IMG/VR virus record: IMGVR_UViG_3300024520_000003
Location: 1 to 64,000 of that record
Length of the DNA: 64,000 nucleotides
Direction: 5' to 3' (one strand)
From: a virus
Position 1 is the stretch's first letter. Every line of letters begins with the position of its first letter. Of this stretch, positions 1-64,000 are shown piece by piece. The translations under genes were made by a program, and so were the position numbers. The notes beneath the pieces were generated by a model. That model was not told the DNA's origin. It was given only the letters and a program-made list of their open reading frames with translations, and did no database searches.

Positions 1-93
1 TGGGAATCGTTCTCGCAAACTCCCCTCAACCAACACGATCTGCTTGGTGAGCACATCCATTTTTTCCCTGAATCCGACAGTCACTTCACTCAT
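1..93 (-). CDS. Partial CDS of unknown function (N-terminus only)
   Basis: The first 31 codons of a leftward gene that runs off the window edge, reading MSEVTVGFREKMDVLTKQIV and on. Its ATG shares one base with the stop of the upstream gene (TGATG), and a strong AAGGAGG Shine-Dalgarno sequence lies just before it, so initiation here is well supported. The visible part looks helical. No family can be assigned from so short a piece. Confidence 0.6.
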   Translation of the reverse strand, partial: MSEVTVGFREKMDVLTKQIVLVEGSLRERFP

Positions 94-1667
94 CACTCAC
101 CTCCTTCATTGGTTGAGGCCCTGAATCTAAGCGCAGGAACCAAAGGCGAGTCTTCAGGTCCTTTCTCATGGGAATCTACCCAGATCCTTTTCACAGCCAG
201 CCACTCATCTGGTCCGCATGGTTTTTTCCCACGCCTAGTTAGAGCCTGAAGAATGTCAGGTAGTTCGTGTCCAAAAAGAAAGACATATTGGTATCCTCTT
301 TTATCAACTAACTCATCCAGGAGATCGTTTTTCAGTGGAAGATCTCCTCTGCACGTCACATATCTCCAATGACCTGAAACTTCCACACGATGGCCTAGAG
401 TCCATCCAGAACCACCGTCTCCTTTTCGTTTATTGCTAACGTGAATAGGCTCGTCTGATATATCCAGAACGTAGAAGGGAGGCGGAGGCGGTTTCTTTTT
501 TCCACCTAAACCAAACCTCTTCTTATTCTTTCTGAACTCCCTTCTGAAATTCTTATCATCGTGAACAATCACCCGTTGCTTTCTTGTGATTTGATCAAGG
601 ATAAATCCCCAGATAACCGGTGCTCCTGCAATTGAACAGGTGGGATTGTATCGACATTTGGATGCAACATGATGGCAAAGCGTGTGGTCACCGTACTGAC
701 CTTCCCTAACATCGTCGAGTGAAACCAACTCACCGTGATCAGTTATTCGCATATCACCCACAGTTCCCGTGTTCATAAAAACAGAAGGACCTTCGTCGTC
801 AACATCGTAACGAATAATCTCACACACATGACGAGTATCACCGGTCTCCCATAGCAACACTCCCATGAGCGTGGGTGCGTGCGTCATATTCCACGGATTT
901 TCTTCGCTTGTGAACATGGGCGTGGAACTCCCCGCATCTGTCAACATTGGAGGCCGAAACTTTCCAGCAAGACCCTCCTGACCAAACCTTGCCCAGCAGT
1001 CCAGTGAGTGTTCGTAGTCGAAAACAATCCCAGACTCGAAGCTAAGGTAAATTGACTTGAACGGGAGTCGCGGGTTTTGAGCTTCCTTTTCTCTTGCAAT
1101 TTTCTCGATAAACGAGGTGCTCATATTCAAAATAACGTTATCGAATGGAACTGCATCTACCCTTTCAGGATTCTTGCTTCCAGTCTGCTCCTCAAATAAT
1201 TCGTCAAACATATCAAGAGAGACAAGGCCGCTCCTTTCCTTTATGACACTCACTTGTGAATTCATAGACGTAAGAAACAACTCGAAGACCTTAACCTGCA
1301 ATGCTGCATAGTAATTTTTGCTGATTGAATAAACCCTTGCGTCTCGCATCCAAGGCCAGATATTTCTAGTCACTCTCATGTCTGCTGCCTGATTAGTCAT
1401 AAATGCGAGACAATTTAGATAATTCTGAGCACTTGGGTGAAGTGATGAATGGGCGTTCGTTACCCAATCAGAGTTTTCGTGATCTCCGCTATACAGACCA
1501 CGAACCTTTTCACGCAGTTTGCGCTCTTTTTGTTTCTTAAGGAGGGCAGCTTTCTCCCTTCTAAGGTGATTGTTAAAAGACACAATCTCAGTATCCAACC
1601 CTCCTCCGGGTATAACATCGTTGAGATTTCCGTCTCTCCAGTTGTGTCGTCCTTTTTTCATTCTCAT
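93..1667 (-). CDS. Hypothetical protein, 524 aa
   Basis: A long leftward frame with a good Shine-Dalgarno (GGGAG, about 6 nt before the ATG). I do not recognise the family. The N-terminal 60 residues are very basic. A lysine/proline-rich stretch (GGKKKPPPPPF) sits in the last third, between two apparently folded parts. No membrane segment, signal peptide or nucleotide-binding motif is visible. It lies downstream of the SSB/recombinase cluster in the same direction, so a role in early DNA metabolism or host takeover is possible but is only inferred from position. Confidence 0.75.
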   Translation of the reverse strand: MRMKKGRHNWRDGNLNDVIPGGGLDTEIVSFNNHLRREKAALLKKQKERKLREKVRGLYSGDHENSDWVTNAHSSLHPSAQNYLNCLAFMTNQAADMRVTRNIWPWMRDARVYSISKNYYAALQVKVFELFLTSMNSQVSVIKERSGLVSLDMFDELFEEQTGSKNPERVDAVPFDNVILNMSTSFIEKIAREKEAQNPRLPFKSIYLSFESGIVFDYEHSLDCWARFGQEGLAGKFRPPMLTDAGSSTPMFTSEENPWNMTHAPTLMGVLLWETGDTRHVCEIIRYDVDDEGPSVFMNTGTVGDMRITDHGELVSLDDVREGQYGDHTLCHHVASKCRYNPTCSIAGAPVIWGFILDQITRKQRVIVHDDKNFRREFRKNKKRFGLGGKKKPPPPPFYVLDISDEPIHVSNKRKGDGGSGWTLGHRVEVSGHWRYVTCRGDLPLKNDLLDELVDKRGYQYVFLFGHELPDILQALTRRGKKPCGPDEWLAVKRIWVDSHEKGPEDSPLVPALRFRASTNEGGE

Positions 1668-1681
1668 ATTTTCTCCCTATG

Positions 1682-2506
1682 TTAGATTTGGCGTTGGTGG
1701 CCATTTCCTTCCTTTATCCTTCTTTCCCTTGCCTCCATCTCTGCGCGACTGACTTCATTCAGTCCGTCTACGCTTGGTGGTGATTGTGTGTATGATATTC
1801 CCTCTTCGATTCGCGCAGCATCCCTAAGAAAAAGTGATATCTCGTGTCTATTGGCCTTTTCCATCCTCCATGGATCTGAATTACATTCAGCGATCCATCC
1901 AGTTAGTGAAGTTCGTAGATCTTCCATCGAGAACCCAAATCCCAAAGCTCGCCTGATCGACTGAAGCCTCTTCTTATCCAAGACCGCTCTCGCGTTCTTA
2001 CCAAGTCCCTTTCGCCACATGTGAAAAAGGTCACTTTCCTGATCACTTGGATTCTTTGGCCTACCGCGCGATTTCTTAACAGGAACTATCGGTATCCGTT
2101 CAACTTTCTTTGTCTTTTGTGCTTTACGATCCAATTGAAACAGTATCCCGGCAGGGAATAGATCGTTCTTTTCACAAAGCTTCAAAATCCTTGGAATTTC
2201 ACCGATACCGACCTCACAGAAGTATCTGTCCGTGAACAGAACCCCACTCCGGTCAAAAGTCGGTGATATCAAGCCCTCGCGAATAGCAGAAACGATTCCA
2301 CTTTTTATATCACTTGAGTTCTTGGATGGAAGACGAAGTTCGGCAGCGATGGAGGCTGGATTACACTTATCTCGACACAGCTTAGGCCATGTCCCAAGAG
2401 AAAGTGACCTTAAAGCCAATGCCTCCACCGCTACCTTAGCCCACCATCCAGCACGAACTGATGAACTGTCCCGACCCCAATCAGGTGTTGCAAATAATGC
2501 CTTCAC
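1682..2506 (-). CDS. Probable replisome organiser / replication initiator
   Basis: A 274-residue basic protein starting with GTG that shares its G with the SSB stop (TAGTG), so translation is probably coupled. The N-terminal half looks like a winged-helix DNA-binding region. An AT-hook-like stretch (KKSRGRPKNP) lies near the middle. The C-terminal part (GFSMEDLRTSLTGWIAEC ... LFLRDAARIEEGI) has the pattern of the conserved C-terminal domain of phage replisome-organiser proteins, which recruit helicase loaders to the origin. Neighbours (SSB, Sak4-like ATPase, nuclease) support a replication role. The family call comes from pattern memory only. An alternative is an ordinary HTH regulator. Confidence 0.5.
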   Translation of the reverse strand: MKALFATPDWGRDSSSVRAGWWAKVAVEALALRSLSLGTWPKLCRDKCNPASIAAELRLPSKNSSDIKSGIVSAIREGLISPTFDRSGVLFTDRYFCEVGIGEIPRILKLCEKNDLFPAGILFQLDRKAQKTKKVERIPIVPVKKSRGRPKNPSDQESDLFHMWRKGLGKNARAVLDKKRLQSIRRALGFGFSMEDLRTSLTGWIAECNSDPWRMEKANRHEISLFLRDAARIEEGISYTQSPPSVDGLNEVSRAEMEARERRIKEGNGHQRQI

Positions 2507-3078
2507 TAGAATGGAATGTCGTCATCATCGTAAGCAGAGGAACTAGATCCATTCCCATTTGAATTAGTCGTTTCCTGATTCACTGGGTCCTTCTTCTCTG
2601 TCGGTGCCGAGTGACTTCGCATTGCTGAAACGTTCCAATAAGGCTCCGGCGCTCCGTGAGGGTGATCCTCACTTGAAAATGATGCCACTTTACTGACAGA
2701 CGGGTACGTTTTGCCGTTTCTGAACTCCATGTTGATGATTGTCTTGATACACTTTCCAAGAAACACAGACTTCACTGAGTCGTCACTCGTAAGGTCACCT
2801 TCCCAGCCATCTGGTGAAACTGCCAGAACCGCCTCTTTTACGAAACCAATCCCCCGTTCGGTTAAGTTAACAAACCAAAGACAATCACCTGAGGAACTAC
2901 CTCCAGGAGAAAGACTCTGCACCACCACTAGTTTGAAAATCAGTGCATCATCACCTTTTCGGGTTTTGCTGCGATTGTAGCCAACTACTCGCATGACATA
3001 GGTTCCAGCGGCTAACCTCTCGAAAACCCGACCGTTTTCATCTGGTGTTGCCGTGTTGAAATTTGAAAAATCGCTCAT
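2506..3078 (-). CDS. Single-stranded DNA-binding protein (DUF669/SSB-like)
   Basis: A 190-residue protein with a beta-rich N-terminal 120 residues of OB-fold type (GTYVMRVVGYNRSKTRKGDD ... LIFKLVVVQ). A low-complexity Ser/Asn/Gly linker follows, and the protein ends in DDDDIPF. This acidic tail is the hallmark of bacterial SSBs, where it docks partner proteins. The gene sits between a Sak4-like ATPase and a replication protein, as is usual for phage SSBs that coat ssDNA during replication and annealing. The start is supported by an AAGGAAAG ribosome binding site. The tail motif makes the role fairly safe even though the OB fold cannot be proven by eye. Confidence 0.8.
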   Translation of the reverse strand: MSDFSNFNTATPDENGRVFERLAAGTYVMRVVGYNRSKTRKGDDALIFKLVVVQSLSPGGSSSGDCLWFVNLTERGIGFVKEAVLAVSPDGWEGDLTSDDSVKSVFLGKCIKTIINMEFRNGKTYPSVSKVASFSSEDHPHGAPEPYWNVSAMRSHSAPTEKKDPVNQETTNSNGNGSSSSAYDDDDIPF

Positions 3079-3094
3079 ATCACTTTCCTTCCTT

Positions 3095-3970
3095 CTAAAG
3101 TACGTCTTCAGGTTGTGGGATTACTTTTGATTTCTTCTGTTTTCCGTTCTTCTTTTCCTTCTTTGGTTTTCCAGAAAGCTGACCCTCTTCGCGCCACTTT
3201 GCAATCTTCTCGACAACCATGTCAGGGGTTTCAATTGAAGGATCTAACCACTTATCCAAGGCTGGATGACCTTTTCCTTGTTCAAGCCGTTGACCATTGT
3301 AAAAACCGCCAACCGTTCTCAGCGCGTGAACCACGTCGCCGTTCTGACGTTCCTTAACTTCAGCCCAGAAAACCATGTCAAACATTGCAGCAACGACTCC
3401 AGGGAGTTTTTTCGTTCCAAGCGACATTCGCCGAATAGGAACCTGACCGTCTCCTCCGTCAGCCGACTCATCCAGGAAGGTTCCAATCAGCATTGGACCC
3501 ATATCTCTGAACTTGCGAACTAACCGAACGCACATGTCCGAGTATTTTTTCCAAGTCTCAAAAGTCCACGACTTGTTTCCACTTTCGCCAACCTCGTCAG
3601 CAACCATGCGAAACAACTCAGTGAAACTATCTACAACAATTACACTCGGAACCCACTCGCTGTTCTCAGAAAGCAAGTCACGGGTAATCCACTTTATGCA
3701 GTGAGTCATTTTCTGAAAGTCACTCAGGTTATCGTACTCCGGGATCCCCTGATCTCTCGTTATCACCACAACCCTTGCATCTCTGTTGGTATCACCAACA
3801 CGACCTTCAGCCTGTGACTCAGTTAATAAAACAAGGCAATTCTTAGCGCGACAAGACCATGTAGTCTTACCTGCACCGCTACTGCCAACGATAGCAATAT
3901 GACGACTCGGAATAATGTCCGACTCGCCTATGGTTTTTGAAATCATGCTATTGAAAACGTCAAATGACAT
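3095..3970 (-). CDS. Sak4-like RecA-fold ATPase / single-strand annealing protein
   Basis: A 291-residue P-loop ATPase. Walker A is GSSGAGKT (residues 29-36) and a Walker B-like VIVVDS lies at about 110-115. A basic, disordered C-terminus ends in KKEKKNGKQKKS. Phage proteins of this type (AAA_24/Sak4) are RecA-core ATPases that anneal or pair DNA together with a phage SSB, which is encoded directly downstream. I chose the ATG at 3970 because AAAGGAGA lies just before it. An in-frame GTG at 3988 would place that ribosome binding site inside the gene. A packaging or DNA-translocation ATPase is less likely in this context. Confidence 0.7.
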   Translation of the reverse strand: MSFDVFNSMISKTIGESDIIPSRHIAIVGSSGAGKTTWSCRAKNCLVLLTESQAEGRVGDTNRDARVVVITRDQGIPEYDNLSDFQKMTHCIKWITRDLLSENSEWVPSVIVVDSFTELFRMVADEVGESGNKSWTFETWKKYSDMCVRLVRKFRDMGPMLIGTFLDESADGGDGQVPIRRMSLGTKKLPGVVAAMFDMVFWAEVKERQNGDVVHALRTVGGFYNGQRLEQGKGHPALDKWLDPSIETPDMVVEKIAKWREEGQLSGKPKKEKKNGKQKKSKVIPQPEDVL

Positions 3971-3987
3971 TTCTCTTTCTCCTTTCA

Positions 3988-5391
3988 CTAGTCAAAAAAT
4001 GAGGGGATTATCCCTCGTTGGTGAGACTCATCATTGCCCTCGACAAGTTCGACAGGTTTTGACGTGTCCCTTGATTCAAAAAGACTGAACCCAGCCCCGT
4101 TGATACTTGGGCAGATTGGTGTAAACGAACACCCTCCACCCGTGAAATCTGAACAACTTCCTCGCATTGGAAGCCACTCGTCAGATATAGCGAAGTTCCC
4201 ACTGAGTCGTTTTTTTCTATGAATCTCTCGGGCAACTCCGTAAGACCCTTTCTCAAACGCATCCAGATACTCAGCGGTCGGCCTCCTCCAAATCCGGTAA
4301 CGCATATTGCTCGCTTCATACCTGACTTTGGAAATAAACGCCTCCCACTCGTCAGAATCAATCTGATTGGTCCAATCCTCACACTGAAACCCTGAAAGCC
4401 ATGTTGCGGCAGCGTTGACCACATCTTCATTCAGCGTCTTGGTTTGAGTACTTATCCCAATGAACCCAGATCCACCGCATTTATCACAATCGTTAACACC
4501 CATCCCACCGCAGTCTTGGTTTATCTGTGATGTGATAAGAAATCCGAACATTGGATTTTTCCCAATTGAAGGATGATCTTTTTTCAATTTAGCAAGGCAC
4601 TTACCTTTTCTGCATTTTGTAAGACGGACTTCCTGGTTCATAATCTTCTTTCGGGTTACGTCGTAAACAATTCCAACGGGTTTTCCGAAGATCTTAGATG
4701 CCGCCCACATGTATCCCCATGCTTGAGGATCATGTTCGATATAGGATTCAAAAGCAGCCTGAGTTGACATTGACGTGGTCTTTAACTCCCAGACCCATAG
4801 ATCTCCAAACTCACCATCCTGAACAATTCCATCCATCTCAAAACCATAGTCCCACTTTGAATGACGTCTTCCGTTTTCATTTATCAGCGGAACACGACCC
4901 TGAATGGCCACTGCCATCGGGTCCATTTGTCCTGGGTGCCATCTCAGAACCATATCTTTCAACAGTTCGGCTTGCTCATTTACCTTGTCCAAATCCCACG
5001 GAGTTGACAGACCTTGTGAGTTCAGATCAGTCCACATTGACGTCATATCTGAAACCCATTTTTTCAGATAGTTTCCAGCGTCTTCATAGCTTCCTCCGAG
5101 AAGGATTCCCGAAATCATACTGTGAAAAACTGTTCCGACGTGAAGGGGCATGTAGCCTCCTTTCTTCTGAAATCCAGCAATGTATCTTAAAGCGAAGTTT
5201 CTTTGGCACTTGCTATACGCGTTCCACATTGACGCGGTGAATGTTTCCCTCTTTTCGAGATTCCCAGTGGGGTAATTTTCAGGAAGAAGTAGTTTATGAT
5301 TTTCCCAGTTCCTAAGAACGGGCGCAGGAAGGTATTTGATTTTCACTGACTTTCGGGTGTATGGTGAGTCATCTAATGCTGGTCGTCCCAT
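3988..5391 (-). CDS. PD-(D/E)XK nuclease, Cas4/AddB-like
   Basis: A 467-residue protein with the layout of RecB-family nucleases. H90 lies in GTVFHSMI, D187 in FEMDGIV, E202-x-K204 in VWELKTTS, and QAWGY at 223-227 matches motif QxxxY. One cysteine (C62) near the N-terminus and three near the C-terminus (CSDFTGGGCSFTPIC) fit the iron-sulfur cluster arrangement of AddB/Cas4. An extra cysteine-rich insert (CRKGKC, later CGGMGVNDCDKCGG) looks like a zinc ribbon. The product probably resects DNA ends for the downstream Sak4/SSB pair. The start is set by AAGGAGGT 5 nt before the ATG at 5391. An in-frame ATG at 5436 lies inside a terminator hairpin and is unlikely. Confidence 0.75.
   Translation of the reverse strand: MGRPALDDSPYTRKSVKIKYLPAPVLRNWENHKLLLPENYPTGNLEKRETFTASMWNAYSKCQRNFALRYIAGFQKKGGYMPLHVGTVFHSMISGILLGGSYEDAGNYLKKWVSDMTSMWTDLNSQGLSTPWDLDKVNEQAELLKDMVLRWHPGQMDPMAVAIQGRVPLINENGRRHSKWDYGFEMDGIVQDGEFGDLWVWELKTTSMSTQAAFESYIEHDPQAWGYMWAASKIFGKPVGIVYDVTRKKIMNQEVRLTKCRKGKCLAKLKKDHPSIGKNPMFGFLITSQINQDCGGMGVNDCDKCGGSGFIGISTQTKTLNEDVVNAAATWLSGFQCEDWTNQIDSDEWEAFISKVRYEASNMRYRIWRRPTAEYLDAFEKGSYGVAREIHRKKRLSGNFAISDEWLPMRGSCSDFTGGGCSFTPICPSINGAGFSLFESRDTSKPVELVEGNDESHQRGIIPSFFD
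5336..5365 (+). promoter_or_regulatory. Weak candidate rightward promoter for an antisense RNA
   Basis: TTGATT (5336-5341) and TATGGT (5360-5365) are 18 bp apart and read toward the terminator at 5424-5457. A transcript from here would be about 85 nt and would cover the ribosome binding site and start codon of the leftward nuclease gene. Both boxes match the consensus only in part, and they lie in coding sequence. The call rests mainly on the need for a source of terminated rightward transcription. Confidence 0.25.
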
Positions 5392-5423
5392 GAGGACCTC
5401 CTTTATGTTAGTCAAGTTGGTGG

Positions 5424-5457
5424 AGACCCTGGGCATCCCGGCCCGGGGTCTTTTTTT
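5424..5457 (+). terminator. Strong intrinsic terminator, rightward orientation
   Basis: On the plus strand AGACCCTGGGC pairs with GCCCGGGGTCT around the loop ATCCCG, giving 11 pairs including one U-G, followed directly by TTTTTT. On the minus strand the same position becomes a C/A mismatch and no T run follows. The terminator therefore works for rightward transcription, although all nearby genes read leftward. Confidence 0.75.
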
Positions 5458-5725
5458 ATCTAATCTCTACTTTCTTGTGGATGCAAAGCGCGTTCAGCCC
5501 ATCTCCCGCGTCTTCTAGGCTCTCACTATCCAACCACTCGTTCGTTACGCAGAGCGCGCCACACAGACGCTCCCTGTCGGCGACAGGCATGTTAGGCCAT
5601 CGGGACATCCATGCTCGAAAGGTGACATAACTGACACCCACTATTTTGCAAAATTCCCTCTGAGTTAAACCCATGAGTGAAATACGACCGCGAACTCGCC
5701 TGTCCAAGATTCCAGCTAGTTTCAT
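5456..5725 (-). CDS. Cro/repressor-like HTH protein
   Basis: An 89-residue basic protein with a helix-turn-helix of XRE/Cro type at about residues 20-43 (LTQREFCKIVGVSYVTFRAW). There is no dimerisation or protease-like C-terminal domain, so it resembles Cro more than CI. It lies immediately downstream of the control region at 5726-6156. That region contains an 11-bp inverted repeat overlapping the -10 box of the likely promoter of this gene, which is the expected layout for autoregulation. It is the first gene of the leftward nuclease/recombinase/SSB operon and probably sets its level. No integrase is visible in the window, so a lysogeny function is not supported. Confidence 0.65.
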   Translation of the reverse strand: MKLAGILDRRVRGRISLMGLTQREFCKIVGVSYVTFRAWMSRWPNMPVADRERLCGALCVTNEWLDSESLEDAGDGLNALCIHKKVEIR

Positions 5726-5754
5726 AATTTATGTCCCGTCAATATTGGTGTATC

Positions 5755-5808
5755 TATTTAACCTAGATCACTTAAGTACCTGGGTTAATTAACTAGATAG
5801 GTTAAATA
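5755..5808. promoter_or_regulatory. Candidate operator: inverted TATTTAACCTA repeats
   Basis: TATTTAACCTA (5755-5765) is repeated exactly in inverted orientation at 5798-5808. A third related half-site, inside the palindrome GTTAATTAAC, lies between them. The right arm overlaps the proposed -10 box. These are likely binding sites for the adjacent Cro-like protein. Confidence 0.5.
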
Positions 5809-5832
5809 ATACTATGTTAAAAAGAGTGTCAA
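5806..5832 (-). promoter_or_regulatory. Candidate sigma70 promoter for the 5725 operon
   Basis: Reading leftward, TTGACA (complement of 5827-5832) is followed 15 bp later by TATTAT (complement of 5806-5811). The -35 box is perfect, but the spacing is 1-2 bp short of ideal. The -10 box overlaps an arm of the inverted repeat. The promoter would drive the Cro-like gene and the recombination genes. Confidence 0.45.
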
Positions 5833-5881
5833 TAGATTCAAAAAAACTGTAAGAAAGCAACAGGTTACATGGGCCATTTCG

Positions 5882-5937
5882 TGTGGATAACAATTATCCA
5901 CCGCTGTCAAGTTATCACAGCGCCACAGTTATCTAAA
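5882..5937. other. DnaA-box cluster, possible replication origin
   Basis: TGTGGATAA (5882-5890) is the exact complement of the consensus DnaA box TTATCCACA. TTATCCACC (5894-5902) matches 8 of 9 positions in the opposite direction, and TTATCACAG (5912-5920) and TTATCTAAA (5929-5937) are weaker relatives. The cluster borders an AT-rich stretch (5726-5850) and lies beside the replication genes, as phage origins often do. The origin role is inferred. Confidence 0.45.
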
Positions 5938-5997
5938 AGCCCTCTAATTACCAAGCTTTAGAGATCATAAATTAGTAACCGCTGAGAAAGAATCATG

Positions 5998-6029
5998 TGA
6001 ATCAATGGCCTTATTTATGACGTGATTCA
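5998..6029. repeat. Inverted repeat TGAATCA / TGATTCA
   Basis: TGAATCA at 5998-6004 is matched by TGATTCA at 6023-6029, and a further GAATC copy lies just left of it (5990-5994). The spacing is about two helical turns, which suits a dimeric regulator. No partner protein can be named. Confidence 0.3.
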
Positions 6030-6065
6030 TATTTCCTAGCATTTTCAAGAACATGAGTGTGAGAA

Positions 6066-6115
6066 AATCGGGATAGCGTGAAGGTGAGCACGACCCCAAA
6101 CCTCCGCGCTATCCC
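6066..6115 (-). ncRNA. Stem-loop RNA with anti-RBS loop (candidate sRNA or terminator)
   Basis: On the minus strand GGGATAGCG (complement of 6107-6115) pairs perfectly with CGCTATCCC (complement of 6070-6078). An inner AGGT/ACCT helix is possible, and GATTTTC follows. The 28-nt loop contains GGTCGTGCTC (complement of 6086-6095). This is the exact complement of GAGCACGACC, which forms the ribosome binding region of the genes starting at 13899 and 28164. Genes starting at 14706 and 15023 match 9 of the 10 bases. The hairpin may simply end the transcript of the gene stopping at 6157, or it may be a trans-acting RNA. The region 5726-6156 otherwise holds no gene. Confidence 0.4.
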
Positions 6116-6156
6116 TCAAGGACATCATGCCCCTGTTCGTGGACTATAAGCCTATT

Positions 6157-6399
6157 TCAGTTTGGTGTCATTGTTGATTGTTGACACCTTTCAATGATCT
6201 TATGTTCAACTGACCATTGGGTAAATTCCTTGAAAAGACCGTTCGAAACGCACCTTGGCCATTCACCACCGGATTTCAGATAGAAGCATGCGATAACAGC
6301 CTTATTTGATGCGCTGAAATAATCCCTCTTGGCTTTTGCTTCACTCCACTCGTAAATCAGATGATCAACGTACATTAACATCTTATGGTCAGTGGCCAT
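6157..6399 (-). CDS. Hypothetical protein, 80 aa
   Basis: A small leftward gene whose ATG overlaps the stop of the upstream gene (TAATG). The protein appears helical, with one tryptophan-rich stretch, and has no recognisable motif. It is the last gene of the 15023-6157 operon before the non-coding control region. Confidence 0.65.
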   Translation of the reverse strand: MATDHKMLMYVDHLIYEWSEAKAKRDYFSASNKAVIACFYLKSGGEWPRCVSNGLFKEFTQWSVEHKIIERCQQSTMTPN

Positions 6400-6965
6400 T
6401 ATTGAACCTCGACTGGGGTGGGTACTTTTCTTCCAACAACCTTTGAAACGATAACCATGGTTTCACTGACCTGACCATTTTCAATCTCGCTGCTCATCAT
6501 AATCGACTTAGAGAGTCGACGGTCACACCCGTTACCAAAATGAATCATCGTAACGATAACCTCGACACTTCCAGTGGTTTTTCTCAGTTTTCCATCATAC
6601 TTGGTTAGGTCAATGGACTTTGATGAGTTGATCCTGAAATCAACACACTTCATCCAGGCTTCCATCACTGTCACAATCCCATGTGAATCGTTCAGCATCA
6701 CGTCGAGTGCTGCGGTTATTGTTCCATCTGGAAACTGATGCACGATAGGTCCTATCATTCTTTCCCGTTCATTCTTCCGAAGAAAAAGAAACAGGAATGG
6801 TTGAAGCTCCCCAACCTGCTCGTCAGATCTCATTGTCCTTGCTAACTGGTGTATCTCATTTCCAGCAACCATCAAGTCATGCCAGAACTCGTCTTCGTAA
6901 ATAGCCTTCGCGTCTTCATTTTGGGAGAAAACTTGAATAGCTCCCTCTTTTATAAACTTTCCCAT
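6399..6965 (-). CDS. Hypothetical protein, 188 aa
   Basis: A leftward gene with a ribosome binding site AAGGA about 13 nt before its ATG and a 1-base overlap with the next gene. It is a mixed alpha/beta soluble protein without signal or membrane segments. I do not recognise the family. It sits downstream of the MoxR/VWA pair, separated by a 170-bp gap holding two perfect hairpins. Confidence 0.7.
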   Translation of the reverse strand: MGKFIKEGAIQVFSQNEDAKAIYEDEFWHDLMVAGNEIHQLARTMRSDEQVGELQPFLFLFLRKNERERMIGPIVHQFPDGTITAALDVMLNDSHGIVTVMEAWMKCVDFRINSSKSIDLTKYDGKLRKTTGSVEVIVTMIHFGNGCDRRLSKSIMMSSEIENGQVSETMVIVSKVVGRKVPTPVEVQ

Positions 6966-7015
6966 TATTAATAATTCCTTCTTGCGTTAGATCGTTGGTG
7001 ATACATTGTTTTTGA

Positions 7016-7037
7016 AGTAGACGTCCCCACGTCTACT
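7016..7037. repeat. Perfect 9-bp hairpin with CCCC loop
   Basis: AGTAGACGT and ACGTCTACT enclose CCCC (GGGG on the minus strand). It lies in the 170-bp gap between the VWA gene and the next leftward gene. No clear T run follows in the leftward direction, so it is more likely an RNA-stability or processing element than a classic terminator. Confidence 0.5.
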
Positions 7038-7105
7038 GCTTTTCAAAACTGAAGACACTGGCTCCCCAATTCTTCCAATGTCTTTAGTGAAAACTCCTCC
7101 TCTTG

Positions 7106-7127
7106 GCCGGGAGGGATTCCTCCCGGC
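7106..7127. terminator. Perfect GC-rich hairpin after the VWA gene
   Basis: GCCGGGAGG and CCTCCCGGC enclose a 4-nt loop, 9 bp downstream of the VWA stop codon in the leftward direction. The strength and position suggest a terminator or a 3' end stabiliser. The missing U tract makes full termination doubtful. Confidence 0.45.
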
Positions 7128-7135
7128 TCCCTTCA

Positions 7136-8557
7136 CTAAATTAGAAATGCAGTCTCCGCGCCAATGGCATCTGTATTGACCTTCTCGACAGAATGACAAA
7201 TCGTTGTCAGGCTATCAACGGAACAATCTATCCCAAGTCCAATTACATTGGGGAACCCGGGATCTTGTTTTTTGAGTCTCCACTCATTTAGCCAAACGTC
7301 ACCCACACCACATTCGTCATCCGTGACGAATATGATATCAGCTTGTTTCATTTTCTCGTTGTCTTCCATGATGGTCTTCACTGCCCAATCAAGTGCGGGT
7401 TCGTAGCGTGTTCCACCTCCTCCAATTTTAGATGACAACCACCCAAGAATTTCATCAGTTATCTCACCACCGTCGGACTCAAAGACTAGTTTTATCCGGT
7501 CTTCAAATGTTCCAATAACAAGATTTCTCTTCTGTTTCCTGCATATTGAGGCAAGGACGATAGCAATGGCCTTTGCCCACTCCTCTCTCTCGCCAGCCAT
7601 GGAACCGGATTCGTCGACAAGATAAACGACTGGTCCTTTCGCCATCGGAACTCGTTCTTGACATTGATAGTTCATCAACGACCGTTCCACGAAGTCCACC
7701 CAGAACGTGGTGGCGATATTTCCACCCATGACCATCCGAGCGATTTCCTCAGGAAGTGCCTGTTCAATATCATCGCTGAACTGAACTCCAACGATCTCAC
7801 CAACCGTTGCGTCCATCTTGGACTTTTGAGCGCGATCTGCAACTCTGAGCATCCGACCAGCCATCTCCATGATTCGATTTAGCTTGTAAGACCGTTCTCG
7901 AATCATATCAGCGCGGCGATGACGCCTCTCGATTTCCGCTGGTGTGGGTATTCCTCCTTTTCCAATTCCCCAACCTCCACCGAGAGTCCCTTCAACGAGC
8001 GCAAGTCTATCCAATTCCTCAACACACTCTTCACACGCGCTTCGTATCGCATTTCTGATTTCAGGCAGTTTCCACGTCACCTCGGACATGAATCTTTGAG
8101 ACTCTTGCTTGAGAACTCCAAGCGCATTAGTTATGCCACCAAGAACGCTCGTAATGGCCACTCCCTGCCTCTTTAGGTCGTTCAAGCCCTCTAGCTCCTC
8201 CCTAACCATGCTTTCGGGCTTTACAACGCCTGTCCAGGGCGGTAAGGACTTCCCAAGACGGTTCATCAGGACCCCATGAGCGACACTAGTCGCCCACGGG
8301 TCACTTTCGATACGTCTGTGAAGGGTTTTGACTTCAGGAAGTCCGTGCATTTCATCCACAATCAAATTCACCCAACCTGTTCCGATTTCACTCGGTTGCG
8401 GTCTGGATGGATTCCAATCAGAGGCCAACATGAGCCAGACTGCTTTGCTCATTAGGGTTGGAGACACATTTGGCACGTTCTGCCACCCTGGATTCCAGAG
8501 TTCTTGATTTTTGAATTTATACCAAAGGATTGATTGATGGTCATTTAGCTCATACAT
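7136..8557 (-). CDS. VWA-domain protein, partner of MoxR ATPase (ViaA-like)
   Basis: A 473-residue protein. The first 300 residues are mostly helical, and a von Willebrand factor A domain starts at about 309. Its metal-ion-dependent adhesion site is DESGS (315-319). The later conserved positions GGGGTRYEPAL and FVTDDECG are also present. The layout (helical N-terminus, C-terminal VWA, overlap with a MoxR AAA+ gene) is that of ViaA and other MoxR partners, which present substrates to the ATPase. Its start codon overlaps the ATPase stop by 8 bp and follows an AGGAG site. The substrate in a phage is unknown. Confidence 0.85.
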   Translation of the reverse strand: MYELNDHQSILWYKFKNQELWNPGWQNVPNVSPTLMSKAVWLMLASDWNPSRPQPSEIGTGWVNLIVDEMHGLPEVKTLHRRIESDPWATSVAHGVLMNRLGKSLPPWTGVVKPESMVREELEGLNDLKRQGVAITSVLGGITNALGVLKQESQRFMSEVTWKLPEIRNAIRSACEECVEELDRLALVEGTLGGGWGIGKGGIPTPAEIERRHRRADMIRERSYKLNRIMEMAGRMLRVADRAQKSKMDATVGEIVGVQFSDDIEQALPEEIARMVMGGNIATTFWVDFVERSLMNYQCQERVPMAKGPVVYLVDESGSMAGEREEWAKAIAIVLASICRKQKRNLVIGTFEDRIKLVFESDGGEITDEILGWLSSKIGGGGTRYEPALDWAVKTIMEDNEKMKQADIIFVTDDECGVGDVWLNEWRLKKQDPGFPNVIGLGIDCSVDSLTTICHSVEKVNTDAIGAETAFLI

Positions 8558-9701
8558 GCGCTGCCACTCCTAAAGCAACGTCACAACGGCGTTTCAACTC
8601 TTTCTTGATTGACTTTGCTTCTTCAAGAATTGATCTGAGTCTCGGCGTGTCTGTTCTTTCAACAAACTCCGTCAGGTCAGCAACCACATTGGTCGCATAT
8701 CCGTTCACACTCGAAACACTCTCAATCCAGTTGCTTGCGTTGTGGTCAGTCGGGAGTTGGTCATACTCAGCCTTAAGCCTATCCAGTTTTCTCACTGCCT
8801 CGGAAAGAAGTGGATTCGAAACCTTACCAACTGCTGAGATAATAGCGTTTCTTTCCTTTGGAGTTTTCCAAAGAGCATCCGCCATCCACTCGAGATGCTT
8901 TGGTCTCAGTGCGTCGTCACCATCAAGGTACGCAAACGCAGATAAAGCAGTGCTGATATTTCGCCAAGTTCTCGGCGTTGCTTGAATTCCCTCAAGGAGT
9001 AACCCCGACTGAATTGCACAAAGTGCGTCTTCGGTCTCTTTCGGAAAGTTCGCACCCATCTCAAGGATTGTTTTTTGGGCACTGTGAAGCTCTTTCAGCG
9101 TAACTAGTGTGGTTGGTTTTGGCGAGGACCATCTTCGGATCAACTTTCTGAAGTTGGACTCTTCTTTGATTTGACTTGGTGCGACGTAGCAGTACAGATA
9201 CCTGTCCATAAATGCCGAGTCCCGGTTATCAGTCAAAAGGTGATTACTTCCCGAGAACATGCACTCAAGTGGGCATTGAACTAACTTGTCGCCATTCCAA
9301 TATTGACGCTCGTTCATAATCCCAAGGATTGCGTCTCTAACTTGTCCACCCGAGCGGCCTACTTCGTCCAAGAACGCGATATTTGCTTTTGCAAGGTATC
9401 TCACAAGCTTCCGCTCGTAGACGTCGTTTCCTTTCTGAAGTTCACTTGTTTTCAGAGGTCCAATGATATCTGAAAGAACTTGAGTCGGGTGACATTGTCG
9501 GTCAAAGACCGTTGCGTCTGTGAACATTTCAGCAAGGTATCGAACCATCTGGCTCTTTGCTACTCCTGGATCTCCAAGAATAAACGTGTTGAACTTTCCA
9601 AGAACTGAAGCAACCATCACAGTTGATAACTCCTCCCTTTCCAAAAATGCGTTGTTGAGTTGGTTTCTAATGGCAATAAATTTGTCTTGAACTTTGGACA
9701 T
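8550..9701 (-). CDS. MoxR/RavA-like AAA+ ATPase
   Basis: A 383-residue AAA+ protein. Walker A is GDPGVAKS (43-50), Walker B is IAFLDE (108-113), sensor 1 is FSGSNHL (149-155) and the arginine-finger region is DSAFMDRYL (161-169). The DEVGR stretch and the order of motifs match the MoxR/RavA clade, whose hexamers remodel proteins together with a VWA partner. That partner follows directly. The start is supported by GGGAGG. The C-terminal third is helical and unassigned. Phage MoxR/VWA pairs have no settled function. Remodelling of host complexes or virion assembly are both possible. Confidence 0.85.
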   Translation of the reverse strand: MSKVQDKFIAIRNQLNNAFLEREELSTVMVASVLGKFNTFILGDPGVAKSQMVRYLAEMFTDATVFDRQCHPTQVLSDIIGPLKTSELQKGNDVYERKLVRYLAKANIAFLDEVGRSGGQVRDAILGIMNERQYWNGDKLVQCPLECMFSGSNHLLTDNRDSAFMDRYLYCYVAPSQIKEESNFRKLIRRWSSPKPTTLVTLKELHSAQKTILEMGANFPKETEDALCAIQSGLLLEGIQATPRTWRNISTALSAFAYLDGDDALRPKHLEWMADALWKTPKERNAIISAVGKVSNPLLSEAVRKLDRLKAEYDQLPTDHNASNWIESVSSVNGYATNVVADLTEFVERTDTPRLRSILEEAKSIKKELKRRCDVALGVAAHV

Positions 9702-9715
9702 AATGTCCTCCCTTT

Positions 9716-10189
9716 TTAGTTGTTGGTGTGGATTGATTTTGAATCTGTAATGAATCTTCTTCTGATGTGGTAACGACCCTCAATGAGAAATACCTTGTCG
9801 AAAGTGCTCATAGGTGGTTTTCCGGTATGGATAGCGCCTATCTTAATCTTATCCTTAATAAGATCTTTTAGTTCAGCCCTTGAATATTCAGGGTAATAAG
9901 ATCTGAAATATCCCATAGCACTTGTTTGGTTTTTGAAATATGAAGTCGATTCATAAGAACTATACAAATCCGCTTCATCGCATCCACATTTGGTGTCAAT
10001 AACACCGCCCGATTCAATAAGCCCAAGCCTTAAGAGTGCTTCTGAATCAACCTTTGTGGAGTATTGGGATTTATCATCCCTTACTGAGAATTTACAAGTT
10101 GCACACTCCTTCACCTTATAAATAAGGCAAAGCCCGTCCCCGGTTGGTGTGAATCTTGAGTATCCATTAGTCAGTTGGTGTTTTGACAT
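9716..10189 (-). CDS. Hypothetical cysteine-containing protein, 157 aa
   Basis: A leftward gene 14 bp upstream of the MoxR gene and probably co-transcribed. The N-terminal part has CATC and later KCGCDEAD, which may bind a metal. The C-terminal half is basic and ends in a possible DNA- or RNA-binding stretch (RYHIRRRFI). The family is not recognised. Membership in the MoxR/VWA operon is the main clue. Confidence 0.65.
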   Translation of the reverse strand: MSKHQLTNGYSRFTPTGDGLCLIYKVKECATCKFSVRDDKSQYSTKVDSEALLRLGLIESGGVIDTKCGCDEADLYSSYESTSYFKNQTSAMGYFRSYYPEYSRAELKDLIKDKIKIGAIHTGKPPMSTFDKVFLIEGRYHIRRRFITDSKSIHTNN

Positions 10190-10193
10190 GGTT

Positions 10194-10655
10194 TCACCCT
10201 TCCTTTCTTCGTTCTTTGTAAAGTTGCTTCTGTCTCTCTTTTCGTGACGCCTTTATGATGTCATCGAACTCTTCAGTTTTATATTCACAGTCCATGCACG
10301 AAAATGCCCACTCCATGGACTTTCCAGTACACTGGTCGTGATAGGGGTAGATTGTTGTCCACTCTATGTCGCCACAGAGTGGAGTTTGGATAAATCCCAT
10401 TGCTTCCACGGTCTTCACGGTCACATTGATTAGCACTCGACGTGATTCGCAACCCGGGCAGGATGGAGTGAGTCTTACGTTCTTCACATCCTCTTTTTGG
10501 AATTTGTCAAACCATCTACCGTTTGAAAGAACTTCAGAACGTTCACAGTGTTCCAATGCTTCCTGTCTAGTTAGTCCCGTTTTTCTAATTTCCCCGCGTT
10601 TGTTGTTTCCTGGAAGGAACCGGATTATTTTGTAAGTATCTTCTGTACCGTTCAT
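10194..10655 (-). CDS. Zinc-ribbon-like hypothetical protein, 153 aa
   Basis: Two CxxC pairs (CPGC near the middle, CMDC about 45 residues later) form a probable zinc ribbon around a beta-rich region. The C-terminus is strongly basic and helical. The ribosome binding site GGGAGGAG is strong, and the gene overlaps the upstream zinc-ribbon gene by 4 bp (ATGA). The function is unknown. A nucleic-acid-binding adaptor is a reasonable guess. Confidence 0.65.
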   Translation of the reverse strand: MNGTEDTYKIIRFLPGNNKRGEIRKTGLTRQEALEHCERSEVLSNGRWFDKFQKEDVKNVRLTPSCPGCESRRVLINVTVKTVEAMGFIQTPLCGDIEWTTIYPYHDQCTGKSMEWAFSCMDCEYKTEEFDDIIKASRKERQKQLYKERRKEG

Positions 10656-10846
10656 GGTCTCCTCCCGGTTGCTTTAGCGAAAATTTCCAATGCTTCTGAC
10701 TTCCCGCAGGGTGAACAGATCATCGTTTTATTGTCTTTGCGAGATAGTGCGTTGAACACCTCCCGATCCCCTACCCATAGACGGTCTTTTTCACATCTTG
10801 GGCACTTTCCTCTTTGGTCTTTTGGTGGATTGTTAATGTCGATCAT
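10652..10846 (-). CDS. Small zinc-ribbon protein, 64 aa
   Basis: CPRC near residue 15 and CSPC near residue 45 make a complete treble-clef or ribbon zinc site in a 64-residue protein. It has a good AAGGAAAG ribosome binding site and overlaps both neighbours. Such mini-ribbons are common in phages, and their partners are rarely known. Confidence 0.7.
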   Translation of the reverse strand: MIDINNPPKDQRGKCPRCEKDRLWVGDREVFNALSRKDNKTMICSPCGKSEALEIFAKATGRRP

Positions 10847-11006
10847 GGTTTTCTTTCCTTCTGTGGCAAGTTGGGCACACGTTGTCGGTGATTGTTTCTT
10901 TCCAAGCGAGATGGTCGCGTCTTTTGATTATCCGTTCCATGAGGATTCCCAATAGGCAAGACGCGACCACCCATGCAATAACATAGGCGGTCGCACTGCC
11001 GAGCAT
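10833..11006 (-). CDS. Small membrane protein with CxxC tail, 57 aa
   Basis: This gene begins with an ATG overlapping the upstream stop (TAATG) and ends 14 bp inside the next gene. The protein starts with one hydrophobic helix (MLGSATAYVIAWVVASCLLG), continues with a basic stretch (MERIIKRRD) and ends with CPTCHRRK. The order predicts an N-out, C-in membrane anchor with a cytoplasmic half zinc site. It may tether the neighbouring zinc-ribbon or MoxR/VWA proteins to the membrane. That is inference. Confidence 0.6.
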   Translation of the reverse strand: MLGSATAYVIAWVVASCLLGILMERIIKRRDHLAWKETITDNVCPTCHRRKENHDRH

Positions 11007-11965
11007 TACTCTGCTCCCATCATGGACTGAACTTCCCTCACAAGTTGCTCAGTATCGCTGGACAAAGACTCAACCAAGTCCTCCGAAATCTCTCGATAGA
11101 GTTCCAGTTGGCATTTCAAAGCAAGTGCTTCCTGAATAGTCTTTTCCTTCGTAGACTCGCGAGTGGACTTCGTAAACTCCGCTACCTTTTCACGAATTTC
11201 CTTGATACCACTCTCAAACCCTTTCTTCGCTTCAGAGGTAATGGTCGCCCGTCCCTCTGGGTGATTAGCAGCAGGGATGATTGACATGTGAGTTCCCTCA
11301 CCGCCGATCATCTCAATCACATCGCGAAGTTTCTGAAGGTCTTCCATTCGAGAAGCTGGCACGAAGTAAGCGTGACCAGACTTCTTCAAACGAATCCGAC
11401 CGAAGTGCTTCAGTGAACTACGAATCATCTGAGAAATATCAGGTGACGTGAAAAGCCCTTTTCGTCGATTCCATTCATCCAAAATAGTAGCCGCAACAGG
11501 ATTGCTTGGTGTTACGGTACACCCACCACTTTGATCAGCCGCCACTAGAAGTGGTTGACCTGGGTTGTTTGGATCGTCTGGGAAGAATCCCAGCTTCGCC
11601 AATGGTTCACCCAACTCAACGTCACGCTGCATAACGGGTTTTTCTTCACCCGTTACGCTGACAGGGTAGATCCCCCAAACGTCATGGGTTGGTTCAGACG
11701 AGATGCGAATGACTTGTGCATCTGCAACTCCTACCGAACCTCGCCCGATAACATAAGCAAACACCTTTCTCGCTGAAGGTAATGATGGTAGATGGATTTT
11801 TGACAACCCAACCTTATCAAAATACTTTTCCAAGTCGGTATCTGTAACAGATGCTTCAGATCCTACGTCATAGAATGTAGTCGCCCCAATATACCCAGTC
11901 TTATCACCGAGTGCTTTTTGGCTGCGTGAGATTTTATCAATAGTTTTCTTAGCTAAAGTTCCCAT
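11006..11965 (-). CDS. Hypothetical protein with C-terminal coiled coil, 319 aa
   Basis: A leftward gene with a clear AAGGA site. Residues 1-240 look like a folded alpha/beta region. The remaining 80 residues (from EAKKGFESGIKEIREKVAEF on) form a long charged coiled coil. I do not recognise the family with certainty. Position in the operon with MoxR/VWA and the zinc-ribbon genes suggests it could be a substrate or adaptor for the ATPase. Confidence 0.7.
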   Translation of the reverse strand: MGTLAKKTIDKISRSQKALGDKTGYIGATTFYDVGSEASVTDTDLEKYFDKVGLSKIHLPSLPSARKVFAYVIGRGSVGVADAQVIRISSEPTHDVWGIYPVSVTGEEKPVMQRDVELGEPLAKLGFFPDDPNNPGQPLLVAADQSGGCTVTPSNPVAATILDEWNRRKGLFTSPDISQMIRSSLKHFGRIRLKKSGHAYFVPASRMEDLQKLRDVIEMIGGEGTHMSIIPAANHPEGRATITSEAKKGFESGIKEIREKVAEFTKSTRESTKEKTIQEALALKCQLELYREISEDLVESLSSDTEQLVREVQSMMGAE

Positions 11966-11967
11966 TT

Positions 11968-12567
11968 TTAATCATCCTTTTCATTCATGCGTTGTGTGAC
12001 AAGTTCAAGAGCCTCAGAACTAGCTTTGCCAAATGCAGACTTAACTCCATCAGCAAGCTCTAGTTTCATAAGCCCGTTCTCGGTCTTAAGAGTCCCCAGT
12101 CCAAATACCGCGAGTGCGGTTCGGATATTTGTCAGTTGAGATCCAAGCGTCACCTTGCTCTTTCCCTGCTTACACCCGAGGCTCTGGCTGTATAGGTCAT
12201 CCATTGAAAGACCGTCTGGATTCCAAAGCAACAGAGATAAAATCTGCGCCCATGCGACATGATTTCTACTGGGTCCAGATGGTCCCCGTTCTGATTTTTT
12301 AGCAGTCTTTTCAGCATGGTTTTCCCGTGCCTGAGAAATCAACGAGTTCATGTCCAACACAGGGGTCTTCTTCCCGTTGCCTTTGCTTGAAACCTTTGGG
12401 GTCTTTAGCTCAGACGCAGTTCTGATTGCCTTTTGAAGAAGTGATGGCACTCCTTCGCTTTTTTCGACCTCTATGTCATTGTCTTTTAAGAACTTGACCA
12501 GATCCTTTCGTGGCTTTGCAGCGAAGTGATCTGCGACTTGTTCTGTTGTTAATTGTGATAAATTCAT
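11968..12567 (-). CDS. Hypothetical protein with possible winged-helix domain, 199 aa
   Basis: The N-terminal 40 residues (LTTEQVADHFAAKPRKDLVK) resemble a small SAP/HTH-like fold, a Lys/Ser linker follows, and the C-terminal half is a second helical region. I chose the ATG at 12567, 11 nt after AAGGA. An in-frame TTG at 12588 is possible. The gene heads the zinc-ribbon/MoxR cluster after a structured 175-bp leader. A DNA-binding role is plausible but not shown. Confidence 0.65.
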   Translation of the reverse strand: MNLSQLTTEQVADHFAAKPRKDLVKFLKDNDIEVEKSEGVPSLLQKAIRTASELKTPKVSSKGNGKKTPVLDMNSLISQARENHAEKTAKKSERGPSGPSRNHVAWAQILSLLLWNPDGLSMDDLYSQSLGCKQGKSKVTLGSQLTNIRTALAVFGLGTLKTENGLMKLELADGVKSAFGKASSEALELVTQRMNEKDD

Positions 12568-12627
12568 GTTTTCTAAAATCCTTATCAATAGTCAAAGTTG
12601 GCTAAGATTCTCGAACGAAAACCTTAG

Positions 12628-12734
12628 TGGGTTAGAAACCCAGTTAGCACATCCACACAAGTGATTGAGCTAACTGAAACTCTAAAGCCTAGTTCTTCAA
12701 TTACCCGCAGAGATGTGAGGTCTCCGAGGGTAAT
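12628..12734. repeat. Three hairpins in the 12568-12742 gap
   Basis: TGGGTT/AACCCA around AGA (12628-12642), CAGTTAGC/GCTAACTG (12641-12648 with 12669-12676) and ATTACCC/GGGTAAT (12700-12706 with 12728-12734) fill the gap upstream of the 12567 gene. None is followed by a convincing leftward U tract. The gap probably is a structured leader or a weak termination region. I see no gene or good promoter in it. Confidence 0.4.
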
Positions 12735-12742
12735 GAAAGTCA

Positions 12743-13408
12743 TTAAGGGCAGGATGGGCACCGGGAACCATATTCCTCAATTTCCCACTCACCACATTTA
12801 CACGTTTCACCAACGGCAGCAGGTCTGAGAATAGAGCGTCTTTTCTTCCTAACCAGTCGAGGGTTTCCATCTCCATGCTGACCTAACTGAAAGTCGTTCT
12901 CCCACTTCAAATCAAACTCCACGGCTCCCGACTCAAGAAAGCATTTAGGAAGTCCCTTTTGAGCAAGAAAGTCTGACTCGTCTTCCAAGGTTCCTGGAAG
13001 CAATACCAGCAGATTATCGAAAGTCATATATCCTATGTCGACTTCATCTTCATGGCCCATAAAGACGCAATCATACTTGTTCCTCAGTTGTTTGAAGATA
13101 TTTCCACTCACGGGTTCGTATGTTATTCCCTCGACGTGACAGATATGAGTGTCCTCGTAATTCTCAAAGGAGTCTTCATACTCGCGACCGATATAATCCG
13201 CATACATGTCACGTTCTTTGATAAGCGCATCTCTATCTTTTTCAAGGTGATCGATAATGTGAAGGTAGTTTGCCTCCTTCACTCTTATGAACATATCCAA
13301 CATGAAGAAGTCTTTCGCTTTTCGAGCATCCTCAATGTGTTTGTCAATCTTAGATTCCTGAACTCCGTCCATTGGAAGCATTCCATGTAAAGTTTGAACC
13401 TGTTTCAT
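12743..13408 (-). CDS. Hypothetical protein with C-terminal zinc ribbon, 221 aa
   Basis: A helical, charged N-terminal half (DHLEKDRDALIKERD) is followed by a beta-rich region. The last 20 residues carry CKCGEWEIEEYGSRCPSC, a compact four-cysteine zinc ribbon. The ATG overlaps the upstream stop (ATGA) behind GAGGTG. The function is unknown. It is the fourth cysteine-ribbon protein of this operon. Confidence 0.65.
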   Translation of the reverse strand: MKQVQTLHGMLPMDGVQESKIDKHIEDARKAKDFFMLDMFIRVKEANYLHIIDHLEKDRDALIKERDMYADYIGREYEDSFENYEDTHICHVEGITYEPVSGNIFKQLRNKYDCVFMGHEDEVDIGYMTFDNLLVLLPGTLEDESDFLAQKGLPKCFLESGAVEFDLKWENDFQLGQHGDGNPRLVRKKRRSILRPAAVGETCKCGEWEIEEYGSRCPSCP

Positions 13409-13899
13409 TTTGTCACCTCTTTCATTTCTTCTAAGTGTTTGACATGTTTGGAAACTTCAAAAGCAATTGAGTTGCTTGTGTTTGCCGGGACTCCGCACAC
13501 ATTTAACGCGCCAGCAGCGTCGACGTTGTTATAGCCAGTGCATGTCATTAGATGAAACGCATACCGACGGGCTGAGTTATCGCGCTCAGTGGAGCAACCG
13601 CCTATGGACAACCCAAGGTCAGGTCTCTCGCCTCTCATCACGCAGTCATATTCGAAGTCAATATCCTCAGTCATATATTCAGGAAGTAATCCTTTCAGCA
13701 AATAAAGCATTGTAGGGTGCTCCTCGGTCTCGTTGTTGATTTTATTCACTCGCATCATTGCTTTCGCAGTGACCTCTGCGTCATCCAGGTCGTTCGTGAA
13801 GTAGGTTGCGTTCTTTCGGGTCTTGATTCTAACTTCGTACTCGTTGACGTCGTTGAGGTGAAGTGTAATTCCGTACCCGAAGTCTTTTATCTTTTTCAT
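13405..13899 (-). CDS. Hypothetical protein, 164 aa
   Basis: A leftward gene with the phage-typical leader AAGGAGCACGACCATG, the sequence to which the loop at 6086-6095 is complementary. The protein is a mixed alpha/beta soluble product without known motifs. Confidence 0.65.
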   Translation of the reverse strand: MKKIKDFGYGITLHLNDVNEYEVRIKTRKNATYFTNDLDDAEVTAKAMMRVNKINNETEEHPTMLYLLKGLLPEYMTEDIDFEYDCVMRGERPDLGLSIGGCSTERDNSARRYAFHLMTCTGYNNVDAAGALNVCGVPANTSNSIAFEVSKHVKHLEEMKEVTK

Positions 13900-13931
13900 G
13901 GTCGTGCTCCTTGATTCATTTATAAGTGGGT

Positions 13932-14237
13932 TTAGCTTTTGAGTTGATAGACCTGTCCGGTCCCATAACTGTTTGCAATGTCAACAATGACGCCAGCTTT
14001 CAATGCAAGGTTGATACAGGTGCCAAGTTGGTTTTGACACATCTCATATTGAAATTGCAGGCAATCGGACTTCTGTCTCTTACCCGCAGCAACCCACCAA
14101 GCCACATGCAACCGTTTGAAGCGGACACGGGGGTTCTCTCTGCCGTCATTGATCTGCCATTGCAGAAGTTCACGAAGCAAGCTTACAACTGCTTCAATCA
14201 TCAAGGTGTTCATCTGGTCTTCGTAAGTGTTTTTCAT
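13932..14237 (-). CDS. Hypothetical protein, possible small winged helix, 101 aa
   Basis: A compact protein whose C-terminal half (QYEMCQNQLGTCINLALKAG ... TGQVYQLKS) has the helix-helix-beta-hairpin pattern of a winged helix. It is preceded by a variant of the common leader (AAGGAGCGCGACACCATG). The function is unknown. Confidence 0.6.
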   Translation of the reverse strand: MKNTYEDQMNTLMIEAVVSLLRELLQWQINDGRENPRVRFKRLHVAWWVAAGKRQKSDCLQFQYEMCQNQLGTCINLALKAGVIVDIANSYGTGQVYQLKS

Positions 14238-14254
14238 GGTGTCGCGCTCCTTGG

Positions 14255-14482
14255 CTAAAGGTATTTTTTGAAAAAATCGTTGTTCTTCTTCTTGAGTTCA
14301 GCGTCTTCCTGAAGTCGCTTTTCATACTCCAGGATCTCAGCAATATCCTCGTCCGCTCTGAGGAGTCTCAGCCCCTTAAGTCGGCGGTCTTTGTTGACTT
14401 TTGCCATCGTCTTTCCAAGTTTGTAGCCCTCCAGCATCGCTCCCTTCAGGCGTCTTTCGTTATTAGATTTGTTGTTGTTCAT
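14255..14482 (-). CDS. Hypothetical basic protein, 75 aa
   Basis: A short lysine/arginine-rich helical protein starting at an ATG that overlaps the upstream stop (ATGA), with GGAG ahead of it. No motif is recognised. It may bind nucleic acid. Confidence 0.55.
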   Translation of the reverse strand: MNNNKSNNERRLKGAMLEGYKLGKTMAKVNKDRRLKGLRLLRADEDIAEILEYEKRLQEDAELKKKNNDFFKKYL

Positions 14483-14706
14483 TTTTGCTCCAGTAAGTGT
14501 TGGTGCATAAGTCTTCCGAGAATCACCCGTGCTGCGTTCAGACGGGCTGGAAAACGATGCGTTCTCCCGGTCTCAAAATCGTTGATTGTTTGAATAAGTA
14601 GGTCTCTTTCCTTCTTATTGAGTTGGTCTTTGTAATCGTTTCCTAGCGCAGCGTTGAAATTGTCGTACTCCCGCGCTCTTCGTATCAATCGTCCAAGCTC
14701 ACTCAT
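14479..14706 (-). CDS. Hypothetical protein, 75 aa
   Basis: The start at 14706 (MSELGRLIRRAREYDN) is fixed by GAGGAGCACGACAATG. The longer in-frame extension to 14811 would run through the hairpin at 14720-14738 and overlap the next gene. The product is helical and basic with no known family. Confidence 0.6.
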   Translation of the reverse strand: MSELGRLIRRAREYDNFNAALGNDYKDQLNKKERDLLIQTINDFETGRTHRFPARLNAARVILGRLMHQHLLEQK

Positions 14707-14719
14707 TGTCGTGCTCCTC

Positions 14720-14738
14720 GGCCCGGGAAACCCGGGCC
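14720..14738. promoter_or_regulatory. Perfect hairpin abutting a ribosome binding site
   Basis: GGCCCGGG and CCCGGGCC enclose 3 nt. On the leftward mRNA the stem ends one base before GAGGAGCACGACAATG of the 14706 gene. It may mark an RNA processing point or block upstream reading into the start site. A similar small stem (GCCCGAGAGGGC) sits just before the 15023 start. Confidence 0.5.
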
Positions 14739-14774
14739 AGTTGATTTGATTTTCAGGATTGTAATGTTGTTGAG

Positions 14775-15023
14775 TTATGCGGGTGTGCAAAGGAAAGGTG
14801 ATACGGTCCATACTCCGCCAACCTCATGCTTGCGTTTCCGTCCTCGCTCTTCGAGAAGTTTCACTTTCAAGTTCTTAAGGTTGACCTTAACAACTTCACC
14901 CAAAGATTGTTCACCGTGCTTGCGTCCAAAATAAACTCGGTCGCCAGTTTTGAATTTCTTGTTGTTCTTTTTCTTGTTTCTCTTTATTTCATTTTCCATT
15001 GCTTTTTGAAGTTTGCTTTTCAT
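14775..15023 (-). CDS. Small KOW/SH3-like basic protein, 82 aa
   Basis: The start at 15023 follows GGAGCACGAC. The 15035 ATG overlaps that site and is rejected. After a lysine-rich helix, residues 25-75 (KTGDRVYFGRKHGEQSLGEV ... LKVKLLEERGRK) form a probable SH3-like beta barrel, as in KOW-type RNA-binding domains. It is the first gene after the 450-nt structured RNA at 15036-15493. It might bind RNA, including its own leader. That is speculation. Confidence 0.65.
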   Translation of the reverse strand: MKSKLQKAMENEIKRNKKKNNKKFKTGDRVYFGRKHGEQSLGEVVKVNLKNLKVKLLEERGRKRKHEVGGVWTVSPFLCTPA

Positions 15024-15035
15024 GTCGTGCTCCAT

Positions 15036-15493
15036 GCCCTCTCGGGCTGCTATGTGGAATTAGCTCCACTATTAAGGTCACCCCCGTTAGGCGGTGACCT
15101 CCGTAGTGTCTCCAACTACGTCCTCTGTCATCAGCACAGAATCGAACTGTGCTTATCGCTCCAGCGATGCGTCGGTTGTTTTTTTGAACTCCTTGGTGCC
15201 CATGCGCCTTCTCCGTTTAGCCTCGCCGTCCTGGGGGCCTCACAGTTTCCGTATTCCTGTCACATGATTCTCAATCCGTGGTTCTCTCACTCTCCCTGGC
15301 TGGCGGCGTCTGCTGGCATGTTAGGCTTCTGCTCGCGGCCCTTTGGAGGCTCCCGGTTTCGTTTTCTCTCTGGCCGGTTGGGTTGGCAGGTCGGGCGATG
15401 GCTTTCATCTCATCGTGGCTCCCGGGTGTTCCTGCTGCCCTTGAATTATTCAGTTGTCAATTGCGGCCTGGGTGAAAATTTTTCCTCCCCCGC
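15036..15493 (-). ncRNA. Candidate large structured non-coding RNA or ornate leader
   Basis: About 450 nt without a leftward gene, downstream of a strong promoter. Perfect stems follow one another: AATTGCGG/CCGCAATT (15490-15497 with 15459-15466) at the 5' end, a bulged 9-bp stem (15392-15424), a stem at 15261-15280, ATCGC/GCGAT (15155-15168), a 7-bp stem with loop TTCGATT (15133-15153), CGTAGT/ACTACG (15102-15120), GGTCACC/GGTGACC (15076-15099), GTGGA/TCCAC (15054-15069) and GCCC-GAGA-GGGC (15036-15047). The strand is purine-rich between helices (GAGAAAACGAAA) and GC-richer than its surroundings. It could be a large ornate phage RNA of the ROOL/GOLLD kind, a new class, or a regulatory leader for the 15023 gene. 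Confidence 0.6.
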
Positions 15494-15499
15494 AATTAT

Positions 15500-15529
15500 A
15501 TTGTAACATCGCCCTTTATCTTTTGTCAA
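15500..15529 (-). promoter_or_regulatory. Strong sigma70 promoter with extended -10
   Basis: Reading leftward, TTGACA (complement of 15524-15529) is followed after 18 bp by TGTTACAAT, giving a TACAAT -10 box (15500-15505) with the TGn extension. Transcription should start near 15493. It drives the structured RNA and probably the whole 15023-6157 operon. It is the best promoter I see in the window. Confidence 0.75.
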
Positions 15530-15556
15530 GCATTTATTTTTAGATAAAATAAAGGG
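15511..15556. repeat. Inverted repeat flanking the -35 region
   Basis: CCCTTTAT (about 15512-15519) is matched by ATAAAGGG (about 15548-15555). The arms flank the -35 box of the structured-RNA promoter. On the plus strand GGTTTTT follows. It may be an operator or a weak rightward terminator. Confidence 0.3.
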
Positions 15557-15570
15557 GGTTTTTAGCTTAT

Positions 15571-16419
15571 TTATGAAGGATCTTTGAAGTGAGAGAACTG
15601 GTAGACACCGGCTGGGAGTATTGATTTCATGGATTGGAGTAACAGGTCGAACACTGTTCCAGATCCAAGGTAGGGAGGGTGGGGACCACCGAAGGCGTCA
15701 TCCTGTCCTGATTCAGACTCATCTTCCTGGAGGTGACCACCATAGGGTTCGTTGGCTGGTCTTGGACCTGCGTTCGGTTGAAGGTATGTCGCGGGAGATA
15801 GCTCTAACTCAGCGGTGAAGTTTATATAAACCTTACACGCATCACTAAGAGCGGTTCGAAGTATGGTGTTCACATATTCCGGTTTATTGAAAATAGAATA
15901 CTCAACGGGAAGAGTGCTTTTGGTGACTTCGTTTCCTGGAGTTGGTTCAGATATAAAAAAAGAACAGGTATTCACTTTTATCTGTTGAAGGAGGTTGAAT
16001 CTGGCGAGTAGATCTCCAGACGACCAATAACCTGTCTTGATTCCCGATATGTGAACGTCATTTCCTACTATATCAACCACCATGTAATAGGTTTCTTGGA
16101 TCTCAATAATCCTTCCAAGAATTGCATCATCTGGTGGACCGGCGACGATTGTTAATTCTGTGTCTGATTTAACCAGGAACTCAGTTTCTTCATCTAATGA
16201 TCTAGTGGCTTCTCTGAGAAAATTGAATAACGTCTTAAAGGTTCCACGATGGCCCATTGACCCAGCGTTGAGTGCGGCTCTCCAGGAAGGTTTATGGTAT
16301 AAGTCGAGGAAAGGGATTCCATAAAAGTCACTCACACTCCGCAGCGTAGTTTTTCCCTCAAGGCGGAGAACTACTGTATCGAAAAACGCTTTAGTCGACT
16401 GGCTTATAGCTTGAAGCAT
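15571..16419 (-). CDS. Hypothetical virion protein at end of baseplate operon, 282 aa
   Basis: The last gene of the structural block. The ATG at 16419 follows GGAGG, and the gene overlaps the upstream one by 29 bp. The protein is mixed alpha/beta, with a helical start and an acidic, Gly/Pro-rich C-terminal region (QEDESESGQDDAFGGPHPPY). The family is not recognised. Position after the fibre-like genes suggests a baseplate or fibre accessory or chaperone. Confidence 0.65.
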   Translation of the reverse strand: MLQAISQSTKAFFDTVVLRLEGKTTLRSVSDFYGIPFLDLYHKPSWRAALNAGSMGHRGTFKTLFNFLREATRSLDEETEFLVKSDTELTIVAGPPDDAILGRIIEIQETYYMVVDIVGNDVHISGIKTGYWSSGDLLARFNLLQQIKVNTCSFFISEPTPGNEVTKSTLPVEYSIFNKPEYVNTILRTALSDACKVYINFTAELELSPATYLQPNAGPRPANEPYGGHLQEDESESGQDDAFGGPHPPYLGSGTVFDLLLQSMKSILPAGVYQFSHFKDPS

Positions 16420-17284
16420 CGTAAACAACTTCCTCCGGGTCACCTATCGTGAATTTCCAAACTTGATCTGAAGGACTCAATGTTAATCCAGTGAAACTAG
16501 TTGATGTCTTACCAGAATAGTCAAACCTTAAGCTTCCGACGAATATAGAACCAGAGTCAGTGAATCCAATAGTTGTCTCGACTGGGAGAGAACCACTTCC
16601 TGCGGGAACGTCTGACGTGATTCGGGTAACTGGATTTCCTATGACTTTTTGAACTGATTGACCCATAGCAAGTGTCAGACATTCAAGTGGGTTTAGTTCC
16701 TCGGGTGCTGAGGGAACTATTAACATGTGAAGAAGGACTGCTCCGGTTTTATAATATGGAGGCATCCGAAGTCTGCCTCTTAGCGCCGGTCGGCATCTGT
16801 TTCTATTCACGACCGTGTATGCGTTGGGGACTGTTATCTCTTGTCCAAATCCAGGACCGTATTCGAGGATCAGGTGATAAACGCCTGGAGGACATGATGG
16901 GGATGCAAACTTAATAGTGTCTTCAGCACCTACTGGACCGTAGGGGATCAGTGAAGTCTTGCTTCCGGGTTCAGCGGAGTATAGGAAGTCCGCATCAGGG
17001 TACAGGTTATTCGTTGCTGAGTTCTTAAACCTTGCTCTGAATACAGAGTCTGGAAATCCGTTGACGCAAACGGCCTCACATACCCACCCACCTTCATCAG
17101 GAAGAAGTCCGTTTGCAGGGAATAGAACTAAACCTGTGAATTTATCTGAGGGTGAACCCCAGCCAGTGTCTATCTTCCCGCCGAGATATCCTACCGGGGT
17201 GGGACTGCCGTATCCCCAGTCGTAAACGACTTGACCGGTTACGCCTGGAGAGACACTGCTTGGACTGCCATATCCCCACTCCAT
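16391..17284 (-). CDS. Hypothetical tail/baseplate protein with WGYGSP repeats, 297 aa
   Basis: The N-terminus repeats a short element: EWGYGSPSS, DWGYGSPTP and TGWGSPSD within 45 residues. The rest is beta-rich and resembles Ig-like virion domains (PGVYHLILEYGPGFGQEI). The gene lies between fibre-like proteins and the end of the structural block. The repeats are reflected in the DNA as two near-identical copies of GGACTGCCRTATCCCCA on the plus strand near 17205 and 17264. A role in host contact is inferred. Confidence 0.65.
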   Translation of the reverse strand: MEWGYGSPSSVSPGVTGQVVYDWGYGSPTPVGYLGGKIDTGWGSPSDKFTGLVLFPANGLLPDEGGWVCEAVCVNGFPDSVFRARFKNSATNNLYPDADFLYSAEPGSKTSLIPYGPVGAEDTIKFASPSCPPGVYHLILEYGPGFGQEITVPNAYTVVNRNRCRPALRGRLRMPPYYKTGAVLLHMLIVPSAPEELNPLECLTLAMGQSVQKVIGNPVTRITSDVPAGSGSLPVETTIGFTDSGSIFVGSLRFDYSGKTSTSFTGLTLSPSDQVWKFTIGDPEEVVYDASSYKPVD

Positions 17285-17289
17285 CTATC

Positions 17290-18429
17290 TTATACATTCC
17301 TCTTGCAAATGATTGTGACTGTTCCAAAAGATGATGCGGCGTGAACACCTCCAGCCCAGTCTTGTTGAACGTACACTGCGAGAACTTTTCTTTGTCCGAT
17401 CACCGTGTTCAGGTTAGTGGCTTGTTGATAGGTCGCCGCGCCGGGGTTTGCTGGCGCGGAAGCACTTAGGGAACTGACGAGAACTGCCCCTGCATAGTCA
17501 TTCACTTGCCACTGTCCTTGAGTCATCACATATAACCCGAATTTCAACTGACCACCTAAACTCGAATCACCTCCATTTCTTAAGGAGACTGAGAACTCGT
17601 TAATGGTTCCAGAGATTTCGTTTGATATGAACCCCACATGGGCAGTGTTTTCGTTCACTGTGGTTTGAGGCTGTAACATGAGTTTCCCGGGAATATACCC
17701 ATTAAGAGTATTAGTCCCTTCAATATTTGCTGAGTAAACGGTGAACTCGTTATTTAGAACCTTCGGATTGACTGGATTCAGTGGTGCTTCATCGAGAGTG
17801 ACGGAGCCATTTTCAGTTGTGGTTGCGGGATCTAAGGTTTCCACTGGGTGTTTGTGAAGTGAGACGCCTCCAGCGGTTCCATTCTGAGTGGCGTAGACAT
17901 TGTTCATCAGGTTGTCTAAATGCGGTCCAGTCGATGTGACTAGCGCAACGTCTGCTATCTCATTTACGGTTCTGGTCTCAAAGTCCCCACGAAGGTCATC
18001 AAGATGTGAAGTTACTCTTCCCGCATTAACTCCCCAGTTTCTTTGACCATCAGCAAGCATCTCTAGGCTTGAGTTGGTGTATTGGACCGTAGCTACACCA
18101 AACGCACTGTCAGGAGCGAGAAGAGGGTCTGTTTCGCTTGCTTGGTTCTGGTCGTCTATTACCGTGAGAAAGACACGAACATTCCCAACCGCGTCGATAT
18201 TTTGGATCGTTGGGGTTTGAAGGGTGCTTGTCTGTCCAGGGTTTCCGGTTCCATCATCGGCGAATTCTGCACTTGATGAGTTCGCCTTGGAAAGAATGAA
18301 CCACGATCTGGAAGTTATCGCCGCCGCACCTGCTCCGGGTACTGATGAATCAGATAACACCTTTGTGCCCGGGAGATTTGCTTGTTGGATTGCTCCTATT
18401 GCGTCGATCACTGCTATTGGTGCTGCCAT
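17290..18429 (-). CDS. Tail fibre-like protein, 379 aa
   Basis: Beta-rich and low in cysteine, with Ala/Ser/Thr/Asn-rich composition. A histidine motif (SLHKHP) is of the sort that binds metal in trimeric fibres. The C-terminal region ends in a beta-sandwich-like segment. The ribosome binding site AAGGAGG is strong. The place after baseplate J and another fibre-like protein fits a tail-fibre or receptor-binding protein. Confidence 0.55.
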   Translation of the reverse strand: MAAPIAVIDAIGAIQQANLPGTKVLSDSSVPGAGAAAITSRSWFILSKANSSSAEFADDGTGNPGQTSTLQTPTIQNIDAVGNVRVFLTVIDDQNQASETDPLLAPDSAFGVATVQYTNSSLEMLADGQRNWGVNAGRVTSHLDDLRGDFETRTVNEIADVALVTSTGPHLDNLMNNVYATQNGTAGGVSLHKHPVETLDPATTTENGSVTLDEAPLNPVNPKVLNNEFTVYSANIEGTNTLNGYIPGKLMLQPQTTVNENTAHVGFISNEISGTINEFSVSLRNGGDSSLGGQLKFGLYVMTQGQWQVNDYAGAVLVSSLSASAPANPGAATYQQATNLNTVIGQRKVLAVYVQQDWAGGVHAASSFGTVTIICKRNV

Positions 18430-18440
18430 GAGGAACCTCC

Positions 18441-20171
18441 TTAGGTGGTCAACCTTGCGTTGACAGTTAGTCCCAGTGAAATATCATTTGCGAAATAGTT
18501 GTTCCCGCTTGGTAACCCACCATGATAGTCCATTATCTTGTATTCGTAATTCAGTGCTATTACAGTTGGTGACGCATCCGATGCGTTCAAGGTTCCGTAT
18601 TCACTCCAGGGTGCCCAAAGGTTACCGGATGCGTTTGCAGGTCCTTCTACCCCCCAGTTTGGGGTATTGTAGACCCTTAAGGCGGGAGTCAGTGTGGCAG
18701 TTCCATCAATTAGTCCTTGCGTGTTAGTCACAGCGAGATTCACAGATACAAGTTGAACACTTCTGTCGATTCCCTTTGAGTCCTTGTAGACCGGAGGGGT
18801 ATCCAGTTGAATTCTCATTTGTCCAAAATAATGCACCCAATTCCCCAGATGCAGAACATATGAATTCGCCATCCATTGAAGAATGGTCATTCCATACATC
18901 TCTTTCATGGTAGCAGTTGCCAGCCAGTCAGTATTGGGTGTCGAGCTTCCCGATCCACCACCAACCACCCAGCCATTAGCGTAGATGAAGTAGTCCTGAC
19001 TTGACGGGTTTCCGTAAGCAAACTTAGGACTCTCGACAAGAGGCATCCATGCCTCGCTCTCGGGAGACGCGATGTCGAATGTTCGTGCTTTGTAGCAGGT
19101 ATCCGCATCACCGAGCATTTCAGCGACATCCCCAAGGGTAACTCTTGGAATTGAATGAAACCGGGTGTTCGTTAGGGTGTTGTCTGAATTAACACGGAGT
19201 GAATCGGGATATTTATAATAAGTGCTCGTCGAGTCAGGATCAAAGTGAAGTATCCTAGACAATTGAAGTCGGATGACATGTAACTGATGAGCTAAACCGT
19301 GAGATCCATATTGTGACGTGCAGAGAGATGAATCTGGGTGAAAGGCATCAGCACTGTCACCGAGGTACCCAACGTCCGTGAAGAGTTGGTTTTCGTCTGC
19401 CTGAACGTCGGTCACAATGGGATTCAGCGGATACTCGTCTATGTTCGTTGCGCTCCAGACTCTTTTGGTTTTTGCGTGAAGCTCGGGGGTGGCGTTGGTG
19501 TTTGGGTCTATTAAGTCCAACTGGCCGATTGTCTGATAGTAGCTAAATGCCCATATCGGAGTTAAGTCTGCCACACCTCCTGACCATTTGACTTTCCCTA
19601 TCAGGCACCAGTCCCCAGAGTTGTCTGGTGCTGCTGGTGCTGCTGCCGGTGGTCCAGTGTATCCAACCACGTTGATCTCTGAGATATAAGGTCGCCGAAT
19701 AGTTTCATCCGAAAACGTTACCTCGGTCCCTAAATTTGCATCCCATTTTCGTCTAGTGTCTATGTCAGTGTCTATGTTTGACACTTTTGCAAATATGAAT
19801 CCTGGTGTAGACGTCACTTGAAGAACTCCAAAATCAAACACGATGTCGTTGATATTTCTATCGTGTCTAACGAAGACTCCCGTTCTGCCTATTGATCCAG
19901 CGCGGACATTTTGTGCTCCAGATTCAGGAACAACAGAAACACCAGCGTCGATACATTTATAGATGACGCAATCGTCGAGTCTGTATTCGTGAGGGAGTGC
20001 GTTATTGGCAGTTGATATTAGAAACCTTTCACCGACCGCTATTCCCTGACTGAGACCTATAAGACTTCCAAATGCCCTGTCCAGGTAATTGTAGATCAAG
20101 TCCTGAAGTGCATTTGCATCCGGTATGTCCAAACGCTCGTCATCGTAGAAAATTACCTTGTCTTTGCTCAT
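18441..20171 (-). CDS. Baseplate/tail-fibre structural protein, 576 aa
   Basis: It directly follows the baseplate J gene (stop and start adjacent). The first 45 residues (VIFYDDERLDIPDANALQDL) form a helical segment that probably docks on the baseplate. The remainder is a long beta-rich region with many aromatic residues. No enzymatic motif is visible. Known phage gene orders place a proximal fibre or wedge extension here. The exact role is uncertain. Confidence 0.6.
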   Translation of the reverse strand: MSKDKVIFYDDERLDIPDANALQDLIYNYLDRAFGSLIGLSQGIAVGERFLISTANNALPHEYRLDDCVIYKCIDAGVSVVPESGAQNVRAGSIGRTGVFVRHDRNINDIVFDFGVLQVTSTPGFIFAKVSNIDTDIDTRRKWDANLGTEVTFSDETIRRPYISEINVVGYTGPPAAAPAAPDNSGDWCLIGKVKWSGGVADLTPIWAFSYYQTIGQLDLIDPNTNATPELHAKTKRVWSATNIDEYPLNPIVTDVQADENQLFTDVGYLGDSADAFHPDSSLCTSQYGSHGLAHQLHVIRLQLSRILHFDPDSTSTYYKYPDSLRVNSDNTLTNTRFHSIPRVTLGDVAEMLGDADTCYKARTFDIASPESEAWMPLVESPKFAYGNPSSQDYFIYANGWVVGGGSGSSTPNTDWLATATMKEMYGMTILQWMANSYVLHLGNWVHYFGQMRIQLDTPPVYKDSKGIDRSVQLVSVNLAVTNTQGLIDGTATLTPALRVYNTPNWGVEGPANASGNLWAPWSEYGTLNASDASPTVIALNYEYKIMDYHGGLPSGNNYFANDISLGLTVNARLTT

Positions 20172-21599
20172 TTAGATCACCGTGATGTTAGTTTTTTCGA
20201 TTCTAAGAGAATGATCGTACTGAACATTCCAATCCGCTGGAATGGGTATTGTAATCTCAAGAGTCTCAAAATAATCAAAAACGTTAAGAATATGCTGATA
20301 GAGAAGCGATTTATGAAACGTCTGACCGGGACCCAAGGTCTTGAAGTATTCAACAATTTCAATCTTTAGCTCATCAACTGCTTGGGTGTAATCAGCACCA
20401 ATGATTAGAGCTATGTTTATCTCCATCTCGGGAATGTAGGTAATGTTTGCAGGGGATACGATTACACGGGTTCCCGATGCTCGGTAGCCTGTTTCCCTTG
20501 TCTGTTGGGATGGGTGTCCCTCTATTCTGTCTTGAAGTTCGGCTATTGGGCCTGTGAAGACCTTGTATCCTTCAATCTTCCACTCATCACCCGGATCTAA
20601 AAGAGTTGCGTCCGGGTACAGGATTCCCCTCTCGTAGACTGAAATCCAACGAGGAGATCCATCTGCATTTAGAGGTGCTGGTGTGAAGGCAAGGTTACCA
20701 ACTTTTCTAATCTGAAGTTGACCCGATGAAATTGGTGCTCTGGCAGGGTTTTCATGAAATAGAACTACAGGTGCGCTTGTCGCAGCAGGAACCTTTCCAT
20801 AGACCGGAACACCGTCTTTTTCAAACCCATCAAACCCTGTACCATCGTCAATAGTCACATAGGTGATCCCAGGTCGTTCGGGGTCTTCAAATAGACCCGC
20901 ATTTCTAACCTGTATGCCTCCCGAGCTTGTGAATCCACGGCATAGTGATTCAAGGGACTTAAGATTGCATCTTGCGAGACCTGATATGAAAGCAATCGCT
21001 CTTTTCTTCAGGGAATCATCCGACTCCCGGTCAACGCCAGAGGTCACACCAGATATCTGTTCGACTGTTATAAGCTCTTTAGGGCCTGTTTTTACCGTGT
21101 CTATACTGCCTGTAGCGCAATTGCCCACCGTTCCAGCGAAACTAGCAGTGACAGAGACGTAGGGGTCCCCAATCGCGGCTGGCCATACCGCACTTCCCGC
21201 AGGAATAGTCACATCAACGTCTTGAATGTATTCAAGCCCAGGAAGCTGGCTTCTGCCATACACGGTTCCAGCAGGAACTATAAGGTCTGCGGCTATTGGT
21301 TCAGATCTAGTCAGTTTCAGGACACTTCCCGTTGCGTTACCGGGACCGAGTCTTACGATAGCTCCGCTTGGGAGATCTGAAACCCTTTCGTCTAAGTCAG
21401 TTCCAACCGAACCAGCAAGGGTGAATGAGTCCCTGATTTGCTTCATTCTGAACTCAATTCCCTCAAGTTCGTCAGCAAACGCACCTAGAACGGAAAGAAC
21501 CGCAGAACCTTTTGATAGATCTGAAAGACCGGACCGTGAAACCACAGCAGAGGCTAGATCTGCTAATATTTCATCTTTTAGACGTGGTTCAAATGACAT
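20172..21599 (-). CDS. Baseplate wedge protein J (Mu gp47 / P2 J family)
   Basis: A 475-residue protein with the standard layout of baseplate J. A helical N-terminus (GSAVLSVLGAFADELEGIEF, from residue 28) is followed by a beta-rich middle with PAGTVYG and IPAGSAVWP, then GVTSGVDRESDDSLKKRAI. This last stretch corresponds to the conserved 'G.D.Es.e.lR.R' signature. A carboxy-terminal beta domain ends the protein. J forms the hexagonal wedge ring that triggers sheath contraction. Its neighbours (LysM/gp25-like, spike, hub) are those expected. Confidence 0.9.
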   Translation of the reverse strand: MSFEPRLKDEILADLASAVVSRSGLSDLSKGSAVLSVLGAFADELEGIEFRMKQIRDSFTLAGSVGTDLDERVSDLPSGAIVRLGPGNATGSVLKLTRSEPIAADLIVPAGTVYGRSQLPGLEYIQDVDVTIPAGSAVWPAAIGDPYVSVTASFAGTVGNCATGSIDTVKTGPKELITVEQISGVTSGVDRESDDSLKKRAIAFISGLARCNLKSLESLCRGFTSSGGIQVRNAGLFEDPERPGITYVTIDDGTGFDGFEKDGVPVYGKVPAATSAPVVLFHENPARAPISSGQLQIRKVGNLAFTPAPLNADGSPRWISVYERGILYPDATLLDPGDEWKIEGYKVFTGPIAELQDRIEGHPSQQTRETGYRASGTRVIVSPANITYIPEMEINIALIIGADYTQAVDELKIEIVEYFKTLGPGQTFHKSLLYQHILNVFDYFETLEITIPIPADWNVQYDHSLRIEKTNITVI

Positions 21600-21600
21600 C

Positions 21601-23226
21601 TCAAACCCCTATCGGTACATTCGCATTCACGCTCTGCCCACCGACTGCATCAAGAACGCACTCTACACTGAAAGTGTCACCACCGTCTACAATAGTAAGG
21701 CTCGACACTTTCTTAATCCTCGGGTCGTCAAGCAACTGTTGCCTTGTTCGACTAAGAAGAGTTCCAGCCGATTCCAGGGTATTTCCGTCGCCGATCATCT
21801 TAGGAAGACCGTAATTTGGAAAAACTCCATGATCTCCTTGCTCCGTTTTAATCCTGACGGTTAATGCCTGCTCTAAAAGACTGGGTCCCCTAACCAAAAG
21901 AAAGTCCTCGCCACCCACTCCATCTAAAACAAAATCACCTTCATCTGAGAGAAGGAAATCAGCACCGTAAATATCTGCCATTGTTTTGATCAGATAAGGT
22001 GAAATTCCCTCGTCCTGTGATGGAACTAAAATAATTGAACCTGGTTTAAAGGGTGAACCGTCTGGCATTTGCCACATATTTGCCATTTCATTCACCTCTA
22101 ATATCTCTTTCACATAAGAAGGAGTTCCAAAGAGACGGATTGAGATTGAGGGAATTGTGTCCCCTTCCTTGGATGTATAGGGAACATATTGACCGAAGAC
22201 AATATCAGGTGATTTTTTCTTATCTAACGGAGCGACGAACTCAGAGTTCTCTGTGGGTGTGTCTGGATCACCGGCTTCCTCTATTCTTTTCAGAAGCATT
22301 CCCGCTGACGTGTATATAGATCTTCGTAACAGACCCAAGTTTGCAGCAGCGTCATAGTAGTATTTTCGGAACGCGTCGTCGTGTCTAGAACCGTACGGAA
22401 AACTCAGATATATCTGACGACCGACGACTAGAGATCTCTCTGCGATATCGAGAACTATGCCCATCATTGAAAAAGGAACGGAAGAAAGAACCCCTGCGGA
22501 TGCGCCTAACTCCCCTACCTCGTCCACGAATCCCCTGACCGCTAAGAGTGGTCCGTGTGTGAGAGACTGAAAGGCTGACGTTGCGGTCTTAGTAGCTTGA
22601 TTGGCGAAAGCAATGTAGCCAGACCATGTATTGATCAATCCAGTAGCAACAGCACCAAACTTCCTTACCTTCGAGAAAACGTCATAGAGCGATGGTTTAT
22701 TAGCGTCCCCGTATATCTTGAGAGATAGGGACCACTCGTAACTGAACCGGCTAGACATCGCGTTTCTCTGCCAGTTAAAGTTCTCGACATCCACCCAGAA
22801 AACCCTTTCCTCAAATAACGCACGAATAGCAAGTCTGCTCTTATTCTCAGCATCTAAAGGAAGAAAGTTATCTTCTTTGGTTACTTTTTTATGAAAATTG
22901 TTCAAGAAATCAGACAGTTCCCTGAACAAATCTGGACCAGATGCGTACTTAGGACCACCACTAGCAGACTGACCGAGACGGTTTGAAACTCCAGATCTAC
23001 CACTAAGCGTTATATTCGCGTTCCTAAGGCCGGAATGATCAATCACAGGGAATTCACCAAGGGTCCATGCGAAATCAACAGAGTTAGGCCGATTCAGGCT
23101 CACGGACTGGACATAGGGAAGAAGCATCCCTCTTTTGAACCCTGTTGCGTCATATTCCTCAATGACATAGGCATGTCCATCAGTCAGAACGCCAAGTATT
23201 GCTAGGCTGGATAAATTAAGAGCCAT
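21601..23226 (-). CDS. Fused baseplate protein: LysM module plus gp25/W-like domain
   Basis: A 541-residue fusion. Residues 1-180 resemble the DUF6046-type N-terminus of tail proteins. A hydrophobic middle follows. A LysM-like module at about 345-400 (SKEGDTIPSISIRLFGTPSY ... GSIILVPS) takes the place of the small tail X protein. The C-terminal 110 residues (LTVRIKTEQGDHGVFPNYGL on) look like the gp25/W wedge domain. In most phages these are separate genes. The fusion would link tube-end and wedge. The order before baseplate J supports the call. Confidence 0.75.
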   Translation of the reverse strand: MALNLSSLAILGVLTDGHAYVIEEYDATGFKRGMLLPYVQSVSLNRPNSVDFAWTLGEFPVIDHSGLRNANITLSGRSGVSNRLGQSASGGPKYASGPDLFRELSDFLNNFHKKVTKEDNFLPLDAENKSRLAIRALFEERVFWVDVENFNWQRNAMSSRFSYEWSLSLKIYGDANKPSLYDVFSKVRKFGAVATGLINTWSGYIAFANQATKTATSAFQSLTHGPLLAVRGFVDEVGELGASAGVLSSVPFSMMGIVLDIAERSLVVGRQIYLSFPYGSRHDDAFRKYYYDAAANLGLLRRSIYTSAGMLLKRIEEAGDPDTPTENSEFVAPLDKKKSPDIVFGQYVPYTSKEGDTIPSISIRLFGTPSYVKEILEVNEMANMWQMPDGSPFKPGSIILVPSQDEGISPYLIKTMADIYGADFLLSDEGDFVLDGVGGEDFLLVRGPSLLEQALTVRIKTEQGDHGVFPNYGLPKMIGDGNTLESAGTLLSRTRQQLLDDPRIKKVSSLTIVDGGDTFSVECVLDAVGGQSVNANVPIGV

Positions 23227-23234
23227 ATCACCTA

Positions 23235-24038
23235 CTATACAGCGTTCTTGCTGTTTGATGGAACTTCTATCACGTCCGAGACGAGTTCTGAATTATCAGG
23301 ATCAACAAGAGGTTCTGACTTTACTGGAGGAGCTAAGTTCAAAGCAGTACTTACCTCGACCGACCAGTTGAACAACGCATCCATTCTTTCCTCTATCACT
23401 CTAAGGTATTCAATCAACTTAGACGCGACCACTAACCCATCATCTGAGACACCGTTAGTGGAGATCCTCAGCCTACTATTAGCCCCAAGCTGGATTCTTG
23501 CTTTCGCATCGTTCTCGGGAGTGGATTCGGGTGTGGATATTATGACAGATCCATCTGAACCCACTATCAAAGACGCTCCATTGTTTCTGAACGTATGATC
23601 GAAAGCATAATCACCAGTATCTCTGTCCCCTGATTCAATTGCTACGGGAGCTTCAGTCTCTTCGGTCTTTGATTCAGAGTTTCTTACGAACCCAACACAA
23701 ATAGGTGCTCTTCTTCTTCCTCGCCTTACTAGAACCGCTTGTGTCGTCTTCCCGGTCTCTTCGGGGTTGACTGGGCTGGGATTGGACCCATCATTTGAAA
23801 CCGCTGGACGGAAGAACCTTTCAGTGTTGTCACCGGCTGGGACCATGATTGGCACTCTATTGAACCTTTCACCTGTAGATGGGTCATAGCAGTTTAAGTA
23901 CAGTCTTCCTTCGACGTTTATATAGTCTTTGACAATGGCTATCGTGACTGCACCGTTCATTCCCATGTAGTTAGATCTAGATGAGAGATCTCCACCCTGA
24001 ACCGCTGACTGACTTGGCATCCGTCCGAAATAAATCAC
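23235..24038 (-). CDS. Baseplate spike-like protein (gpV/gp45 type)
   Basis: A GTG start at 24038, with GGGGAG 7 nt before it. An N-terminal OB-like beta region is followed by an arginine-rich loop. A beta segment with the pattern FRNNGASLIVGSDGSVIIST is typical of the beta-helix part of spikes. The C-terminal helical region ends the protein. It lies between hub and wedge genes, as spikes do. There is no clear tip HxH iron site, so the tip may be a separate protein or missing. Confidence 0.6.
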   Translation of the reverse strand: MIYFGRMPSQSAVQGGDLSSRSNYMGMNGAVTIAIVKDYINVEGRLYLNCYDPSTGERFNRVPIMVPAGDNTERFFRPAVSNDGSNPSPVNPEETGKTTQAVLVRRGRRRAPICVGFVRNSESKTEETEAPVAIESGDRDTGDYAFDHTFRNNGASLIVGSDGSVIISTPESTPENDAKARIQLGANSRLRISTNGVSDDGLVVASKLIEYLRVIEERMDALFNWSVEVSTALNLAPPVKSEPLVDPDNSELVSDVIEVPSNSKNAV

Positions 24039-24039
24039 T

Positions 24040-25791
24040 CTAAAACTCCCCTTCCATGATATCGTGACCAGTTCTGCTTGAAAGAGTCTTAAGTGTTTGT
24101 TTTTCAGGATAAGTGAGTGGGGAAGTTCTTAACCACTCGTTACTCAAACCTCTCTCGAACTCTATGTTTGTCCTATAGGAACCAACTCCAACATCACTCA
24201 TATTCGCAGTGTGAGTGACGCTTGTTACATATGCGGACATCCGGTTCATATCGAAACCCAGTGACGGGTGCATACCAAAAGTCACTGGCTGACCGTGACG
24301 AACGTCCAGTCTCATTGTCGTGGTAGCAGTACCACGCATGAAATTATGCTGTGGAGCGAAGTATTGAGCAGCGAGGGCGGCTAAGGTTAGTGCATACGAT
24401 ATGAAATCAGTCCTTGCTAGGTTATCGTTTGCCATGTCGGGGAGAAACGGCCACTTGACTTGGTATTCCCTCAACCCTCGCTTGTGAAGCATTTCCATTG
24501 AAGGAATAAGGGGTAACCCTGCGGCAGATGCGTATCTCAGCGGGTTGTCGCTCGTTAGGGGTGGGTCTGCGGTGAATATAGTCTGAACCTGAGTATCATT
24601 TTTTGAAAAATCAATGTCTAAAATATCGTTCAGTTCGACCTTCGGCCCATTGTGAATGTCCCAGGTAATGTCCTCAAATAAGGTGTGGATTCTTGGGGAT
24701 AGCGTTTGGCCTCGATTTAATCTCGTTCTAACATAATGAGACAGGGGTTCGGTTCTCCACGGTTTCATTCGATACATTAAAACTGGGTTTCTTCCTAACG
24801 CTTCTCCCATGACTGAACTAGCAACTCCATCCAGTCTCTGGTTCATGCTTATTATTTGCTTCTCATGTGTAGCGTTGGATAGCCCACCCGATGGTAGATT
24901 ATCGAGTGCTGGCATTATCATCGAATTATCAACACTTTCATTTCTGAGTGTGGACCCCGTGTCACCGTAATCCTCGAGTGACGGGAACATCTCCATTAAT
25001 CCAGGGTCTCCCATGAATGAACCCTGAAGCAGACTCATTATTGTTTGACCACCTCCACCACCAACAGAACTTTGAATGGCAGTCAGGGTTGGTCCTGGCA
25101 CTGGATCTGCATACCTTCTCACATCGTATGCTCCAGCAACGTTGATGAACTTTCGGGGTCCTGTTGGAGTTCCAGTGTGAAGTTTCGCTGTTGTGTCGTT
25201 GAAAATAACCGGAATAGCGTCCCCAAGCCACATGGATCTGAATTTGGTAAGGGTTTTGGGTGCTCTGACTTTTCCAAGCATCTTAAAAACACCAAGAAGA
25301 GGATACCCGACTTGGTTATTAATAAATGACATTGAAAGGGTTCTCTCAACCCATTGATTGAATTCATCAATCTGAAACAAACCACCCGTGTCTCGAAGTC
25401 TATTCATCTTACCAACTTGAATCGAGGCGTTGTTGAATAGATCAAACCAGCCTATGCAATTCAGGCTAATAGAGGTCATGACTGCGCCGTTTCCAGGGTT
25501 CACAGACTGATTCATTGATACAGAGTCAATGTAACCGAAGGTTTCAGCGGGTCTATCGTAACCACCTATTCTAACCACTATCCAATTTCCAGTGACGAAC
25601 GGATACTTGCTCACACTTCCTCTGGATGTCTTTAGTGTCAGTTGGATGCTTTCGTATGGGGCATTGATAGAGTTGGTCCAGCTAATAGATTTCACATGGT
25701 CTGTCAGGTGAAGGACGTATGCTTGGTCAGAGCTAGCGCCTTCTGTGACAGCGTGAAGTTCGACGAAGATCTGGTGATTTATTCTAGCCAA
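24040..25791 (-). CDS. Baseplate hub protein (gpD/gp27-like)
   Basis: A 583-residue protein starting at TTG, overlapping the tape-measure stop by 8 bp. The first 150 residues (ISWTNSINAPYESIQLTLKT ... GYIDSV) show the barrel pattern of gpD/gp27 hub domains. The C-terminal part (RLDVRHGQPVTFGMHPSLGF ... YVTSVTHTANM) matches the usual hub ending, where the second barrel is completed. A Gly-rich linker (GGGGGQ) and long insertion separate them. It forms the trimeric platform joining tube and spike. No upstream ATG is available. Confidence 0.7.
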   Translation of the reverse strand: MARINHQIFVELHAVTEGASSDQAYVLHLTDHVKSISWTNSINAPYESIQLTLKTSRGSVSKYPFVTGNWIVVRIGGYDRPAETFGYIDSVSMNQSVNPGNGAVMTSISLNCIGWFDLFNNASIQVGKMNRLRDTGGLFQIDEFNQWVERTLSMSFINNQVGYPLLGVFKMLGKVRAPKTLTKFRSMWLGDAIPVIFNDTTAKLHTGTPTGPRKFINVAGAYDVRRYADPVPGPTLTAIQSSVGGGGGQTIMSLLQGSFMGDPGLMEMFPSLEDYGDTGSTLRNESVDNSMIMPALDNLPSGGLSNATHEKQIISMNQRLDGVASSVMGEALGRNPVLMYRMKPWRTEPLSHYVRTRLNRGQTLSPRIHTLFEDITWDIHNGPKVELNDILDIDFSKNDTQVQTIFTADPPLTSDNPLRYASAAGLPLIPSMEMLHKRGLREYQVKWPFLPDMANDNLARTDFISYALTLAALAAQYFAPQHNFMRGTATTTMRLDVRHGQPVTFGMHPSLGFDMNRMSAYVTSVTHTANMSDVGVGSYRTNIEFERGLSNEWLRTSPLTYPEKQTLKTLSSRTGHDIMEGEF

Positions 25792-27487
25792 GGATTTCTC
25801 TCAGTGATTGACTCAGAAAACGGCCTTTCTTGGCCATGTTGTCCCATATAGGACGAACAATAGGCTTCAACCATGAATGATTCTTAAGAAATCTCGCCCA
25901 GGACACACCGTAACGGACATAGATTCTGATAAATAATGAGTCGTGAGTGCTACAGTAAAGTCTCGCCATCGTAGCGTCTTCACTTCCAACACCATAAAGC
26001 TCGTCAGCAACCCAGCAGCCGCCGCCGGGAATTGCCCTGATCAATCTAATCGCAGTGGTAACCGCTCCACCGGCAAAATGGAGGGCGTCTTTTAAGTCAT
26101 TAATTGACTGTGTTGTGGTGGTGTGCTCCGTGCCGCTGATTCCCTCCACCCTGTCGAGGCTTCTGTGTTCAGCTAGGCGAGATCTTCCCACCCACCGCTG
26201 ACCCACACCTCCAACCCCATGGCTGATAGTTCCCACACCCCCTGGACTAAGCCCTGCTGCGGCAGTCTTTATGTTGACTCCCGGGGCCGTCATCATTCCA
26301 AGATTCATCGCACTTCCCGCTCCAGATGTTCTCATTGAGTCAATCAGACCCTGTAAACCGCCTCCTTTTTCTGTCATTCCCTCAAGATTTCTCATAACAC
26401 CCATCATTGATCCAGCACCGCGGGTTGCTCTTGCTAAGATCTGAGCTTTTGCGACTTGTCTGAATGGGGCAAGCAACTCCTGGCGAGTCTCCCCTATCAT
26501 TCCAGTTAACCCAGCACCAAACTTCGCTCCACGCGTTCCTTGCCCTGGTGCTCTTGCTTCAATTTTTTCAGCCAATTCTGCCATCGCCGATTGGTTGAGG
26601 TTAAGTCCTTGGTTTGCCATTTGAGATGTTGCTTGTGAGATCACTTGCAAATAGCTTTGAATGTTTCCGCCTCTCATTCCTGCGGTTTGTGCGGCTCCTG
26701 CTAGGCGAGTCACTGAACTCCGTTGCTGAGTTCCAAACTGGTGTACATTCATTCCAACAGCACCCTGACCTGCGGCACTTTGGCCAACCATTCCTCCCAT
26801 AAACCCAGCACCGACTCCTTGGGACATTAGCCTGAACATATCCCGTCGACCGAGCACTTGGCTTGCGTTTTGGACACCCGCTGCCTGTGAGAATTGACTT
26901 ATTCCGCCAAGGGCCTCATCTCTTCCAATGCCCCAATTAGCACCCTCCCTGATGCTTTTGAAGGTGTTTGTTCCCGCAATTGGCCTCCCTCTGGCGTTAA
27001 GTGCGGGGCCACCTACGTCCTGATCAGCAGCAAGGGCAGCAGCCGTTGTAGGGATATTTCCACCAGAAGTAGCTGCTCTTGCGCGACCAAGTTGGTTGTA
27101 TATTTGTTGAGACTGTTTTGCGTCTTGAACTCTTTGAGCAAAACCGGCAACAGCGAGACCAGCAATAGGGAGGATGGTGGCCGCTCCGGCCTTCCTGAAG
27201 GCGTCACTATCACCAGCCGGGGATGTTGGTGCGGGTCTACCGCCTCCTCCTCCACTACCTCCACCACCAGTACCACCACCGCCTCCACCAGTACCTCCGC
27301 CACCGCCACCAGTACCGCCGCCACCGCCTCCGCCTCCGCCTCCGCCGCCTCCGCCGCCTCCGCCAAGGGAGAGACTTGAGGCTTTTCTTTGGAGGCGATC
27401 TAGGTCTTGCTCAAGGCTACGGATCGCCTGTTTGGCATCGCGGTCATCGGCTTTGATTTCAATTGTGGTGGTGTACTTGTCAGCCAT
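25784..27487 (-). CDS. Tape-measure protein with poly-Gly tract and CFI-box-like C-terminus
   Basis: It lies between the tail chaperone frame and the hub, the fixed place of the tape measure. After a short coiled coil (residues 1-40) comes an extraordinary glycine tract of about 45 residues, then a Gly/Ala/Met-rich region. The C-terminal 70 residues (GGGCWVADELYGVGSE ... FIRIYVRYGVSWARFLKNH) resemble the CFI-box domain, known as a C-terminal module of unknown function in bacterial proteins. At 567 aa it is short for a contractile tail. A known rule of about 0.15 nm per residue would give a tail near 85 nm. Confidence 0.7.
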   Translation of the reverse strand: MADKYTTTIEIKADDRDAKQAIRSLEQDLDRLQRKASSLSLGGGGGGGGGGGGGGGGGTGGGGGGTGGGGGGTGGGGSGGGGGRPAPTSPAGDSDAFRKAGAATILPIAGLAVAGFAQRVQDAKQSQQIYNQLGRARAATSGGNIPTTAAALAADQDVGGPALNARGRPIAGTNTFKSIREGANWGIGRDEALGGISQFSQAAGVQNASQVLGRRDMFRLMSQGVGAGFMGGMVGQSAAGQGAVGMNVHQFGTQQRSSVTRLAGAAQTAGMRGGNIQSYLQVISQATSQMANQGLNLNQSAMAELAEKIEARAPGQGTRGAKFGAGLTGMIGETRQELLAPFRQVAKAQILARATRGAGSMMGVMRNLEGMTEKGGGLQGLIDSMRTSGAGSAMNLGMMTAPGVNIKTAAAGLSPGGVGTISHGVGGVGQRWVGRSRLAEHRSLDRVEGISGTEHTTTTQSINDLKDALHFAGGAVTTAIRLIRAIPGGGCWVADELYGVGSEDATMARLYCSTHDSLFIRIYVRYGVSWARFLKNHSWLKPIVRPIWDNMAKKGRFLSQSLREILG

Positions 27488-27746
27488 CTAGTTGAAGCTC
27501 CCGTTCACGCTCGTCAAACCATTCGTCACCAGTGATAATGCCATCATCGGTGATTTCTATCGAGATTTGATTAAACTGTTCGTCGTTCAGTCTCAAGAGA
27601 ATCGCTTCCTCTATGTCAGAAAAGCAAAGGTAATCAAATCCAAGAGGATCGGTTTCACTTGGTTTAATCGGTGATGTCAATAGCCTCTGAATTGACTCGA
27701 AGCCAGGTACTGACCTCAGTTGCTTCGCCCGAATCACTGCTTCGTC
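27480..27746 (-). CDS. Tail assembly chaperone extension (frameshift product, T part)
   Basis: This frame overlaps the end of the 27664-28164 chaperone and is open from a TAG near 27770. It has only a GTG at 27737 as a possible own start, without a good ribosome binding site. In known phages the G frame is extended into such a T frame by ribosomal frameshifting to give a long GT chaperone that loads the tape measure. The shift needed here is +1 (or -2). UUU CGA at 27745-27750 would allow tRNA-Phe to slip +1 onto UUC. The protein is acidic, as T parts often are. Confidence 0.6.
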   Translation of the reverse strand, partial: DEAVIRAKQLRSVPGFESIQRLLTSPIKPSETDPLGFDYLCFSDIEEAILLRLNDEQFNQISIEITDDGIITGDEWFDERERELQLDG

Positions 27747-28164
27747 GAAAGTAGCGCAAATTGTGAGCCTCTAGGTGATCAAAAATCGACATCAAGAGAA
27801 CATCGTCCTCCGAAGCCCATTTAGAGAGCCACTTAGGACACTCAACAAGCTGAACCTCTAGTCTCGCCATTGCTAGGTATCGCATTTGAAGACCTGGAGG
27901 AAGGTTTTGAAGAGGTTGTCCTCCAGCCAAGTTCATCGCAGTTAGATCACAGAGTGTTTTGCTGCTACCCGTCATCACTCGACTAACTACCACAGCGGTG
28001 TGCTTGAACCCATCGGGGTCCGTGTACGAAAGATCAATGTTCATCTCTCGTGGAACCGGGACGAGTGTTTCTGGTTTTGGTCCTTCGAGTGCTTTCTGGG
28101 CTTTTTCCTTAGCCCCTGACGGGGTTAGGTCGAGTTCGATTGGCTTTTTTACTGCTTCTGACAT
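27664..28164 (-). CDS. Tail assembly chaperone (G part)
   Basis: A 166-residue acidic/neutral protein between the tube and the tape-measure genes. The core from 42 on (MNIDLSYTDPDGFKHTAVVV) looks like the small tail-assembly chaperones of Mu and P2-type phages. The leader AAGGAGCACGACCTAATG is one of the common RBS copies. It overlaps the T frame by 74-83 bp, as expected for programmed frameshifting. Confidence 0.65.
   Translation of the reverse strand: MSEAVKKPIELDLTPSGAKEKAQKALEGPKPETLVPVPREMNIDLSYTDPDGFKHTAVVVSRVMTGSSKTLCDLTAMNLAGGQPLQNLPPGLQMRYLAMARLEVQLVECPKWLSKWASEDDVLLMSIFDHLEAHNLRYFRRSSDSGEATEVSTWLRVNSEAIDITD
27745..27750 (-). other. Candidate +1 frameshift site UUU-CGA
   Basis: In the chaperone frame, TAC TTT CGA CGA places tRNA-Phe on UUU with a slow arginine codon next. 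Slipping one base forward re-pairs it perfectly on UUC and enters the T frame (GAC GAA GCA). The site lies inside the overlap and upstream of the G stop. Confidence 0.4.
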
Positions 28165-28185
28165 TAGGTCGTGCTCCTTCTTGGT

Positions 28186-28605
28186 TTACTGGCTGTTCTC
28201 GTCATACATTCTGAGTGCCAAGAAGCTTACATTAGCAGTCATAAGACCGCGAGAGTCAATACTCCACGTTCTTGTTTGACATGCAAGTCCCTCGACGCGC
28301 CAGATTGTAACGTCTGTGATCGGATCGTAAATCTCAGCGGTCATCTTTTTGAAGTTGATTACATCGGCGGTTCCACCCGTAACCCACACTCCCTGCTGAA
28401 CCATGCTCTCCCCGAGAAGACGCATAGCAGATGCCTGGATAGTGACAGATCTACCAGTGGCTTCGATTTCAACGGGATCAATGAAACCCATGACGTCGAT
28501 AGGCTGCTGGCTAATGTTTTCACTAGCAGAAACACCAGTTGCCCAACCAACTTCCGTATTGTTTACAATAAATCGTGCTCTCGCACCTGATATAGCAGTA
28601 GGCAT
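28186..28605 (-). CDS. Tail tube protein
   Basis: A 139-residue beta-rich protein directly after the sheath gene. The start GARARFIVNNTEVGWATGVS and later LGESMVQQGVWVTGG fit the tube-protein fold (beta sandwich plus helix) of contractile phages. The order sheath, tube, chaperones, tape measure is diagnostic. It has a strong AGGAGG ribosome binding site and forms the inner tube through which DNA passes. Confidence 0.8.
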   Translation of the reverse strand: MPTAISGARARFIVNNTEVGWATGVSASENISQQPIDVMGFIDPVEIEATGRSVTIQASAMRLLGESMVQQGVWVTGGTADVINFKKMTAEIYDPITDVTIWRVEGLACQTRTWSIDSRGLMTANVSFLALRMYDENSQ

Positions 28606-28618
28606 GAAATCCTCCTAG

Positions 28619-30604
28619 TTACGCTGAAATTCTCTGAACCATCGCAGTAACTACGATGAAGTTCACAGGTTCGATTGGTGCCATTTGATAGGAGACCGTG
28701 AAGGTGTCTCCTAGATCTTCAACTGTGACTGAAGAATCAATAAATGCTTTGATGATATCCTCAGCAACTTGATCATTGAGTCGTGCGATTGTCAGAGACC
28801 TGATTCGGCCCTTAGTGGTTATCTTTGCCGGATCTCCAATCATCGTTTCTAAGTTCGCTCGCAGGTCTCGGATTGACGTATTCACACTCTCAACTGAACT
28901 CATTTCACTGAAAATTGGGTTGTCATCAGTTTGATAAGTTGTGATCGAGCGTTCGATTTTCGGACCGAGTCTGTCAGTTGTTACGAACGTCAGACCGTAC
29001 TTTAGAAGCTCACTTGCGTCGGCAGTCGGTTTGATGGAGCTATTGTGTCCAACTGTGATCACATTGGGTCTTTTCCCAGTCAAAGGAGTGCCAACAGCGG
29101 TTCCTGACTGCATACCGGCGCACATGATCGCAAACGCGGATGGAGATAGTTTCTTTTCGTTTCCTGTAGGCCCAACCACTGTCGCATCGTCAAACACGAG
29201 TGAGATGAATCGACTGTTTAGTGCCGCAGATCTAACCTTCAACGCGCTCAAAGTGTCATCCTCTTCGGCACCAACCCAACCATTTCGCTCGTCACCGCCC
29301 TCTCCAGCCATCCGAACGCAGTGATCTCGCAGGGCAAGATGGACACCGCTAACACCAGAAACGTCAAGAAGGTCATTGGGTTTAGTGGCTACGATCTGGA
29401 TAGACTCGGTTTCAATCGACTCAAACGCTTCTTGCCAGTTTGAGAGCGTTGGGGCCGCATACGTTCCACCAGCAAGTGAAACCGCACTAACGGTATTCGC
29501 TGGCTCCTCGTCAGCACCCGTTGCCTTCTCGACAGTCACTAAGGTGCTATTGACGAAAGCTTTAACCGCAGCGTAGACGTTTGCACTCATGTCAACTTGA
29601 ACCGTCAAATTTACAGACGTGGCGTTATCTAACTCGTCCGAATCAATTGCAGTTGCCTGTGGTTCGTTGTTGGTTGCGGTGTATGCAGTGTGAGCATTTA
29701 CCCGGGCAACGAAGTCAGACGCCTTGAGATAGTCAGATGTGGATAGATTGAACGCATCCACTTCGATTTCCCAGGTTCCACCGAAGCCACCAACCGCAGC
29801 GTGAACCGTGGTAACTGCGCTGAACTCCTTGATGGTTGTCTTGGTGGTATTTGGAGCAACAAATGACAGGATCTCGGAGTCAGCGGCACCTGTGTTCTTA
29901 TTTGTTCCATTGACTGTGATGGTTAACGTTTCAGCACCAGCTAAAGCAACGCTCGTGTTGATTTTCACAACACCGTCAAATGCAAGTTTCGTTGGGGACG
30001 CTGTTGCGTTCAAGCCATCCAACTTATTCACAATCACCAACCCACTCGTGTTATCATACGCCAAACTCACATCCGAAGCCTCTTGTGGTGCGACGGCGGT
30101 ATATTTGAAGGAAATAACGTCATCTAAACCAACATCGTCAAACACCTCAGTCCGACCGTCCCTGAGAACTGTGTACTTCTTCCCGGAAGAGGTACCATTG
30201 GCGATAGTGGCGATAACTTTGTTTCCCGTCGGACCCCACGCCTTGGACTTCATTATAATGGATGGCTGACCATTAGCACCGTCGAAGGTGTTGTTTGCTT
30301 GGCCTACTGGAGCAACGTTGACAAGGGTTGTTCGGTTTGGTCCACCTGTAACTCGGTCATCGCTTGCGGAGTTATAAAGAATTGACGCAAGCAGGGTTAG
30401 ATCAATGTTCGAGAACTCTAAGTCAGCAAGACGGCGAAAAGATGCTGCGTGTGTTGGTGTGGCTGTTTCAAGAAAATCAAACTCACCAACGATGGCCACA
30501 TTATTAATATCAAGCTCTCTACCCGCTAAAGCAGAGGCATCAACTATTGAATAGACGCCTGGACGACGTGTAACAAGACCTTGGACATTTACTGAACTTG
30601 GCAT
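28619..30604 (-). CDS. Tail sheath protein
   Basis: A 661-residue protein with the sheath N-terminus (RRPGVYSIVDAS) and an early VAIVGEFDF strand. A large beta-rich insertion occupies roughly residues 90-350. The sheath core then returns and ends in MAPIEPVNFIVVTAMVQRIS, the usual closing strand that interlocks subunits. It surrounds the tube and contracts on infection. It is longer than the minimal 400-500-residue sheath because of the decorated insertion. The ribosome binding site GAGG is good. Confidence 0.85.
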   Translation of the reverse strand: MPSSVNVQGLVTRRPGVYSIVDASALAGRELDINNVAIVGEFDFLETATPTHAASFRRLADLEFSNIDLTLLASILYNSASDDRVTGGPNRTTLVNVAPVGQANNTFDGANGQPSIIMKSKAWGPTGNKVIATIANGTSSGKKYTVLRDGRTEVFDDVGLDDVISFKYTAVAPQEASDVSLAYDNTSGLVIVNKLDGLNATASPTKLAFDGVVKINTSVALAGAETLTITVNGTNKNTGAADSEILSFVAPNTTKTTIKEFSAVTTVHAAVGGFGGTWEIEVDAFNLSTSDYLKASDFVARVNAHTAYTATNNEPQATAIDSDELDNATSVNLTVQVDMSANVYAAVKAFVNSTLVTVEKATGADEEPANTVSAVSLAGGTYAAPTLSNWQEAFESIETESIQIVATKPNDLLDVSGVSGVHLALRDHCVRMAGEGGDERNGWVGAEEDDTLSALKVRSAALNSRFISLVFDDATVVGPTGNEKKLSPSAFAIMCAGMQSGTAVGTPLTGKRPNVITVGHNSSIKPTADASELLKYGLTFVTTDRLGPKIERSITTYQTDDNPIFSEMSSVESVNTSIRDLRANLETMIGDPAKITTKGRIRSLTIARLNDQVAEDIIKAFIDSSVTVEDLGDTFTVSYQMAPIEPVNFIVVTAMVQRISA

Positions 30605-30618
30605 TTTCTACCTCTTTG

Positions 30619-31248
30619 TTAGACTGGCGTAACGCCACCTTTTTTTCCATTGATTACAATATCATCAGCATAGACTAAGAAACCTTTATGTTCACCCGGA
30701 CCACCTGCATCGTCTACTGATATTTGTGAAACTACTTGCCATCTTTGCAGTCGCATCATAACCCCAAGATCATCAGGCAGTAAACCAGCTTCTGGCATAA
30801 TATCCCCACCTCCGAGATATCTGACAGAAATAAAACCAGTTGCGAGCATTCTTGGTACAGATGCGAGCATCATACCTCTAACAACTTCATAGAGTGCGCG
30901 AAGTGCATCTGGGTTGTCGCAATACATTGTAAGGTGAATGGTGCTTGCTACTGTCATTTCATATATCGGTGTCAGTGATTCAATTCTGCCCAGGAAGTTC
31001 ATGGGTTGATCTTCCATTGGTTCGTCTTCCTGATGTGCAACTACTTGCGGAACTCTGGCTAAATCGACATTGAATCCAGGGGCAAATTGAACATAGCTAC
31101 TATCACCGTCGGGAACAAGATAGTCGAACCACTGCTGTTTGATGGTGTCGTCGATATACGGAGGAATAAGAGCTTTCCATTTCGACATTTCAGTTGAAAG
31201 CTCTGCCCATCTTGTTTGAAGTGTCACTAGGGTGGCGAGATCTATCAT
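30619..31248 (-). CDS. Probable tail terminator / neck protein, 209 aa
   Basis: It is placed immediately before the sheath gene, where tail-terminator genes usually lie. It overlaps the upstream gene by 4 bp. The protein is alpha/beta with a central region (EMTVASTIHLTMYCDNPDAL RALYEV) compatible with the terminator fold. The identity is inferred mostly from gene order. Confidence 0.5.
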   Translation of the reverse strand: MIDLATLVTLQTRWAELSTEMSKWKALIPPYIDDTIKQQWFDYLVPDGDSSYVQFAPGFNVDLARVPQVVAHQEDEPMEDQPMNFLGRIESLTPIYEMTVASTIHLTMYCDNPDALRALYEVVRGMMLASVPRMLATGFISVRYLGGGDIMPEAGLLPDDLGVMMRLQRWQVVSQISVDDAGGPGEHKGFLVYADDIVINGKKGGVTPV

Positions 31249-32057
31249 TTCACAAGCATCCTTGGGTCTGGTAGGAGTTTCGGAATATCACGAACCACTA
31301 GTCGGGCAATTCGCCTCGGTCTTATCCCAGGGTGATACCACGGTTTTCCCCCGTAGCTTATGATCCTAAATGTCACGAACTTCCCACCCATCTTTTTAGT
31401 TCCTGCTATCAGGTCGGTCTTGTGGGGCTGTGCGGTGACGGCTGTTCGCACACTGGTTTCGGGGTTGATTGAATAGACCGTTCTTGGACCGACTATCATT
31501 TTCGGGATAACCCCTGCTCTTATCACCTTCCAGCTTCCCGCTTCTTTTTGCATGAAAGGTTTCACCAGGACCTCTTTTTTCATGCCTTGAACCGCACGAA
31601 CCCTCTTTTCGAGTTCCGCGTCGTCGTGTGCTAGATCTGTAGACGACTTCCTGACCGTTTCAGCCATCTGTTCCTTGCCTCTAACGAATGGAATAGGTCT
31701 CCACTTCCCTTTCTTGCCCATCTTAGGCCATCCAGACCGACCTTTTGGCTTGTCCAGCAGGAACTTACGCATGTCGAACACGCCGTATGACCCCACGCCA
31801 TTGGGACCGAGTCCTTGTTCAAACATGGCTGCGAACTTATGACTGAGCCTGACTATGACTTGATTTTCATTATAATCGACCACCTCGATGGCGTGCATGT
31901 ATTTTGTCCGAGTCGACGCCGAGACATCACCAAGAATATGTCTAGCCTTGTTTTTCCAGTTGTTTTGAATTGCAAGACCAATGGAGTGCATATATCGCAC
32001 TCTCTTTCCGGTATTCATGCCAAGATGCTCAGATAGTGTGATTCTAGCTTCAGCCAT
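31245..32057 (-). CDS. Tail completion / virion morphogenesis protein, 270 aa
   Basis: The N-terminal region contains an amphipathic helix and a KFAAMFEQGLGPNG segment. The C-terminus (GGKPWYHPGIRPRRIARLV) matches the W-HPG ending of HK97 gp10-type and P2/Mu virion-morphogenesis proteins that complete the neck. A long basic middle (KPKGRSGWPKMGKKGKWRPI) is unusual. Its start shares bases with the upstream stop (TAATG). Neck assembly is the likely role. Confidence 0.6.
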   Translation of the reverse strand: MAEARITLSEHLGMNTGKRVRYMHSIGLAIQNNWKNKARHILGDVSASTRTKYMHAIEVVDYNENQVIVRLSHKFAAMFEQGLGPNGVGSYGVFDMRKFLLDKPKGRSGWPKMGKKGKWRPIPFVRGKEQMAETVRKSSTDLAHDDAELEKRVRAVQGMKKEVLVKPFMQKEAGSWKVIRAGVIPKMIVGPRTVYSINPETSVRTAVTAQPHKTDLIAGTKKMGGKFVTFRIISYGGKPWYHPGIRPRRIARLVVRDIPKLLPDPRMLVK

Positions 32058-33139
32058 TAGTCATCACCCAACCACTCAAGCCAACATTCGCTAAGAACTG
32101 GGAGACTTGTGAACTCTGGATTAGCGGTTTTCCTCTGAACGAATGTGTCCCTGTATGTATAGGGGTTTGATTTACAGACGTAGACCGGATGGCAGTAGTA
32201 TTGAATCCCATACCTAGACCCGACTGCGGGTGCCTTTCCTCCCGTGAAAGATGCTGAGGTGTCTCCCGGACTTAGTGTAACAGAATCTTCCTCACGCAGG
32301 GTAATTGTCGTGGCTGTCAGGCTCTCTATGTACTTGATTCCATCGTTGCCAGGGGTTCCTGCACCGGATATTTCTATTCTAGATCCAGCACTAAACCCGT
32401 CGGTTATCCAACTCCCACCATCATTTCTTTCTATATTTCTAGGCAGAACGAAGTCCACACCCGCTGGATTGGCAGGAGTGCTCGCAGAGTCCCCAAGGCT
32501 CCAGTCTATTTGACCCGTGTTTGTCACCGTGAAGTCGGTTCCCTCGGACAGGACCGCAGGTTCACCCACTGCGGTGATTATCCGGCCTTCAGAATCAGTT
32601 GCGTTGCAGTGTAGAGCGCCGATTGTGACTGTGTTTGGGACGACTTGATTACCGACGGTTCCAATCTTGAAAGTTCGATCCACGACTGGATATCTAAGCG
32701 ACTCTGGTGAGGTTTTTCGCTCCCTGTTCTCAGTGTAGGTCATTACAGAGTCTTTCAGCGTGAATCTGTCCATGAAGGACACTAGGTGCTCGGGAAGGGT
32801 TGTGATCTTAGCCATTCCCTTAGAATTCAGTCCATAGTTCGCGAATCGCTCAGGCTCACGGGACGAACTTAGAACGAGTGCTGGAATCTCTTGCTTGGAG
32901 TGATGAACCCATCCACGACCCCTGCAGTTAGGGCAGTTGCTTCTTTTTTCCAGCGTGTCCCCTGTCATGGATATTAGTGATGATGATAGCGTGAGTCGTT
33001 GTTGACATGCGCATAGCGCCGCCATCTCCCAGTCCACCATCATTCCATGAGTTAGTATTTCACGACGGAGTTTGTCTGGCTCAAAGTCTACCCGTGGAAC
33101 GAGCTTAGGAACTTCTAAAGCGGGAAGAATCTTTGACAT
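32057..33139 (-). CDS. Structural protein with zinc-ribbon N-terminus, 360 aa
   Basis: Near the N-terminus CACQQ is followed about 30 residues later by CPNCRGRGW, a possible zinc ribbon with a glycine-arginine loop like that of DnaJ. The rest is beta-rich with Ig-like stretches (GSRIEISGAGTPGNDGIKYI). It lies between the connector-like gene and the completion protein, so a neck or head-tail joining role is likely. The family is not recognised. Confidence 0.6.
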   Translation of the reverse strand: MSKILPALEVPKLVPRVDFEPDKLRREILTHGMMVDWEMAALCACQQRLTLSSSLISMTGDTLEKRSNCPNCRGRGWVHHSKQEIPALVLSSSREPERFANYGLNSKGMAKITTLPEHLVSFMDRFTLKDSVMTYTENRERKTSPESLRYPVVDRTFKIGTVGNQVVPNTVTIGALHCNATDSEGRIITAVGEPAVLSEGTDFTVTNTGQIDWSLGDSASTPANPAGVDFVLPRNIERNDGGSWITDGFSAGSRIEISGAGTPGNDGIKYIESLTATTITLREEDSVTLSPGDTSASFTGGKAPAVGSRYGIQYYCHPVYVCKSNPYTYRDTFVQRKTANPEFTSLPVLSECWLEWLGDD

Positions 33140-33916
33140 TTACATGATCAACATTTGGGGTAGACGCCAGTCGCGTTTGACATTCTTCGTCAGAATCTTA
33201 AGCCGCTTCTGGTAGCTTAAAATCCTTGCTCCGTACCCTGCATTGGTTGCACTGCTGGTCGTATTTATTGAAGTGCTTAGACCATCCATTGAAATTGACT
33301 TAGAGGCAATGCCCGCCCCAACAATAAGGTCACCAGCGGTATCTAAGGGCAGAAGTGCGGCAGTTAGTCCGATCATATCCACTATTGCGGGAGGAATTGG
33401 GAAATTCACGCCAACACCGCCTTTGAGGCCATCAAACCCCGCTTTATAGGTTACCTTCCACCACAGAGGGGTGTAGGGCCGTCCATAGAAGCCCACCAGT
33501 CCAACAAAGGGCGTTCCTCCCGTAAATACCACGGATTGCATCCCGCTAGGACCTGGGATGACCTGAAGCTGTCCACCTCTCTCGCTGGCTATATTTGCCC
33601 AGTCTAGTGGAATGGTGGTTGGACCGTATTGACCGTATTGAACCTCAAGCTTAACAATCTCAACGAGTGGGCGTCTTTTGGTCTGAAGAAGCCAAAATGT
33701 GTCACCAGCCCAGTCCAGAACGTCCAATCGGTCTGAATATTCGTTTAGATCGTCCAGAATGATGTCTAATTCAGCCTCTATGGTTGAGATGGCTGAATCT
33801 ATCGCGTGGGTGTATAAGGCGTCTGGATATGGGTTATTCTGGTCGTCGGTTAGATCAATGCCGACGAGATATCTATCTTTGAGCCATTGTGCAGTGAGGG
33901 TGTCTGTGAGTGCCAT
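33140..33916 (-). CDS. Head-tail connector / adaptor protein, 258 aa
   Basis: A helical start (HAIDSAISTIEAELDIILDD) is typical of gp6-like connectors. A beta region with tryptophans and a Gly-rich loop follow, and then a helical end containing IVDMIGLTAALLPLD. It lies downstream of the capsid genes. It probably forms the ring below the portal. The start is supported by GGAGG. Confidence 0.6.
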   Translation of the reverse strand: MALTDTLTAQWLKDRYLVGIDLTDDQNNPYPDALYTHAIDSAISTIEAELDIILDDLNEYSDRLDVLDWAGDTFWLLQTKRRPLVEIVKLEVQYGQYGPTTIPLDWANIASERGGQLQVIPGPSGMQSVVFTGGTPFVGLVGFYGRPYTPLWWKVTYKAGFDGLKGGVGVNFPIPPAIVDMIGLTAALLPLDTAGDLIVGAGIASKSISMDGLSTSINTTSSATNAGYGARILSYQKRLKILTKNVKRDWRLPQMLIM

Positions 33917-33971
33917 CGCGCCTCCATCGTATCATTGTTCGTCGTCAGAGTGCGACGGCTTATCTCATAGA

Positions 33972-34667
33972 CTAACTGGTGATGGCTGAATTTGGTGCAG
34001 TGCAACTAACCTCAAGCGATTCCAGTTGAGCAATGTTTGCAGCGTTGGCAGAGGACCATACGCCTGTGACGGCCAATTTAGGTTGAATTCCGAGTGCATC
34101 TGTATCGAAATCCGCAACACCGAATCCGAGACCGACGGGAGCGTTGTTCGTTCCAGCGAAGTTGTTTGCACCGTTTGCAGTGGACACATGGTTCAAAGCA
34201 CCCGAAGCACCAACCTCTCCCACGACTATTTCAGAGGTGAGGTAGATTGCATCATCGGCTGCCGCATCCTTTGCGCCTGTAGCAACCAGTGACAGGTTAT
34301 TGGCGGCAGTTGCGTCATCACCGACTCGGAGTCGAAGGTTTAAGGTGTCGGCAGCGTTATCGCCTGTGACTGTTACAAAAGCGCGAATGGAGATCTTAGT
34401 TCCAACCGCGAGATCACCGCGAGTTCCGTCGTCACTTGGTGTGAACAGATCCCAACTAGTAGCAAATTCAACCTCAGAATTTCCAGTAATCGTGTCAGCA
34501 GTCGGAACCACAACACCCGCTGAACCTGCCTCTGCGCGATTCGCTAAAGATTGTGATTGACGTGCTCGTTGAGTCAATTTGTTGGCAAGACGATCTGGTT
34601 CAGATAGGTCTGCATGTTTTGCTTCATCAGCGGTGAGCATAGTTGCTAGAGTGGAATCAAAGGCCAT
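33972..34667 (-). CDS. Probable capsid decoration or structural protein, 231 aa
   Basis: After a helical N-terminus, the protein is a beta sandwich rich in Ala, Asn, Asp and Thr (TISIRAFVTVTGDNAADTLN-like strands). Such composition is typical of virion surface proteins. It is two genes downstream of the major capsid protein. No family was recognised. A decoration protein is the favoured guess. Confidence 0.5.
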   Translation of the reverse strand: MAFDSTLATMLTADEAKHADLSEPDRLANKLTQRARQSQSLANRAEAGSAGVVVPTADTITGNSEVEFATSWDLFTPSDDGTRGDLAVGTKISIRAFVTVTGDNAADTLNLRLRVGDDATAANNLSLVATGAKDAAADDAIYLTSEIVVGEVGASGALNHVSTANGANNFAGTNNAPVGLGFGVADFDTDALGIQPKLAVTGVWSSANAANIAQLESLEVSCTAPNSAITS

Positions 34668-34673
34668 GATCTC

Positions 34674-34955
34674 TTATCCTTTTTTCTTCTTTGTTTTGGA
34701 TTTAGAAGGAGCAGGGGAGGCTTTGGGCTTCTCCTGCTCCTTCTCTTTTTTAGGTGAAGAACTCGACGACGAGGGTGGTGATGCCTTTTTCACGGGCTTT
34801 TCTTCAGCCACGAACTCGAACTCAGGAAGAAACCGGACCACGGCCTCCAAATCACCCTCTGGTGCGGGTGAGATGGTTCCATCATCGGAAACGTCAAGAA
34901 CGCTTCCATTGATCAGGATATTACTACTTCTTAGAGTTTTATGTCGCCAAGCCAT
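34674..34955 (-). CDS. Small structural protein with disordered Lys-rich tail, 93 aa
   Basis: The first 50 residues form a small beta domain (SSNILINGSVLDVSDDGTIS). The last 40 are Ser/Pro/Lys repeats (SSSSSSPKKEKEQEKPK). It follows the major capsid gene directly with a GAGG ribosome site. It could be a capsid cement protein or a DNA-contacting internal protein. Confidence 0.6.
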   Translation of the reverse strand: MAWRHKTLRSSNILINGSVLDVSDDGTISPAPEGDLEAVVRFLPEFEFVAEEKPVKKASPPSSSSSSPKKEKEQEKPKASPAPSKSKTKKKKG

Positions 34956-34967
34956 TGTCTACACCTC

Positions 34968-36491
34968 TTAGAATGAAACGTTATCGATGATTCCGCATTT
35001 TGTCGGGACCTTCACATGAAGCGAACCAAAAAGCATAAGCAAGAACGGAATAGAAGTCGTTGCCTGGGCTAATGGACGCCGGAGAAAATCTAATAGCTGT
35101 GCCCAATACATTACACCTGGGTCCATCTGTAACAGATAGGCTTGACCAGTCGAAGGACGATGCAAGTTCTCATCCACGATAACAGTCGCAGCAGCAACGG
35201 TCGGGTTTCGGGGAAACTGCCACATGTACGTTGCAGAGTCACCATCGGTATTCCCAACAGCAGTTCGATAGACACGGTAGTAGCGAATTCCACCGGCACC
35301 TGAGATAGGTTGAGCGGCGTCACCCATGGTAAATGTCACTTTCTGACCAGCGAGAACCGTGATGGTTGTCTCGTTGACACCAGTAAGGACTTTGACCGGG
35401 GCAGTAATTCCCTTATCACCAACACCAACGAAACGATATCGGTAACCACCGGCATCGGCTGCGCCGAATTTGCTAGTTCCAGATGCAGCTTGAGCTACGT
35501 TTGCAATTGGGAGCGTGAAGGTACCGGGATCACCGAACGGATCGGTGTTTTGATCTGCACGATTGGTTGACAAAGGAGCTTGCTCGATTGAAACCATTCC
35601 ACCCGGACCAGCGATTGAAAGTCCCTCTGACCCGAATACCAACTGCGTGGAGTTGGAAGGGGACATTTGGAAACGACCAAAGCTTGTCGCGATGTTCACG
35701 AGCTTCGCGTAGACGCGAGGATCGAGCATAATCGTGTTCACATAACCAAAGTTTGGTGCAGCGGCTACGTCATAAAGCTTGTTGATCAAGTCTTGAGGAG
35801 TAAGCTCGGCACCATCAAGGTTCAAGTAGTTAGAACCGTTTGCGGCGATTGTGTGAGCACCTGTTGCGCCATCGTAAGTCGGTTGAGCGACTTGCTGATA
35901 AAGACCGTCAAACTGAAGACCTTCACCACCGGCACCTTCTACACCCATGAGTGAAGAACCGAGGAACAGAGCGCGCTCCAACTTACCCATGAGGGCTTTG
36001 GTGCCATCAATAGTCTGTTGAGCAAGACCCTGACGACTAACACCACCAGAGTATCCCATGATTCCCGCCATTGTGGCGACATCGGTAATTTCTCTCTGTT
36101 CGGCAAGGTACTTCACCTTGACAATTTTACGAGTATAGGTGCCGTCAGAATTAGTACCGTTCGCGCCTTCTGCAATGAAGGGGTCCAGGTCCATATTTCC
36201 GTATGCACTGACAACCGTGCTTTCATGCAGAGGGCTAGTTACGTTGACTTTGGTGAGTTTCTTCCAAAGCTTCACCGCCATCTCGCTATAGGTAGCAGTA
36301 TCAAGCGTGCTTTGAATGCTCTGTGGAACCAACGGAGCGAAACTACCACTACCAGCCTGACCTTGAGTCGGGTAACCAGCGGATGCTTTAGCCATCGGTG
36401 CGCCACTTGCTTGAAGTGCCTTGTTTAGATCTTGAAGTTCGTGCATCGAGACTGATTGTCCAGCCAGTGCACTGAGGGATTGCAAATTCAT
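34968..36491 (-). CDS. Major capsid protein, HK97 fold with inserted domain
   Basis: A 507-residue protein downstream of protease and scaffold genes, with a strong AGGAG site. Residues 1-45 probably are a propeptide. The stretch SEMAVKLWKKLTKVNVTSPL and the region IVKVKYLAEQREITDVATMA match the N-arm and E-loop/P-domain of large-phage capsid proteins. Residues about 330-440 (RYRFVGVGDKGITAPVKVL ... IRYYRVYRT) look like an inserted Ig/FN3-like domain facing outward. The fold ends with TSIPFLLMLFGSLHVKVPTK, a typical closing strand. A peptide near residue 40-60 is shared with the protease. Confidence 0.8.
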   Translation of the reverse strand: MNLQSLSALAGQSVSMHELQDLNKALQASGAPMAKASAGYPTQGQAGSGSFAPLVPQSIQSTLDTATYSEMAVKLWKKLTKVNVTSPLHESTVVSAYGNMDLDPFIAEGANGTNSDGTYTRKIVKVKYLAEQREITDVATMAGIMGYSGGVSRQGLAQQTIDGTKALMGKLERALFLGSSLMGVEGAGGEGLQFDGLYQQVAQPTYDGATGAHTIAANGSNYLNLDGAELTPQDLINKLYDVAAAPNFGYVNTIMLDPRVYAKLVNIATSFGRFQMSPSNSTQLVFGSEGLSIAGPGGMVSIEQAPLSTNRADQNTDPFGDPGTFTLPIANVAQAASGTSKFGAADAGGYRYRFVGVGDKGITAPVKVLTGVNETTITVLAGQKVTFTMGDAAQPISGAGGIRYYRVYRTAVGNTDGDSATYMWQFPRNPTVAAATVIVDENLHRPSTGQAYLLQMDPGVMYWAQLLDFLRRPLAQATTSIPFLLMLFGSLHVKVPTKCGIIDNVSF

Positions 36492-36518
36492 GTGATTCTC
36501 CTAAATTCGAGCCACTGG

Positions 36519-37382
36519 TTAGTTAAGAACAAGTTTTGCCGATTCAGCAACTTCCGTTGCATCCGCGCCACTCTCGAGCATGGCAACAGCCATAGACAGT
36601 TCCGCTGCGCGATTGGCATCAGTACCAGCACGCAACTCCTCGTGAGCTTTCGCAATAACGTCGTGAGCAGAGAAACCACTCTTTTTCACAACAGAATCTT
36701 GAGGACTCTCGATGACTTGTAAATCGCCAGCGTCGATAATTGACCGTGGCGGAACAGGTTGACCGATTGCTTTCAAAAGAGCATCGATCTTTTCGTTGAG
36801 ATGAGAAATGACAGCAGCGTTTTCACGAGTTGTCGCGGATAGGCTTTTCACAACGTCTGTGACGGCCATATAACCCTTGGCAAGAGTCTCACTTTGGTTC
36901 CGAACATCGTGAACAATGTTGTCGGCACCTTTTGAGATAATTGCCACGAGGTCGTAATCCTCTTCACCTTTCATAATATCAAAGTCGTCGTCATCGTGGC
37001 CTTTGCCATAACGTGACATCTCGGAGTTGAACGCACGATCTGACTCGCTGTTAGCCTCTGCCTCTCGGGACTCCTCGGGCTGATTGGGCGCTCGACCGCT
37101 TGCGTCTGTACCTGCTTTCATTTTGCCCTTCTCTCCCTTGTCGAGGTTTTCTTCTTCTTCATCATCATCGTCTTTCTCGTCGTCTTTTTCCTCTTCGGCT
37201 TTTACAATAACCTCTGGGAAAACCTCTTTCACTGCTGCTGTTGCAGCCTTGAGGATGGCGTCGGGGCCAGTTTCACCAGCCAACTCACCTTTTGAGATTT
37301 TTGACTCTACAAGAGTGTCAATTTCTTCAGCATCGAGACCCTGTTGCGAGAGTCGCGCCCGATATTGATCTGCACTGTCCAT
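36519..37382 (-). CDS. Capsid scaffolding protein
   Basis: The ATG at 37382 follows GGGAGGA, and longer in-frame starts overlap the protease gene. The 287-residue product is acidic, with a long Asp/Glu/Lys run (EEEKDDEKDDDDEEEENLD) and a helical C-terminal half with heptad pattern. It lies between protease and capsid genes. These are the hallmarks of a scaffold core that is digested by the prohead protease during maturation. Confidence 0.7.
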   Translation of the reverse strand: MDSADQYRARLSQQGLDAEEIDTLVESKISKGELAGETGPDAILKAATAAVKEVFPEVIVKAEEEKDDEKDDDDEEEENLDKGEKGKMKAGTDASGRAPNQPEESREAEANSESDRAFNSEMSRYGKGHDDDDFDIMKGEEDYDLVAIISKGADNIVHDVRNQSETLAKGYMAVTDVVKSLSATTRENAAVISHLNEKIDALLKAIGQPVPPRSIIDAGDLQVIESPQDSVVKKSGFSAHDVIAKAHEELRAGTDANRAAELSMAVAMLESGADATEVAESAKLVLN

Positions 37383-37384
37383 CT

Positions 37385-38158
37385 TTAGTTCCTCCCGCGC
37401 AAGCGGTTCAAAATTCCACGGACGATGTTTTCGCCCTGAGTCCAAGTCAGCATTGGTGATTTCTTCAATAATGCACTTGTCATCATGTCGATCTCACCAT
37501 TCACTGAATAAGTTTCAGAAGCGAGAGCTTCAACACGACGTTGAGCTTCTTTCTGAATCTCGTCTTCTTTTTTGTCCCTGTCCTTACCACCATCAAGTGA
37601 CTGTGGCACTACTGGAGCAAACGGAGCAGAGTATCCCATTGCTTGAGCCGGATAACCCGCCATGGCAGATCTAAAAAACATAGAAGCCATCACAGGGTCA
37701 AACGTTGCAAGCGGGTTCTTGGGGTTGGCGCTAATGGCAACAGAATGGACCTTGGCCTCTTCTATCTTGTTTCCATTGCGACGAACGGCACGGCCTTCAA
37801 TACTGAAGCCAAGTTTTGACTTGGAGTTGGCCTTGTTCAGTGTTCGTGCTTTCTCGAATATTTGCTTACCAAGTGCGTCTGTTAGAAACAGATCTGCCTC
37901 AATCTCAGTCGCACTGTGACCATTGAGTGATGACTTACTGAATGAAATTGGCTCGCCAACGATATTCATCACTCCACACGGATGCTCAAGGGTAATCCAC
38001 TTGGCATCACTAAAATCTAAACCCTTTTGAATGATAATCTCATTATCGGCATCCAGAGCTTCAGACGAAGCTATTCCTTTGATTCGACCGCGACCAGTTG
38101 TGTCGCCATCACCTTTCTCGATGATGTCAAAGGGTGCCCACAGGGTTACTAGTTCCAT
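37385..38158 (-). CDS. Prohead protease (HK97 U35-like)
   Basis: A 257-residue protein. GRGRIKGIASSEALDADNEI, the histidine in TLEHPCG, LGFSIEGRAV and the serine in VHSVAISANPKNP align with the His/Ser catalytic strands of phage prohead proteases. The C-terminal third is linker-like and contains AGYPAQ ... FAPVVPQS, repeated in the capsid protein. It probably cleaves scaffold, capsid propeptides and possibly the header peptides of the virion-packaged proteins encoded to the right. Confidence 0.85.
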   Translation of the reverse strand: MELVTLWAPFDIIEKGDGDTTGRGRIKGIASSEALDADNEIIIQKGLDFSDAKWITLEHPCGVMNIVGEPISFSKSSLNGHSATEIEADLFLTDALGKQIFEKARTLNKANSKSKLGFSIEGRAVRRNGNKIEEAKVHSVAISANPKNPLATFDPVMASMFFRSAMAGYPAQAMGYSAPFAPVVPQSLDGGKDRDKKEDEIQKEAQRRVEALASETYSVNGEIDMMTSALLKKSPMLTWTQGENIVRGILNRLRGRN

Positions 38159-38208
38159 TCAACCAGCCTTAGATAAGCCCACTGTGGAGCATGTGTTAGA
38201 TAACTGGA

Positions 38209-38445
38209 TCATCGTAGTTTCATATCATTAGCCATGTCAAGCAACTTTGGTGATATTCTAAGAGGTATCCCAGTTGGACGACCACACCCATGGCACTTAA
38301 TCTCACAAAATCCATCTTCACGAAGAACCACGCATCTGCTTTTTACGAATAACTTAAGTCGTCCGTTTTTAGCCCTTCCATCCAGTCTAAGACCGCAGTT
38401 CTGGCAGGATAGTTTCAACTGGGTGTTATTATCTAACAGTGCCAT
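38209..38445 (-). CDS. Com-like zinc-finger protein, 78 aa
   Basis: CQNC near residue 14 and CHGC near residue 51 form a four-cysteine zinc site in a 78-residue basic protein. The spacing and size resemble Mu Com, a zinc-finger translational regulator. It lies between the SNF2-like helicase and the protease, with stop and start 1 bp apart. Com-like regulation of a neighbour mRNA is possible but unproven. Confidence 0.6.
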   Translation of the reverse strand: MALLDNNTQLKLSCQNCGLRLDGRAKNGRLKLFVKSRCVVLREDGFCEIKCHGCGRPTGIPLRISPKLLDMANDMKLR

Positions 38446-38446
38446 G

Positions 38447-41400
38447 CTATCCCAGGGGATGACCTCCGAGTGCTGCTAGTGCTGCTTGAGCGCGCTTTTT
38501 TAGCGTTCTAAGGCTTCTTTGGAAGTGTCCTCTGTAACGAGGATCACCCCCACCGGCACCTTCACTCCAAACTTCTCCAGCGTTGTCTATAGCGCCACTG
38601 TTCGGGTCGAGTGCGTATTCAAGAGCCTCTTTGGTCCATTTCCCAGACTGGAAACTATCAATAAACTCCTCCCTGTTTTCTTGGCGTTGTGCGAAGTCAG
38701 GGTTGTCTGGGTCATACCCGTAGGTATCAGCCTCCAATGCCTGGAACTCGTCCCGAAGTCGAGGTGTTAGCTTTATTTCAACCGCTGGACCTCTATTGGT
38801 TTGATGGATCTTTGGGCCTTTGATGTGTCTTTCTGCTTTGGGTGATTTGTCTTTCTTTGCTCTTGCTGATGCAATTAGTTCTGAAAATGGACCGTCGCCT
38901 AACCCACTCGATCTTGACTCAGGACTGTGTTCATCAGGGCGACCCGTGACAGCCATCGCGAGACTTGCCTCAGACCAATCGGATATAGCTGGAACCTCAG
39001 TCTTTTCAGTTCCCATTAGTTTTGCAATCTTACGCATATCAGCGGGGTCTCGAATTAACCACGTTCCGTTCTTTTTATTGTAGGTTCCAATCTGCGCTCT
39101 CTTGTTCTTGGTTTTCTTTCCACCGTAGTAGAGTTGATTAAGGACTTCGTGGGCGTGAGATCCATCCTCGGCTCCACGAAGAACTAGACCCTTGCCAGTT
39201 CTTGAGACGCCGATACCAACCGTACCGACCTTAGCTATTGCCTGTCGTGCGCGGAAATCCCGTGTCTTGTTACGACTTGTCGCCGTCTTTAGCCCAACAG
39301 CCTCTAAAACGTCCTCACCTCGTTGAAATCCGTAGACAGACTCTCTGAAGTAGTCCTTAGCAACCTCAACCTCACTCTTAGACGTAGCAGTTTCCAGCGC
39401 AGAAAAGGCATCTTCAACTTCATCGTTTTTACTCTCGTCGATAGAATATGAGTGCTCCCACGACAGAAGCTCGCCTGTGGTTTTATTCGCTCCCGGGTTT
39501 CCTTCAACAAGCGCACCCATGTTGGCGAGTTTCTTACCAACGAGTTCACCAAGGTGAGTTTCAAACTTATCGTCACCTTGCATCCAAATCATGTCCACGT
39601 CGGACTGAGATCCCATTCGGTAACTCCGTCCAGCGACCTGTTGAAAGTCTGCGCCGCTCAGTGGAAGGGTTAGGTTGATCTGGGTCCTGGGTCGACCACC
39701 TTTTCGGTCATGGTAGCTAAGACCCGTTCCACCCTTGGCCATTGTCCCAACGATTACACGCTTATCCCCTCGTTGATAGGCGGCTGTCTCTTCCTTGGCA
39801 TCCGCTCCTCCGTGCGCTTGACCAACGTACTCTTTCGCCTCTTCGTAGGTAAGCTCACGTCCAGCGAGGTGTGATCCCAACTTAATGGTCATATATTTCA
39901 GTGTGTCGCGCTCAGGCATTGAGGCTGCAATAGCATCTATCTGGTCTGCGTATTCTAGTGCAGACTCAGGGAGGGTTTGACTTACATGAACACGATGCCT
40001 GATTGAATCAGCTATGCCCGTGATTCGTTTGTTTGTGTGTTTAGTGTAAGCAGTGAAAAGAAGAACCTGAGCGTTGGGATCTCCATTAAGTTTATCTATG
40101 GCCATGCTAACGGCCTGTTCTGCCTTTGCGGCTTCCCATGCCTGTCGTTTCCACCCGAAAATACGACCACCCGTTGTCAGTGGGTTCAGTCCCGCCTCTA
40201 TTGCCAACCTTTTTACCTTGTCGGCGGCGCTAAACGCCTCTGAATACACTGGGTCCATTTCTGATGCTTTCACTTTGCCAAAGTTAACATTCAGATCCAC
40301 GACTTCACCTTGACGGTTTGTCATGGCTGCGTAGTTAGGAACTCGCTTGGCACCACCACCGCTTGCGTGAAGAAGTGCTGCTACAGCCACAGACGGGAGT
40401 GGAGATCTGGGGTTTTTGACATCGAATGGAATAGCACCCTGCTCCATACCTCGCCGTGACACACCGGCACCCAATTTCTCTGCCCATTCCACGAACTCAC
40501 CACCTGTCTTGAACCATCCCATTTTGCGAAGATAGTGAAGGTCTTTGATATTCGTGTAGGGTGTCGCGCTCATGTAGAGCACCTTTTCAGCTTGATCCTG
40601 TAGTTTGACTGCTGCTTGTGCTTCCTGACCTGTCGGGTTCGCCATCTTGTGAGCTTCATCGAAAACTATGGTGTCGAACTTACCCTCGTATTCCGGCTTC
40701 AATAAGATAACGAAAGTTCCATCAGGCTGTTCTTCCCTTGTGAAAAGTTCATTATAGGACGCAACGAAGTAACCATCACCGCCCTCCCGAGGGTGCTTGA
40801 AATTAAGATTGTATAAATCTCCAGTCTCAGCCCATTGGGATTTGAGACCCTTTCCACCCGCAGTGGGAACCACGACAAGATTCCTCTTCCCACCCCGGGC
40901 AATCATCGCACCCATGGCTGTCAGAGTTTTTCCTAGCCCAGCTTCATCCTGAAGAACGAACCCGTCACGCTCGTCCCATGACTGGAGAATTCGGGAGATT
41001 CCCTCTTCCTGATGCCTGAAAAGGCTGTAATATCCTTCCTCCTCATTGGCATTTGGGAAGTTGGTTACATCGTTTGGAACCTCTTTTGTAATTCTCGGAG
41101 CAACGTCCTCATGTAGCATTATCGAGATATTGCTAGGCGGTGTTGTGGCGTTGTAGTCCTTGACGTCTAAATCACCGTCGTAGAAAACCCCATACCGTTT
41201 TGCCTCGTCAAACCACGTCGCCTTTGTCTTTGCCGTTCCTGTGGTAACTGCCTCAGCGACCTTTCGCTTTAGAAACTCTTTATGAGATGCGATGTCTGCC
41301 GCGTGGTGATCCTGAAGGAGTTTGGTGAATTTCTTCTTAGTCATCCACCTCTCTCGCTCAGTTGCTGAGTTCTTGACCCGAACTCGGTCACCTTCCATTT

Positions 41401-41698
41401 CAATAACTTCAAGGTGAGTTTCGACCTTCTCACCGTTCTTTTCTGTAGATATGGCGTACTCAGACCCGACGTGCATGTGGGCTTCAGACCCAATATACTC
41501 ACCGTGCTGTGCTACACGACTGGAGTATTTCCACGGGTACCAGTAACGCCACTGACCCCCGAACTTCTTTCTGTATCCACCAGACTTAGATCCAGCGATG
41601 GCCTCGAAACCCGATGGAGGTTTGTCGGTCGTTTTGTACTTCATTTTGTACTTTGCGCCAGACCGCGCCTTCATAAGAAGCTCTGAAAATGAATACAT
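38447..41698 (-). CDS. SNF2-type helicase, likely virion-packaged (DarB/strawberry-notch-like)
   Basis: A 1083-residue superfamily 2 ATPase. Walker A is EAGLGKT (252-258), the DEAH box is at 347-350, motif III is SATP (377-380) and motifs V/VI contain GGTGLS and QVAGRSYRMGSQ (687-698). It begins with SFSELLMKARSG, similar to the headers of the 1717-aa protein, and a Gly/aromatic stretch follows (KFGGQWRYWYPW). Genes of this type beside portal and MuF are known in P1-like DarB and other 'polyvalent proteins' that enter the cell with phage DNA and block restriction. No methyltransferase domain is visible. The C-terminal 280 residues are basic and unassigned. Confidence 0.8.
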   Translation of the reverse strand: MYSFSELLMKARSGAKYKMKYKTTDKPPSGFEAIAGSKSGGYRKKFGGQWRYWYPWKYSSRVAQHGEYIGSEAHMHVGSEYAISTEKNGEKVETHLEVIEMEGDRVRVKNSATERERWMTKKKFTKLLQDHHAADIASHKEFLKRKVAEAVTTGTAKTKATWFDEAKRYGVFYDGDLDVKDYNATTPPSNISIMLHEDVAPRITKEVPNDVTNFPNANEEEGYYSLFRHQEEGISRILQSWDERDGFVLQDEAGLGKTLTAMGAMIARGGKRNLVVVPTAGGKGLKSQWAETGDLYNLNFKHPREGGDGYFVASYNELFTREEQPDGTFVILLKPEYEGKFDTIVFDEAHKMANPTGQEAQAAVKLQDQAEKVLYMSATPYTNIKDLHYLRKMGWFKTGGEFVEWAEKLGAGVSRRGMEQGAIPFDVKNPRSPLPSVAVAALLHASGGGAKRVPNYAAMTNRQGEVVDLNVNFGKVKASEMDPVYSEAFSAADKVKRLAIEAGLNPLTTGGRIFGWKRQAWEAAKAEQAVSMAIDKLNGDPNAQVLLFTAYTKHTNKRITGIADSIRHRVHVSQTLPESALEYADQIDAIAASMPERDTLKYMTIKLGSHLAGRELTYEEAKEYVGQAHGGADAKEETAAYQRGDKRVIVGTMAKGGTGLSYHDRKGGRPRTQINLTLPLSGADFQQVAGRSYRMGSQSDVDMIWMQGDDKFETHLGELVGKKLANMGALVEGNPGANKTTGELLSWEHSYSIDESKNDEVEDAFSALETATSKSEVEVAKDYFRESVYGFQRGEDVLEAVGLKTATSRNKTRDFRARQAIAKVGTVGIGVSRTGKGLVLRGAEDGSHAHEVLNQLYYGGKKTKNKRAQIGTYNKKNGTWLIRDPADMRKIAKLMGTEKTEVPAISDWSEASLAMAVTGRPDEHSPESRSSGLGDGPFSELIASARAKKDKSPKAERHIKGPKIHQTNRGPAVEIKLTPRLRDEFQALEADTYGYDPDNPDFAQRQENREEFIDSFQSGKWTKEALEYALDPNSGAIDNAGEVWSEGAGGGDPRYRGHFQRSLRTLKKRAQAALAALGGHPLG

Positions 41699-41710
41699 AG
41701 CTCGAATCCT

Positions 41711-41872
41711 CTATTTGATGCCCTTAAGATTTGGAAGAGTTGGCTCTAGTCCTAAATCTTTTTGCTTTTTCATATCTCTCAACATTTTGTCGATCTTAGC
41801 TCGATCTGACTCCTTAAGGTGTTCATATCCACTTATCTTAAGGTGAACGGGTTGTTTATCACGATCTGTCAT
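41711..41872 (-). CDS. Small basic protein, 53 aa
   Basis: An ATG overlapping the MuF stop (ATGA) opens a 53-codon frame ending 12 bp before the helicase start. The product MTDRDKQPVHLKISGYEHLK and on is a charged helix (KIDKMLRDMKKQKDLG). The tight packing supports a real gene. The function is unknown. Confidence 0.6.
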   Translation of the reverse strand: MTDRDKQPVHLKISGYEHLKESDRAKIDKMLRDMKKQKDLGLEPTLPNLKGIK

Positions 41873-42795
41873 GCTGCAATCTCCTCATCTTCTATAGGAA
41901 CGAAATCCCAGTTCTCATCCATAGTAAACCCAGGAGGGATGACCTGTACACCACATCGGCAATTTGGATGCACTGGCCAGATGGTTGGTAACCAATCCTG
42001 ACGTTTTCTTCCAGCGTTTGTGTCATTGGCAACTAGATCAGCGACGTTGAAGACAATTGGGGTATCCCCTTGGAGGAAGACCCTGCGGCAGTCAATACAC
42101 GCTGTTTGATCTGGAGTTCTTGCGACTCTGGCATCTTCGCCGTAGATCTCCAACGATTCAATCACCGTTGCTTCGTTATAGACGCCCTGAAGTTCAGTTC
42201 GTGCGATCCGATGCCAGTTTCTGTTCCAATTTCCACTTGCTGTGCCCAAGTCCGTTGCAAGTTGCTCCGATGTTCGACCCCTGACAACGGCTTCGGCTAG
42301 TTCATCTGGGAGGACATCTAGATCCCTTTTTTGGGCCTCTTCCTCAAAATCTATATCGGATTGCTCGGATTCCCAAACGTCACCAACTCGCTGAGACACA
42401 TCGTCTTCAATGAACTCACCCAGGTCTTTGATTAGTTCACCAGAGCGATCTAAAGCGCGTTCATACGATATGGACTCCCTTCTTGTCAGCCATGGTGGTG
42501 GGACAGTTGGGTCGTTGATATCGCTAATGCTAATTCCCTTATCTTTTGCTCTGGCTATAATCTCGTCGTTTATTTCAGAAGTCCATCGGGTTAGGTCCCA
42601 TTGGCGCATGACATCGAGTTGGTCTGGAGTGGCGTTTGCCATCTTGTTTCCCATAAGGATCGCAAAAAGAAACGAATCAATCGGGTGGATAGTTCCAGGA
42701 ACACTCATACCACCAACGGTCTGCCAGATATTTGTGTTGTATTCCCGTATAGCAAGTTCAATGCTTGCTTGGGCGGCGGTTAGAAGGCTATTCAC
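41869..42795 (-). CDS. MuF-like head morphogenesis protein
   Basis: A 308-residue protein starting at GTG that overlaps the upstream stop (GTGA). The C-terminal half contains RIARTELQGVYNEAT, then CIDCRRVF and HPNCRCGVQVIPPG. This is the conserved arginine/cysteine/HPNCRC pattern of the Mu gpF (MuF) domain. MuF proteins sit inside proheads in a few copies and often accompany ejected effectors. That fits the adjoining polyvalent-type genes. The N-terminal half is helical. Confidence 0.8.
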   Translation of the reverse strand: MNSLLTAAQASIELAIREYNTNIWQTVGGMSVPGTIHPIDSFLFAILMGNKMANATPDQLDVMRQWDLTRWTSEINDEIIARAKDKGISISDINDPTVPPPWLTRRESISYERALDRSGELIKDLGEFIEDDVSQRVGDVWESEQSDIDFEEEAQKRDLDVLPDELAEAVVRGRTSEQLATDLGTASGNWNRNWHRIARTELQGVYNEATVIESLEIYGEDARVARTPDQTACIDCRRVFLQGDTPIVFNVADLVANDTNAGRKRQDWLPTIWPVHPNCRCGVQVIPPGFTMDENWDFVPIEDEEIAA

Positions 42796-43037
42796 TCCCC
42801 GTTGACCTTCTCAAGCACTACCTTAGTCAGTCCCTTCATGTGTTCAGACCATCGCGCTTCCATTAGGTCCGATAGTTGACGGAGTGCTTTCACTTCGCCG
42901 TCCCCAGGTAAGTCTGGAAGGACAGATCTAACCGTTTTCCTGGCACCTCCGATGGCTTTCTCAAGTCGGTTGCTTATATCGTGTGGACAACCATCGCTGA
43001 TTTCACCCGGATAGGACTCGCAGATGATTAGTTTCAT
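42792..43037 (-). CDS. Hypothetical protein, 81 aa
   Basis: A small leftward gene embedded by 4-bp overlaps between MuF and the internal-protein gene. The product is a mixed protein with two cysteines and an amphipathic helix (NRLEKAIGGARKTVRSVL). The family is not recognised. Confidence 0.65.
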   Translation of the reverse strand: MKLIICESYPGEISDGCPHDISNRLEKAIGGARKTVRSVLPDLPGDGEVKALRQLSDLMEARWSEHMKGLTKVVLEKVNGE

Positions 43038-44131
43038 TCGCTGTCCTTTTTCTTAGTGCCTTTGTCATGTGGATTTTTATATCCAACTGGTTCTTTTTTC
43101 TTAGTGCCTAGTCCTCGACGTTTATACTCGTCCTGAAGAAGTCTTCGTTGTTTCTTCTCTGCTTCCTTATCTAACCCGGGCCTGTTTTTGATTCTGTCTA
43201 GATTGGCTTGAATCTGACCATCACTCATTTTTCGGACACGGTCTTTTGAGGCAAAGTCCTTTTTCTCATTTCTTATCTTTTCGCGAATGTCATCTATTTC
43301 AGCCTTAGCCTTCTTTCTATCCGAATCGGTCTTTGCTCCATAAAGTGCACCAAGGGGAGCGGATAACATTGCGCCAGATCCAGGAGCGAGTATATCAAGG
43401 ATTCTCGAAACCTGACTCGCGAGTCCGTTTATGAGTGCCGCGTTTAGTTCCTTGGTCTGTTGTTTGCGTTTAGCGTTCTCGGCTTGATCTTCTAAGCTAG
43501 GTGCATCCTGAGTCCCATCTTCCTTGGGTTCCTCTTTCTTTTCTTCTTTTCCACCACCCTCATCATCGTCATATATGTAGGTGTAGTTCCCTGGAGTCCC
43601 TTCTCGCGTTCCTGGACCGTCATAGGGATCTCCCGTTGCTTTGAATATCCTTGCGCCCAGAACTGAGAACTCGAACGTGCCCTTTTCTATTATGTTCACA
43701 GCCTCGTAGCCCATCTGCATGACCGCATCGACGGCCTCTTGGGCGCTTCTGTGCTGTGTGTCTGGCACGTTTTGGCCCGGGTTGGGCACTGCTTGGTCAA
43801 AGAACGAAGCTTGCCACATTCCGGGCTTTTTTGAGCTTCTATGAACGAACACCCACTGACTGCCTTGCCCTGACAGTTTTATACCGCCGATCTTATTCTC
43901 ATCACCCACTTTGAAAGTCCGTTTGTTTGATTGAGTGTATTTGTAGTCATAATTCCCAGGAGATCCGGTCCTGGAACCCGTTCCAGAGTATGCGGTGCTC
44001 TTTTCAACCATTCGGTTATAGATGCCCATAATATAAGCGTAATTCTCACCCTTTCCAGCCCTGGATGCTAGATCACGGGCTTTCTTCCATCGTTTCTCGT
44101 CTTTTTTGGTTTTTACTACGCTAGTTGGCAT
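43034..44131 (-). CDS. Probable internal virion protein with repeated Gly-Tyr headers, 365 aa
   Basis: The N-terminus (KKDEKRWKKARDLASRAGKG, then NYAYIMGIYNRMVEKS) matches a helical element common in phage internal proteins encoded beside portals. Two copies of a Gly/Tyr motif follow, RTGSPGNYDYKY and REGTPGNYTYIY, related to those in the 1717-aa protein. A beta domain lies between them (QWVFVHRSSKKPGMWQAS). The C-terminal half is a charged helical rod. It is probably packed in the capsid with the neighbouring products. Confidence 0.6.
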   Translation of the reverse strand: MPTSVVKTKKDEKRWKKARDLASRAGKGENYAYIMGIYNRMVEKSTAYSGTGSRTGSPGNYDYKYTQSNKRTFKVGDENKIGGIKLSGQGSQWVFVHRSSKKPGMWQASFFDQAVPNPGQNVPDTQHRSAQEAVDAVMQMGYEAVNIIEKGTFEFSVLGARIFKATGDPYDGPGTREGTPGNYTYIYDDDEGGGKEEKKEEPKEDGTQDAPSLEDQAENAKRKQQTKELNAALINGLASQVSRILDILAPGSGAMLSAPLGALYGAKTDSDRKKAKAEIDDIREKIRNEKKDFASKDRVRKMSDGQIQANLDRIKNRPGLDKEAEKKQRRLLQDEYKRRGLGTKKKEPVGYKNPHDKGTKKKDSE

Positions 44132-44143
44132 TTTTATCTTCCC

Positions 44144-47100
44144 TTAGTCCTCTTCTACTTCTTCTTCCACTGCAAATACGAGATTCTGAAGAGCTTCTTT
44201 TGACGGAGTGTGACCCGTTACCTGCTTGAAAGCATCCTTTAGGTCTTTAGAGTCAAGAGAACTGAACGATATTCCAGCGTAGGCTATCTGATTCATAACT
44301 GCTTCGGCTTGTTCTGCGTGATAATCCCAATCACCGTCTTTAGCTTTACGACTGACTGATTTATCTGAACGGTATTTTGATTCAGTTTTAGACGCCTTTC
44401 CTTTGGTGGGTTTCTTTGACAACCAGTGGAGACTCTCTAGAAGATCTCCCGCTAAATCGTCACGCCCCACGCCGATCTTTAATCGAGGAATCAACTCCTT
44501 TATAATGAGTTTCTCTACGTCAGTGTCCCGATGTTTCTTTGCTAGTGCGGCGCTTACTTTGAAAAGAAACTTGGATGTTACTAGTTCCTGCGGGGTTCCA
44601 AAATCCTCTTCGCTTAACTCTTCATAGTTACCACCAAGATAGCCCATGTAGTTGGTATGGTCCTCAACGTTAGAGAAAGTAGGTCTAAAGTCCTTCGGGA
44701 TTAACTCGGGTTGTTTCTTTTCGGCCTTTCCTTTAGGTGATTCCAATACAGATGATAGGTCTGAAATTGCTAATGATTTCAGTGCGTTACTGATACCTTC
44801 TTCAACTCTTGGATCTTTCGGGTCAAGTCCTTCTTTCTCATACTTCGCGATGAACTCGTCCTTGAAGTCACCTATCTCGTTGGCCCATCCGCGAGCGATT
44901 CCTTCATCCACTTTCTTTGGATCTGGTTTTCCACCACCGTTCCAGGCAAGAGCAAATCTCAACCCATCGACAAACTGCTTATCATTGACATCAAAGTCAC
45001 TGTCCTCGTGATGGATATTCTCCTTCAGGAAGTCTTCCAGTTCCTGAGTGAACGCCCTGTCAATTCCCATAGCACTTGCGCCTCTAGCCGAGGATGGGTC
45101 GGTGTCGTCTTCTTCATAAAGCGCTTTCTTGGATTGTTTCTTTCCGCCTTTGGAGTCTTTGTACTTATAGTCCCAGCCCTTTCCTGTCTTTTTCTTAGTT
45201 CTTGAGATGTACTTCTTGACCCGGGCTTTTGATAGTAAATCCGTCATGCTCATGGTGGATTTCTCGACACCTTTGAGTTCTTTATAGAGATTTCTAATTC
45301 CCAGATTTATGTACTCATGCTCGTCAATCTCAAACTCTGGTGCTGTGTCTGGAAGCCTAAAAGATGGGACCTGGAATGCGTTGACGTGGAAAACGAAATC
45401 GTCCTCACTCTCTCTGTCGGCACGGTCCTGTAACCATTCAGACTTTTTGGCCACGTTTGGATTTTTTAGGTCTATTAGACCTTTAACCCTTTCCAGTTCC
45501 TTCTTATCAAGATTTCCTATTACTTGCTTTCGGTATTCTGCGTGGGCTTTGAGATCTTTTTTATTCGCAATTTTCGATAACTTGTTCGATCTTTCAATTG
45601 CTTTACTTTGGATCTCCGAAGAGAACTTGTTTCCATAGTTCTCTAGAACCTTTGCAGCGAAACCGGCTGCGGTCCTTGCGTCTTCATGTGCATCTTCAAG
45701 TTTGAAGTTTTCGGATTTGCGTGCGGCTGACATCTTATTGCTATGATCTACCGCTCTTTCCCTGAAATCCCACCGATCCAAAGTATTTGAACTTGAACCG
45801 CTCTCAGTCTCATGTGCGCGGCGATGAGCATCACCAGCATCACGGTGCTCTTTGACTTTTCCCATCCAATGTTTTTTCTCGTGAGGACGCTCCTCAACCA
45901 TATTTCCCGCAATCGCTGCTAGATCATAATTGCGGTCCATTTCTTCTTTGTGGTCTACTTTTTCTTTTTTACTACCTGTCTTTGCGTCGTCCTTGTATTT
46001 GTAGTCCCAACCCTTACCGCTTTTCTTTTTGGTCCTGGATATATATTTCTTGGTTCTGGCTTTGGTTATCAGGTCACCGAGATCTGTGAAGGACATGGAC
46101 TTTTTGGTCCTTGAGCTTCGCCCTTCGACTGCACCACCGGTCTTAGCGTGAACCGTCATTCCACCTGAAGTTGCAGTTACCCCAACGTGAGCAGGTTTTC
46201 CATGACCTGCGGCACCTAGTATCTCAGCATCACTCATTTTCTCTGCTTTTGTTGAGTGTTCACGAACAGCCGCCAGGAATTTCTTCTGTCGGTGTTTTCT
46301 TCTGGGTGAGGATAAGTTCCTGGGGTTTATCGAGATGTCCATGTGTTGGAAGTCTTCGAATCCCATGTCGTTCGCAATGTTATCCAAGTCCAATGTGCCG
46401 ATATCTAACTTGTGTGCGAATCCAGACCAGTTGGAGTTCTTTGGGCCTTGATTACCCCTTCGTTCCTCATGCCGGGAACTAGTTTTTTCCGACCTCATGG
46501 ACCTTCCACGACCTTCAGATTCTTTCCATGGGATTGTGTGTTGGGCATCAGCCCACATACCGCCGCGGGGACCCCTGTAAGGACCACCCTTGGATAGACT
46601 ATCGCTCTTATTCGTGAGCGCCTTCATTAGTATATTTTTCAGGGTTAGGGATTTTTGCGTTTCCTTTACCTTGTAACGATAAAGTGAGTTTTTCCCCGGC
46701 TCACGAGTCTTTGTATTGTAATTTTCATAGTCGAGGTAGCTTTTCTTGCCCTCCGTTTCCTTGGCATGGTGAGCCATGACGGCATGCGCATGGTCCCTGC
46801 TTTTTAGTCCATCGACACTACTGCTTTTCCCGTTGTGGCTGAACCTCACTGAATGTGTGCCGTCACGATCCTTGTTGATGCTGTAGTGTGACCTACCGTG
46901 TCCCCCTTCACCGCGCAATGTCGGGTGGTTGTGCTCAGTGTCACCGCTGTCTTTGTATTTGTGTCTCTGGGTGGGGACTGGGTGACTATGGTCCTCGTAG
47001 ATTGGCTTTCCACTAGCGGTGTGGCCGATGATCTTGCCGCCTCGGGAGCCTTCACCACCTTTTTTTACGGGAACCCCTCCAGATCTCTTGCTTGATGGCT

Positions 47101-49297
47101 TCTCTCCCATTTTCCTTCCTCCGTGAAGTTCGTTATGGTGACTGGATGCTGCCGCGTAGTGAGCGTCCCTGAGTTCCCTAGCGTTATCTCGATCTGCACC
47201 GTCTTTCATTGTTTTCTGTGCTTTGTGGTGTTTATTGCTTTCGTTCATGTGAATATCTATAAAATCAGCGTGATCTTCCTTGGAATGTCCTTCAAGTTTT
47301 TCAAACGACGACTGGGAGTGAACTTTTCCATTCTTTGGTGCGTAGATAGGGTTACCGCTGGCAGTGTGACCGACGACATTACCGCCTTTTGAACCTTCAC
47401 CGCTCTTTGCTTTGATGATTAGATTGCCTAGATCTGTGAATGACATGGCCTCTCCATTTCCAAGTGATTTGCCTATTTGCTTCATTGGGGAACTTCCGTG
47501 GTATTTTGAGTACCGTTGTTGAACCAGTGTAAGCAACTCACGTTGCTGTTTCGGGGACGCGATCCGTGTCATGGCCGACTCGACCGATATTCGTTTCAGG
47601 ATAATGTCTTCTGCCAATTGTTCCAAGAGCGGTATTGCCTTGGTGAGTTCTCCACTCATTTCCAGGAACCACTCGGGTAGATCGAACTGCTCTAGGGACT
47701 CGCTGTCGTCGTCCTTGGCTGGCTCTGCATTACCTGCTCCCTTGGCTGGCTTGGCTAGTGCGGCCTCTAGGATGCTCTGTGTCGTGGCCTTAGCAATAAC
47801 CTCGATTTGGTTATGCCATGAGTCGAATATAGACGGAGGGATGTAGGATTTCTTCGTCACTGCTGGAGTGTTATTCAGCGCATCTGAAACGAAAATCGCA
47901 CACTCGTTAACGATCTTAACCACCTCTTTTTTCGTCTTAGGTGGTGGGGAGTCTCTTTGTGCAAGGAACTCGGCTGCTTTTTCAGCGGCTACGTTGGTTC
48001 GGAAGTCCTTGGGTTTGAAACCGCTAAGACCTACCTTGCCCATCATTAGAGATAGTCCTTCACCGGATAGAGTTCTTCGCCATAGCGGTGCGTCCCCTCG
48101 ACCTTTTTTGCTTTGGGCGATGTACTTTGCTAGGTCTTTGTCTTTGAGTGACGAGGTGTTGTGTTTCTTGGATTTACCCGTGAATGAAAAACTAACTTCA
48201 CCCGTCTTTGTGTTGGCCTTCACGTCACCCGTATGTAACGTCATCACGCCCTTCGTTCCATGTTTCCTGACGTGTGCCTGTCCACCGTGTCCTGCCCTTA
48301 GACCTGTTTGCGATATGATTAGCAGTGCAGCAGCGGTATCCCTGGCCGTTTGAGGTTGGGATGAATCGTTCATAAACTTGCGAAGTTTGCGTTGAGCGGC
48401 TGGGACTTTGTCGTTTAGTTGGCGCACTCGGTTCCACTTGTTTGCAGCGTTTCGGTCCATGAACGTGCTGGTGTACGCGTGACGCTTGTCGCCATTTGGT
48501 GCTCGCCATGTCATAACAGCACCAGAATGAATGTCTTCGGCAGTTGCACCATGGTCGATTAGATCTGTCACGCCGACAGGAGGTATCTTGTCCAGACCTT
48601 CGTTTTTATACTTTTTTACAAGTTTATCGCGTTCTTTTTTTGTGATTCCTTTAGGTTTTTCCTTGTCAGGGATTGCGCGTCTTTCCCTTCCTGACCCTTC
48701 ATCATATTTGTATTCGTAATGACCTTTAACACCAGTTCGCTTGCCCTTACCTGAATAGGTATCGCCTTTCGCAATGGACTTAGAAACCGAGGCAGGTGGT
48801 TTACGCTCTTCGTCCTTAGTCCACGGCCCATAATTTTTGTTCTGGAAACTGTTAACCATCGCGGCATTGGTTGTGTACTTCTTCACTCCGCTTGGCTTGA
48901 ATGTGGCGTAGAACTCGTCCTTGGGCCACCCTGTTTTCATATACTCTTCTTTTCCGAGTCCGTGTTCGTGATACCAAACACCTTGCTCAGTCTGCCAGTC
49001 CATCACAGTACCATCAGCGCGTTCAACCCATCCATGAGGACCGCTCAGCCCTTTGATTTTTCCGTGAACTACTCGGTCGTCATCGTGTTCACCAGCGGCA
49101 CCAGCGGCATCGACATCCTTTCTCATGTTAGCGTATGGAAAGCACATTCCACATGCGGCAGTCTTTTTCTCCCGCTTAGAGTCCTCGGTGTATTTGTATT
49201 TGTAATGACCTTTGACGCCAGTGCGTTTACCTTTGCCAGAGTAGCTATCCCCTCGGGACTTCAGGATAATTTCCCCTAACTCAGTAAACGTCTTCAT
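44144..49297 (-). CDS. 1717-aa modular polyvalent-type protein with topoisomerase IB domain
   Basis: The ATG at 49297 follows GAGGTGGAG and overlaps the portal stop (TGATG). Header peptides recur: MKTFTELGEIILKSR (1), MSFTDLGNLIIKAK (about 618), MSFTDLGDLITKAR (about 1068) and MSMTDLLSKAR (about 1349), each followed by a basic Gly/Tyr motif such as RTGVKGHYKYKY or KSGKGWDYKYKD. Module 1 has a C52/H88/D100 arrangement that may be papain-like. Residues about 215-500 are a topoisomerase IB domain: R334 in TGLRAG, K375 in TGKSKKH, R433 in KDFRT and Y485 in TPAVTKKSYIPP. Module 2 repeats GHTASGxPIY twice and has GPRGGMWADAQHTIPW. Modules 3 and 4 are helical and unassigned. It is probably packaged and possibly cleaved by the prohead protease. 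Confidence 0.8.
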   Translation of the reverse strand: MKTFTELGEIILKSRGDSYSGKGKRTGVKGHYKYKYTEDSKREKKTAACGMCFPYANMRKDVDAAGAAGEHDDDRVVHGKIKGLSGPHGWVERADGTVMDWQTEQGVWYHEHGLGKEEYMKTGWPKDEFYATFKPSGVKKYTTNAAMVNSFQNKNYGPWTKDEERKPPASVSKSIAKGDTYSGKGKRTGVKGHYEYKYDEGSGRERRAIPDKEKPKGITKKERDKLVKKYKNEGLDKIPPVGVTDLIDHGATAEDIHSGAVMTWRAPNGDKRHAYTSTFMDRNAANKWNRVRQLNDKVPAAQRKLRKFMNDSSQPQTARDTAAALLIISQTGLRAGHGGQAHVRKHGTKGVMTLHTGDVKANTKTGEVSFSFTGKSKKHNTSSLKDKDLAKYIAQSKKGRGDAPLWRRTLSGEGLSLMMGKVGLSGFKPKDFRTNVAAEKAAEFLAQRDSPPPKTKKEVVKIVNECAIFVSDALNNTPAVTKKSYIPPSIFDSWHNQIEVIAKATTQSILEAALAKPAKGAGNAEPAKDDDSESLEQFDLPEWFLEMSGELTKAIPLLEQLAEDIILKRISVESAMTRIASPKQQRELLTLVQQRYSKYHGSSPMKQIGKSLGNGEAMSFTDLGNLIIKAKSGEGSKGGNVVGHTASGNPIYAPKNGKVHSQSSFEKLEGHSKEDHADFIDIHMNESNKHHKAQKTMKDGADRDNARELRDAHYAAASSHHNELHGGRKMGEKPSSKRSGGVPVKKGGEGSRGGKIIGHTASGKPIYEDHSHPVPTQRHKYKDSGDTEHNHPTLRGEGGHGRSHYSINKDRDGTHSVRFSHNGKSSSVDGLKSRDHAHAVMAHHAKETEGKKSYLDYENYNTKTREPGKNSLYRYKVKETQKSLTLKNILMKALTNKSDSLSKGGPYRGPRGGMWADAQHTIPWKESEGRGRSMRSEKTSSRHEERRGNQGPKNSNWSGFAHKLDIGTLDLDNIANDMGFEDFQHMDISINPRNLSSPRRKHRQKKFLAAVREHSTKAEKMSDAEILGAAGHGKPAHVGVTATSGGMTVHAKTGGAVEGRSSRTKKSMSFTDLGDLITKARTKKYISRTKKKSGKGWDYKYKDDAKTGSKKEKVDHKEEMDRNYDLAAIAGNMVEERPHEKKHWMGKVKEHRDAGDAHRRAHETESGSSSNTLDRWDFRERAVDHSNKMSAARKSENFKLEDAHEDARTAAGFAAKVLENYGNKFSSEIQSKAIERSNKLSKIANKKDLKAHAEYRKQVIGNLDKKELERVKGLIDLKNPNVAKKSEWLQDRADRESEDDFVFHVNAFQVPSFRLPDTAPEFEIDEHEYINLGIRNLYKELKGVEKSTMSMTDLLSKARVKKYISRTKKKTGKGWDYKYKDSKGGKKQSKKALYEEDDTDPSSARGASAMGIDRAFTQELEDFLKENIHHEDSDFDVNDKQFVDGLRFALAWNGGGKPDPKKVDEGIARGWANEIGDFKDEFIAKYEKEGLDPKDPRVEEGISNALKSLAISDLSSVLESPKGKAEKKQPELIPKDFRPTFSNVEDHTNYMGYLGGNYEELSEEDFGTPQELVTSKFLFKVSAALAKKHRDTDVEKLIIKELIPRLKIGVGRDDLAGDLLESLHWLSKKPTKGKASKTESKYRSDKSVSRKAKDGDWDYHAEQAEAVMNQIAYAGISFSSLDSKDLKDAFKQVTGHTPSKEALQNLVFAVEEEVEED

Positions 49298-50943
49298 CAC
49301 TCCACCTCGATGATATAGGCTTTGACTCCTGGTTCTGCGTCAACCAGGGCCAGTTTTCCGCCTTTCGATACTCGATTTGGATCGACCTTCCACTCCACAC
49401 GACCGCTTCGGATTCCTTCCTCTGTGGACTTGGCAATGTCCTCCAGAAGACCATCTAGGTCATATTGGTAGTCATCATCACCTTCGTCGCCACCTTGACC
49501 ATCACCACCGCCTTCAGATTCCTGTTGTTCTTCAGCCCTCATTTGGTTCCATGTGTTGACGTAGGTTGGGTCCAATATGACCTCACCCAGTGGAGTGTCT
49601 AGCTTGGGTAGATCGTGTTCGGCTCTGACTTCGTTGATTGTCCTGTAGCCTTTGAGCACTTGGAGGTCTAGTTTGACTCGCTCAGACTCGCTCATGGCGT
49701 CTTGGCCGACTATTTCAAAGCAAAAGTCTTCGTCCAGGGACTTGACGACGTAGGTGTTCATCCAACTTTCAAGTGACCGGAGCAGGGGTCTTAGTCCACG
49801 TTCCTTGGATGCTATAATCCGTTGCTCTGGACCGCTGGAACTCAGTGAGGAAGTCTGACCCTCATTTCCGAACGTGAATCCAATCTCAGCAGGGTCCATG
49901 GTGTAGACCGCGCAGGTGACTTTCAGTAGCCAGTTGATCCAATTGCTGTATTCCATTTCTTTGTTAGATTGGGAAAGCGATACGGCGCTTAGATCTTCAT
50001 TACCCTCAGGAGATAGCTGGAGGATTGGCACTCTTTTGGCGTTTCTTGGACCCGTCATCATAGCCATAACGTGTCTTTTGAATGCGTCAAACACCTGTGC
50101 GGTCATTGTGCTTTTCAATAAAAGAATAGTCTGTGCGTGGATTCCGTTTGTGAAGTTGACGGAATTGTATGTTTGAGCGTTGAGAAGGTCAGTGATTACC
50201 CGCATCAACTCCTCGAGTTCTGGGTATCCGTACCCGGATGTCTGAATCCACGTTCTTGGACGACGGATACACCAAGCCATATCCCCAGGACTGTAGGTAT
50301 TGACGATCTTATCGTCGACGGTTTGGATATAGGCCACTTTCTCGGCGTCTGGATACCATCTGCCTGTCTTACCGTCCTTCTTGCTCCCCTTTGGGCGTGC
50401 TTTGCGTATTGTGGAAGCGTCTACAGGGACGTATCCGACCAAGTCCCTGCCCTTATTTCCCAGTCCACGGGTTCTTAAGATCTCAAAGTTGGCCTGATCG
50501 TATGTTAGTGAGTCACGCATAAGCATACGAACGAAGGGTTCGAAACCGCCTGGACCGTAGACACCACCCGCATCCTCGATAACGGCCATGATTTCCTTGG
50601 CGCGTTTCTTGGATGCTTTAGTGGCTTTCTGGTCTGAGTCCTTAAGAACGATCCGATATCCGGACGAGTATGGGGACTTCTGAGGAACTGCGAACTCAGC
50701 GACCTGTTGGATTCGGGTCTGGATAATAGCTCCAATGACCGGAACCCGGGAGATATTCATCAACGTCCAGTAATCAACACCAACTGTTCCTGGGTGAACG
50801 TCACTAACTACCTCATCGAGGGTTTGCATGGAATACATGCCACCCGTGGGAGCCATGTTTAAGCTCTGTGGCTCTGGTAGCCGAGTCTCTTCGTTCCTGT
50901 CAGCAACAGGACCCGCTTTAAGTAGGTCGGCTAACCAGCCCAT
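49297..50943 (-). CDS. Portal protein
   Basis: A 548-residue protein with the start at 50943 behind AAGGAG. The region DYWTLMNISRVPVIGAIIQT followed by FVRMLMRDSLTYDQANFEIL and DMAWCIRRPRTWIQTSGYGY is typical of large-phage portals. The C-terminus has acidic Gly-rich linkers (GGGDGQGGDEGDDD). Twelve copies form the DNA channel at the capsid vertex. It overlaps the 1717-aa gene by 3 bp. The N-terminal MGWLADLLKAG resembles the header peptides of the internal proteins. Confidence 0.85.
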   Translation of the reverse strand: MGWLADLLKAGPVADRNEETRLPEPQSLNMAPTGGMYSMQTLDEVVSDVHPGTVGVDYWTLMNISRVPVIGAIIQTRIQQVAEFAVPQKSPYSSGYRIVLKDSDQKATKASKKRAKEIMAVIEDAGGVYGPGGFEPFVRMLMRDSLTYDQANFEILRTRGLGNKGRDLVGYVPVDASTIRKARPKGSKKDGKTGRWYPDAEKVAYIQTVDDKIVNTYSPGDMAWCIRRPRTWIQTSGYGYPELEELMRVITDLLNAQTYNSVNFTNGIHAQTILLLKSTMTAQVFDAFKRHVMAMMTGPRNAKRVPILQLSPEGNEDLSAVSLSQSNKEMEYSNWINWLLKVTCAVYTMDPAEIGFTFGNEGQTSSLSSSGPEQRIIASKERGLRPLLRSLESWMNTYVVKSLDEDFCFEIVGQDAMSESERVKLDLQVLKGYRTINEVRAEHDLPKLDTPLGEVILDPTYVNTWNQMRAEEQQESEGGGDGQGGDEGDDDYQYDLDGLLEDIAKSTEEGIRSGRVEWKVDPNRVSKGGKLALVDAEPGVKAYIIEVE

Positions 50944-50947
50944 GAGA

Positions 50948-51164
50948 TCACTCCTTCGATTTCGGCGTACTTTCGTCCACGAACTCACCGCTATTGCTAG
51001 TCAGTTCGGTCGTTGTTAGTGACTCGACTACCTTGTCGATTCCTTCATCGGCCAGTTCAAGCAGTTTAGATACCCACTCTTCGGCTTCCTCGGCGAGTTT
51101 TTCGCGAGCAAGAACCGCTAGAGTTTCCACGAAGCTTGTTGCTACTTTGCGAACGTCATCCATT
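50948..51164 (-). CDS. Hypothetical helical protein, 71 aa
   Basis: The ATG at 51164 overlaps the spanin-like stop (TAATG). The protein is a long acidic helix (REKLAEEAEEWVSKLLELAD) ending in a Ser/Thr tail. No family is evident. The longer in-frame extension to 51199 lies within the upstream gene and is not favoured. Confidence 0.55.
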
Positions 51165-51396
51165 ATTCTGGTGGCCTTGCAAAGCACTCTTTCATGCAAC
51201 TAGCAGGAGGAGCCTCACCGACGTTCCATTTGACCTTCTTTTCACCGCACTGGAAGATCACAGTTTTCGCGGGTTCTGGTAGATCTGGGTGATCTTGATA
51301 CTTCACTGTCATTTTCTCACAGGTCGTAGCGCACCCGACGATAAGCACACCCATGACGGCAATAGCGGCTAGGAATCTTAACTTACCCTGCTCCAT
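51163..51396 (-). CDS. Small lipoprotein, probable o-spanin (Rz1-like)
   Basis: The start at 51396 gives MEQGKLRFLAAIAVMGVLIV-GC, a signal peptide with lipobox LIVGC. The mature part is about 56 residues, proline-containing, with four further cysteines. It overlaps the holin gene by 14 bp and ends the lysis cassette. Such outer-membrane lipoproteins pair with an inner-membrane coiled-coil partner to fuse the membranes at lysis. Confidence 0.65.
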   Translation of the reverse strand: MEQGKLRFLAAIAVMGVLIVGCATTCEKMTVKYQDHPDLPEPAKTVIFQCGEKKVKWNVGEAPPASCMKECFARPPE

Positions 51397-51613
51397 TGGT
51401 CGTGTCCTCTTCCTTGGTCTCTGGCATGATTGAGAGCTTGCCTTGTGCATCACGAAGCCCGAAGACAATGAAAGCCGTCAGAGCAGCCCAAATGTCCGTT
51501 GAGTATTCAGCAGGGATCTCCCACCCCAGTCGAGGCATAGCAACGGCCATGAACAACCCAAGGGCGAGTCCGATTATTGTCTTACTTCTCCAAATCTTCT
51601 TATTAGTAGGCAT
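51383..51613 (-). CDS. Holin, two membrane segments
   Basis: A 76-residue protein with hydrophobic stretches at about 11-27 (TIIGLALGLFMAVAMP) and 40-55 (DIWAALTAFIVFGLRD) and a charged C-terminus. The size and two-helix layout fit class II holins that permeabilise the inner membrane for the endolysin. It has the very strong AAGGAGG ribosome binding site and sits between the spanin-like genes. Confidence 0.7.
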   Translation of the reverse strand: MPTNKKIWRSKTIIGLALGLFMAVAMPRLGWEIPAEYSTDIWAALTAFIVFGLRDAQGKLSIMPETKEEDTTNGAG

Positions 51614-51624
51614 TTTCCCCTCCT

Positions 51625-51957
51625 TTAACGTCGACGCGTTAGCAGTCGATCTAGTTTATCATCCATCTTGTCAATCTTTTTGCTTGTTTGTTTGGTTTCA
51701 GTTTGAATGGCATTTTGCTGTGTTTCTATTCTGACGAGCATTTTGGATTGTTCGTGGGTCGTGTCTTCGGTCTTCTCAACTCTTTTGCTTAGTTCCTCGT
51801 CCTTGATGGTCAAGCGTTCCCGGTGTTCGGTTGCTGACTCCATCTGGAACTGCATTTGAGCTTCTAACGTATAGTGGTTTATGATTGTGCCAATTATAAA
51901 CGACCCACCTACGAAGATACCGCTAATGATTACCCAATTGTTTCTAATCCATGTCAT
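51625..51957 (-). CDS. Membrane-anchored coiled-coil protein, probable i-spanin
   Basis: The start at 51957 gives MTWIRNNWVIISGIFVGGSF, one membrane helix, followed by 85 residues of charged coiled coil ending in TRRR. This N-in topology with a periplasmic coiled coil is that of i-spanins (Rz). The lipoprotein two genes downstream would be its partner. An antiholin is an alternative. Upstream in-frame starts overlap the endolysin stop and lack a better ribosome binding site. Confidence 0.55.
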   Translation of the reverse strand: MTWIRNNWVIISGIFVGGSFIIGTIINHYTLEAQMQFQMESATEHRERLTIKDEELSKRVEKTEDTTHEQSKMLVRIETQQNAIQTETKQTSKKIDKMDDKLDRLLTRRR

Positions 51958-51971
51958 CAAATGTACTTCCT

Positions 51972-52871
51972 TTACTTGTATGGTTCGCCCTTCTCGCCAC
52001 CCCATTTCTCAGGAATAGTTTTTCCTGGGTATCTGGAATGGTTCAAAGTCCCTGGGAATGCTTCCAGCAGACCCTCTTCTATCAACGGCAACGCAACACC
52101 TCTCCATATCAGTTCTCCCGGATCGGACGTTTTCATCCCATAGGATTGCCTGTGTGCTGCTATGTATTTGATTGTTCCGCCCAGTTGCTTGGAGCGGTTT
52201 ATAGCATGGATCACCGCTTGGCGACAGGCTTCAAGTTGACGCTCTGTGGGTGTCATGGGTTTTCTATTGGGTCGGCTTTTTGGTTTCCAGAAGTACCTTG
52301 AGTTGGTTCCGATTCCGCTGAAGTACCCTTCGCACTCTATCCCAACAGACCGTGAGTTGAATGCCTGCGCGTGTGGCATCCTCCACACTGGATCGTGCAT
52401 CCAATACGCAGCGGCGTTGTCTCCGCATGTCACGACATAGTGAATCCCTAGCGATTTCCATCTACTCCATCCCTGTGAGTCGGAGTCTTTGACGGCCATT
52501 TGGTGAAGTACTACCGTGTCGACCGACCTTAGACGGTTCTTTCGTTTTCTTCGCTTTGCATCTGCTTCAGATCTAACGTCATGGATTAGATTTAGTCCGT
52601 TAGATGACGAGCAGTGTTTTTCGACCTCTATGTTGGCTAGACTTTGAATCCATGCAATAGAGTACCCAGGCAGTTCTTCATCCCAGTGGAACTCCCGGTC
52701 ACTGTCCTCGTAGACAGCCTCTACCGCTTCCATGGTTTCGCGTCCAAATATCCCGTCAGCGCCCCAACGGGGAAGAGCGTATCCCAGCAGAATTAGGTTG
52801 CCTTGGAGCGACAGGACCGCATCTCCGCGATCCCCCATTTTGATTGGATCTGGATTAGATCTCGCCACCAT
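51972..52871 (-). CDS. Endolysin: peptidoglycan-binding plus amidase_2 domain
   Basis: A 299-residue protein. Residues 10-60 (KMGDRGDAVLSLQGNLILLG ... DGIFGRETMEAV) are a peptidoglycan-binding domain. From about 115 comes an N-acetylmuramoyl-L-alanine amidase fold: VVLHQM (zinc His), the substrate strand SVGIECEGYF, and AAHRQSYGMKTSDPGE with the second His and the Asp of the site. No signal peptide is present, so a holin is needed, and one is encoded downstream. The cassette order is endolysin, coiled-coil membrane protein, holin, lipoprotein. Confidence 0.85.
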   Translation of the reverse strand: MVARSNPDPIKMGDRGDAVLSLQGNLILLGYALPRWGADGIFGRETMEAVEAVYEDSDREFHWDEELPGYSIAWIQSLANIEVEKHCSSSNGLNLIHDVRSEADAKRRKRKNRLRSVDTVVLHQMAVKDSDSQGWSRWKSLGIHYVVTCGDNAAAYWMHDPVWRMPHAQAFNSRSVGIECEGYFSGIGTNSRYFWKPKSRPNRKPMTPTERQLEACRQAVIHAINRSKQLGGTIKYIAAHRQSYGMKTSDPGELIWRGVALPLIEEGLLEAFPGTLNHSRYPGKTIPEKWGGEKGEPYK

Positions 52872-53398
52872 TAGTCACTCACCGGAACTTGTATGTACAT
52901 GACCACGAGAGTTGCTCTACCGGCAGTGGTTTGATTTACTGTCGCTGCCCCTGCCATTGTAAGCCTTACTTCAATGTCCACGTTCTCATTGACCCAAATC
53001 GTCTTACCGTCTGCTCGGCTGTCATTTGGATTTACTAGAAGAACGCCTTTGGTATCAACTTCGAGACCAGCGAGGTTAAGTGCTCCATTCTGGGCTTGCC
53101 AGACATCCGCATCCATAATCAGAGACTCGCAGTCAACACCCACTGCCCCATCCACTCCAAAACTCATCTCAATGGCCCCAGCAGCGGGTTCTGCGAATAG
53201 CGTTTGAACCTGAATCCATGCGTCTAGAAGGATAATCCCACCACCGCTGAACGTCTGGGAAGTTGCGACAATTGGGTCAATGGTAAGTACTTCCTCGGTC
53301 GCAGCAGCAGTAAACTCGGAGTGGTCTACTTCATATCTCCAAAAGGTTATCGCTCCACGTTGAGCAGAGTCCTGCACGGTAAAGGGAATTCGAGCCAT
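52871..53398 (-). CDS. Hypothetical virion protein, beta-rich, 175 aa
   Basis: A beta sandwich-type protein rich in Ala, Val and Thr, between terminase and lysis genes. The ending (AGRATLVVMYIQVPVSD) resembles small decoration proteins. The ribosome binding site GGAGG is good. No family is recognised. It shares the GGAGGCGCG leader with the connector gene at 33916. Confidence 0.55.
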   Translation of the reverse strand: MARIPFTVQDSAQRGAITFWRYEVDHSEFTAAATEEVLTIDPIVATSQTFSGGGIILLDAWIQVQTLFAEPAAGAIEMSFGVDGAVGVDCESLIMDADVWQAQNGALNLAGLEVDTKGVLLVNPNDSRADGKTIWVNENVDIEVRLTMAGAATVNQTTAGRATLVVMYIQVPVSD

Positions 53399-53412
53399 GA
53401 CGCGCCTCCAGT

Positions 53413-53793
53413 TTAGTAGCCAGTGATTCGACTTCTAAGCATTACTCGGCTGCTGCCGTTTGATAGTAACCAGGAAACTTTTATCTTGACGGGACGTATC
53501 GCGCCAGATTGCCGACTTCCAGTCTCGTCGAACACACCATCAGCGGAAAAGACGATAGGCATATCCCCGTCCTTCCAGGATGTGGTCACGTTCACGAAAT
53601 CGCCTGTCAGTGGATTGAAGACGGATACAGTTGCCTCAGCCACTCCCGCTCCATCTACTGGATCACACCACAGTTCGTGTTCGGCGTGAATTGTGGCTAG
53701 ATTGAATCCACATGTACCTTCATCGAAGGTCATTGACCCTGCGACACCGCTTTCAGTTAGAGTTGTTTCTTTGATTACAAAGTTTGAAGCCAT
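53413..53793 (-). CDS. Hypothetical virion protein, Ig-like, 126 aa
   Basis: A small beta-rich protein with alternating hydrophobic strands (ATVSVFNPLTGDFVNVTTSW) that suggests an Ig-like or decoration fold. It lies directly downstream of the large terminase. The function is inferred only from composition and place. Confidence 0.55.
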   Translation of the reverse strand: MASNFVIKETTLTESGVAGSMTFDEGTCGFNLATIHAEHELWCDPVDGAGVAEATVSVFNPLTGDFVNVTTSWKDGDMPIVFSADGVFDETGSRQSGAIRPVKIKVSWLLSNGSSRVMLRSRITGY

Positions 53794-53837
53794 TCGGATG
53801 TTCTCCTGTCTGAGACCGACATTACTACATTCGCGAT

Positions 53838-55388
53838 CTACATACCATAGTTCTTAGAAACACCTTCCCAAAAATCAGCTAAAGTATCCTGTGCCTTATC
53901 AACAATGCCTTCATCGTCAATAACTGTTCCATCTATTCCAACTGCTCCAACTCTGTGGACTACTCCCGCATCCTTCCTTGCTGATTCCCGTGCAAACCAG
54001 GACGCCATCAACCTGTCACCTGTGTGTGAGTTTGGATCGTAGTAAAGCATTTCATCCACCCAGGATCGGACATCAGGATGAATATCGTTTCCATCACCAG
54101 ACGGGATGACCCACTGACCACGCGCCATTTCAGCGGACATGGACTCGACGCCGAATAGCGGGTGTGATTTGTTTCTTCCTGTGTTGAAGGCTTTCACAGC
54201 CATTCCCTCGCCTTGGGCCATTTGAACGATGAAGTCCTGAGCAGCATTACTTTCCACAACCAACAAACTATCGTATCTATTCTGAGTGTCTTTCAGGCGC
54301 GCTAATATCTCGGACGCGCTCCATCTGCCGCTCTCTATGTTCAGGACTTCCCTGATTCCATCCGGTCTGACTGCGATTGTGAACATGACTGTGAGATGTG
54401 CCCCGGCTTTTTTCTTCACAGCCAAGTCAACTCCCGTGTAACACCGCCACCCTTCAGGGACTTGAAACGATGGGACTAGATAACGTCCTTGACCCAACGC
54501 CAAACACTTATCCACGTCAGCTTGCTTGAATCGACTGTCTCCATCTGCGCGCGCACTGCACATCATCTGACGCTCGAACTCAAGCGGTCCAAGCTCTAGC
54601 TTTTTTTCCTCTAGTCGTACCTGTGGCCAACGCTCGGGCCAGTTGCTTTCCTGGGTCTTTTCATCCATTACTGGGTATCTAAATCCATCCCAACTCTTTC
54701 GCCTTGCGATTATATGCATAGCGTCTTCCCTATGCCATGCGTTGCCAATGAACACGACCCTTCCCCTTCTTGTCAGGCGTCCCATTAGGGTTGAGTCAAT
54801 CCATCGGATCGTGTCCTCGCGTCTGTATTCTGTGTAGGTGGTTTCGTAGGTCAAAAGGTCGTCCAGTATCAGCAGATCAATACGCGCTCCCAATATGTTC
54901 CCATGGAGGCACGTTGCTTGGACGGATGGGTCCTTGGCGTGGGTATGTCTTTCCACAGTGATTGAATCTTTAGTCCAACCCGCACTCGCGTCACCATGTC
55001 TGGACGGTCTTAGGTTGGGGAATATAGTCTTAAGCATCTCACTTTCTTGGATGTAACCTGCTATTGACTTTGTGATTTTAGTGGCTTGTGCTCCGGTCGC
55101 TGCCACTATCACACATCTTAAGGTTGGGTCCACGCCTAGTTCCCAGAGAACTCTTCCGACGCTAATCTGCTGTGACTTACCCGCTTCAACGTGACTCCAT
55201 AGAACCACACGTTTATGGTCAGTGATTACTTGCTGCCATTCAGCGTGATATGGAGCCTGATGGATTGGGGTATTTGTTTCCTCGTCCCTTAGAACGAGTG
55301 GCATAAATACATTGGGGTCCCTTCTTGCTAACTCAACCCGAATACCTTTAGACCTATGGGCCATTGCTCGGATCGTGCGATCATCCAT
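53838..55388 (-). CDS. terL: Terminase large subunit
   Basis: A 516-residue packaging motor. The ATPase has a Walker A variant VEAGKSQQ (within residues 50-60), Walker B LLILDD and motif III-like FIGNAWHRED. The nuclease part shows GVDLAVKKKAG (first Asp), LLVVESNAA and a later Asp near DPNSHTGDRLMA. These are the standard TerL signatures for DNA translocation and headful or sequence-specific cutting. It follows the small terminase and a membrane protein. The Walker A lacks the first glycine, as in some T4-like terminases. Confidence 0.9.
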   Translation of the reverse strand: MDDRTIRAMAHRSKGIRVELARRDPNVFMPLVLRDEETNTPIHQAPYHAEWQQVITDHKRVVLWSHVEAGKSQQISVGRVLWELGVDPTLRCVIVAATGAQATKITKSIAGYIQESEMLKTIFPNLRPSRHGDASAGWTKDSITVERHTHAKDPSVQATCLHGNILGARIDLLILDDLLTYETTYTEYRREDTIRWIDSTLMGRLTRRGRVVFIGNAWHREDAMHIIARRKSWDGFRYPVMDEKTQESNWPERWPQVRLEEKKLELGPLEFERQMMCSARADGDSRFKQADVDKCLALGQGRYLVPSFQVPEGWRCYTGVDLAVKKKAGAHLTVMFTIAVRPDGIREVLNIESGRWSASEILARLKDTQNRYDSLLVVESNAAQDFIVQMAQGEGMAVKAFNTGRNKSHPLFGVESMSAEMARGQWVIPSGDGNDIHPDVRSWVDEMLYYDPNSHTGDRLMASWFARESARKDAGVVHRVGAVGIDGTVIDDEGIVDKAQDTLADFWEGVSKNYGM

Positions 55389-55727
55389 TTACAGAATCAC
55401 TAGAGCGATCATGGAAAACGATATCCATGAACATGCACTTGCCGCGTATGACACCTCGTCCACTCCCGACAGAGCACTTCTAACGCAAATCTCGGTCGAT
55501 TCCCCAAGTCCATTGCATCCAAGGGCAGAGAGGGCGTCTAGTCGAGCCGCAGACGCGTCTAAAACGCTCCCATAGTGCCCATAGGCCACTAGAGCCACAA
55601 CTAGAAGAAAAACACACCCTATGCCCAACCATGTACCCACCGTTTCCATGACCTGTGCGCGTGAAAGGGTATCATCACCAGCCTTATAAAGACTGGCTGA
55701 ATAAAAAAGTAGAACTAATGCTATCAA
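55389..55727 (-). CDS. Small membrane protein, possible second holin, 112 aa
   Basis: A TTG start at 55727 behind GAGG. Three hydrophobic segments are visible: residues 1-13, about 30-50 (WLGIGCVFLLVVALVAYGHY) and 99-112 (SWISFSMIALVIL). Insertion between the terminase genes is unusual. Three membrane spans in 112 residues suit a class I holin or another membrane effector. Its stop abuts the terL ATG. Confidence 0.5.
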   Translation of the reverse strand: MIALVLLFYSASLYKAGDDTLSRAQVMETVGTWLGIGCVFLLVVALVAYGHYGSVLDASAARLDALSALGCNGLGESTEICVRSALSGVDEVSYAASACSWISFSMIALVIL

Positions 55728-55739
55728 AACCTAACCTCG

Positions 55740-56423
55740 TTAGTCGTTGTCATTTCCGTCACTTACAACCCGCAAATCAGGCTTGCTCATTCCTGTTCTA
55801 AGTGCTGCTTCAATATCTTTCAACTCGGCCATGAGTTCATCAGTTGACGAGCTTTCCATTTCAGCGAACCCAAGTATTGATTCGGGTTCACCCATGTGTA
55901 GTCTTTCCAGTCGCATTGCGTCCTGGCTAACGGAGACACTTTGTTGTGCTAGTCGTGCAATTTCCCTGAGCATGGATAGTTGCTGCCTGGGTGTGAATTG
56001 ATCTGGATTGGCTTGGATCATGGCAGATAGCCTTTCAGATAACTCCCTGCCACCCTGAAGAAGTCTAAGTGCGAATCCTGCCAACCCTAAAGCGGACTGA
56101 CGGGATGCAGTTACCATTTTGCCTTCTTGCGCTCTAGTGTCAACGGCATCCGCTCGCGCCTTGGCTATTTGATCTTCAGCGTCAAGATACTCTTTATTTC
56201 GTATTTCCTGACGACGCGCTCTAGCTCTAATCGTATCCTCTTGGAGCACTTCTTTGATTGGAATTGCCCATGGTGCCTTGGGCCATCCCTTCTCGTAGGC
56301 CCTTTTCGCCATTCTTCTATCGCACTGACCGTGATCTGCAGCATGTGAGTGGTTTCCTGGCTTATCCCTGTACGCTTCAAGGAGAGCTTCATAGAGCACT
56401 GTGTCGATTATGCGTCTTGCCAT
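55740..56423 (-). CDS. Terminase small subunit
   Basis: The 227-residue protein starts with an HTH-like region (ALLEAYRDKPGNHSHAADHG). A coiled-coil oligomerisation part follows, and the tail is acidic (SDGNDND). It lies directly before terL in the usual order and after a promoter-like 100-bp gap. It probably recognises the packaging start site and activates the large subunit. Confidence 0.65.
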   Translation of the reverse strand: MARRIIDTVLYEALLEAYRDKPGNHSHAADHGQCDRRMAKRAYEKGWPKAPWAIPIKEVLQEDTIRARARRQEIRNKEYLDAEDQIAKARADAVDTRAQEGKMVTASRQSALGLAGFALRLLQGGRELSERLSAMIQANPDQFTPRQQLSMLREIARLAQQSVSVSQDAMRLERLHMGEPESILGFAEMESSSTDELMAELKDIEAALRTGMSKPDLRVVSDGNDND

Positions 56424-56527
56424 GATCCTCAGAATAACGTACAGCCAGATTTTTTACTATACGCTATTTTCCATTTTCTCAGATATTTGCCGCTGTTATT
56501 GTGACAACCACTTCAGAAATAGAGATA
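56424..56527 (-). promoter_or_regulatory. Intergenic region before the terminase genes
   Basis: About 100 bp of AT-rich sequence. Leftward it carries GCGTATAGT, a possible -10 box, about 55 bp before the small-terminase start, and TTGTCA about 40 bp further upstream. Their spacing does not make one good sigma70 promoter, so a phage-specific or weak late promoter is possible. It might also hold the packaging site. I see no gene in it. Confidence 0.3.
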
Positions 56528-56722
56528 TTAGACGTACACTCCAAGCCCACCAATGTACTCTATAGGTTCACCCGCTACAGCATTACACTCTGGGCATCTA
56601 ATCTTGCCTATGTATATCAGGTCACACTCCATGCACGCTCTTGACGTTTCATTCATGTCTATGACTGTGGGTGGGGATTCAGGCACTTCTGCCGGTAGTG
56701 GTACTTTCTGGGTCGTGCTCAT
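56528..56722 (-). CDS. Small zinc-ribbon protein, 64 aa
   Basis: CMECDLIYIGKIRCPEC in the middle is a compact zinc ribbon. The ends are proline-rich or hydrophobic. A good AAAGGA ribosome site is present. Its start region (TGAGCACGACCC, from the T of ATG) is complementary over 12 nt to the loop of the stem-loop RNA at 6066-6115. The function is unknown. Confidence 0.65.
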   Translation of the reverse strand: MSTTQKVPLPAEVPESPPTVIDMNETSRACMECDLIYIGKIRCPECNAVAGEPIEYIGGLGVYV

Positions 56723-56734
56723 TGATTGATTCCT

Positions 56735-57682
56735 TTATGCGCTGGGTTTCCAACGAAGCATGATTGCTTGAGACACCATATATTCTAACCCTGCGTCTGT
56801 CGATCCATCTGCTCGGTCGGAGTGACCGTGAAGCATTGAGAACTTTCCAAACGCTCCGACGACTTTGTTTGCAGTATTGTCTGTGAGAAGCATAGGTGCG
56901 TTCGCCCACGCCCCATCGGGACTCGAGGAATAGTAAACCGCTCCCGTTCCATCACCTGTTCCAGCGAATCCTGCATTTACTCCACCACCTCCGCTGTGCT
57001 CATAGTTGCCTGGGAGTAGGCAATAATCTTCAGTGGTTGTTCTATCACCCCAACTCGAACCAACATCGAGGACGTTGACGAATCGGCACATGAGAACCGC
57101 TGGCCTGAGATTGGAATCTATATCAACTGGGATATAGCCACCCGCATAGACTCCCATGAGTTTTGAGTTCTCTGACCCATCTTGGTCCCAGATCAAAGCT
57201 CGGAAGTAGGTGTAGCTCTGTGCTCCGGTTTCATTTGTGAATGTATCGCTATTTGAACATGACAGGTAGAAACTGTCTTCTGCTGCAATAGACCATTGGA
57301 CAATTAACTCTGCATCGGTTACTGCTGTTGAGACATTAAAAGTCTCCATAGCATTATCCCAACCCCCACTAAAACTCATTTGGGCTTTACCGTAATTTAC
57401 ATTACCACTTGCTGCATTCGTCTCAGCCAAAAACTTGACTTGCCAACGAGTCCCACCTTGTGAAGCGGTTACAGGCTCAATGACAATATAAGAGCCAATC
57501 CCGAAATCGGTTGCAGCAGTCGGTGTAATGAAACCACTTCCGCTGTTGATCGCATCTGTACCACCATTATTTACAAAGCGGACAATTCCTGTTTGCTGAT
57601 TGGCTACGAAGTCATAAACGGACCAGAGAAAATCTCGCCAGTATCCAGATCCAGCACTGTAAATCTTATGCTTTTCAGCCAT
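56735..57682 (-). CDS. Virion surface / fibre-like protein, 315 aa
   Basis: A beta-rich, aromatic and Asn/Thr/Ser-rich protein (GGTRWQVKFLAETNAASGNV) with a C-terminal Gly-rich region. It is the first of a set of five surface-type genes and has a good AGGAG site. No motif of enzymatic function is seen. A head or tail fibre is likely by composition. Confidence 0.55.
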   Translation of the reverse strand: MAEKHKIYSAGSGYWRDFLWSVYDFVANQQTGIVRFVNNGGTDAINSGSGFITPTAATDFGIGSYIVIEPVTASQGGTRWQVKFLAETNAASGNVNYGKAQMSFSGGWDNAMETFNVSTAVTDAELIVQWSIAAEDSFYLSCSNSDTFTNETGAQSYTYFRALIWDQDGSENSKLMGVYAGGYIPVDIDSNLRPAVLMCRFVNVLDVGSSWGDRTTTEDYCLLPGNYEHSGGGGVNAGFAGTGDGTGAVYYSSSPDGAWANAPMLLTDNTANKVVGAFGKFSMLHGHSDRADGSTDAGLEYMVSQAIMLRWKPSA

Positions 57683-57693
57683 TTTTCATTCTC

Positions 57694-58647
57694 CTATGGC
57701 ACATCTTCGCCAATGTCATCATATTCTGTATTCACTGGGGTGAGATCGTTGCTGTTCGTGCTCATGTCATACACACGAGCAGACGCATCGCTACTGTCAG
57801 AGCTATCCACTTCACCGGCCCCATCGTCACCATCACCCATACGCCACCAACCAGCCAGATTCGCAACTGAAGCATGAGAGTCCAGAGGTACAGGATGTCC
57901 TATCCCATAAATCTCGTCTATGTCATCTGCATCAAGCTCTTTGTTCCAGATCGAAACCTCGTCGAGACCGCCAGTCCAATAAGCATCCCCAACGCCGTTG
58001 ATAGCCCAGACCCCAATTTGTAGAGGTTCAGTGTTCTGTATGGAATTGGTTGACAGTGTATCGTAAGACCATGTGGATGCCGTGGTATCCACGCCGTCAA
58101 CATACATAGTGGTCCCGGCAAGGGTACCCGCACCGCTGAATGTTACCGCTACGTGATGCCACGCGTTGTCATGGATAGTGACCCCAGAAGTGTATGCAGC
58201 CATAGCTACACCGCCACCCCAGTTATTGTTTAGCTGACAGAATAGCTGACCATTGTAGATGCCCAAGGTGTAGCCTACGAAAGTTCCACCCGTCGCGCTC
58301 GTGGGTGCCTTTTTCAGAATGCCTTTCCAGCCAGCCGACCCAGTCTTCACCCAAGCAGAGATACTGAAGGTGGAATTGTAGTTGAAGTCATACGCTGCGT
58401 TATGCGCCGCACTTAGATACTCGTTCACTCCGTCCACATCTATAGCAAACGCATTCGCTGCCTCAAGCTCTAAGAATGACTTGAAACCGCACTGCTCGCC
58501 AATATTCTCAAGCGTGGGTGGAGACAGTAAAGAAACAATCGCCTCGGATGTGGTTTCCCCACCACCGCCCGTAGTAGACGCAGCCTTATTAGGTCCAAGG
58601 TTCTTGACTTGGATATTTGGGTTGTTTCTTTGTGGATTGATACTCAT
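57694..58647 (-). CDS. LamG/concanavalin-like virion protein
   Basis: After 60 residues of linker, residues about 62-260 form a LamG-type jelly roll: STFSISAWVKTGSAGWKGIL, DNAWHHVAVTFSG, GTTMYVDGVDTTAS and GLDEVSIWNKEL are the conserved strands. Such domains bind glycans and occur on phage heads and tails. The acidic C-terminal tail follows WWRMGDGDDG. It overlaps the next gene by one base (TAATG). It probably gives the virion a sugar-binding surface. Confidence 0.75.
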   Translation of the reverse strand: MSINPQRNNPNIQVKNLGPNKAASTTGGGGETTSEAIVSLLSPPTLENIGEQCGFKSFLELEAANAFAIDVDGVNEYLSAAHNAAYDFNYNSTFSISAWVKTGSAGWKGILKKAPTSATGGTFVGYTLGIYNGQLFCQLNNNWGGGVAMAAYTSGVTIHDNAWHHVAVTFSGAGTLAGTTMYVDGVDTTASTWSYDTLSTNSIQNTEPLQIGVWAINGVGDAYWTGGLDEVSIWNKELDADDIDEIYGIGHPVPLDSHASVANLAGWWRMGDGDDGAGEVDSSDSSDASARVYDMSTNSNDLTPVNTEYDDIGEDVP

Positions 58648-58997
58648 TACGGGGTCAGCCTGTTTACCTGCCCGTATAGGATAATCTCGTTCGTGCGTTC
58701 AGCATGGGCCTTGATGGTAAGGTTTCCGCCGATCATAAGACCAGCCACCACTAAAGTGAGTCCGTCTTTTGACGGGATGCTGATTGTTATTTGATCTGAT
58801 GTGGCCGTAGTTCCACCGAACCAGATTGTGAGTGACGTTGCTACTGCCGCAGTGTTCTGGGCGTATATCCAGACCTCGTCCTCGACACTGACTGGAACCG
58901 TGTGAATCGTATCAGCGGCACCTGACGTCGTGGCGGCTACCGCGACTCCACGTCCGTAGGTGCTTCCTGTTAGAATATGCTTGCTATATGTCGCCAT
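58647..58997 (-). CDS. Small virion protein, 116 aa
   Basis: A beta-rich protein (DEVWIYAQNTAAVATSLTIW, then DQITISIPSKDGLTLVVAGL) resembling phage head-decoration or fibre-attachment proteins. It lies between the LamG gene and another fibre-type gene with an AGGAGA site. Its role is inferred from composition. Confidence 0.55.
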   Translation of the reverse strand: MATYSKHILTGSTYGRGVAVAATTSGAADTIHTVPVSVEDEVWIYAQNTAAVATSLTIWFGGTTATSDQITISIPSKDGLTLVVAGLMIGGNLTIKAHAERTNEIILYGQVNRLTP

Positions 58998-59006
58998 CTC
59001 GCTCTC

Positions 59007-59336
59007 CTAGCTGAAAATCTGAATCTGGATTATGTCGCTGGCACTAAGCGATGATGATGTGGGTGCCCAACTCATAACTCCATTGCCATCTGTCTTCATA
59101 AACTCACCGCTATTTCCAGTTCCATCGGGAAGAGTGAGTGTTACGCTTGCGGTGACCGCATCAGGTGCGGCGACTGTGATTGATTTCCCACCACTCGCTG
59201 CTGATTCCTTTAGAACAACCTCACCACCGCTCGACCCATCCGAGGAGGAATCAACTGTAAGTATTCCATCAGTGACGGTTATCGTGTCAACAGATTGGGA
59301 CGAAATCTTAAATCCACCAATTCGTTCAAATGCCAT
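59007..59336 (-). CDS. Tail-fibre-type protein, 109 aa
   Basis: The motif AAPDAVTASVTLTLPDGTGN followed by GEFMKTDGNGVMSWAPTS is the common 'tail-fibre repeat' ending seen in many marine phage structural proteins. It is short, so it may be a joint or cap of a fibre. It starts at a TAATG overlap region next to the following gene. Confidence 0.65.
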   Translation of the reverse strand: MAFERIGGFKISSQSVDTITVTDGILTVDSSSDGSSGGEVVLKESAASGGKSITVAAPDAVTASVTLTLPDGTGNSGEFMKTDGNGVMSWAPTSSSLSASDIIQIQIFS

Positions 59337-59662
59337 TAGACAGTAGTCTCCGTTCGGTCATAGAGTTGGGTGAGTTTGACCGTGAGGTTTCCGCCGTTAT
59401 TTGTCCAATCAACTCGAATGAACTGCCAAGGACGATCCAAGGATGCAACGGTCTTAAGATTTGTCGCTGCTATTCCATTTACAGTTTTAAGAGTGTACCA
59501 ATCAGCACCGTCCTGTGACGCATCGATATTAAGAGTGACGGTATCCGTTGAGGTGATCAGGAATCTATGAACGTTAAAGTTATCTGGGTCAACGACAGAA
59601 GCAGACCCATCGGCATCTCCCGTAAGGGCCTGGAGCGTCGTGTCAGTGAAGTCAAATGCCAT
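59336..59662 (-). CDS. Small virion protein, 108 aa
   Basis: A beta-rich protein with strands DTVTLNIDASQDGADWYTLK and RPWQFIRVDWTNNGG that fits a jelly-roll or decoration domain. The ribosome binding site GGGGAGAGG is good. Its stop overlaps the start of the 59336 neighbour. No family is assigned. Confidence 0.55.
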   Translation of the reverse strand: MAFDFTDTTLQALTGDADGSASVVDPDNFNVHRFLITSTDTVTLNIDASQDGADWYTLKTVNGIAATNLKTVASLDRPWQFIRVDWTNNGGNLTVKLTQLYDRTETTV

Positions 59663-60140
59663 TTGCAGCCTCTCCCCTTTGATAGCCGCTATACTTTACA
59701 CTCGACAACTTCTTGAGTCTAACGAAAACGCGGTAGACTTTTCGCGCATACCTTTTAGCCCGAGTGTAGCAGCGATTTCCACCGTTATAATGACACACCC
59801 ATGCCTTCTTGCGTGACTCTTTTTTTGAAAACCTAGCCTTCCAGATCTTAAGTTTCGTTATTCCTTCCCTGACACCGATTTCTATGTTCTGGAGTTGCTT
59901 ACAGGTGAACTTCGTGTACCTAAGATTGACCTGAAGTATTCCGCAGTCGCTCGTTCTGCTTTTTATCTTTGGATTCCATCGCGTTTCAACCCACCCAATG
60001 GATGCGACCAGCAGTGGATCTACATTCATTTCAGATGCGATCCTCCATATTGCCTCACCGGCAACCTCCATCCGTTCAACTGGGAGATTGGACTGTTGTC
60101 CGAAGATAGTCATTGCCAATATAAATGCTTTCACTGTCAT
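59652..60140 (-). CDS. Lytic transglycosylase (SLT-like) with signal peptide
   Basis: The start at 60140 follows GGGAGGG and yields a hydrophobic leader (MTVKAFILAMTIFGQQS). The catalytic glutamate is E52 in GWVETRWNP, followed by CGILQVN (the GxxQ motif) and AWVCHYNGGNRCYTRAKRYA with the usual N-G-G loop. It cuts glycan strands of the cell wall. The secretion signal and distance from the lysis cassette suggest either a lysis helper or a virion-associated enzyme for entry. Confidence 0.75.
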   Translation of the reverse strand: MTVKAFILAMTIFGQQSNLPVERMEVAGEAIWRIASEMNVDPLLVASIGWVETRWNPKIKSRTSDCGILQVNLRYTKFTCKQLQNIEIGVREGITKLKIWKARFSKKESRKKAWVCHYNGGNRCYTRAKRYARKVYRVFVRLKKLSSVKYSGYQRGEAANGI

Positions 60141-60466
60141 GATCCCTCCCCACAACCGCTTGATTCGGATGACTGAAAACGGTGACCAACATAACTCCAA
60201 GAGCAGAGATCGTCTATTTTTGCACAATAATAGTCGATGCTATAGAGAACTGAGTCGCCAGATCTCTCCTCAGGTACGCAATCGTCAATGCACTTTTCAT
60301 TGTACGAACCTTTATCGCAGCAATGCCGGTCCACCTTCTTTGACCATTCACAGCAAACTGCGCCCTGATCTGAAAGCAATCCACATGAGTCAGGCGGATC
60401 CACAGATGGACATTCCCCACCCCACTGACACAAAATAATAAGAAAAACTATTGGTATTGAATTCAT
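60137..60466 (-). CDS. Cysteine-rich secreted protein, 109 aa
   Basis: The ATG at 60466 (TGATG with the upstream stop, AAGGAG ahead) gives a signal-like leader MNSIPIVFLIILCQWGGECP. The mature region has ten or more cysteines, including CCEW and CCDKG, and an acidic C-terminal part. This suggests a disulfide-bonded periplasmic or outer-surface protein. It overlaps the transglycosylase gene by 4 bp. Superinfection exclusion or lysis control are possible. No family is recognised. Confidence 0.6.
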   Translation of the reverse strand: MNSIPIVFLIILCQWGGECPSVDPPDSCGLLSDQGAVCCEWSKKVDRHCCDKGSYNEKCIDDCVPEERSGDSVLYSIDYYCAKIDDLCSWSYVGHRFQSSESSGCGEGS

Positions 60467-61008
60467 CATACTCCTTTCACATTAAAGCCAAATGTTGATT
60501 GTCGGTGTCTATTTTCATTTATCCATACACACGCCATGCAAAGAGCGTCTGCAATGTCGTATTTTATCGGACCCTCAATCCGATACGACTTCTGTGCCCA
60601 AAGAACAGCATGATCCTTCCTTGCGTTTTTCCCGTGAACCTTGCTTTTGAGCGATCCTGCGCCAATGGCTGCTTGCCAGCTTGTGACGTTATAGAGAACA
60701 GGTGGACTCGATGACCCCATAGCTGAAGCCATGTCCACCCATGTCTGTTGCACTTGTGCGAGTCTTATCGCATCCCGATAATTTCTATGATGTGACCATG
60801 TTTCCAAAATCCACTGAACAGAAGACCTGTCCACTCCATCCAAAATCTCCTCGACAGAATCCCTCGCCCTCTCATACCACTCATTTCTCTTCTTACCCGG
60901 GAGTTTCGTTATTTTGGACCGAATGTGAACGGGTGGACCCGATTTCTCATATCCTACGAGAGCAAGACCAGTGGATGTGGCTGGGTCAATGGCAAGGACG
61001 TACTTCAA
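60466..61008 (-). CDS. RuvC-like Holliday junction resolvase
   Basis: A 180-residue RNase H-fold protein starting at TTG. D8 in VLAIDPATSTG, E69 in WILETWSHH and the pair D151/D154 in KYDIADALCMA form the four-carboxylate active site of RuvC. Phage versions resolve branched DNA before packaging. The start lacks a strong ribosome site and likely depends on coupling to the gene ending at 61012. Confidence 0.85.
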   Translation of the reverse strand: MKYVLAIDPATSTGLALVGYEKSGPPVHIRSKITKLPGKKRNEWYERARDSVEEILDGVDRSSVQWILETWSHHRNYRDAIRLAQVQQTWVDMASAMGSSSPPVLYNVTSWQAAIGAGSLKSKVHGKNARKDHAVLWAQKSYRIEGPIKYDIADALCMACVWINENRHRQSTFGFNVKGV

Positions 61009-61011
61009 ACA

Positions 61012-61509
61012 CTAAACTGCCACAACCTTGGCACGAGTTGACTTTCGTATCTTGACAGATTTGTCTTCTTCAGCCCCTAAATCAAGCTCGAGTTGTGATA
61101 CTGCCTCTACGATTTCAGCATGTTCCGGGATGGACGATCCATACCTAGCAAGGATCTCTGGATGGACTTTAATGGCGTTGTTCTTCTTGTAGACCATATA
61201 ATCCGGCTGACCGTCGCGCCCTTCCTTTTTATGACCTTTCCAGTCTGCGAGAGAGTTAGCCACGAGCATTTCTGACTTCTTTTCATCAATTGTCTGGAAA
61301 ACCGGCCCAGAGTAAATCATTGTGAGGTCAAACCCAAGAGCCTGAGCGACGTCACCCGCCGCCACTGTCTTGATTTGAACGCTTCCAGGCATCCGACTTG
61401 CTTCAATTATTGCAATGCGGCACTCTTTCAAATCCCCTCGGTGGCCATCAATGACCCCACTGACTAGGTTTTTTATTGAATCACTGCCTTCTTGTTTAGT
61501 TGGTTTCAT
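61012..61509 (-). CDS. Putative phage metallopeptidase-like protein, possibly inactive
   Basis: A 165-residue protein whose pattern (ECRIAIIEASRMPGSVQIKT ... GFDLTMIYSGPVFQTIDEKK, then VHPEILARYGSSIPEHAEIV) recalls the phage putative-metallopeptidase family that often accompanies RuvC. The expected HExxH zinc motif is replaced by VANSLADW, so it may have lost activity. The basic C-terminus (KIRKSTRAK) could bind DNA. It overlaps the dpdA gene by 4 bp (ATGA). The assignment is tentative. Confidence 0.4.
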   Translation of the reverse strand: MKPTKQEGSDSIKNLVSGVIDGHRGDLKECRIAIIEASRMPGSVQIKTVAAGDVAQALGFDLTMIYSGPVFQTIDEKKSEMLVANSLADWKGHKKEGRDGQPDYMVYKKNNAIKVHPEILARYGSSIPEHAEIVEAVSQLELDLGAEEDKSVKIRKSTRAKVVAV

Positions 61510-62423
61510 TTATTCTCCCTTTTCCCTAGAGCCATTTCAGTTGCTAAGGGTCGCGCTGTTGTCGTGGCAAGACGAAAAGTAACATCAGAATCGCTACTTA
61601 GCTCCTCCATCTTGCTTTTCCACTTGATACGAGCTTTCTTTTCCATTTTTAAGTATCTTTCAACTTCAATTCGTAAATTTTGGTTCGATCCTCGAACTGG
61701 TAAATATTGTCCCTTCCCTCGTTGACTGTAGCCAGTCCAATTCCCAAACGCAGTCGGCCCGAACTCCCATGAGCTACTGTCCACACTATGCCAAGGGAGT
61801 GCCAGTATGTCGGACTCTAACCCAAACCCAAATCCATGAATCTTCTTAGGCCATACCCGTGAAAAGCATTGCGCTGCCCATTTTATTCGGCGCTTCTTGT
61901 CCCTAACTCGGGCCACGCCTCCAAGCGCGATCTTGTCGTAGTTATCGCCAAGGTGCTTTAGGTAATCTTCCGGTTCCCCGGCATGGTAGCAGGGAATCGC
62001 AGGAACTCCTTGCCTCCACATCTCTTCAGTATTTTTCAGAGTTGCCTCATGGTCGCCAATAACATCCAATGCAAATATCTCAACCAGCTTCTCGTCGGTT
62101 TCCATCAACTCCAGGCATTTTTCTATGTACTCCTGAAGATCAATGACTTTTCCACTATTGTGGGCGCTAAAGGCTCCGCTATCCATCACCCAGTTTCTGA
62201 AGTGATACTTTGATTTGCTGCGAAGGAATGGTTTCAGATAGTAAAATGAGCACAGAAGCGCAGGGGCATCAAGATCATCAGCCATTGCTTTTTTCATGGC
62301 CTCCGGGGGTCCTACATGAGCGAGGCGAACCGTGGGGCTTTCAGAAATTGAAAGACTTTTCACTAACTCCCTCCTTGAACCCATAGGGACGGCAAGTCTA
62401 ACAGTTGGTGAAACTTCACTCAC
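61506..62423 (-). CDS. dpdA: DpdA-like DNA guanine transglycosylase
   Basis: A TIM-barrel protein related to tRNA-guanine transglycosylase. WVMDSGAFSAH holds the first catalytic aspartate, FALDVIGDHEAT and PCYHAGEPEDYL line the pocket, ALGGVARVRDK is the phosphate loop, and GFGFG followed by VDSSSWEFGP gives the second aspartate (DSxxW, the DpdA signature). DpdA exchanges guanine in DNA for a 7-deazaguanine base to evade restriction. folE and queC, which make the precursor, are two genes upstream. The GTG at 62423 is chosen. A GTG at 62444 is also open. Confidence 0.8.
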   Translation of the reverse strand: MSEVSPTVRLAVPMGSRRELVKSLSISESPTVRLAHVGPPEAMKKAMADDLDAPALLCSFYYLKPFLRSKSKYHFRNWVMDSGAFSAHNSGKVIDLQEYIEKCLELMETDEKLVEIFALDVIGDHEATLKNTEEMWRQGVPAIPCYHAGEPEDYLKHLGDNYDKIALGGVARVRDKKRRIKWAAQCFSRVWPKKIHGFGFGLESDILALPWHSVDSSSWEFGPTAFGNWTGYSQRGKGQYLPVRGSNQNLRIEVERYLKMEKKARIKWKSKMEELSSDSDVTFRLATTTARPLATEMALGKRENK

Positions 62424-63078
62424 TGCTTTCCAAGTATTTCTCACACAGAATTTCCACTACTTCGCCATCCGATACTCGGCCCTGGTGTTGTTTTCTTATT
62501 ACCCTGGACACTCCCTCAAATTTCTCAAACTGACCTTCGGTGAGTCTAATATTTGCCGCATGGGGAGATCCCCCTCCGGGGCTATCAAAATCATCCAGAG
62601 GCTCAATTTCTGCCGGTGTCCAGTCTGCCTCAAGTAAAGGCTCAAGCTCGTCTGCGCTAAACCCGAGATCCATCGAATCAAAAAGCTCAGTCAGATCACC
62701 AAGCTCCTGTCCTAATTTTTGCAAATCCCAGTCAGAAAGCTCTGCCGATCTATTATCTGCTATCTTAAATCCCCTGGCCTTATTCTCCTGCTCCTGCCCC
62801 GGTGCCTTGAAACGAACTGCGGCTATGTGAGTCCACCCAAGTGATTTGATTGCAGCGTCGAGAGTTCCATTTCCAGCAATTACTACCCCGTCCTTGACGA
62901 CCACTGGCTTCTGTTGCCCGAACTCCCTAAGAGAGGACGCTATCGCATCAACGCTTCTCTTGTCGTGAAGTCGCACATTTGAAGGATCAACGGACACGCT
63001 TTGAATTGGAATTGTTAGTTTTTCCAAGTCAGGACTGCCTGCCCAAATCATTTCTGGTTTCTTTTCTGCCACTGTCAT
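62416..63078 (-). CDS. ParB/sulfiredoxin-fold protein
   Basis: A 220-residue protein. Residues 25-95 (VSVDPSNVRLHDKRSVDAIA ... QKPVVVKDGVVIAGNGTLDA) are a ParB N-terminal domain with the GNG nucleotide loop. The rest is helical and acidic, then HTH-like. In phages such proteins often accompany DNA modification genes and can act as nucleases, CTPases or regulators. Here it lies between folE and dpdA, with 4-bp and 8-bp overlaps, so it may target or recognise DNA for modification. Confidence 0.75.
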   Translation of the reverse strand: MTVAEKKPEMIWAGSPDLEKLTIPIQSVSVDPSNVRLHDKRSVDAIASSLREFGQQKPVVVKDGVVIAGNGTLDAAIKSLGWTHIAAVRFKAPGQEQENKARGFKIADNRSAELSDWDLQKLGQELGDLTELFDSMDLGFSADELEPLLEADWTPAEIEPLDDFDSPGGGSPHAANIRLTEGQFEKFEGVSRVIRKQHQGRVSDGEVVEILCEKYLESSE

Positions 63079-63638
63079 CTCACTCCCTCCGTTGCCAACC
63101 TTAGAAACTCCTCCCGAGCACCAGGATTATCCATAATCGCCCCCCTTAAAGAGCTTGTCGTTGTCATGCTTCCCGGTTTCCTGACTCCACGCATAGACAT
63201 GCAGAGGTGCTCTGCTTGCAACAGAACCCCGACTCCAACCGCGCCCAAACGCTCCTCAAGAAAGTCTGCCACCTGATTTGTAAGATATTCCTGAGTCTGC
63301 GGCCTCAAGGCGAACCTATCGACAACTCTTGCCAATTTGCTGATTCCGCAAATCTTTCCATTTGGGTTGGGAATATAGCCCACCGCAGCCTTACCAGAAA
63401 ATGGAAGAAGGTGATGCTCGCAAAAGGAATAGAACTGAATGTTATTCACAATGACCATTTGATCAGTCCCGTTTGCGGGAAATGTACTGAAGCTCACATC
63501 CTGACGCTCCTTAAACTCTTTGAACATTTTTGCCACTCGTTCAGGAGTTTTTCTAATTCCCTCTTCTTTGGATGGATCGCGCCCAAATTCCCGCAACAGG
63601 GATTCTACCGCCTCTTCAACTTTAGACATTTTCTTCAC
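63075..63638 (-). CDS. folE: GTP cyclohydrolase I
   Basis: A 187-residue enzyme. The zinc ligands are in FCEHHLLPFSG and EHLCMSMRG, and GYIPNPNGKICGISKLARVV, RPQTQEYLTNQ and TTTSSLRG are hallmark FolE strands. It converts GTP to dihydroneopterin triphosphate, the first step to 7-deazaguanines (preQ0). It fits the adjacent queC and dpdA. A GTG at 63638 and an ATG at 63629 are both plausible starts. It overlaps the queC stop. Confidence 0.9.
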   Translation of the reverse strand: MKKMSKVEEAVESLLREFGRDPSKEEGIRKTPERVAKMFKEFKERQDVSFSTFPANGTDQMVIVNNIQFYSFCEHHLLPFSGKAAVGYIPNPNGKICGISKLARVVDRFALRPQTQEYLTNQVADFLEERLGAVGVGVLLQAEHLCMSMRGVRKPGSMTTTSSLRGAIMDNPGAREEFLRLATEGVR

Positions 63639-64000
63639 TCAACCTAACAATTAAAGGGTCCTTGATTCCTGCATCCGTGAATCCCCTATCCCTAAGAAGA
63701 CAAGCGTGACACTTCCCACACGGAGGAACCTTTCCATCGTAGCAGGTGTGACTATATGAAAGAGCATCGAGACATCCCGGTATTTCCACAGCGAGGTCAA
63801 CGGACTCCTTTTTTGAAAGGTTCATAAGGGGGGTGTGGATCTTAAAATGTCCCGATTTTCCAGTAATCCCAAGACCAAGAGCGTTCTCCATAGCATCTAT
63901 GAACTCTCTGCGGCAATCAGGATACCCCCCAAAATCCTCTTCGCAGACACCAGTTACCAAGTTCAGTGCCCCATGAACGGCAGCGCGATTGGCGGCGATT
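63622..64000 (-). CDS. queC: 7-cyano-7-deazaguanine synthase, C-terminal part
   Basis: Truncated by the window edge; the frame is open to base 64000. Visible are LVTGVCEEDFGGYPDCRREF, HTPLMNLSKKESVDLA, the conserved SHTCYDG, and the zinc site CGKCHACLLRDRGF of QueC. The enzyme makes preQ0 from 7-carboxy-7-deazaguanine with ATP and ammonia. The partner genes queD and queE should lie further right, outside the window. Confidence 0.9.
   Translation of the reverse strand, partial: IAANRAAVHGALNLVTGVCEEDFGGYPDCRREFIDAMENALGLGITGKSGHFKIHTPLMNLSKKESVDLAVEIPGCLDALSYSHTCYDGKVPPCGKCHACLLRDRGFTDAGIKDPLIVRLSEENV

What the first reader, a model, noticed from the sequence alone, without database searches (positions are those of the whole stretch)
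44144..49297. Polyprotein built from modules each headed by a capsid-targeting-like peptide
Headers MKTFTELGEIILKSR, MSFTDLGNLIIKAK, MSFTDLGDLITKAR and MSMTDLLSKAR recur at about 1, 618, 1068 and 1349, each followed by a Gly/Tyr basic motif. Known: T4 internal proteins start with a similar amphipathic capsid-targeting peptide that the prohead protease removes. Inference: several formerly separate internal proteins were fused, packaged, perhaps cut at each header and ejected with the DNA. This fits the known concept of phage polyvalent proteins, but the repeated-header architecture looks unusual.
Basis: partly seen in the sequence, partly recalled or inferred. Interest (0 to 1): 0.85.

Follow-up and report, generated by a model that had tools for sequence, protein, structure and literature searches.

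The report
Self-dissecting polyprotein packed inside phage
A virus of bacteria makes one very long protein whose working parts, one of them a DNA-untwisting enzyme, are joined by short recurring signals that look like cutting sites for the virus's own capsid protease, so the parts are probably packed into the capsid, cut apart there and delivered with the DNA.

Summary
In detail: a 1718-aa ORF (44144-49300, minus strand), directly after the portal gene, has four recurring headers. In six frames the pattern occurs once more, at the N-terminus of a helicase gene in the same head operon.

Each header ends in (L/I/V)-x-K|(A/G/S), which I propose is the phage's prohead-protease site. In seven scaffold-position proteins, SPO1's annotated one included, 62 of 110 lysines fit it (expected 7; E, R, Q, D show nothing). 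HK97 is cut at FNK103|S. The window's protease models closest to herpesvirus assemblins. In the polyprotein a site precedes all seven "tag" motifs (0 of 20000 shuffles). Predicted cuts release a 36-kDa topoisomerase IB. In 97 related proteins, 121 of 133 GPRGGKW tags follow such a site. Relatives carry headers on separate genes.

Best reading: an Iyer-type polyvalent protein organised as a polyprotein processed by the prohead protease. Packaging, cutting and ejection are inferred; no virion data exist. The 22-aa tag is absent from Pfam, PHROGs and PDB.

The parts
44144..49300 (-). 1718-aa polyprotein gene directly after the portal gene; likely start ATG at 49297 with SD GAGGTGGAG
49259..49297 (-). 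Header 1, MKTFTELGEIILK, predicted propeptide, cut K14|S15
   Evidence: compare T4 IPII/IPIII MKTYQEFIAE
48767..49258 (-). Module A (res 15-178): tag YSGKGKRTGVKGHYKYKY, then an unidentified Cys/His domain (weak phrog_10437 hit; 28% relative in L057)
47789..48766 (-). Module B (res 179-504, 36 kDa): second YSGKGKRTG tag plus type IB topoisomerase domain; candidate catalytic residues R335, K376, R434, N477, Y486 by alignment to 2f4q
   Evidence: PDB 2f4q, E 4.5e-14
47411..47446 (-). Header 2, MSFTDLGNLIIK, cut K630|A631; Met619 has a fair SD
47060..47410 (-). Module C (res 631-747): tag VVGHTASGNPIY plus His-rich region; similar stretches in L021, L124, L046
46589..47059 (-). Module D (res 748-904): cut K747|G748, tag IIGHTASGKPIY; ends with tandem sites LMK|A 893 and LSK|G 904
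46097..46588 (-). Module E (res 905-1068): cut K904|G905 and tag GGPYRGPRGGMWADAQHTIPW, the widespread tag type
46061..46096 (-). Header 3, MSFTDLGDLITK, cut K1080|A1081
45254..46060 (-). Module F (res 1081-1349): tag KKYISRTKKKSGKGWDYKYKD plus a charged region
45227..45253 (-). Header 4, MSMTDLLSK, cut K1358|A1359 (VEK|S 1347 just before)
44147..45226 (-). Module G (res 1359-1718): tag KKYISRTKKKTGKGWDYKYKD plus acidic C-terminal region
43034..44131 (-). 365-aa companion protein with two cut-site-plus-tag units (VEK|STAYSGTGSRTGSPGNYDYKY; IFK|ATGDPYDGPGTREGTPGNYTYIY)
41669..41698 (-). Header MYSFSELLMK|A at the N-terminus of the helicase gene 38447-41698
   Evidence: helicase hits
41869..42795 (-). 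Mu F-like head protein
37385..38158 (-). Prohead protease, proposed processing enzyme; conserved H59, S119; 6 self sites against 1.4 expected
36519..37445 (-). Scaffold-position protein with 11 cut-consensus sites (1.4 expected)
36387..36491 (-). N-terminal propeptide of the probable major capsid protein gene (34968-36491; identified by position and N-terminal pattern); its only two sites are K24 and K35
49297..50988 (-). Portal gene, 7 consensus sites (1.8 expected), one at the N-terminus (LLK|A)

Best explanation
The gene encodes a polyvalent phage head protein built as a polyprotein. The headers (F-[ST]-x-L...) act as capsid-loading propeptides and, like simpler linkers elsewhere in the chain, end in the prohead protease's cut consensus (L/I/V/M/F)-x-K|(A/G/S). 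The intact chain is built into the prohead with scaffold, portal and protease. The protease degrades the scaffold, trims the capsid protein and cuts the polyprotein at each boundary, releasing mostly basic modules, one of them a 36-kDa topoisomerase IB, each with a conserved N-terminal tag. The modules stay in the head with the DNA and are ejected with it. Shown by sequence statistics: the consensus, its position before the tags, its specificity to head-assembly proteins, the protease's relatives and fold class, and separate header-bearing genes in relatives. Inferred: actual cutting, packaging, ejection and module functions.
For: Substrate grammar: in the record, [LIVMF]xK[AGS] is enriched in the scaffold-position protein (11 vs 1.4), protease (6 vs 1.4) and portal (7 vs 1.8) and not in the remaining genes. 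Over seven scaffold-position proteins 62 of 110 lysines fit, 7 expected; E, R, Q, D give 14/12.3, 5/3.9, 4/4.9, 4/9.7. SPO1's annotated scaffold, from a cultured phage with a related protease, has 11 vs 1.3. HK97 gp5 is cut at FNK103|S104: mature PDB chain 1ohg starts at residue 104. Position: all seven tags in the polyprotein have a site within 16 aa upstream, 0 of 20000 shuffles reach 7, and no other residue at P1 gives any. In 97 nonredundant proteins 121 of 133 GPRGGKW tags have a site within 12 aa, 12.6-fold, K mostly 6-7 residues before the tag core. The basic-GxWxYxY tags: 31 of 43. Protease: homologues in 7 of 8 tag-bearing records, the eighth a 4.2-kb fragment; nearest solved folds are herpesvirus assemblins. 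Module integrity: the cuts at 178 and 504 release an intact topoisomerase IB of 326 aa. Relatives: three close genes in L149 each start MFS[EG]LL.SW[RQ]K[GA]; headers also start genes in L155, L013, L136. Other tag-bearing proteins carry ddrB-ParB, InPase, RelA/SpoT, LPD1 and LPD25 domains of known polyvalent proteins.
Against: No virion proteomics or N-termini exist for this uncultivated phage. Total site number in the Lys-rich polyprotein is not above chance (13 vs 10.1); only placement is. Sites are not significantly depleted inside Pfam domains (odds ratio 0.64, p 0.2), so some are not cut or are chance. The GHTxSG tag class is too small to stand alone (2 of 6). A header lies at the very C-terminus of an L013 protein and in mid-chain of others, so headers may be docking motifs too. 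The protease has no Pfam or NCBIfam hit, its match to HK97 gp4 is weak, and the fold match is modest (TM about 0.3, best E 1.8e-3). The consensus was framed after looking at the headers.
Confidence: 0.77

Rival explanations
1. The headers and tags are docking motifs that bind shell, scaffold or portal at several points; the chain is packaged and works uncut, or is cut only at the first header.
For: Headers also occur mid-chain and at a C-terminus (L013 ...FTNFSDLLKSIGRA*). The helicase has a header-like GPFSELIASARAK without the cut consensus. Domain avoidance by sites is not significant.
Against: The part shared by headers and header-less boundaries is exactly the consensus enriched in scaffolds, proteases and capsid propeptides; docking alone does not explain the fixed P3, P1 and P1' with a free P2. 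Docking and cutting can coexist.
Confidence: 0.13
2. The internal header methionines are alternative translation starts, so modules are made as nested separate products rather than by cleavage.
For: Met619 has a fair SD (duplex -6.4 kcal/mol, second of 36 internal Met codons); all three internal headers keep a Met.
Against: SDs at Met1069 (-5.1) and Met1350 (-3.9) rank 9th and 11th of 36. Internal headers in L013 and L110 lack a Met in the start position. Boundaries at 178, 747 and 904 have no Met. Nested starts would all share one C-terminus. The retained Met is explained by fusion of former genes.
Confidence: 0.04
3. Repeats from tandem duplication in a fast-evolving polyvalent protein, of no special function; the cut-like pattern reflects composition.
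For: The protein is Lys-rich and the total site count is not above chance. Modules F and G share near-identical tags.
Against: The same tag occurs in 132 instances under 70% identical, in front of unrelated domains. Site-tag association is 12.6-fold. Scaffold enrichment is independent of the polyprotein.
Confidence: 0.03

Closest known systems
Polyvalent proteins of phages and conjugative elements (Iyer et al. 2017, PMC5512222)
   Same: Very long multidomain proteins predicted to be carried with the DNA; relatives with the same tags hold ddrB-ParB, InPase, RelA/SpoT, LPD1 and LPD25 domains.
   Different: That paper proposes processing by embedded zincin metallopeptidases or C-terminal assemblin-like domains; the passages on cleavage found in it mention no recurrent linker cut sites or tags. 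Here the likely processor is the separate prohead protease.
T4 internal proteins with capsid-targeting sequence (IPI, IPII, IPIII)
   Same: Short N-terminal peptide MKT[FY]xE[FL].. ending in aliphatic-x-X|small (T4 sequences checked).
   Different: T4 P1 is Glu, here Lys; T4 uses one peptide per small protein, here many along one chain, each followed by a tag. T4's role for the peptide is from general knowledge and PMC9024508's account of Mullaney and Black.
HK97-type and Herelleviridae head maturation proteases (HK97 gp4, SPO1 gp3.2)
   Same: Same gene position; SPO1 gp3.2 relative E 1e-16; Lys at P1 and small P1' at the HK97 site; same consensus in SPO1 scaffold.
   Different: No polyprotein substrate is annotated around the SPO1 head genes. 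Whether the Lys consensus is already published for SPO1 could not be checked (not in the held library).
Phage P1 DarA and DarB
   Same: Head-packaged proteins; DarA N-terminus is cut by prohead protease Pro (PMC12810830); the DarB N-terminal 30 residues direct a reporter to the capsid (PMC9024508).
   Different: One N-terminal signal each, no repeated internal signals reported; no shared Dar consensus was found by those authors.
SPN3US ejection proteins cut by gp245 (PMC10052503)
   Same: Prohead protease cuts several head proteins after a short consensus; several sites in gp53.
   Different: Consensus AxE; the cuts remove propeptides rather than separate enzymatic modules.

Membership tests
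Polyvalent proteins (Iyer et al. 2017) | Several disparate domains in one long phage or plasmid polypeptide | tested here: inconclusive
   Window protein: one identified enzyme domain (topo IB) plus six unidentified modules; relatives clearly qualify.
Polyvalent proteins (Iyer et al. 2017) | Contains domains named in that class (ddrB-ParB, InPase, LPDs and others) | tested here: not met
   No such domain in the window protein; met in tag-sharing relatives. So it is described as working like one.
Polyvalent proteins (Iyer et al. 2017) | Delivered into the host with the DNA | not testable with these tools
   Only gene position between portal and MuF supports it.
T4-type capsid-targeted internal proteins | N-terminal peptide with prohead-protease site | tested here: met
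   Header 1 against T4 IPs; consensus statistics. Sequence level only.
T4-type capsid-targeted internal proteins | Glu at P1 (gp21 specificity) | tested here: not met
   Lys at P1 in all headers; E shows no enrichment in scaffolds.
T4-type capsid-targeted internal proteins | Peptide is necessary and sufficient for packaging | not testable with these tools
   Needs a reporter-packaging assay.
Type IB topoisomerase | Homology and catalytic R, K, R, H/N, Y | tested here: met
   2f4q match over 230 residues, E 4.5e-14, with R335, K376, R434, N477, Y486 at the expected places (which residues are catalytic is from general knowledge).
HK97-type or assemblin-fold prohead protease (gene 37385-38158) | Family match, conserved His and Ser, assemblin-like fold | tested here: met
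   phrog_1028 3.5e-28; H59, S119 invariant in 27 sequences; herpes protease folds top the PDB list, prob 0.98-1.00, TM about 0.3. No Pfam hit, weak hhalign to gp4.
HK97-type or assemblin-fold prohead protease (gene 37385-38158) | Cuts after (L/I/V)-x-K | not testable with these tools
   Inferred from substrate statistics and the HK97 site.

The most novel reading that the evidence does not exclude
A large set of uncultivated phages uses a portable cut-and-tag code: a prohead-protease site directly followed by one of a few interchangeable short tags (GPFIGPRGGKWADxxHTIPW; KYxxR...GxWxYxY; GHTxSGxPIY) is placed in front of any effector domain, in separate genes or in strings, so that each domain is loaded into the prohead, freed by the capsid protease and left with an N-terminal address tag for retention or ejection.
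Probability: 0.4. Interest if true: 0.85.

Novelty: new variant of a known kind. Interest (0 to 1): 0.72.

Why it matters
If true, it gives a reading frame for phage dark matter: module borders, mature N-termini and virion residence of hundreds of giant phage proteins become predictable from sequence. It explains how polyvalent proteins without their own peptidase can be taken apart, and offers a short portable signal for loading proteins into phage capsids. It also predicts the cut specificity (Lys at P1) of a large protease group that includes relatives of SPO1's, testable in cultured phages.

Tried and rejected
Whole-protein searches of Pfam, PHROGs, NCBIfam and PADLOC gave no significant domain in the polyprotein. 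A nucleotide-level relative of the gene was found only as a near-identical fragment (L006). Internal-start hypothesis: SD strengths do not support it except weakly at Met619. Domain-avoidance test of the sites: not significant. AlphaFold of the GPRGG tag with 60 sequences gave no confident structure (pLDDT 60), so my early idea that it is a folded beta-hairpin is dropped; it is called a tag. Short tag queries found nothing in cultured phages or plasmids; a T4 control query worked, but the Gly-rich tags may be masked by the low-complexity filter, so absence is not claimed. The genome-contig scan gave one weakly informative MAG contig, hence no host. No paper found states the HK97/SPO1 Lys consensus. 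The MCP cleavage residue of P1 was not checked because the gene lies outside the stretch fetched.

Full report
1. What is there. The window is part of a 70744-bp IMG/VR virus record. On the minus strand the order is portal (49297-50988), the 1718-aa ORF (44144-49300), a 365-aa ORF, an 81-aa ORF, a Mu F-like head protein, a 1083-aa SNF2/strawberry-notch-type helicase, a prohead protease, a scaffold-position protein and the probable major capsid protein. The four headers are real. The header pattern occurs only once more in the open frames of the record, as MYSFSELLMKAR at the N-terminus of the helicase.

2. The end of each header. Headers end ILK|S, IIK|A, ITK|A, LSK|A, and LMK|A in the helicase. 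The grammar aliphatic-x-X|small is that of other prohead proteases (T4 aliphatic-x-Glu from general knowledge; SPN3US AxE, PMC10052503), but with Lys. I tested [LIVMF]xK[AGS] across the whole record. It is strongly enriched in the scaffold-position protein (11 vs 1.4 expected), protease (6 vs 1.4) and portal (7 vs 1.8); the capsid protein has it only at residues 24 and 35; the rest of the genome shows no excess. In seven scaffold-position proteins, from the window, five related phage records and SPO1, 62 of 110 lysines sit in this context (expected 7.0); E, R, Q and D do not. SPO1's scaffold is annotated as such and is a cultured-phage control. HK97 gives a structural anchor: residue 103 is Lys in FNKS, and the mature capsid chain in the PDB starts at 104. 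The pattern was framed after seeing the headers, but scaffolds, SPO1 and HK97 were tested afterwards.

3. Placement in the polyprotein. Total sites (13) are not above the composition expectation (10.1), but position is striking: each of seven tag motifs has a site within 16 residues upstream; mean 0.75 in shuffles, none of 20000 reached 7; no other residue at P1 gives any. Some cuts come in tandem pairs (174/178, 611/630, 893/904, 1347/1358) that would release short peptides. Predicted products: A 15-178 (18 kDa), B 179-504 topoisomerase IB (36 kDa, pI 10), short pieces 505-611, C 631-747, D 748-893, E 905-1080, F 1081-1347, G 1359-1718 (40 kDa). Most have pI 9-10. Topo IB aligns to Deinococcus topo IB (2f4q, E 4.5e-14) with the catalytic positions kept (which residues are catalytic is from general knowledge).

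4. Relatives. A pattern for the tag GPRGGKWAD drew 105 stretches from IMG/VR. In 121 nonredundant instances, 102 have the consensus within 10 residues upstream, with Leu at P3 in 81 of 111 aligned cases and no comparable count for any other P1 residue. A second count on 97 nonredundant proteins gives 121 of 133, 12.6 times the rate elsewhere, with Lys mostly 6-7 residues before the tag core. A second tag class (basic-GxWxYxY) gives 31 of 43; the third (GHTxSG) has too few cases. Seven of eight such records encode a homologue of the window's protease. Portal relatives found without reference to the tags show headers at the N-terminus of separate genes: L149 has three close genes starting MFSGLLSSWQKG, MFSELLFSWRKA and MFSELLSSWRKG, and L155 has MSLFLDLFKG. 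L013 carries headers at the N-terminus, inside and at the very C-terminus of its proteins. Topo IB is its own gene next to the portal in L012 (start cut by the contig end) and is preceded directly by the other tag type in L071 (LQKALFIGPQGGRWANAEHTIPY). So modules, headers and tags recombine. The tag-bearing relatives contain ddrB-ParB, InPase, RelA/SpoT, zeta, SAM-lyase, SNF2, LPD1 and LPD25 domains, of the kind Iyer et al. call polyvalent (PMC5512222).

5. The enzyme. The window's protease matches phrog_1028 (3.5e-28) and Herelleviridae proteases including SPO1 gp3.2. Across 27 sequences H59 and S119 are invariant. The predicted structure (mean pLDDT 80) finds herpesvirus assemblins first among solved structures (prob 0.98-1.00, E about 2e-3, TM about 0.3). 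The similarity to HK97 gp4 by profile is weak.

6. Interpretation. The most economical account is a polyprotein taken apart by the capsid protease inside the prohead. Precedents for the separate steps exist: DarA trimming and DarB targeting in P1 (PMC12810830, PMC9024508), SPN3US ejection proteins (PMC10052503), T4 internal proteins. I did not find a description of repeated cut-site-plus-tag punctuation inside polyvalent proteins; the papers searched are open-access only. The 22-aa tag has no match in Pfam, PHROGs or PDB and no confidently predicted fold; its role is unknown and my suggestion of an address tag is speculation.

7. Weak points. No experiment. The site pattern is short, so individual sites are uncertain; sites are not significantly depleted in domains. 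Scaffold identity rests on position except in SPO1. Headers at C-termini suggest an additional docking role. The Lys specificity itself may already be known to workers on HK97 and SPO1.

Noticed in passing
L013:15058-20376: The 1772-aa polyprotein of a related phage ends with a header at its extreme C-terminus (FTNFSDLLKSIGRA*) and has LPD25 plus weak sliding-clamp and AAA-type hits.
   Followed up: partly
window 38447-41698: The helicase has a second header-like stretch GPFSELIASARAK near residue 936 without the cut consensus.
   Followed up: no
window 48767-49258: Module A looks like a small Cys/His enzyme domain (CGMC...GPHGWVE...DW), possibly a papain-like or NlpC-type hydrolase; only a weak phrog_10437 hit and one distant relative in L057.
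   Followed up: no
L140:1-9399 and L138:2639-6340: Tag-bearing polyproteins with zeta toxin, S-adenosylmethionine lyase, pyrophosphatase, ddrB-ParB and RelA/SpoT domains.
   Followed up: partly
L139:11813-19771: 2653-aa polyprotein with SNF2 helicase, ddrB-ParB and PAPS-reductase-like domains and three tags.
   Followed up: no
L017 and L018, gene upstream of the portal: More distant portal relatives whose gene before the portal is a different long protein with few header-like signals.
   Followed up: no
window 51972-52871: Endolysin-like gene upstream of the portal (phrog_1493, 1.7e-12).
   Followed up: no
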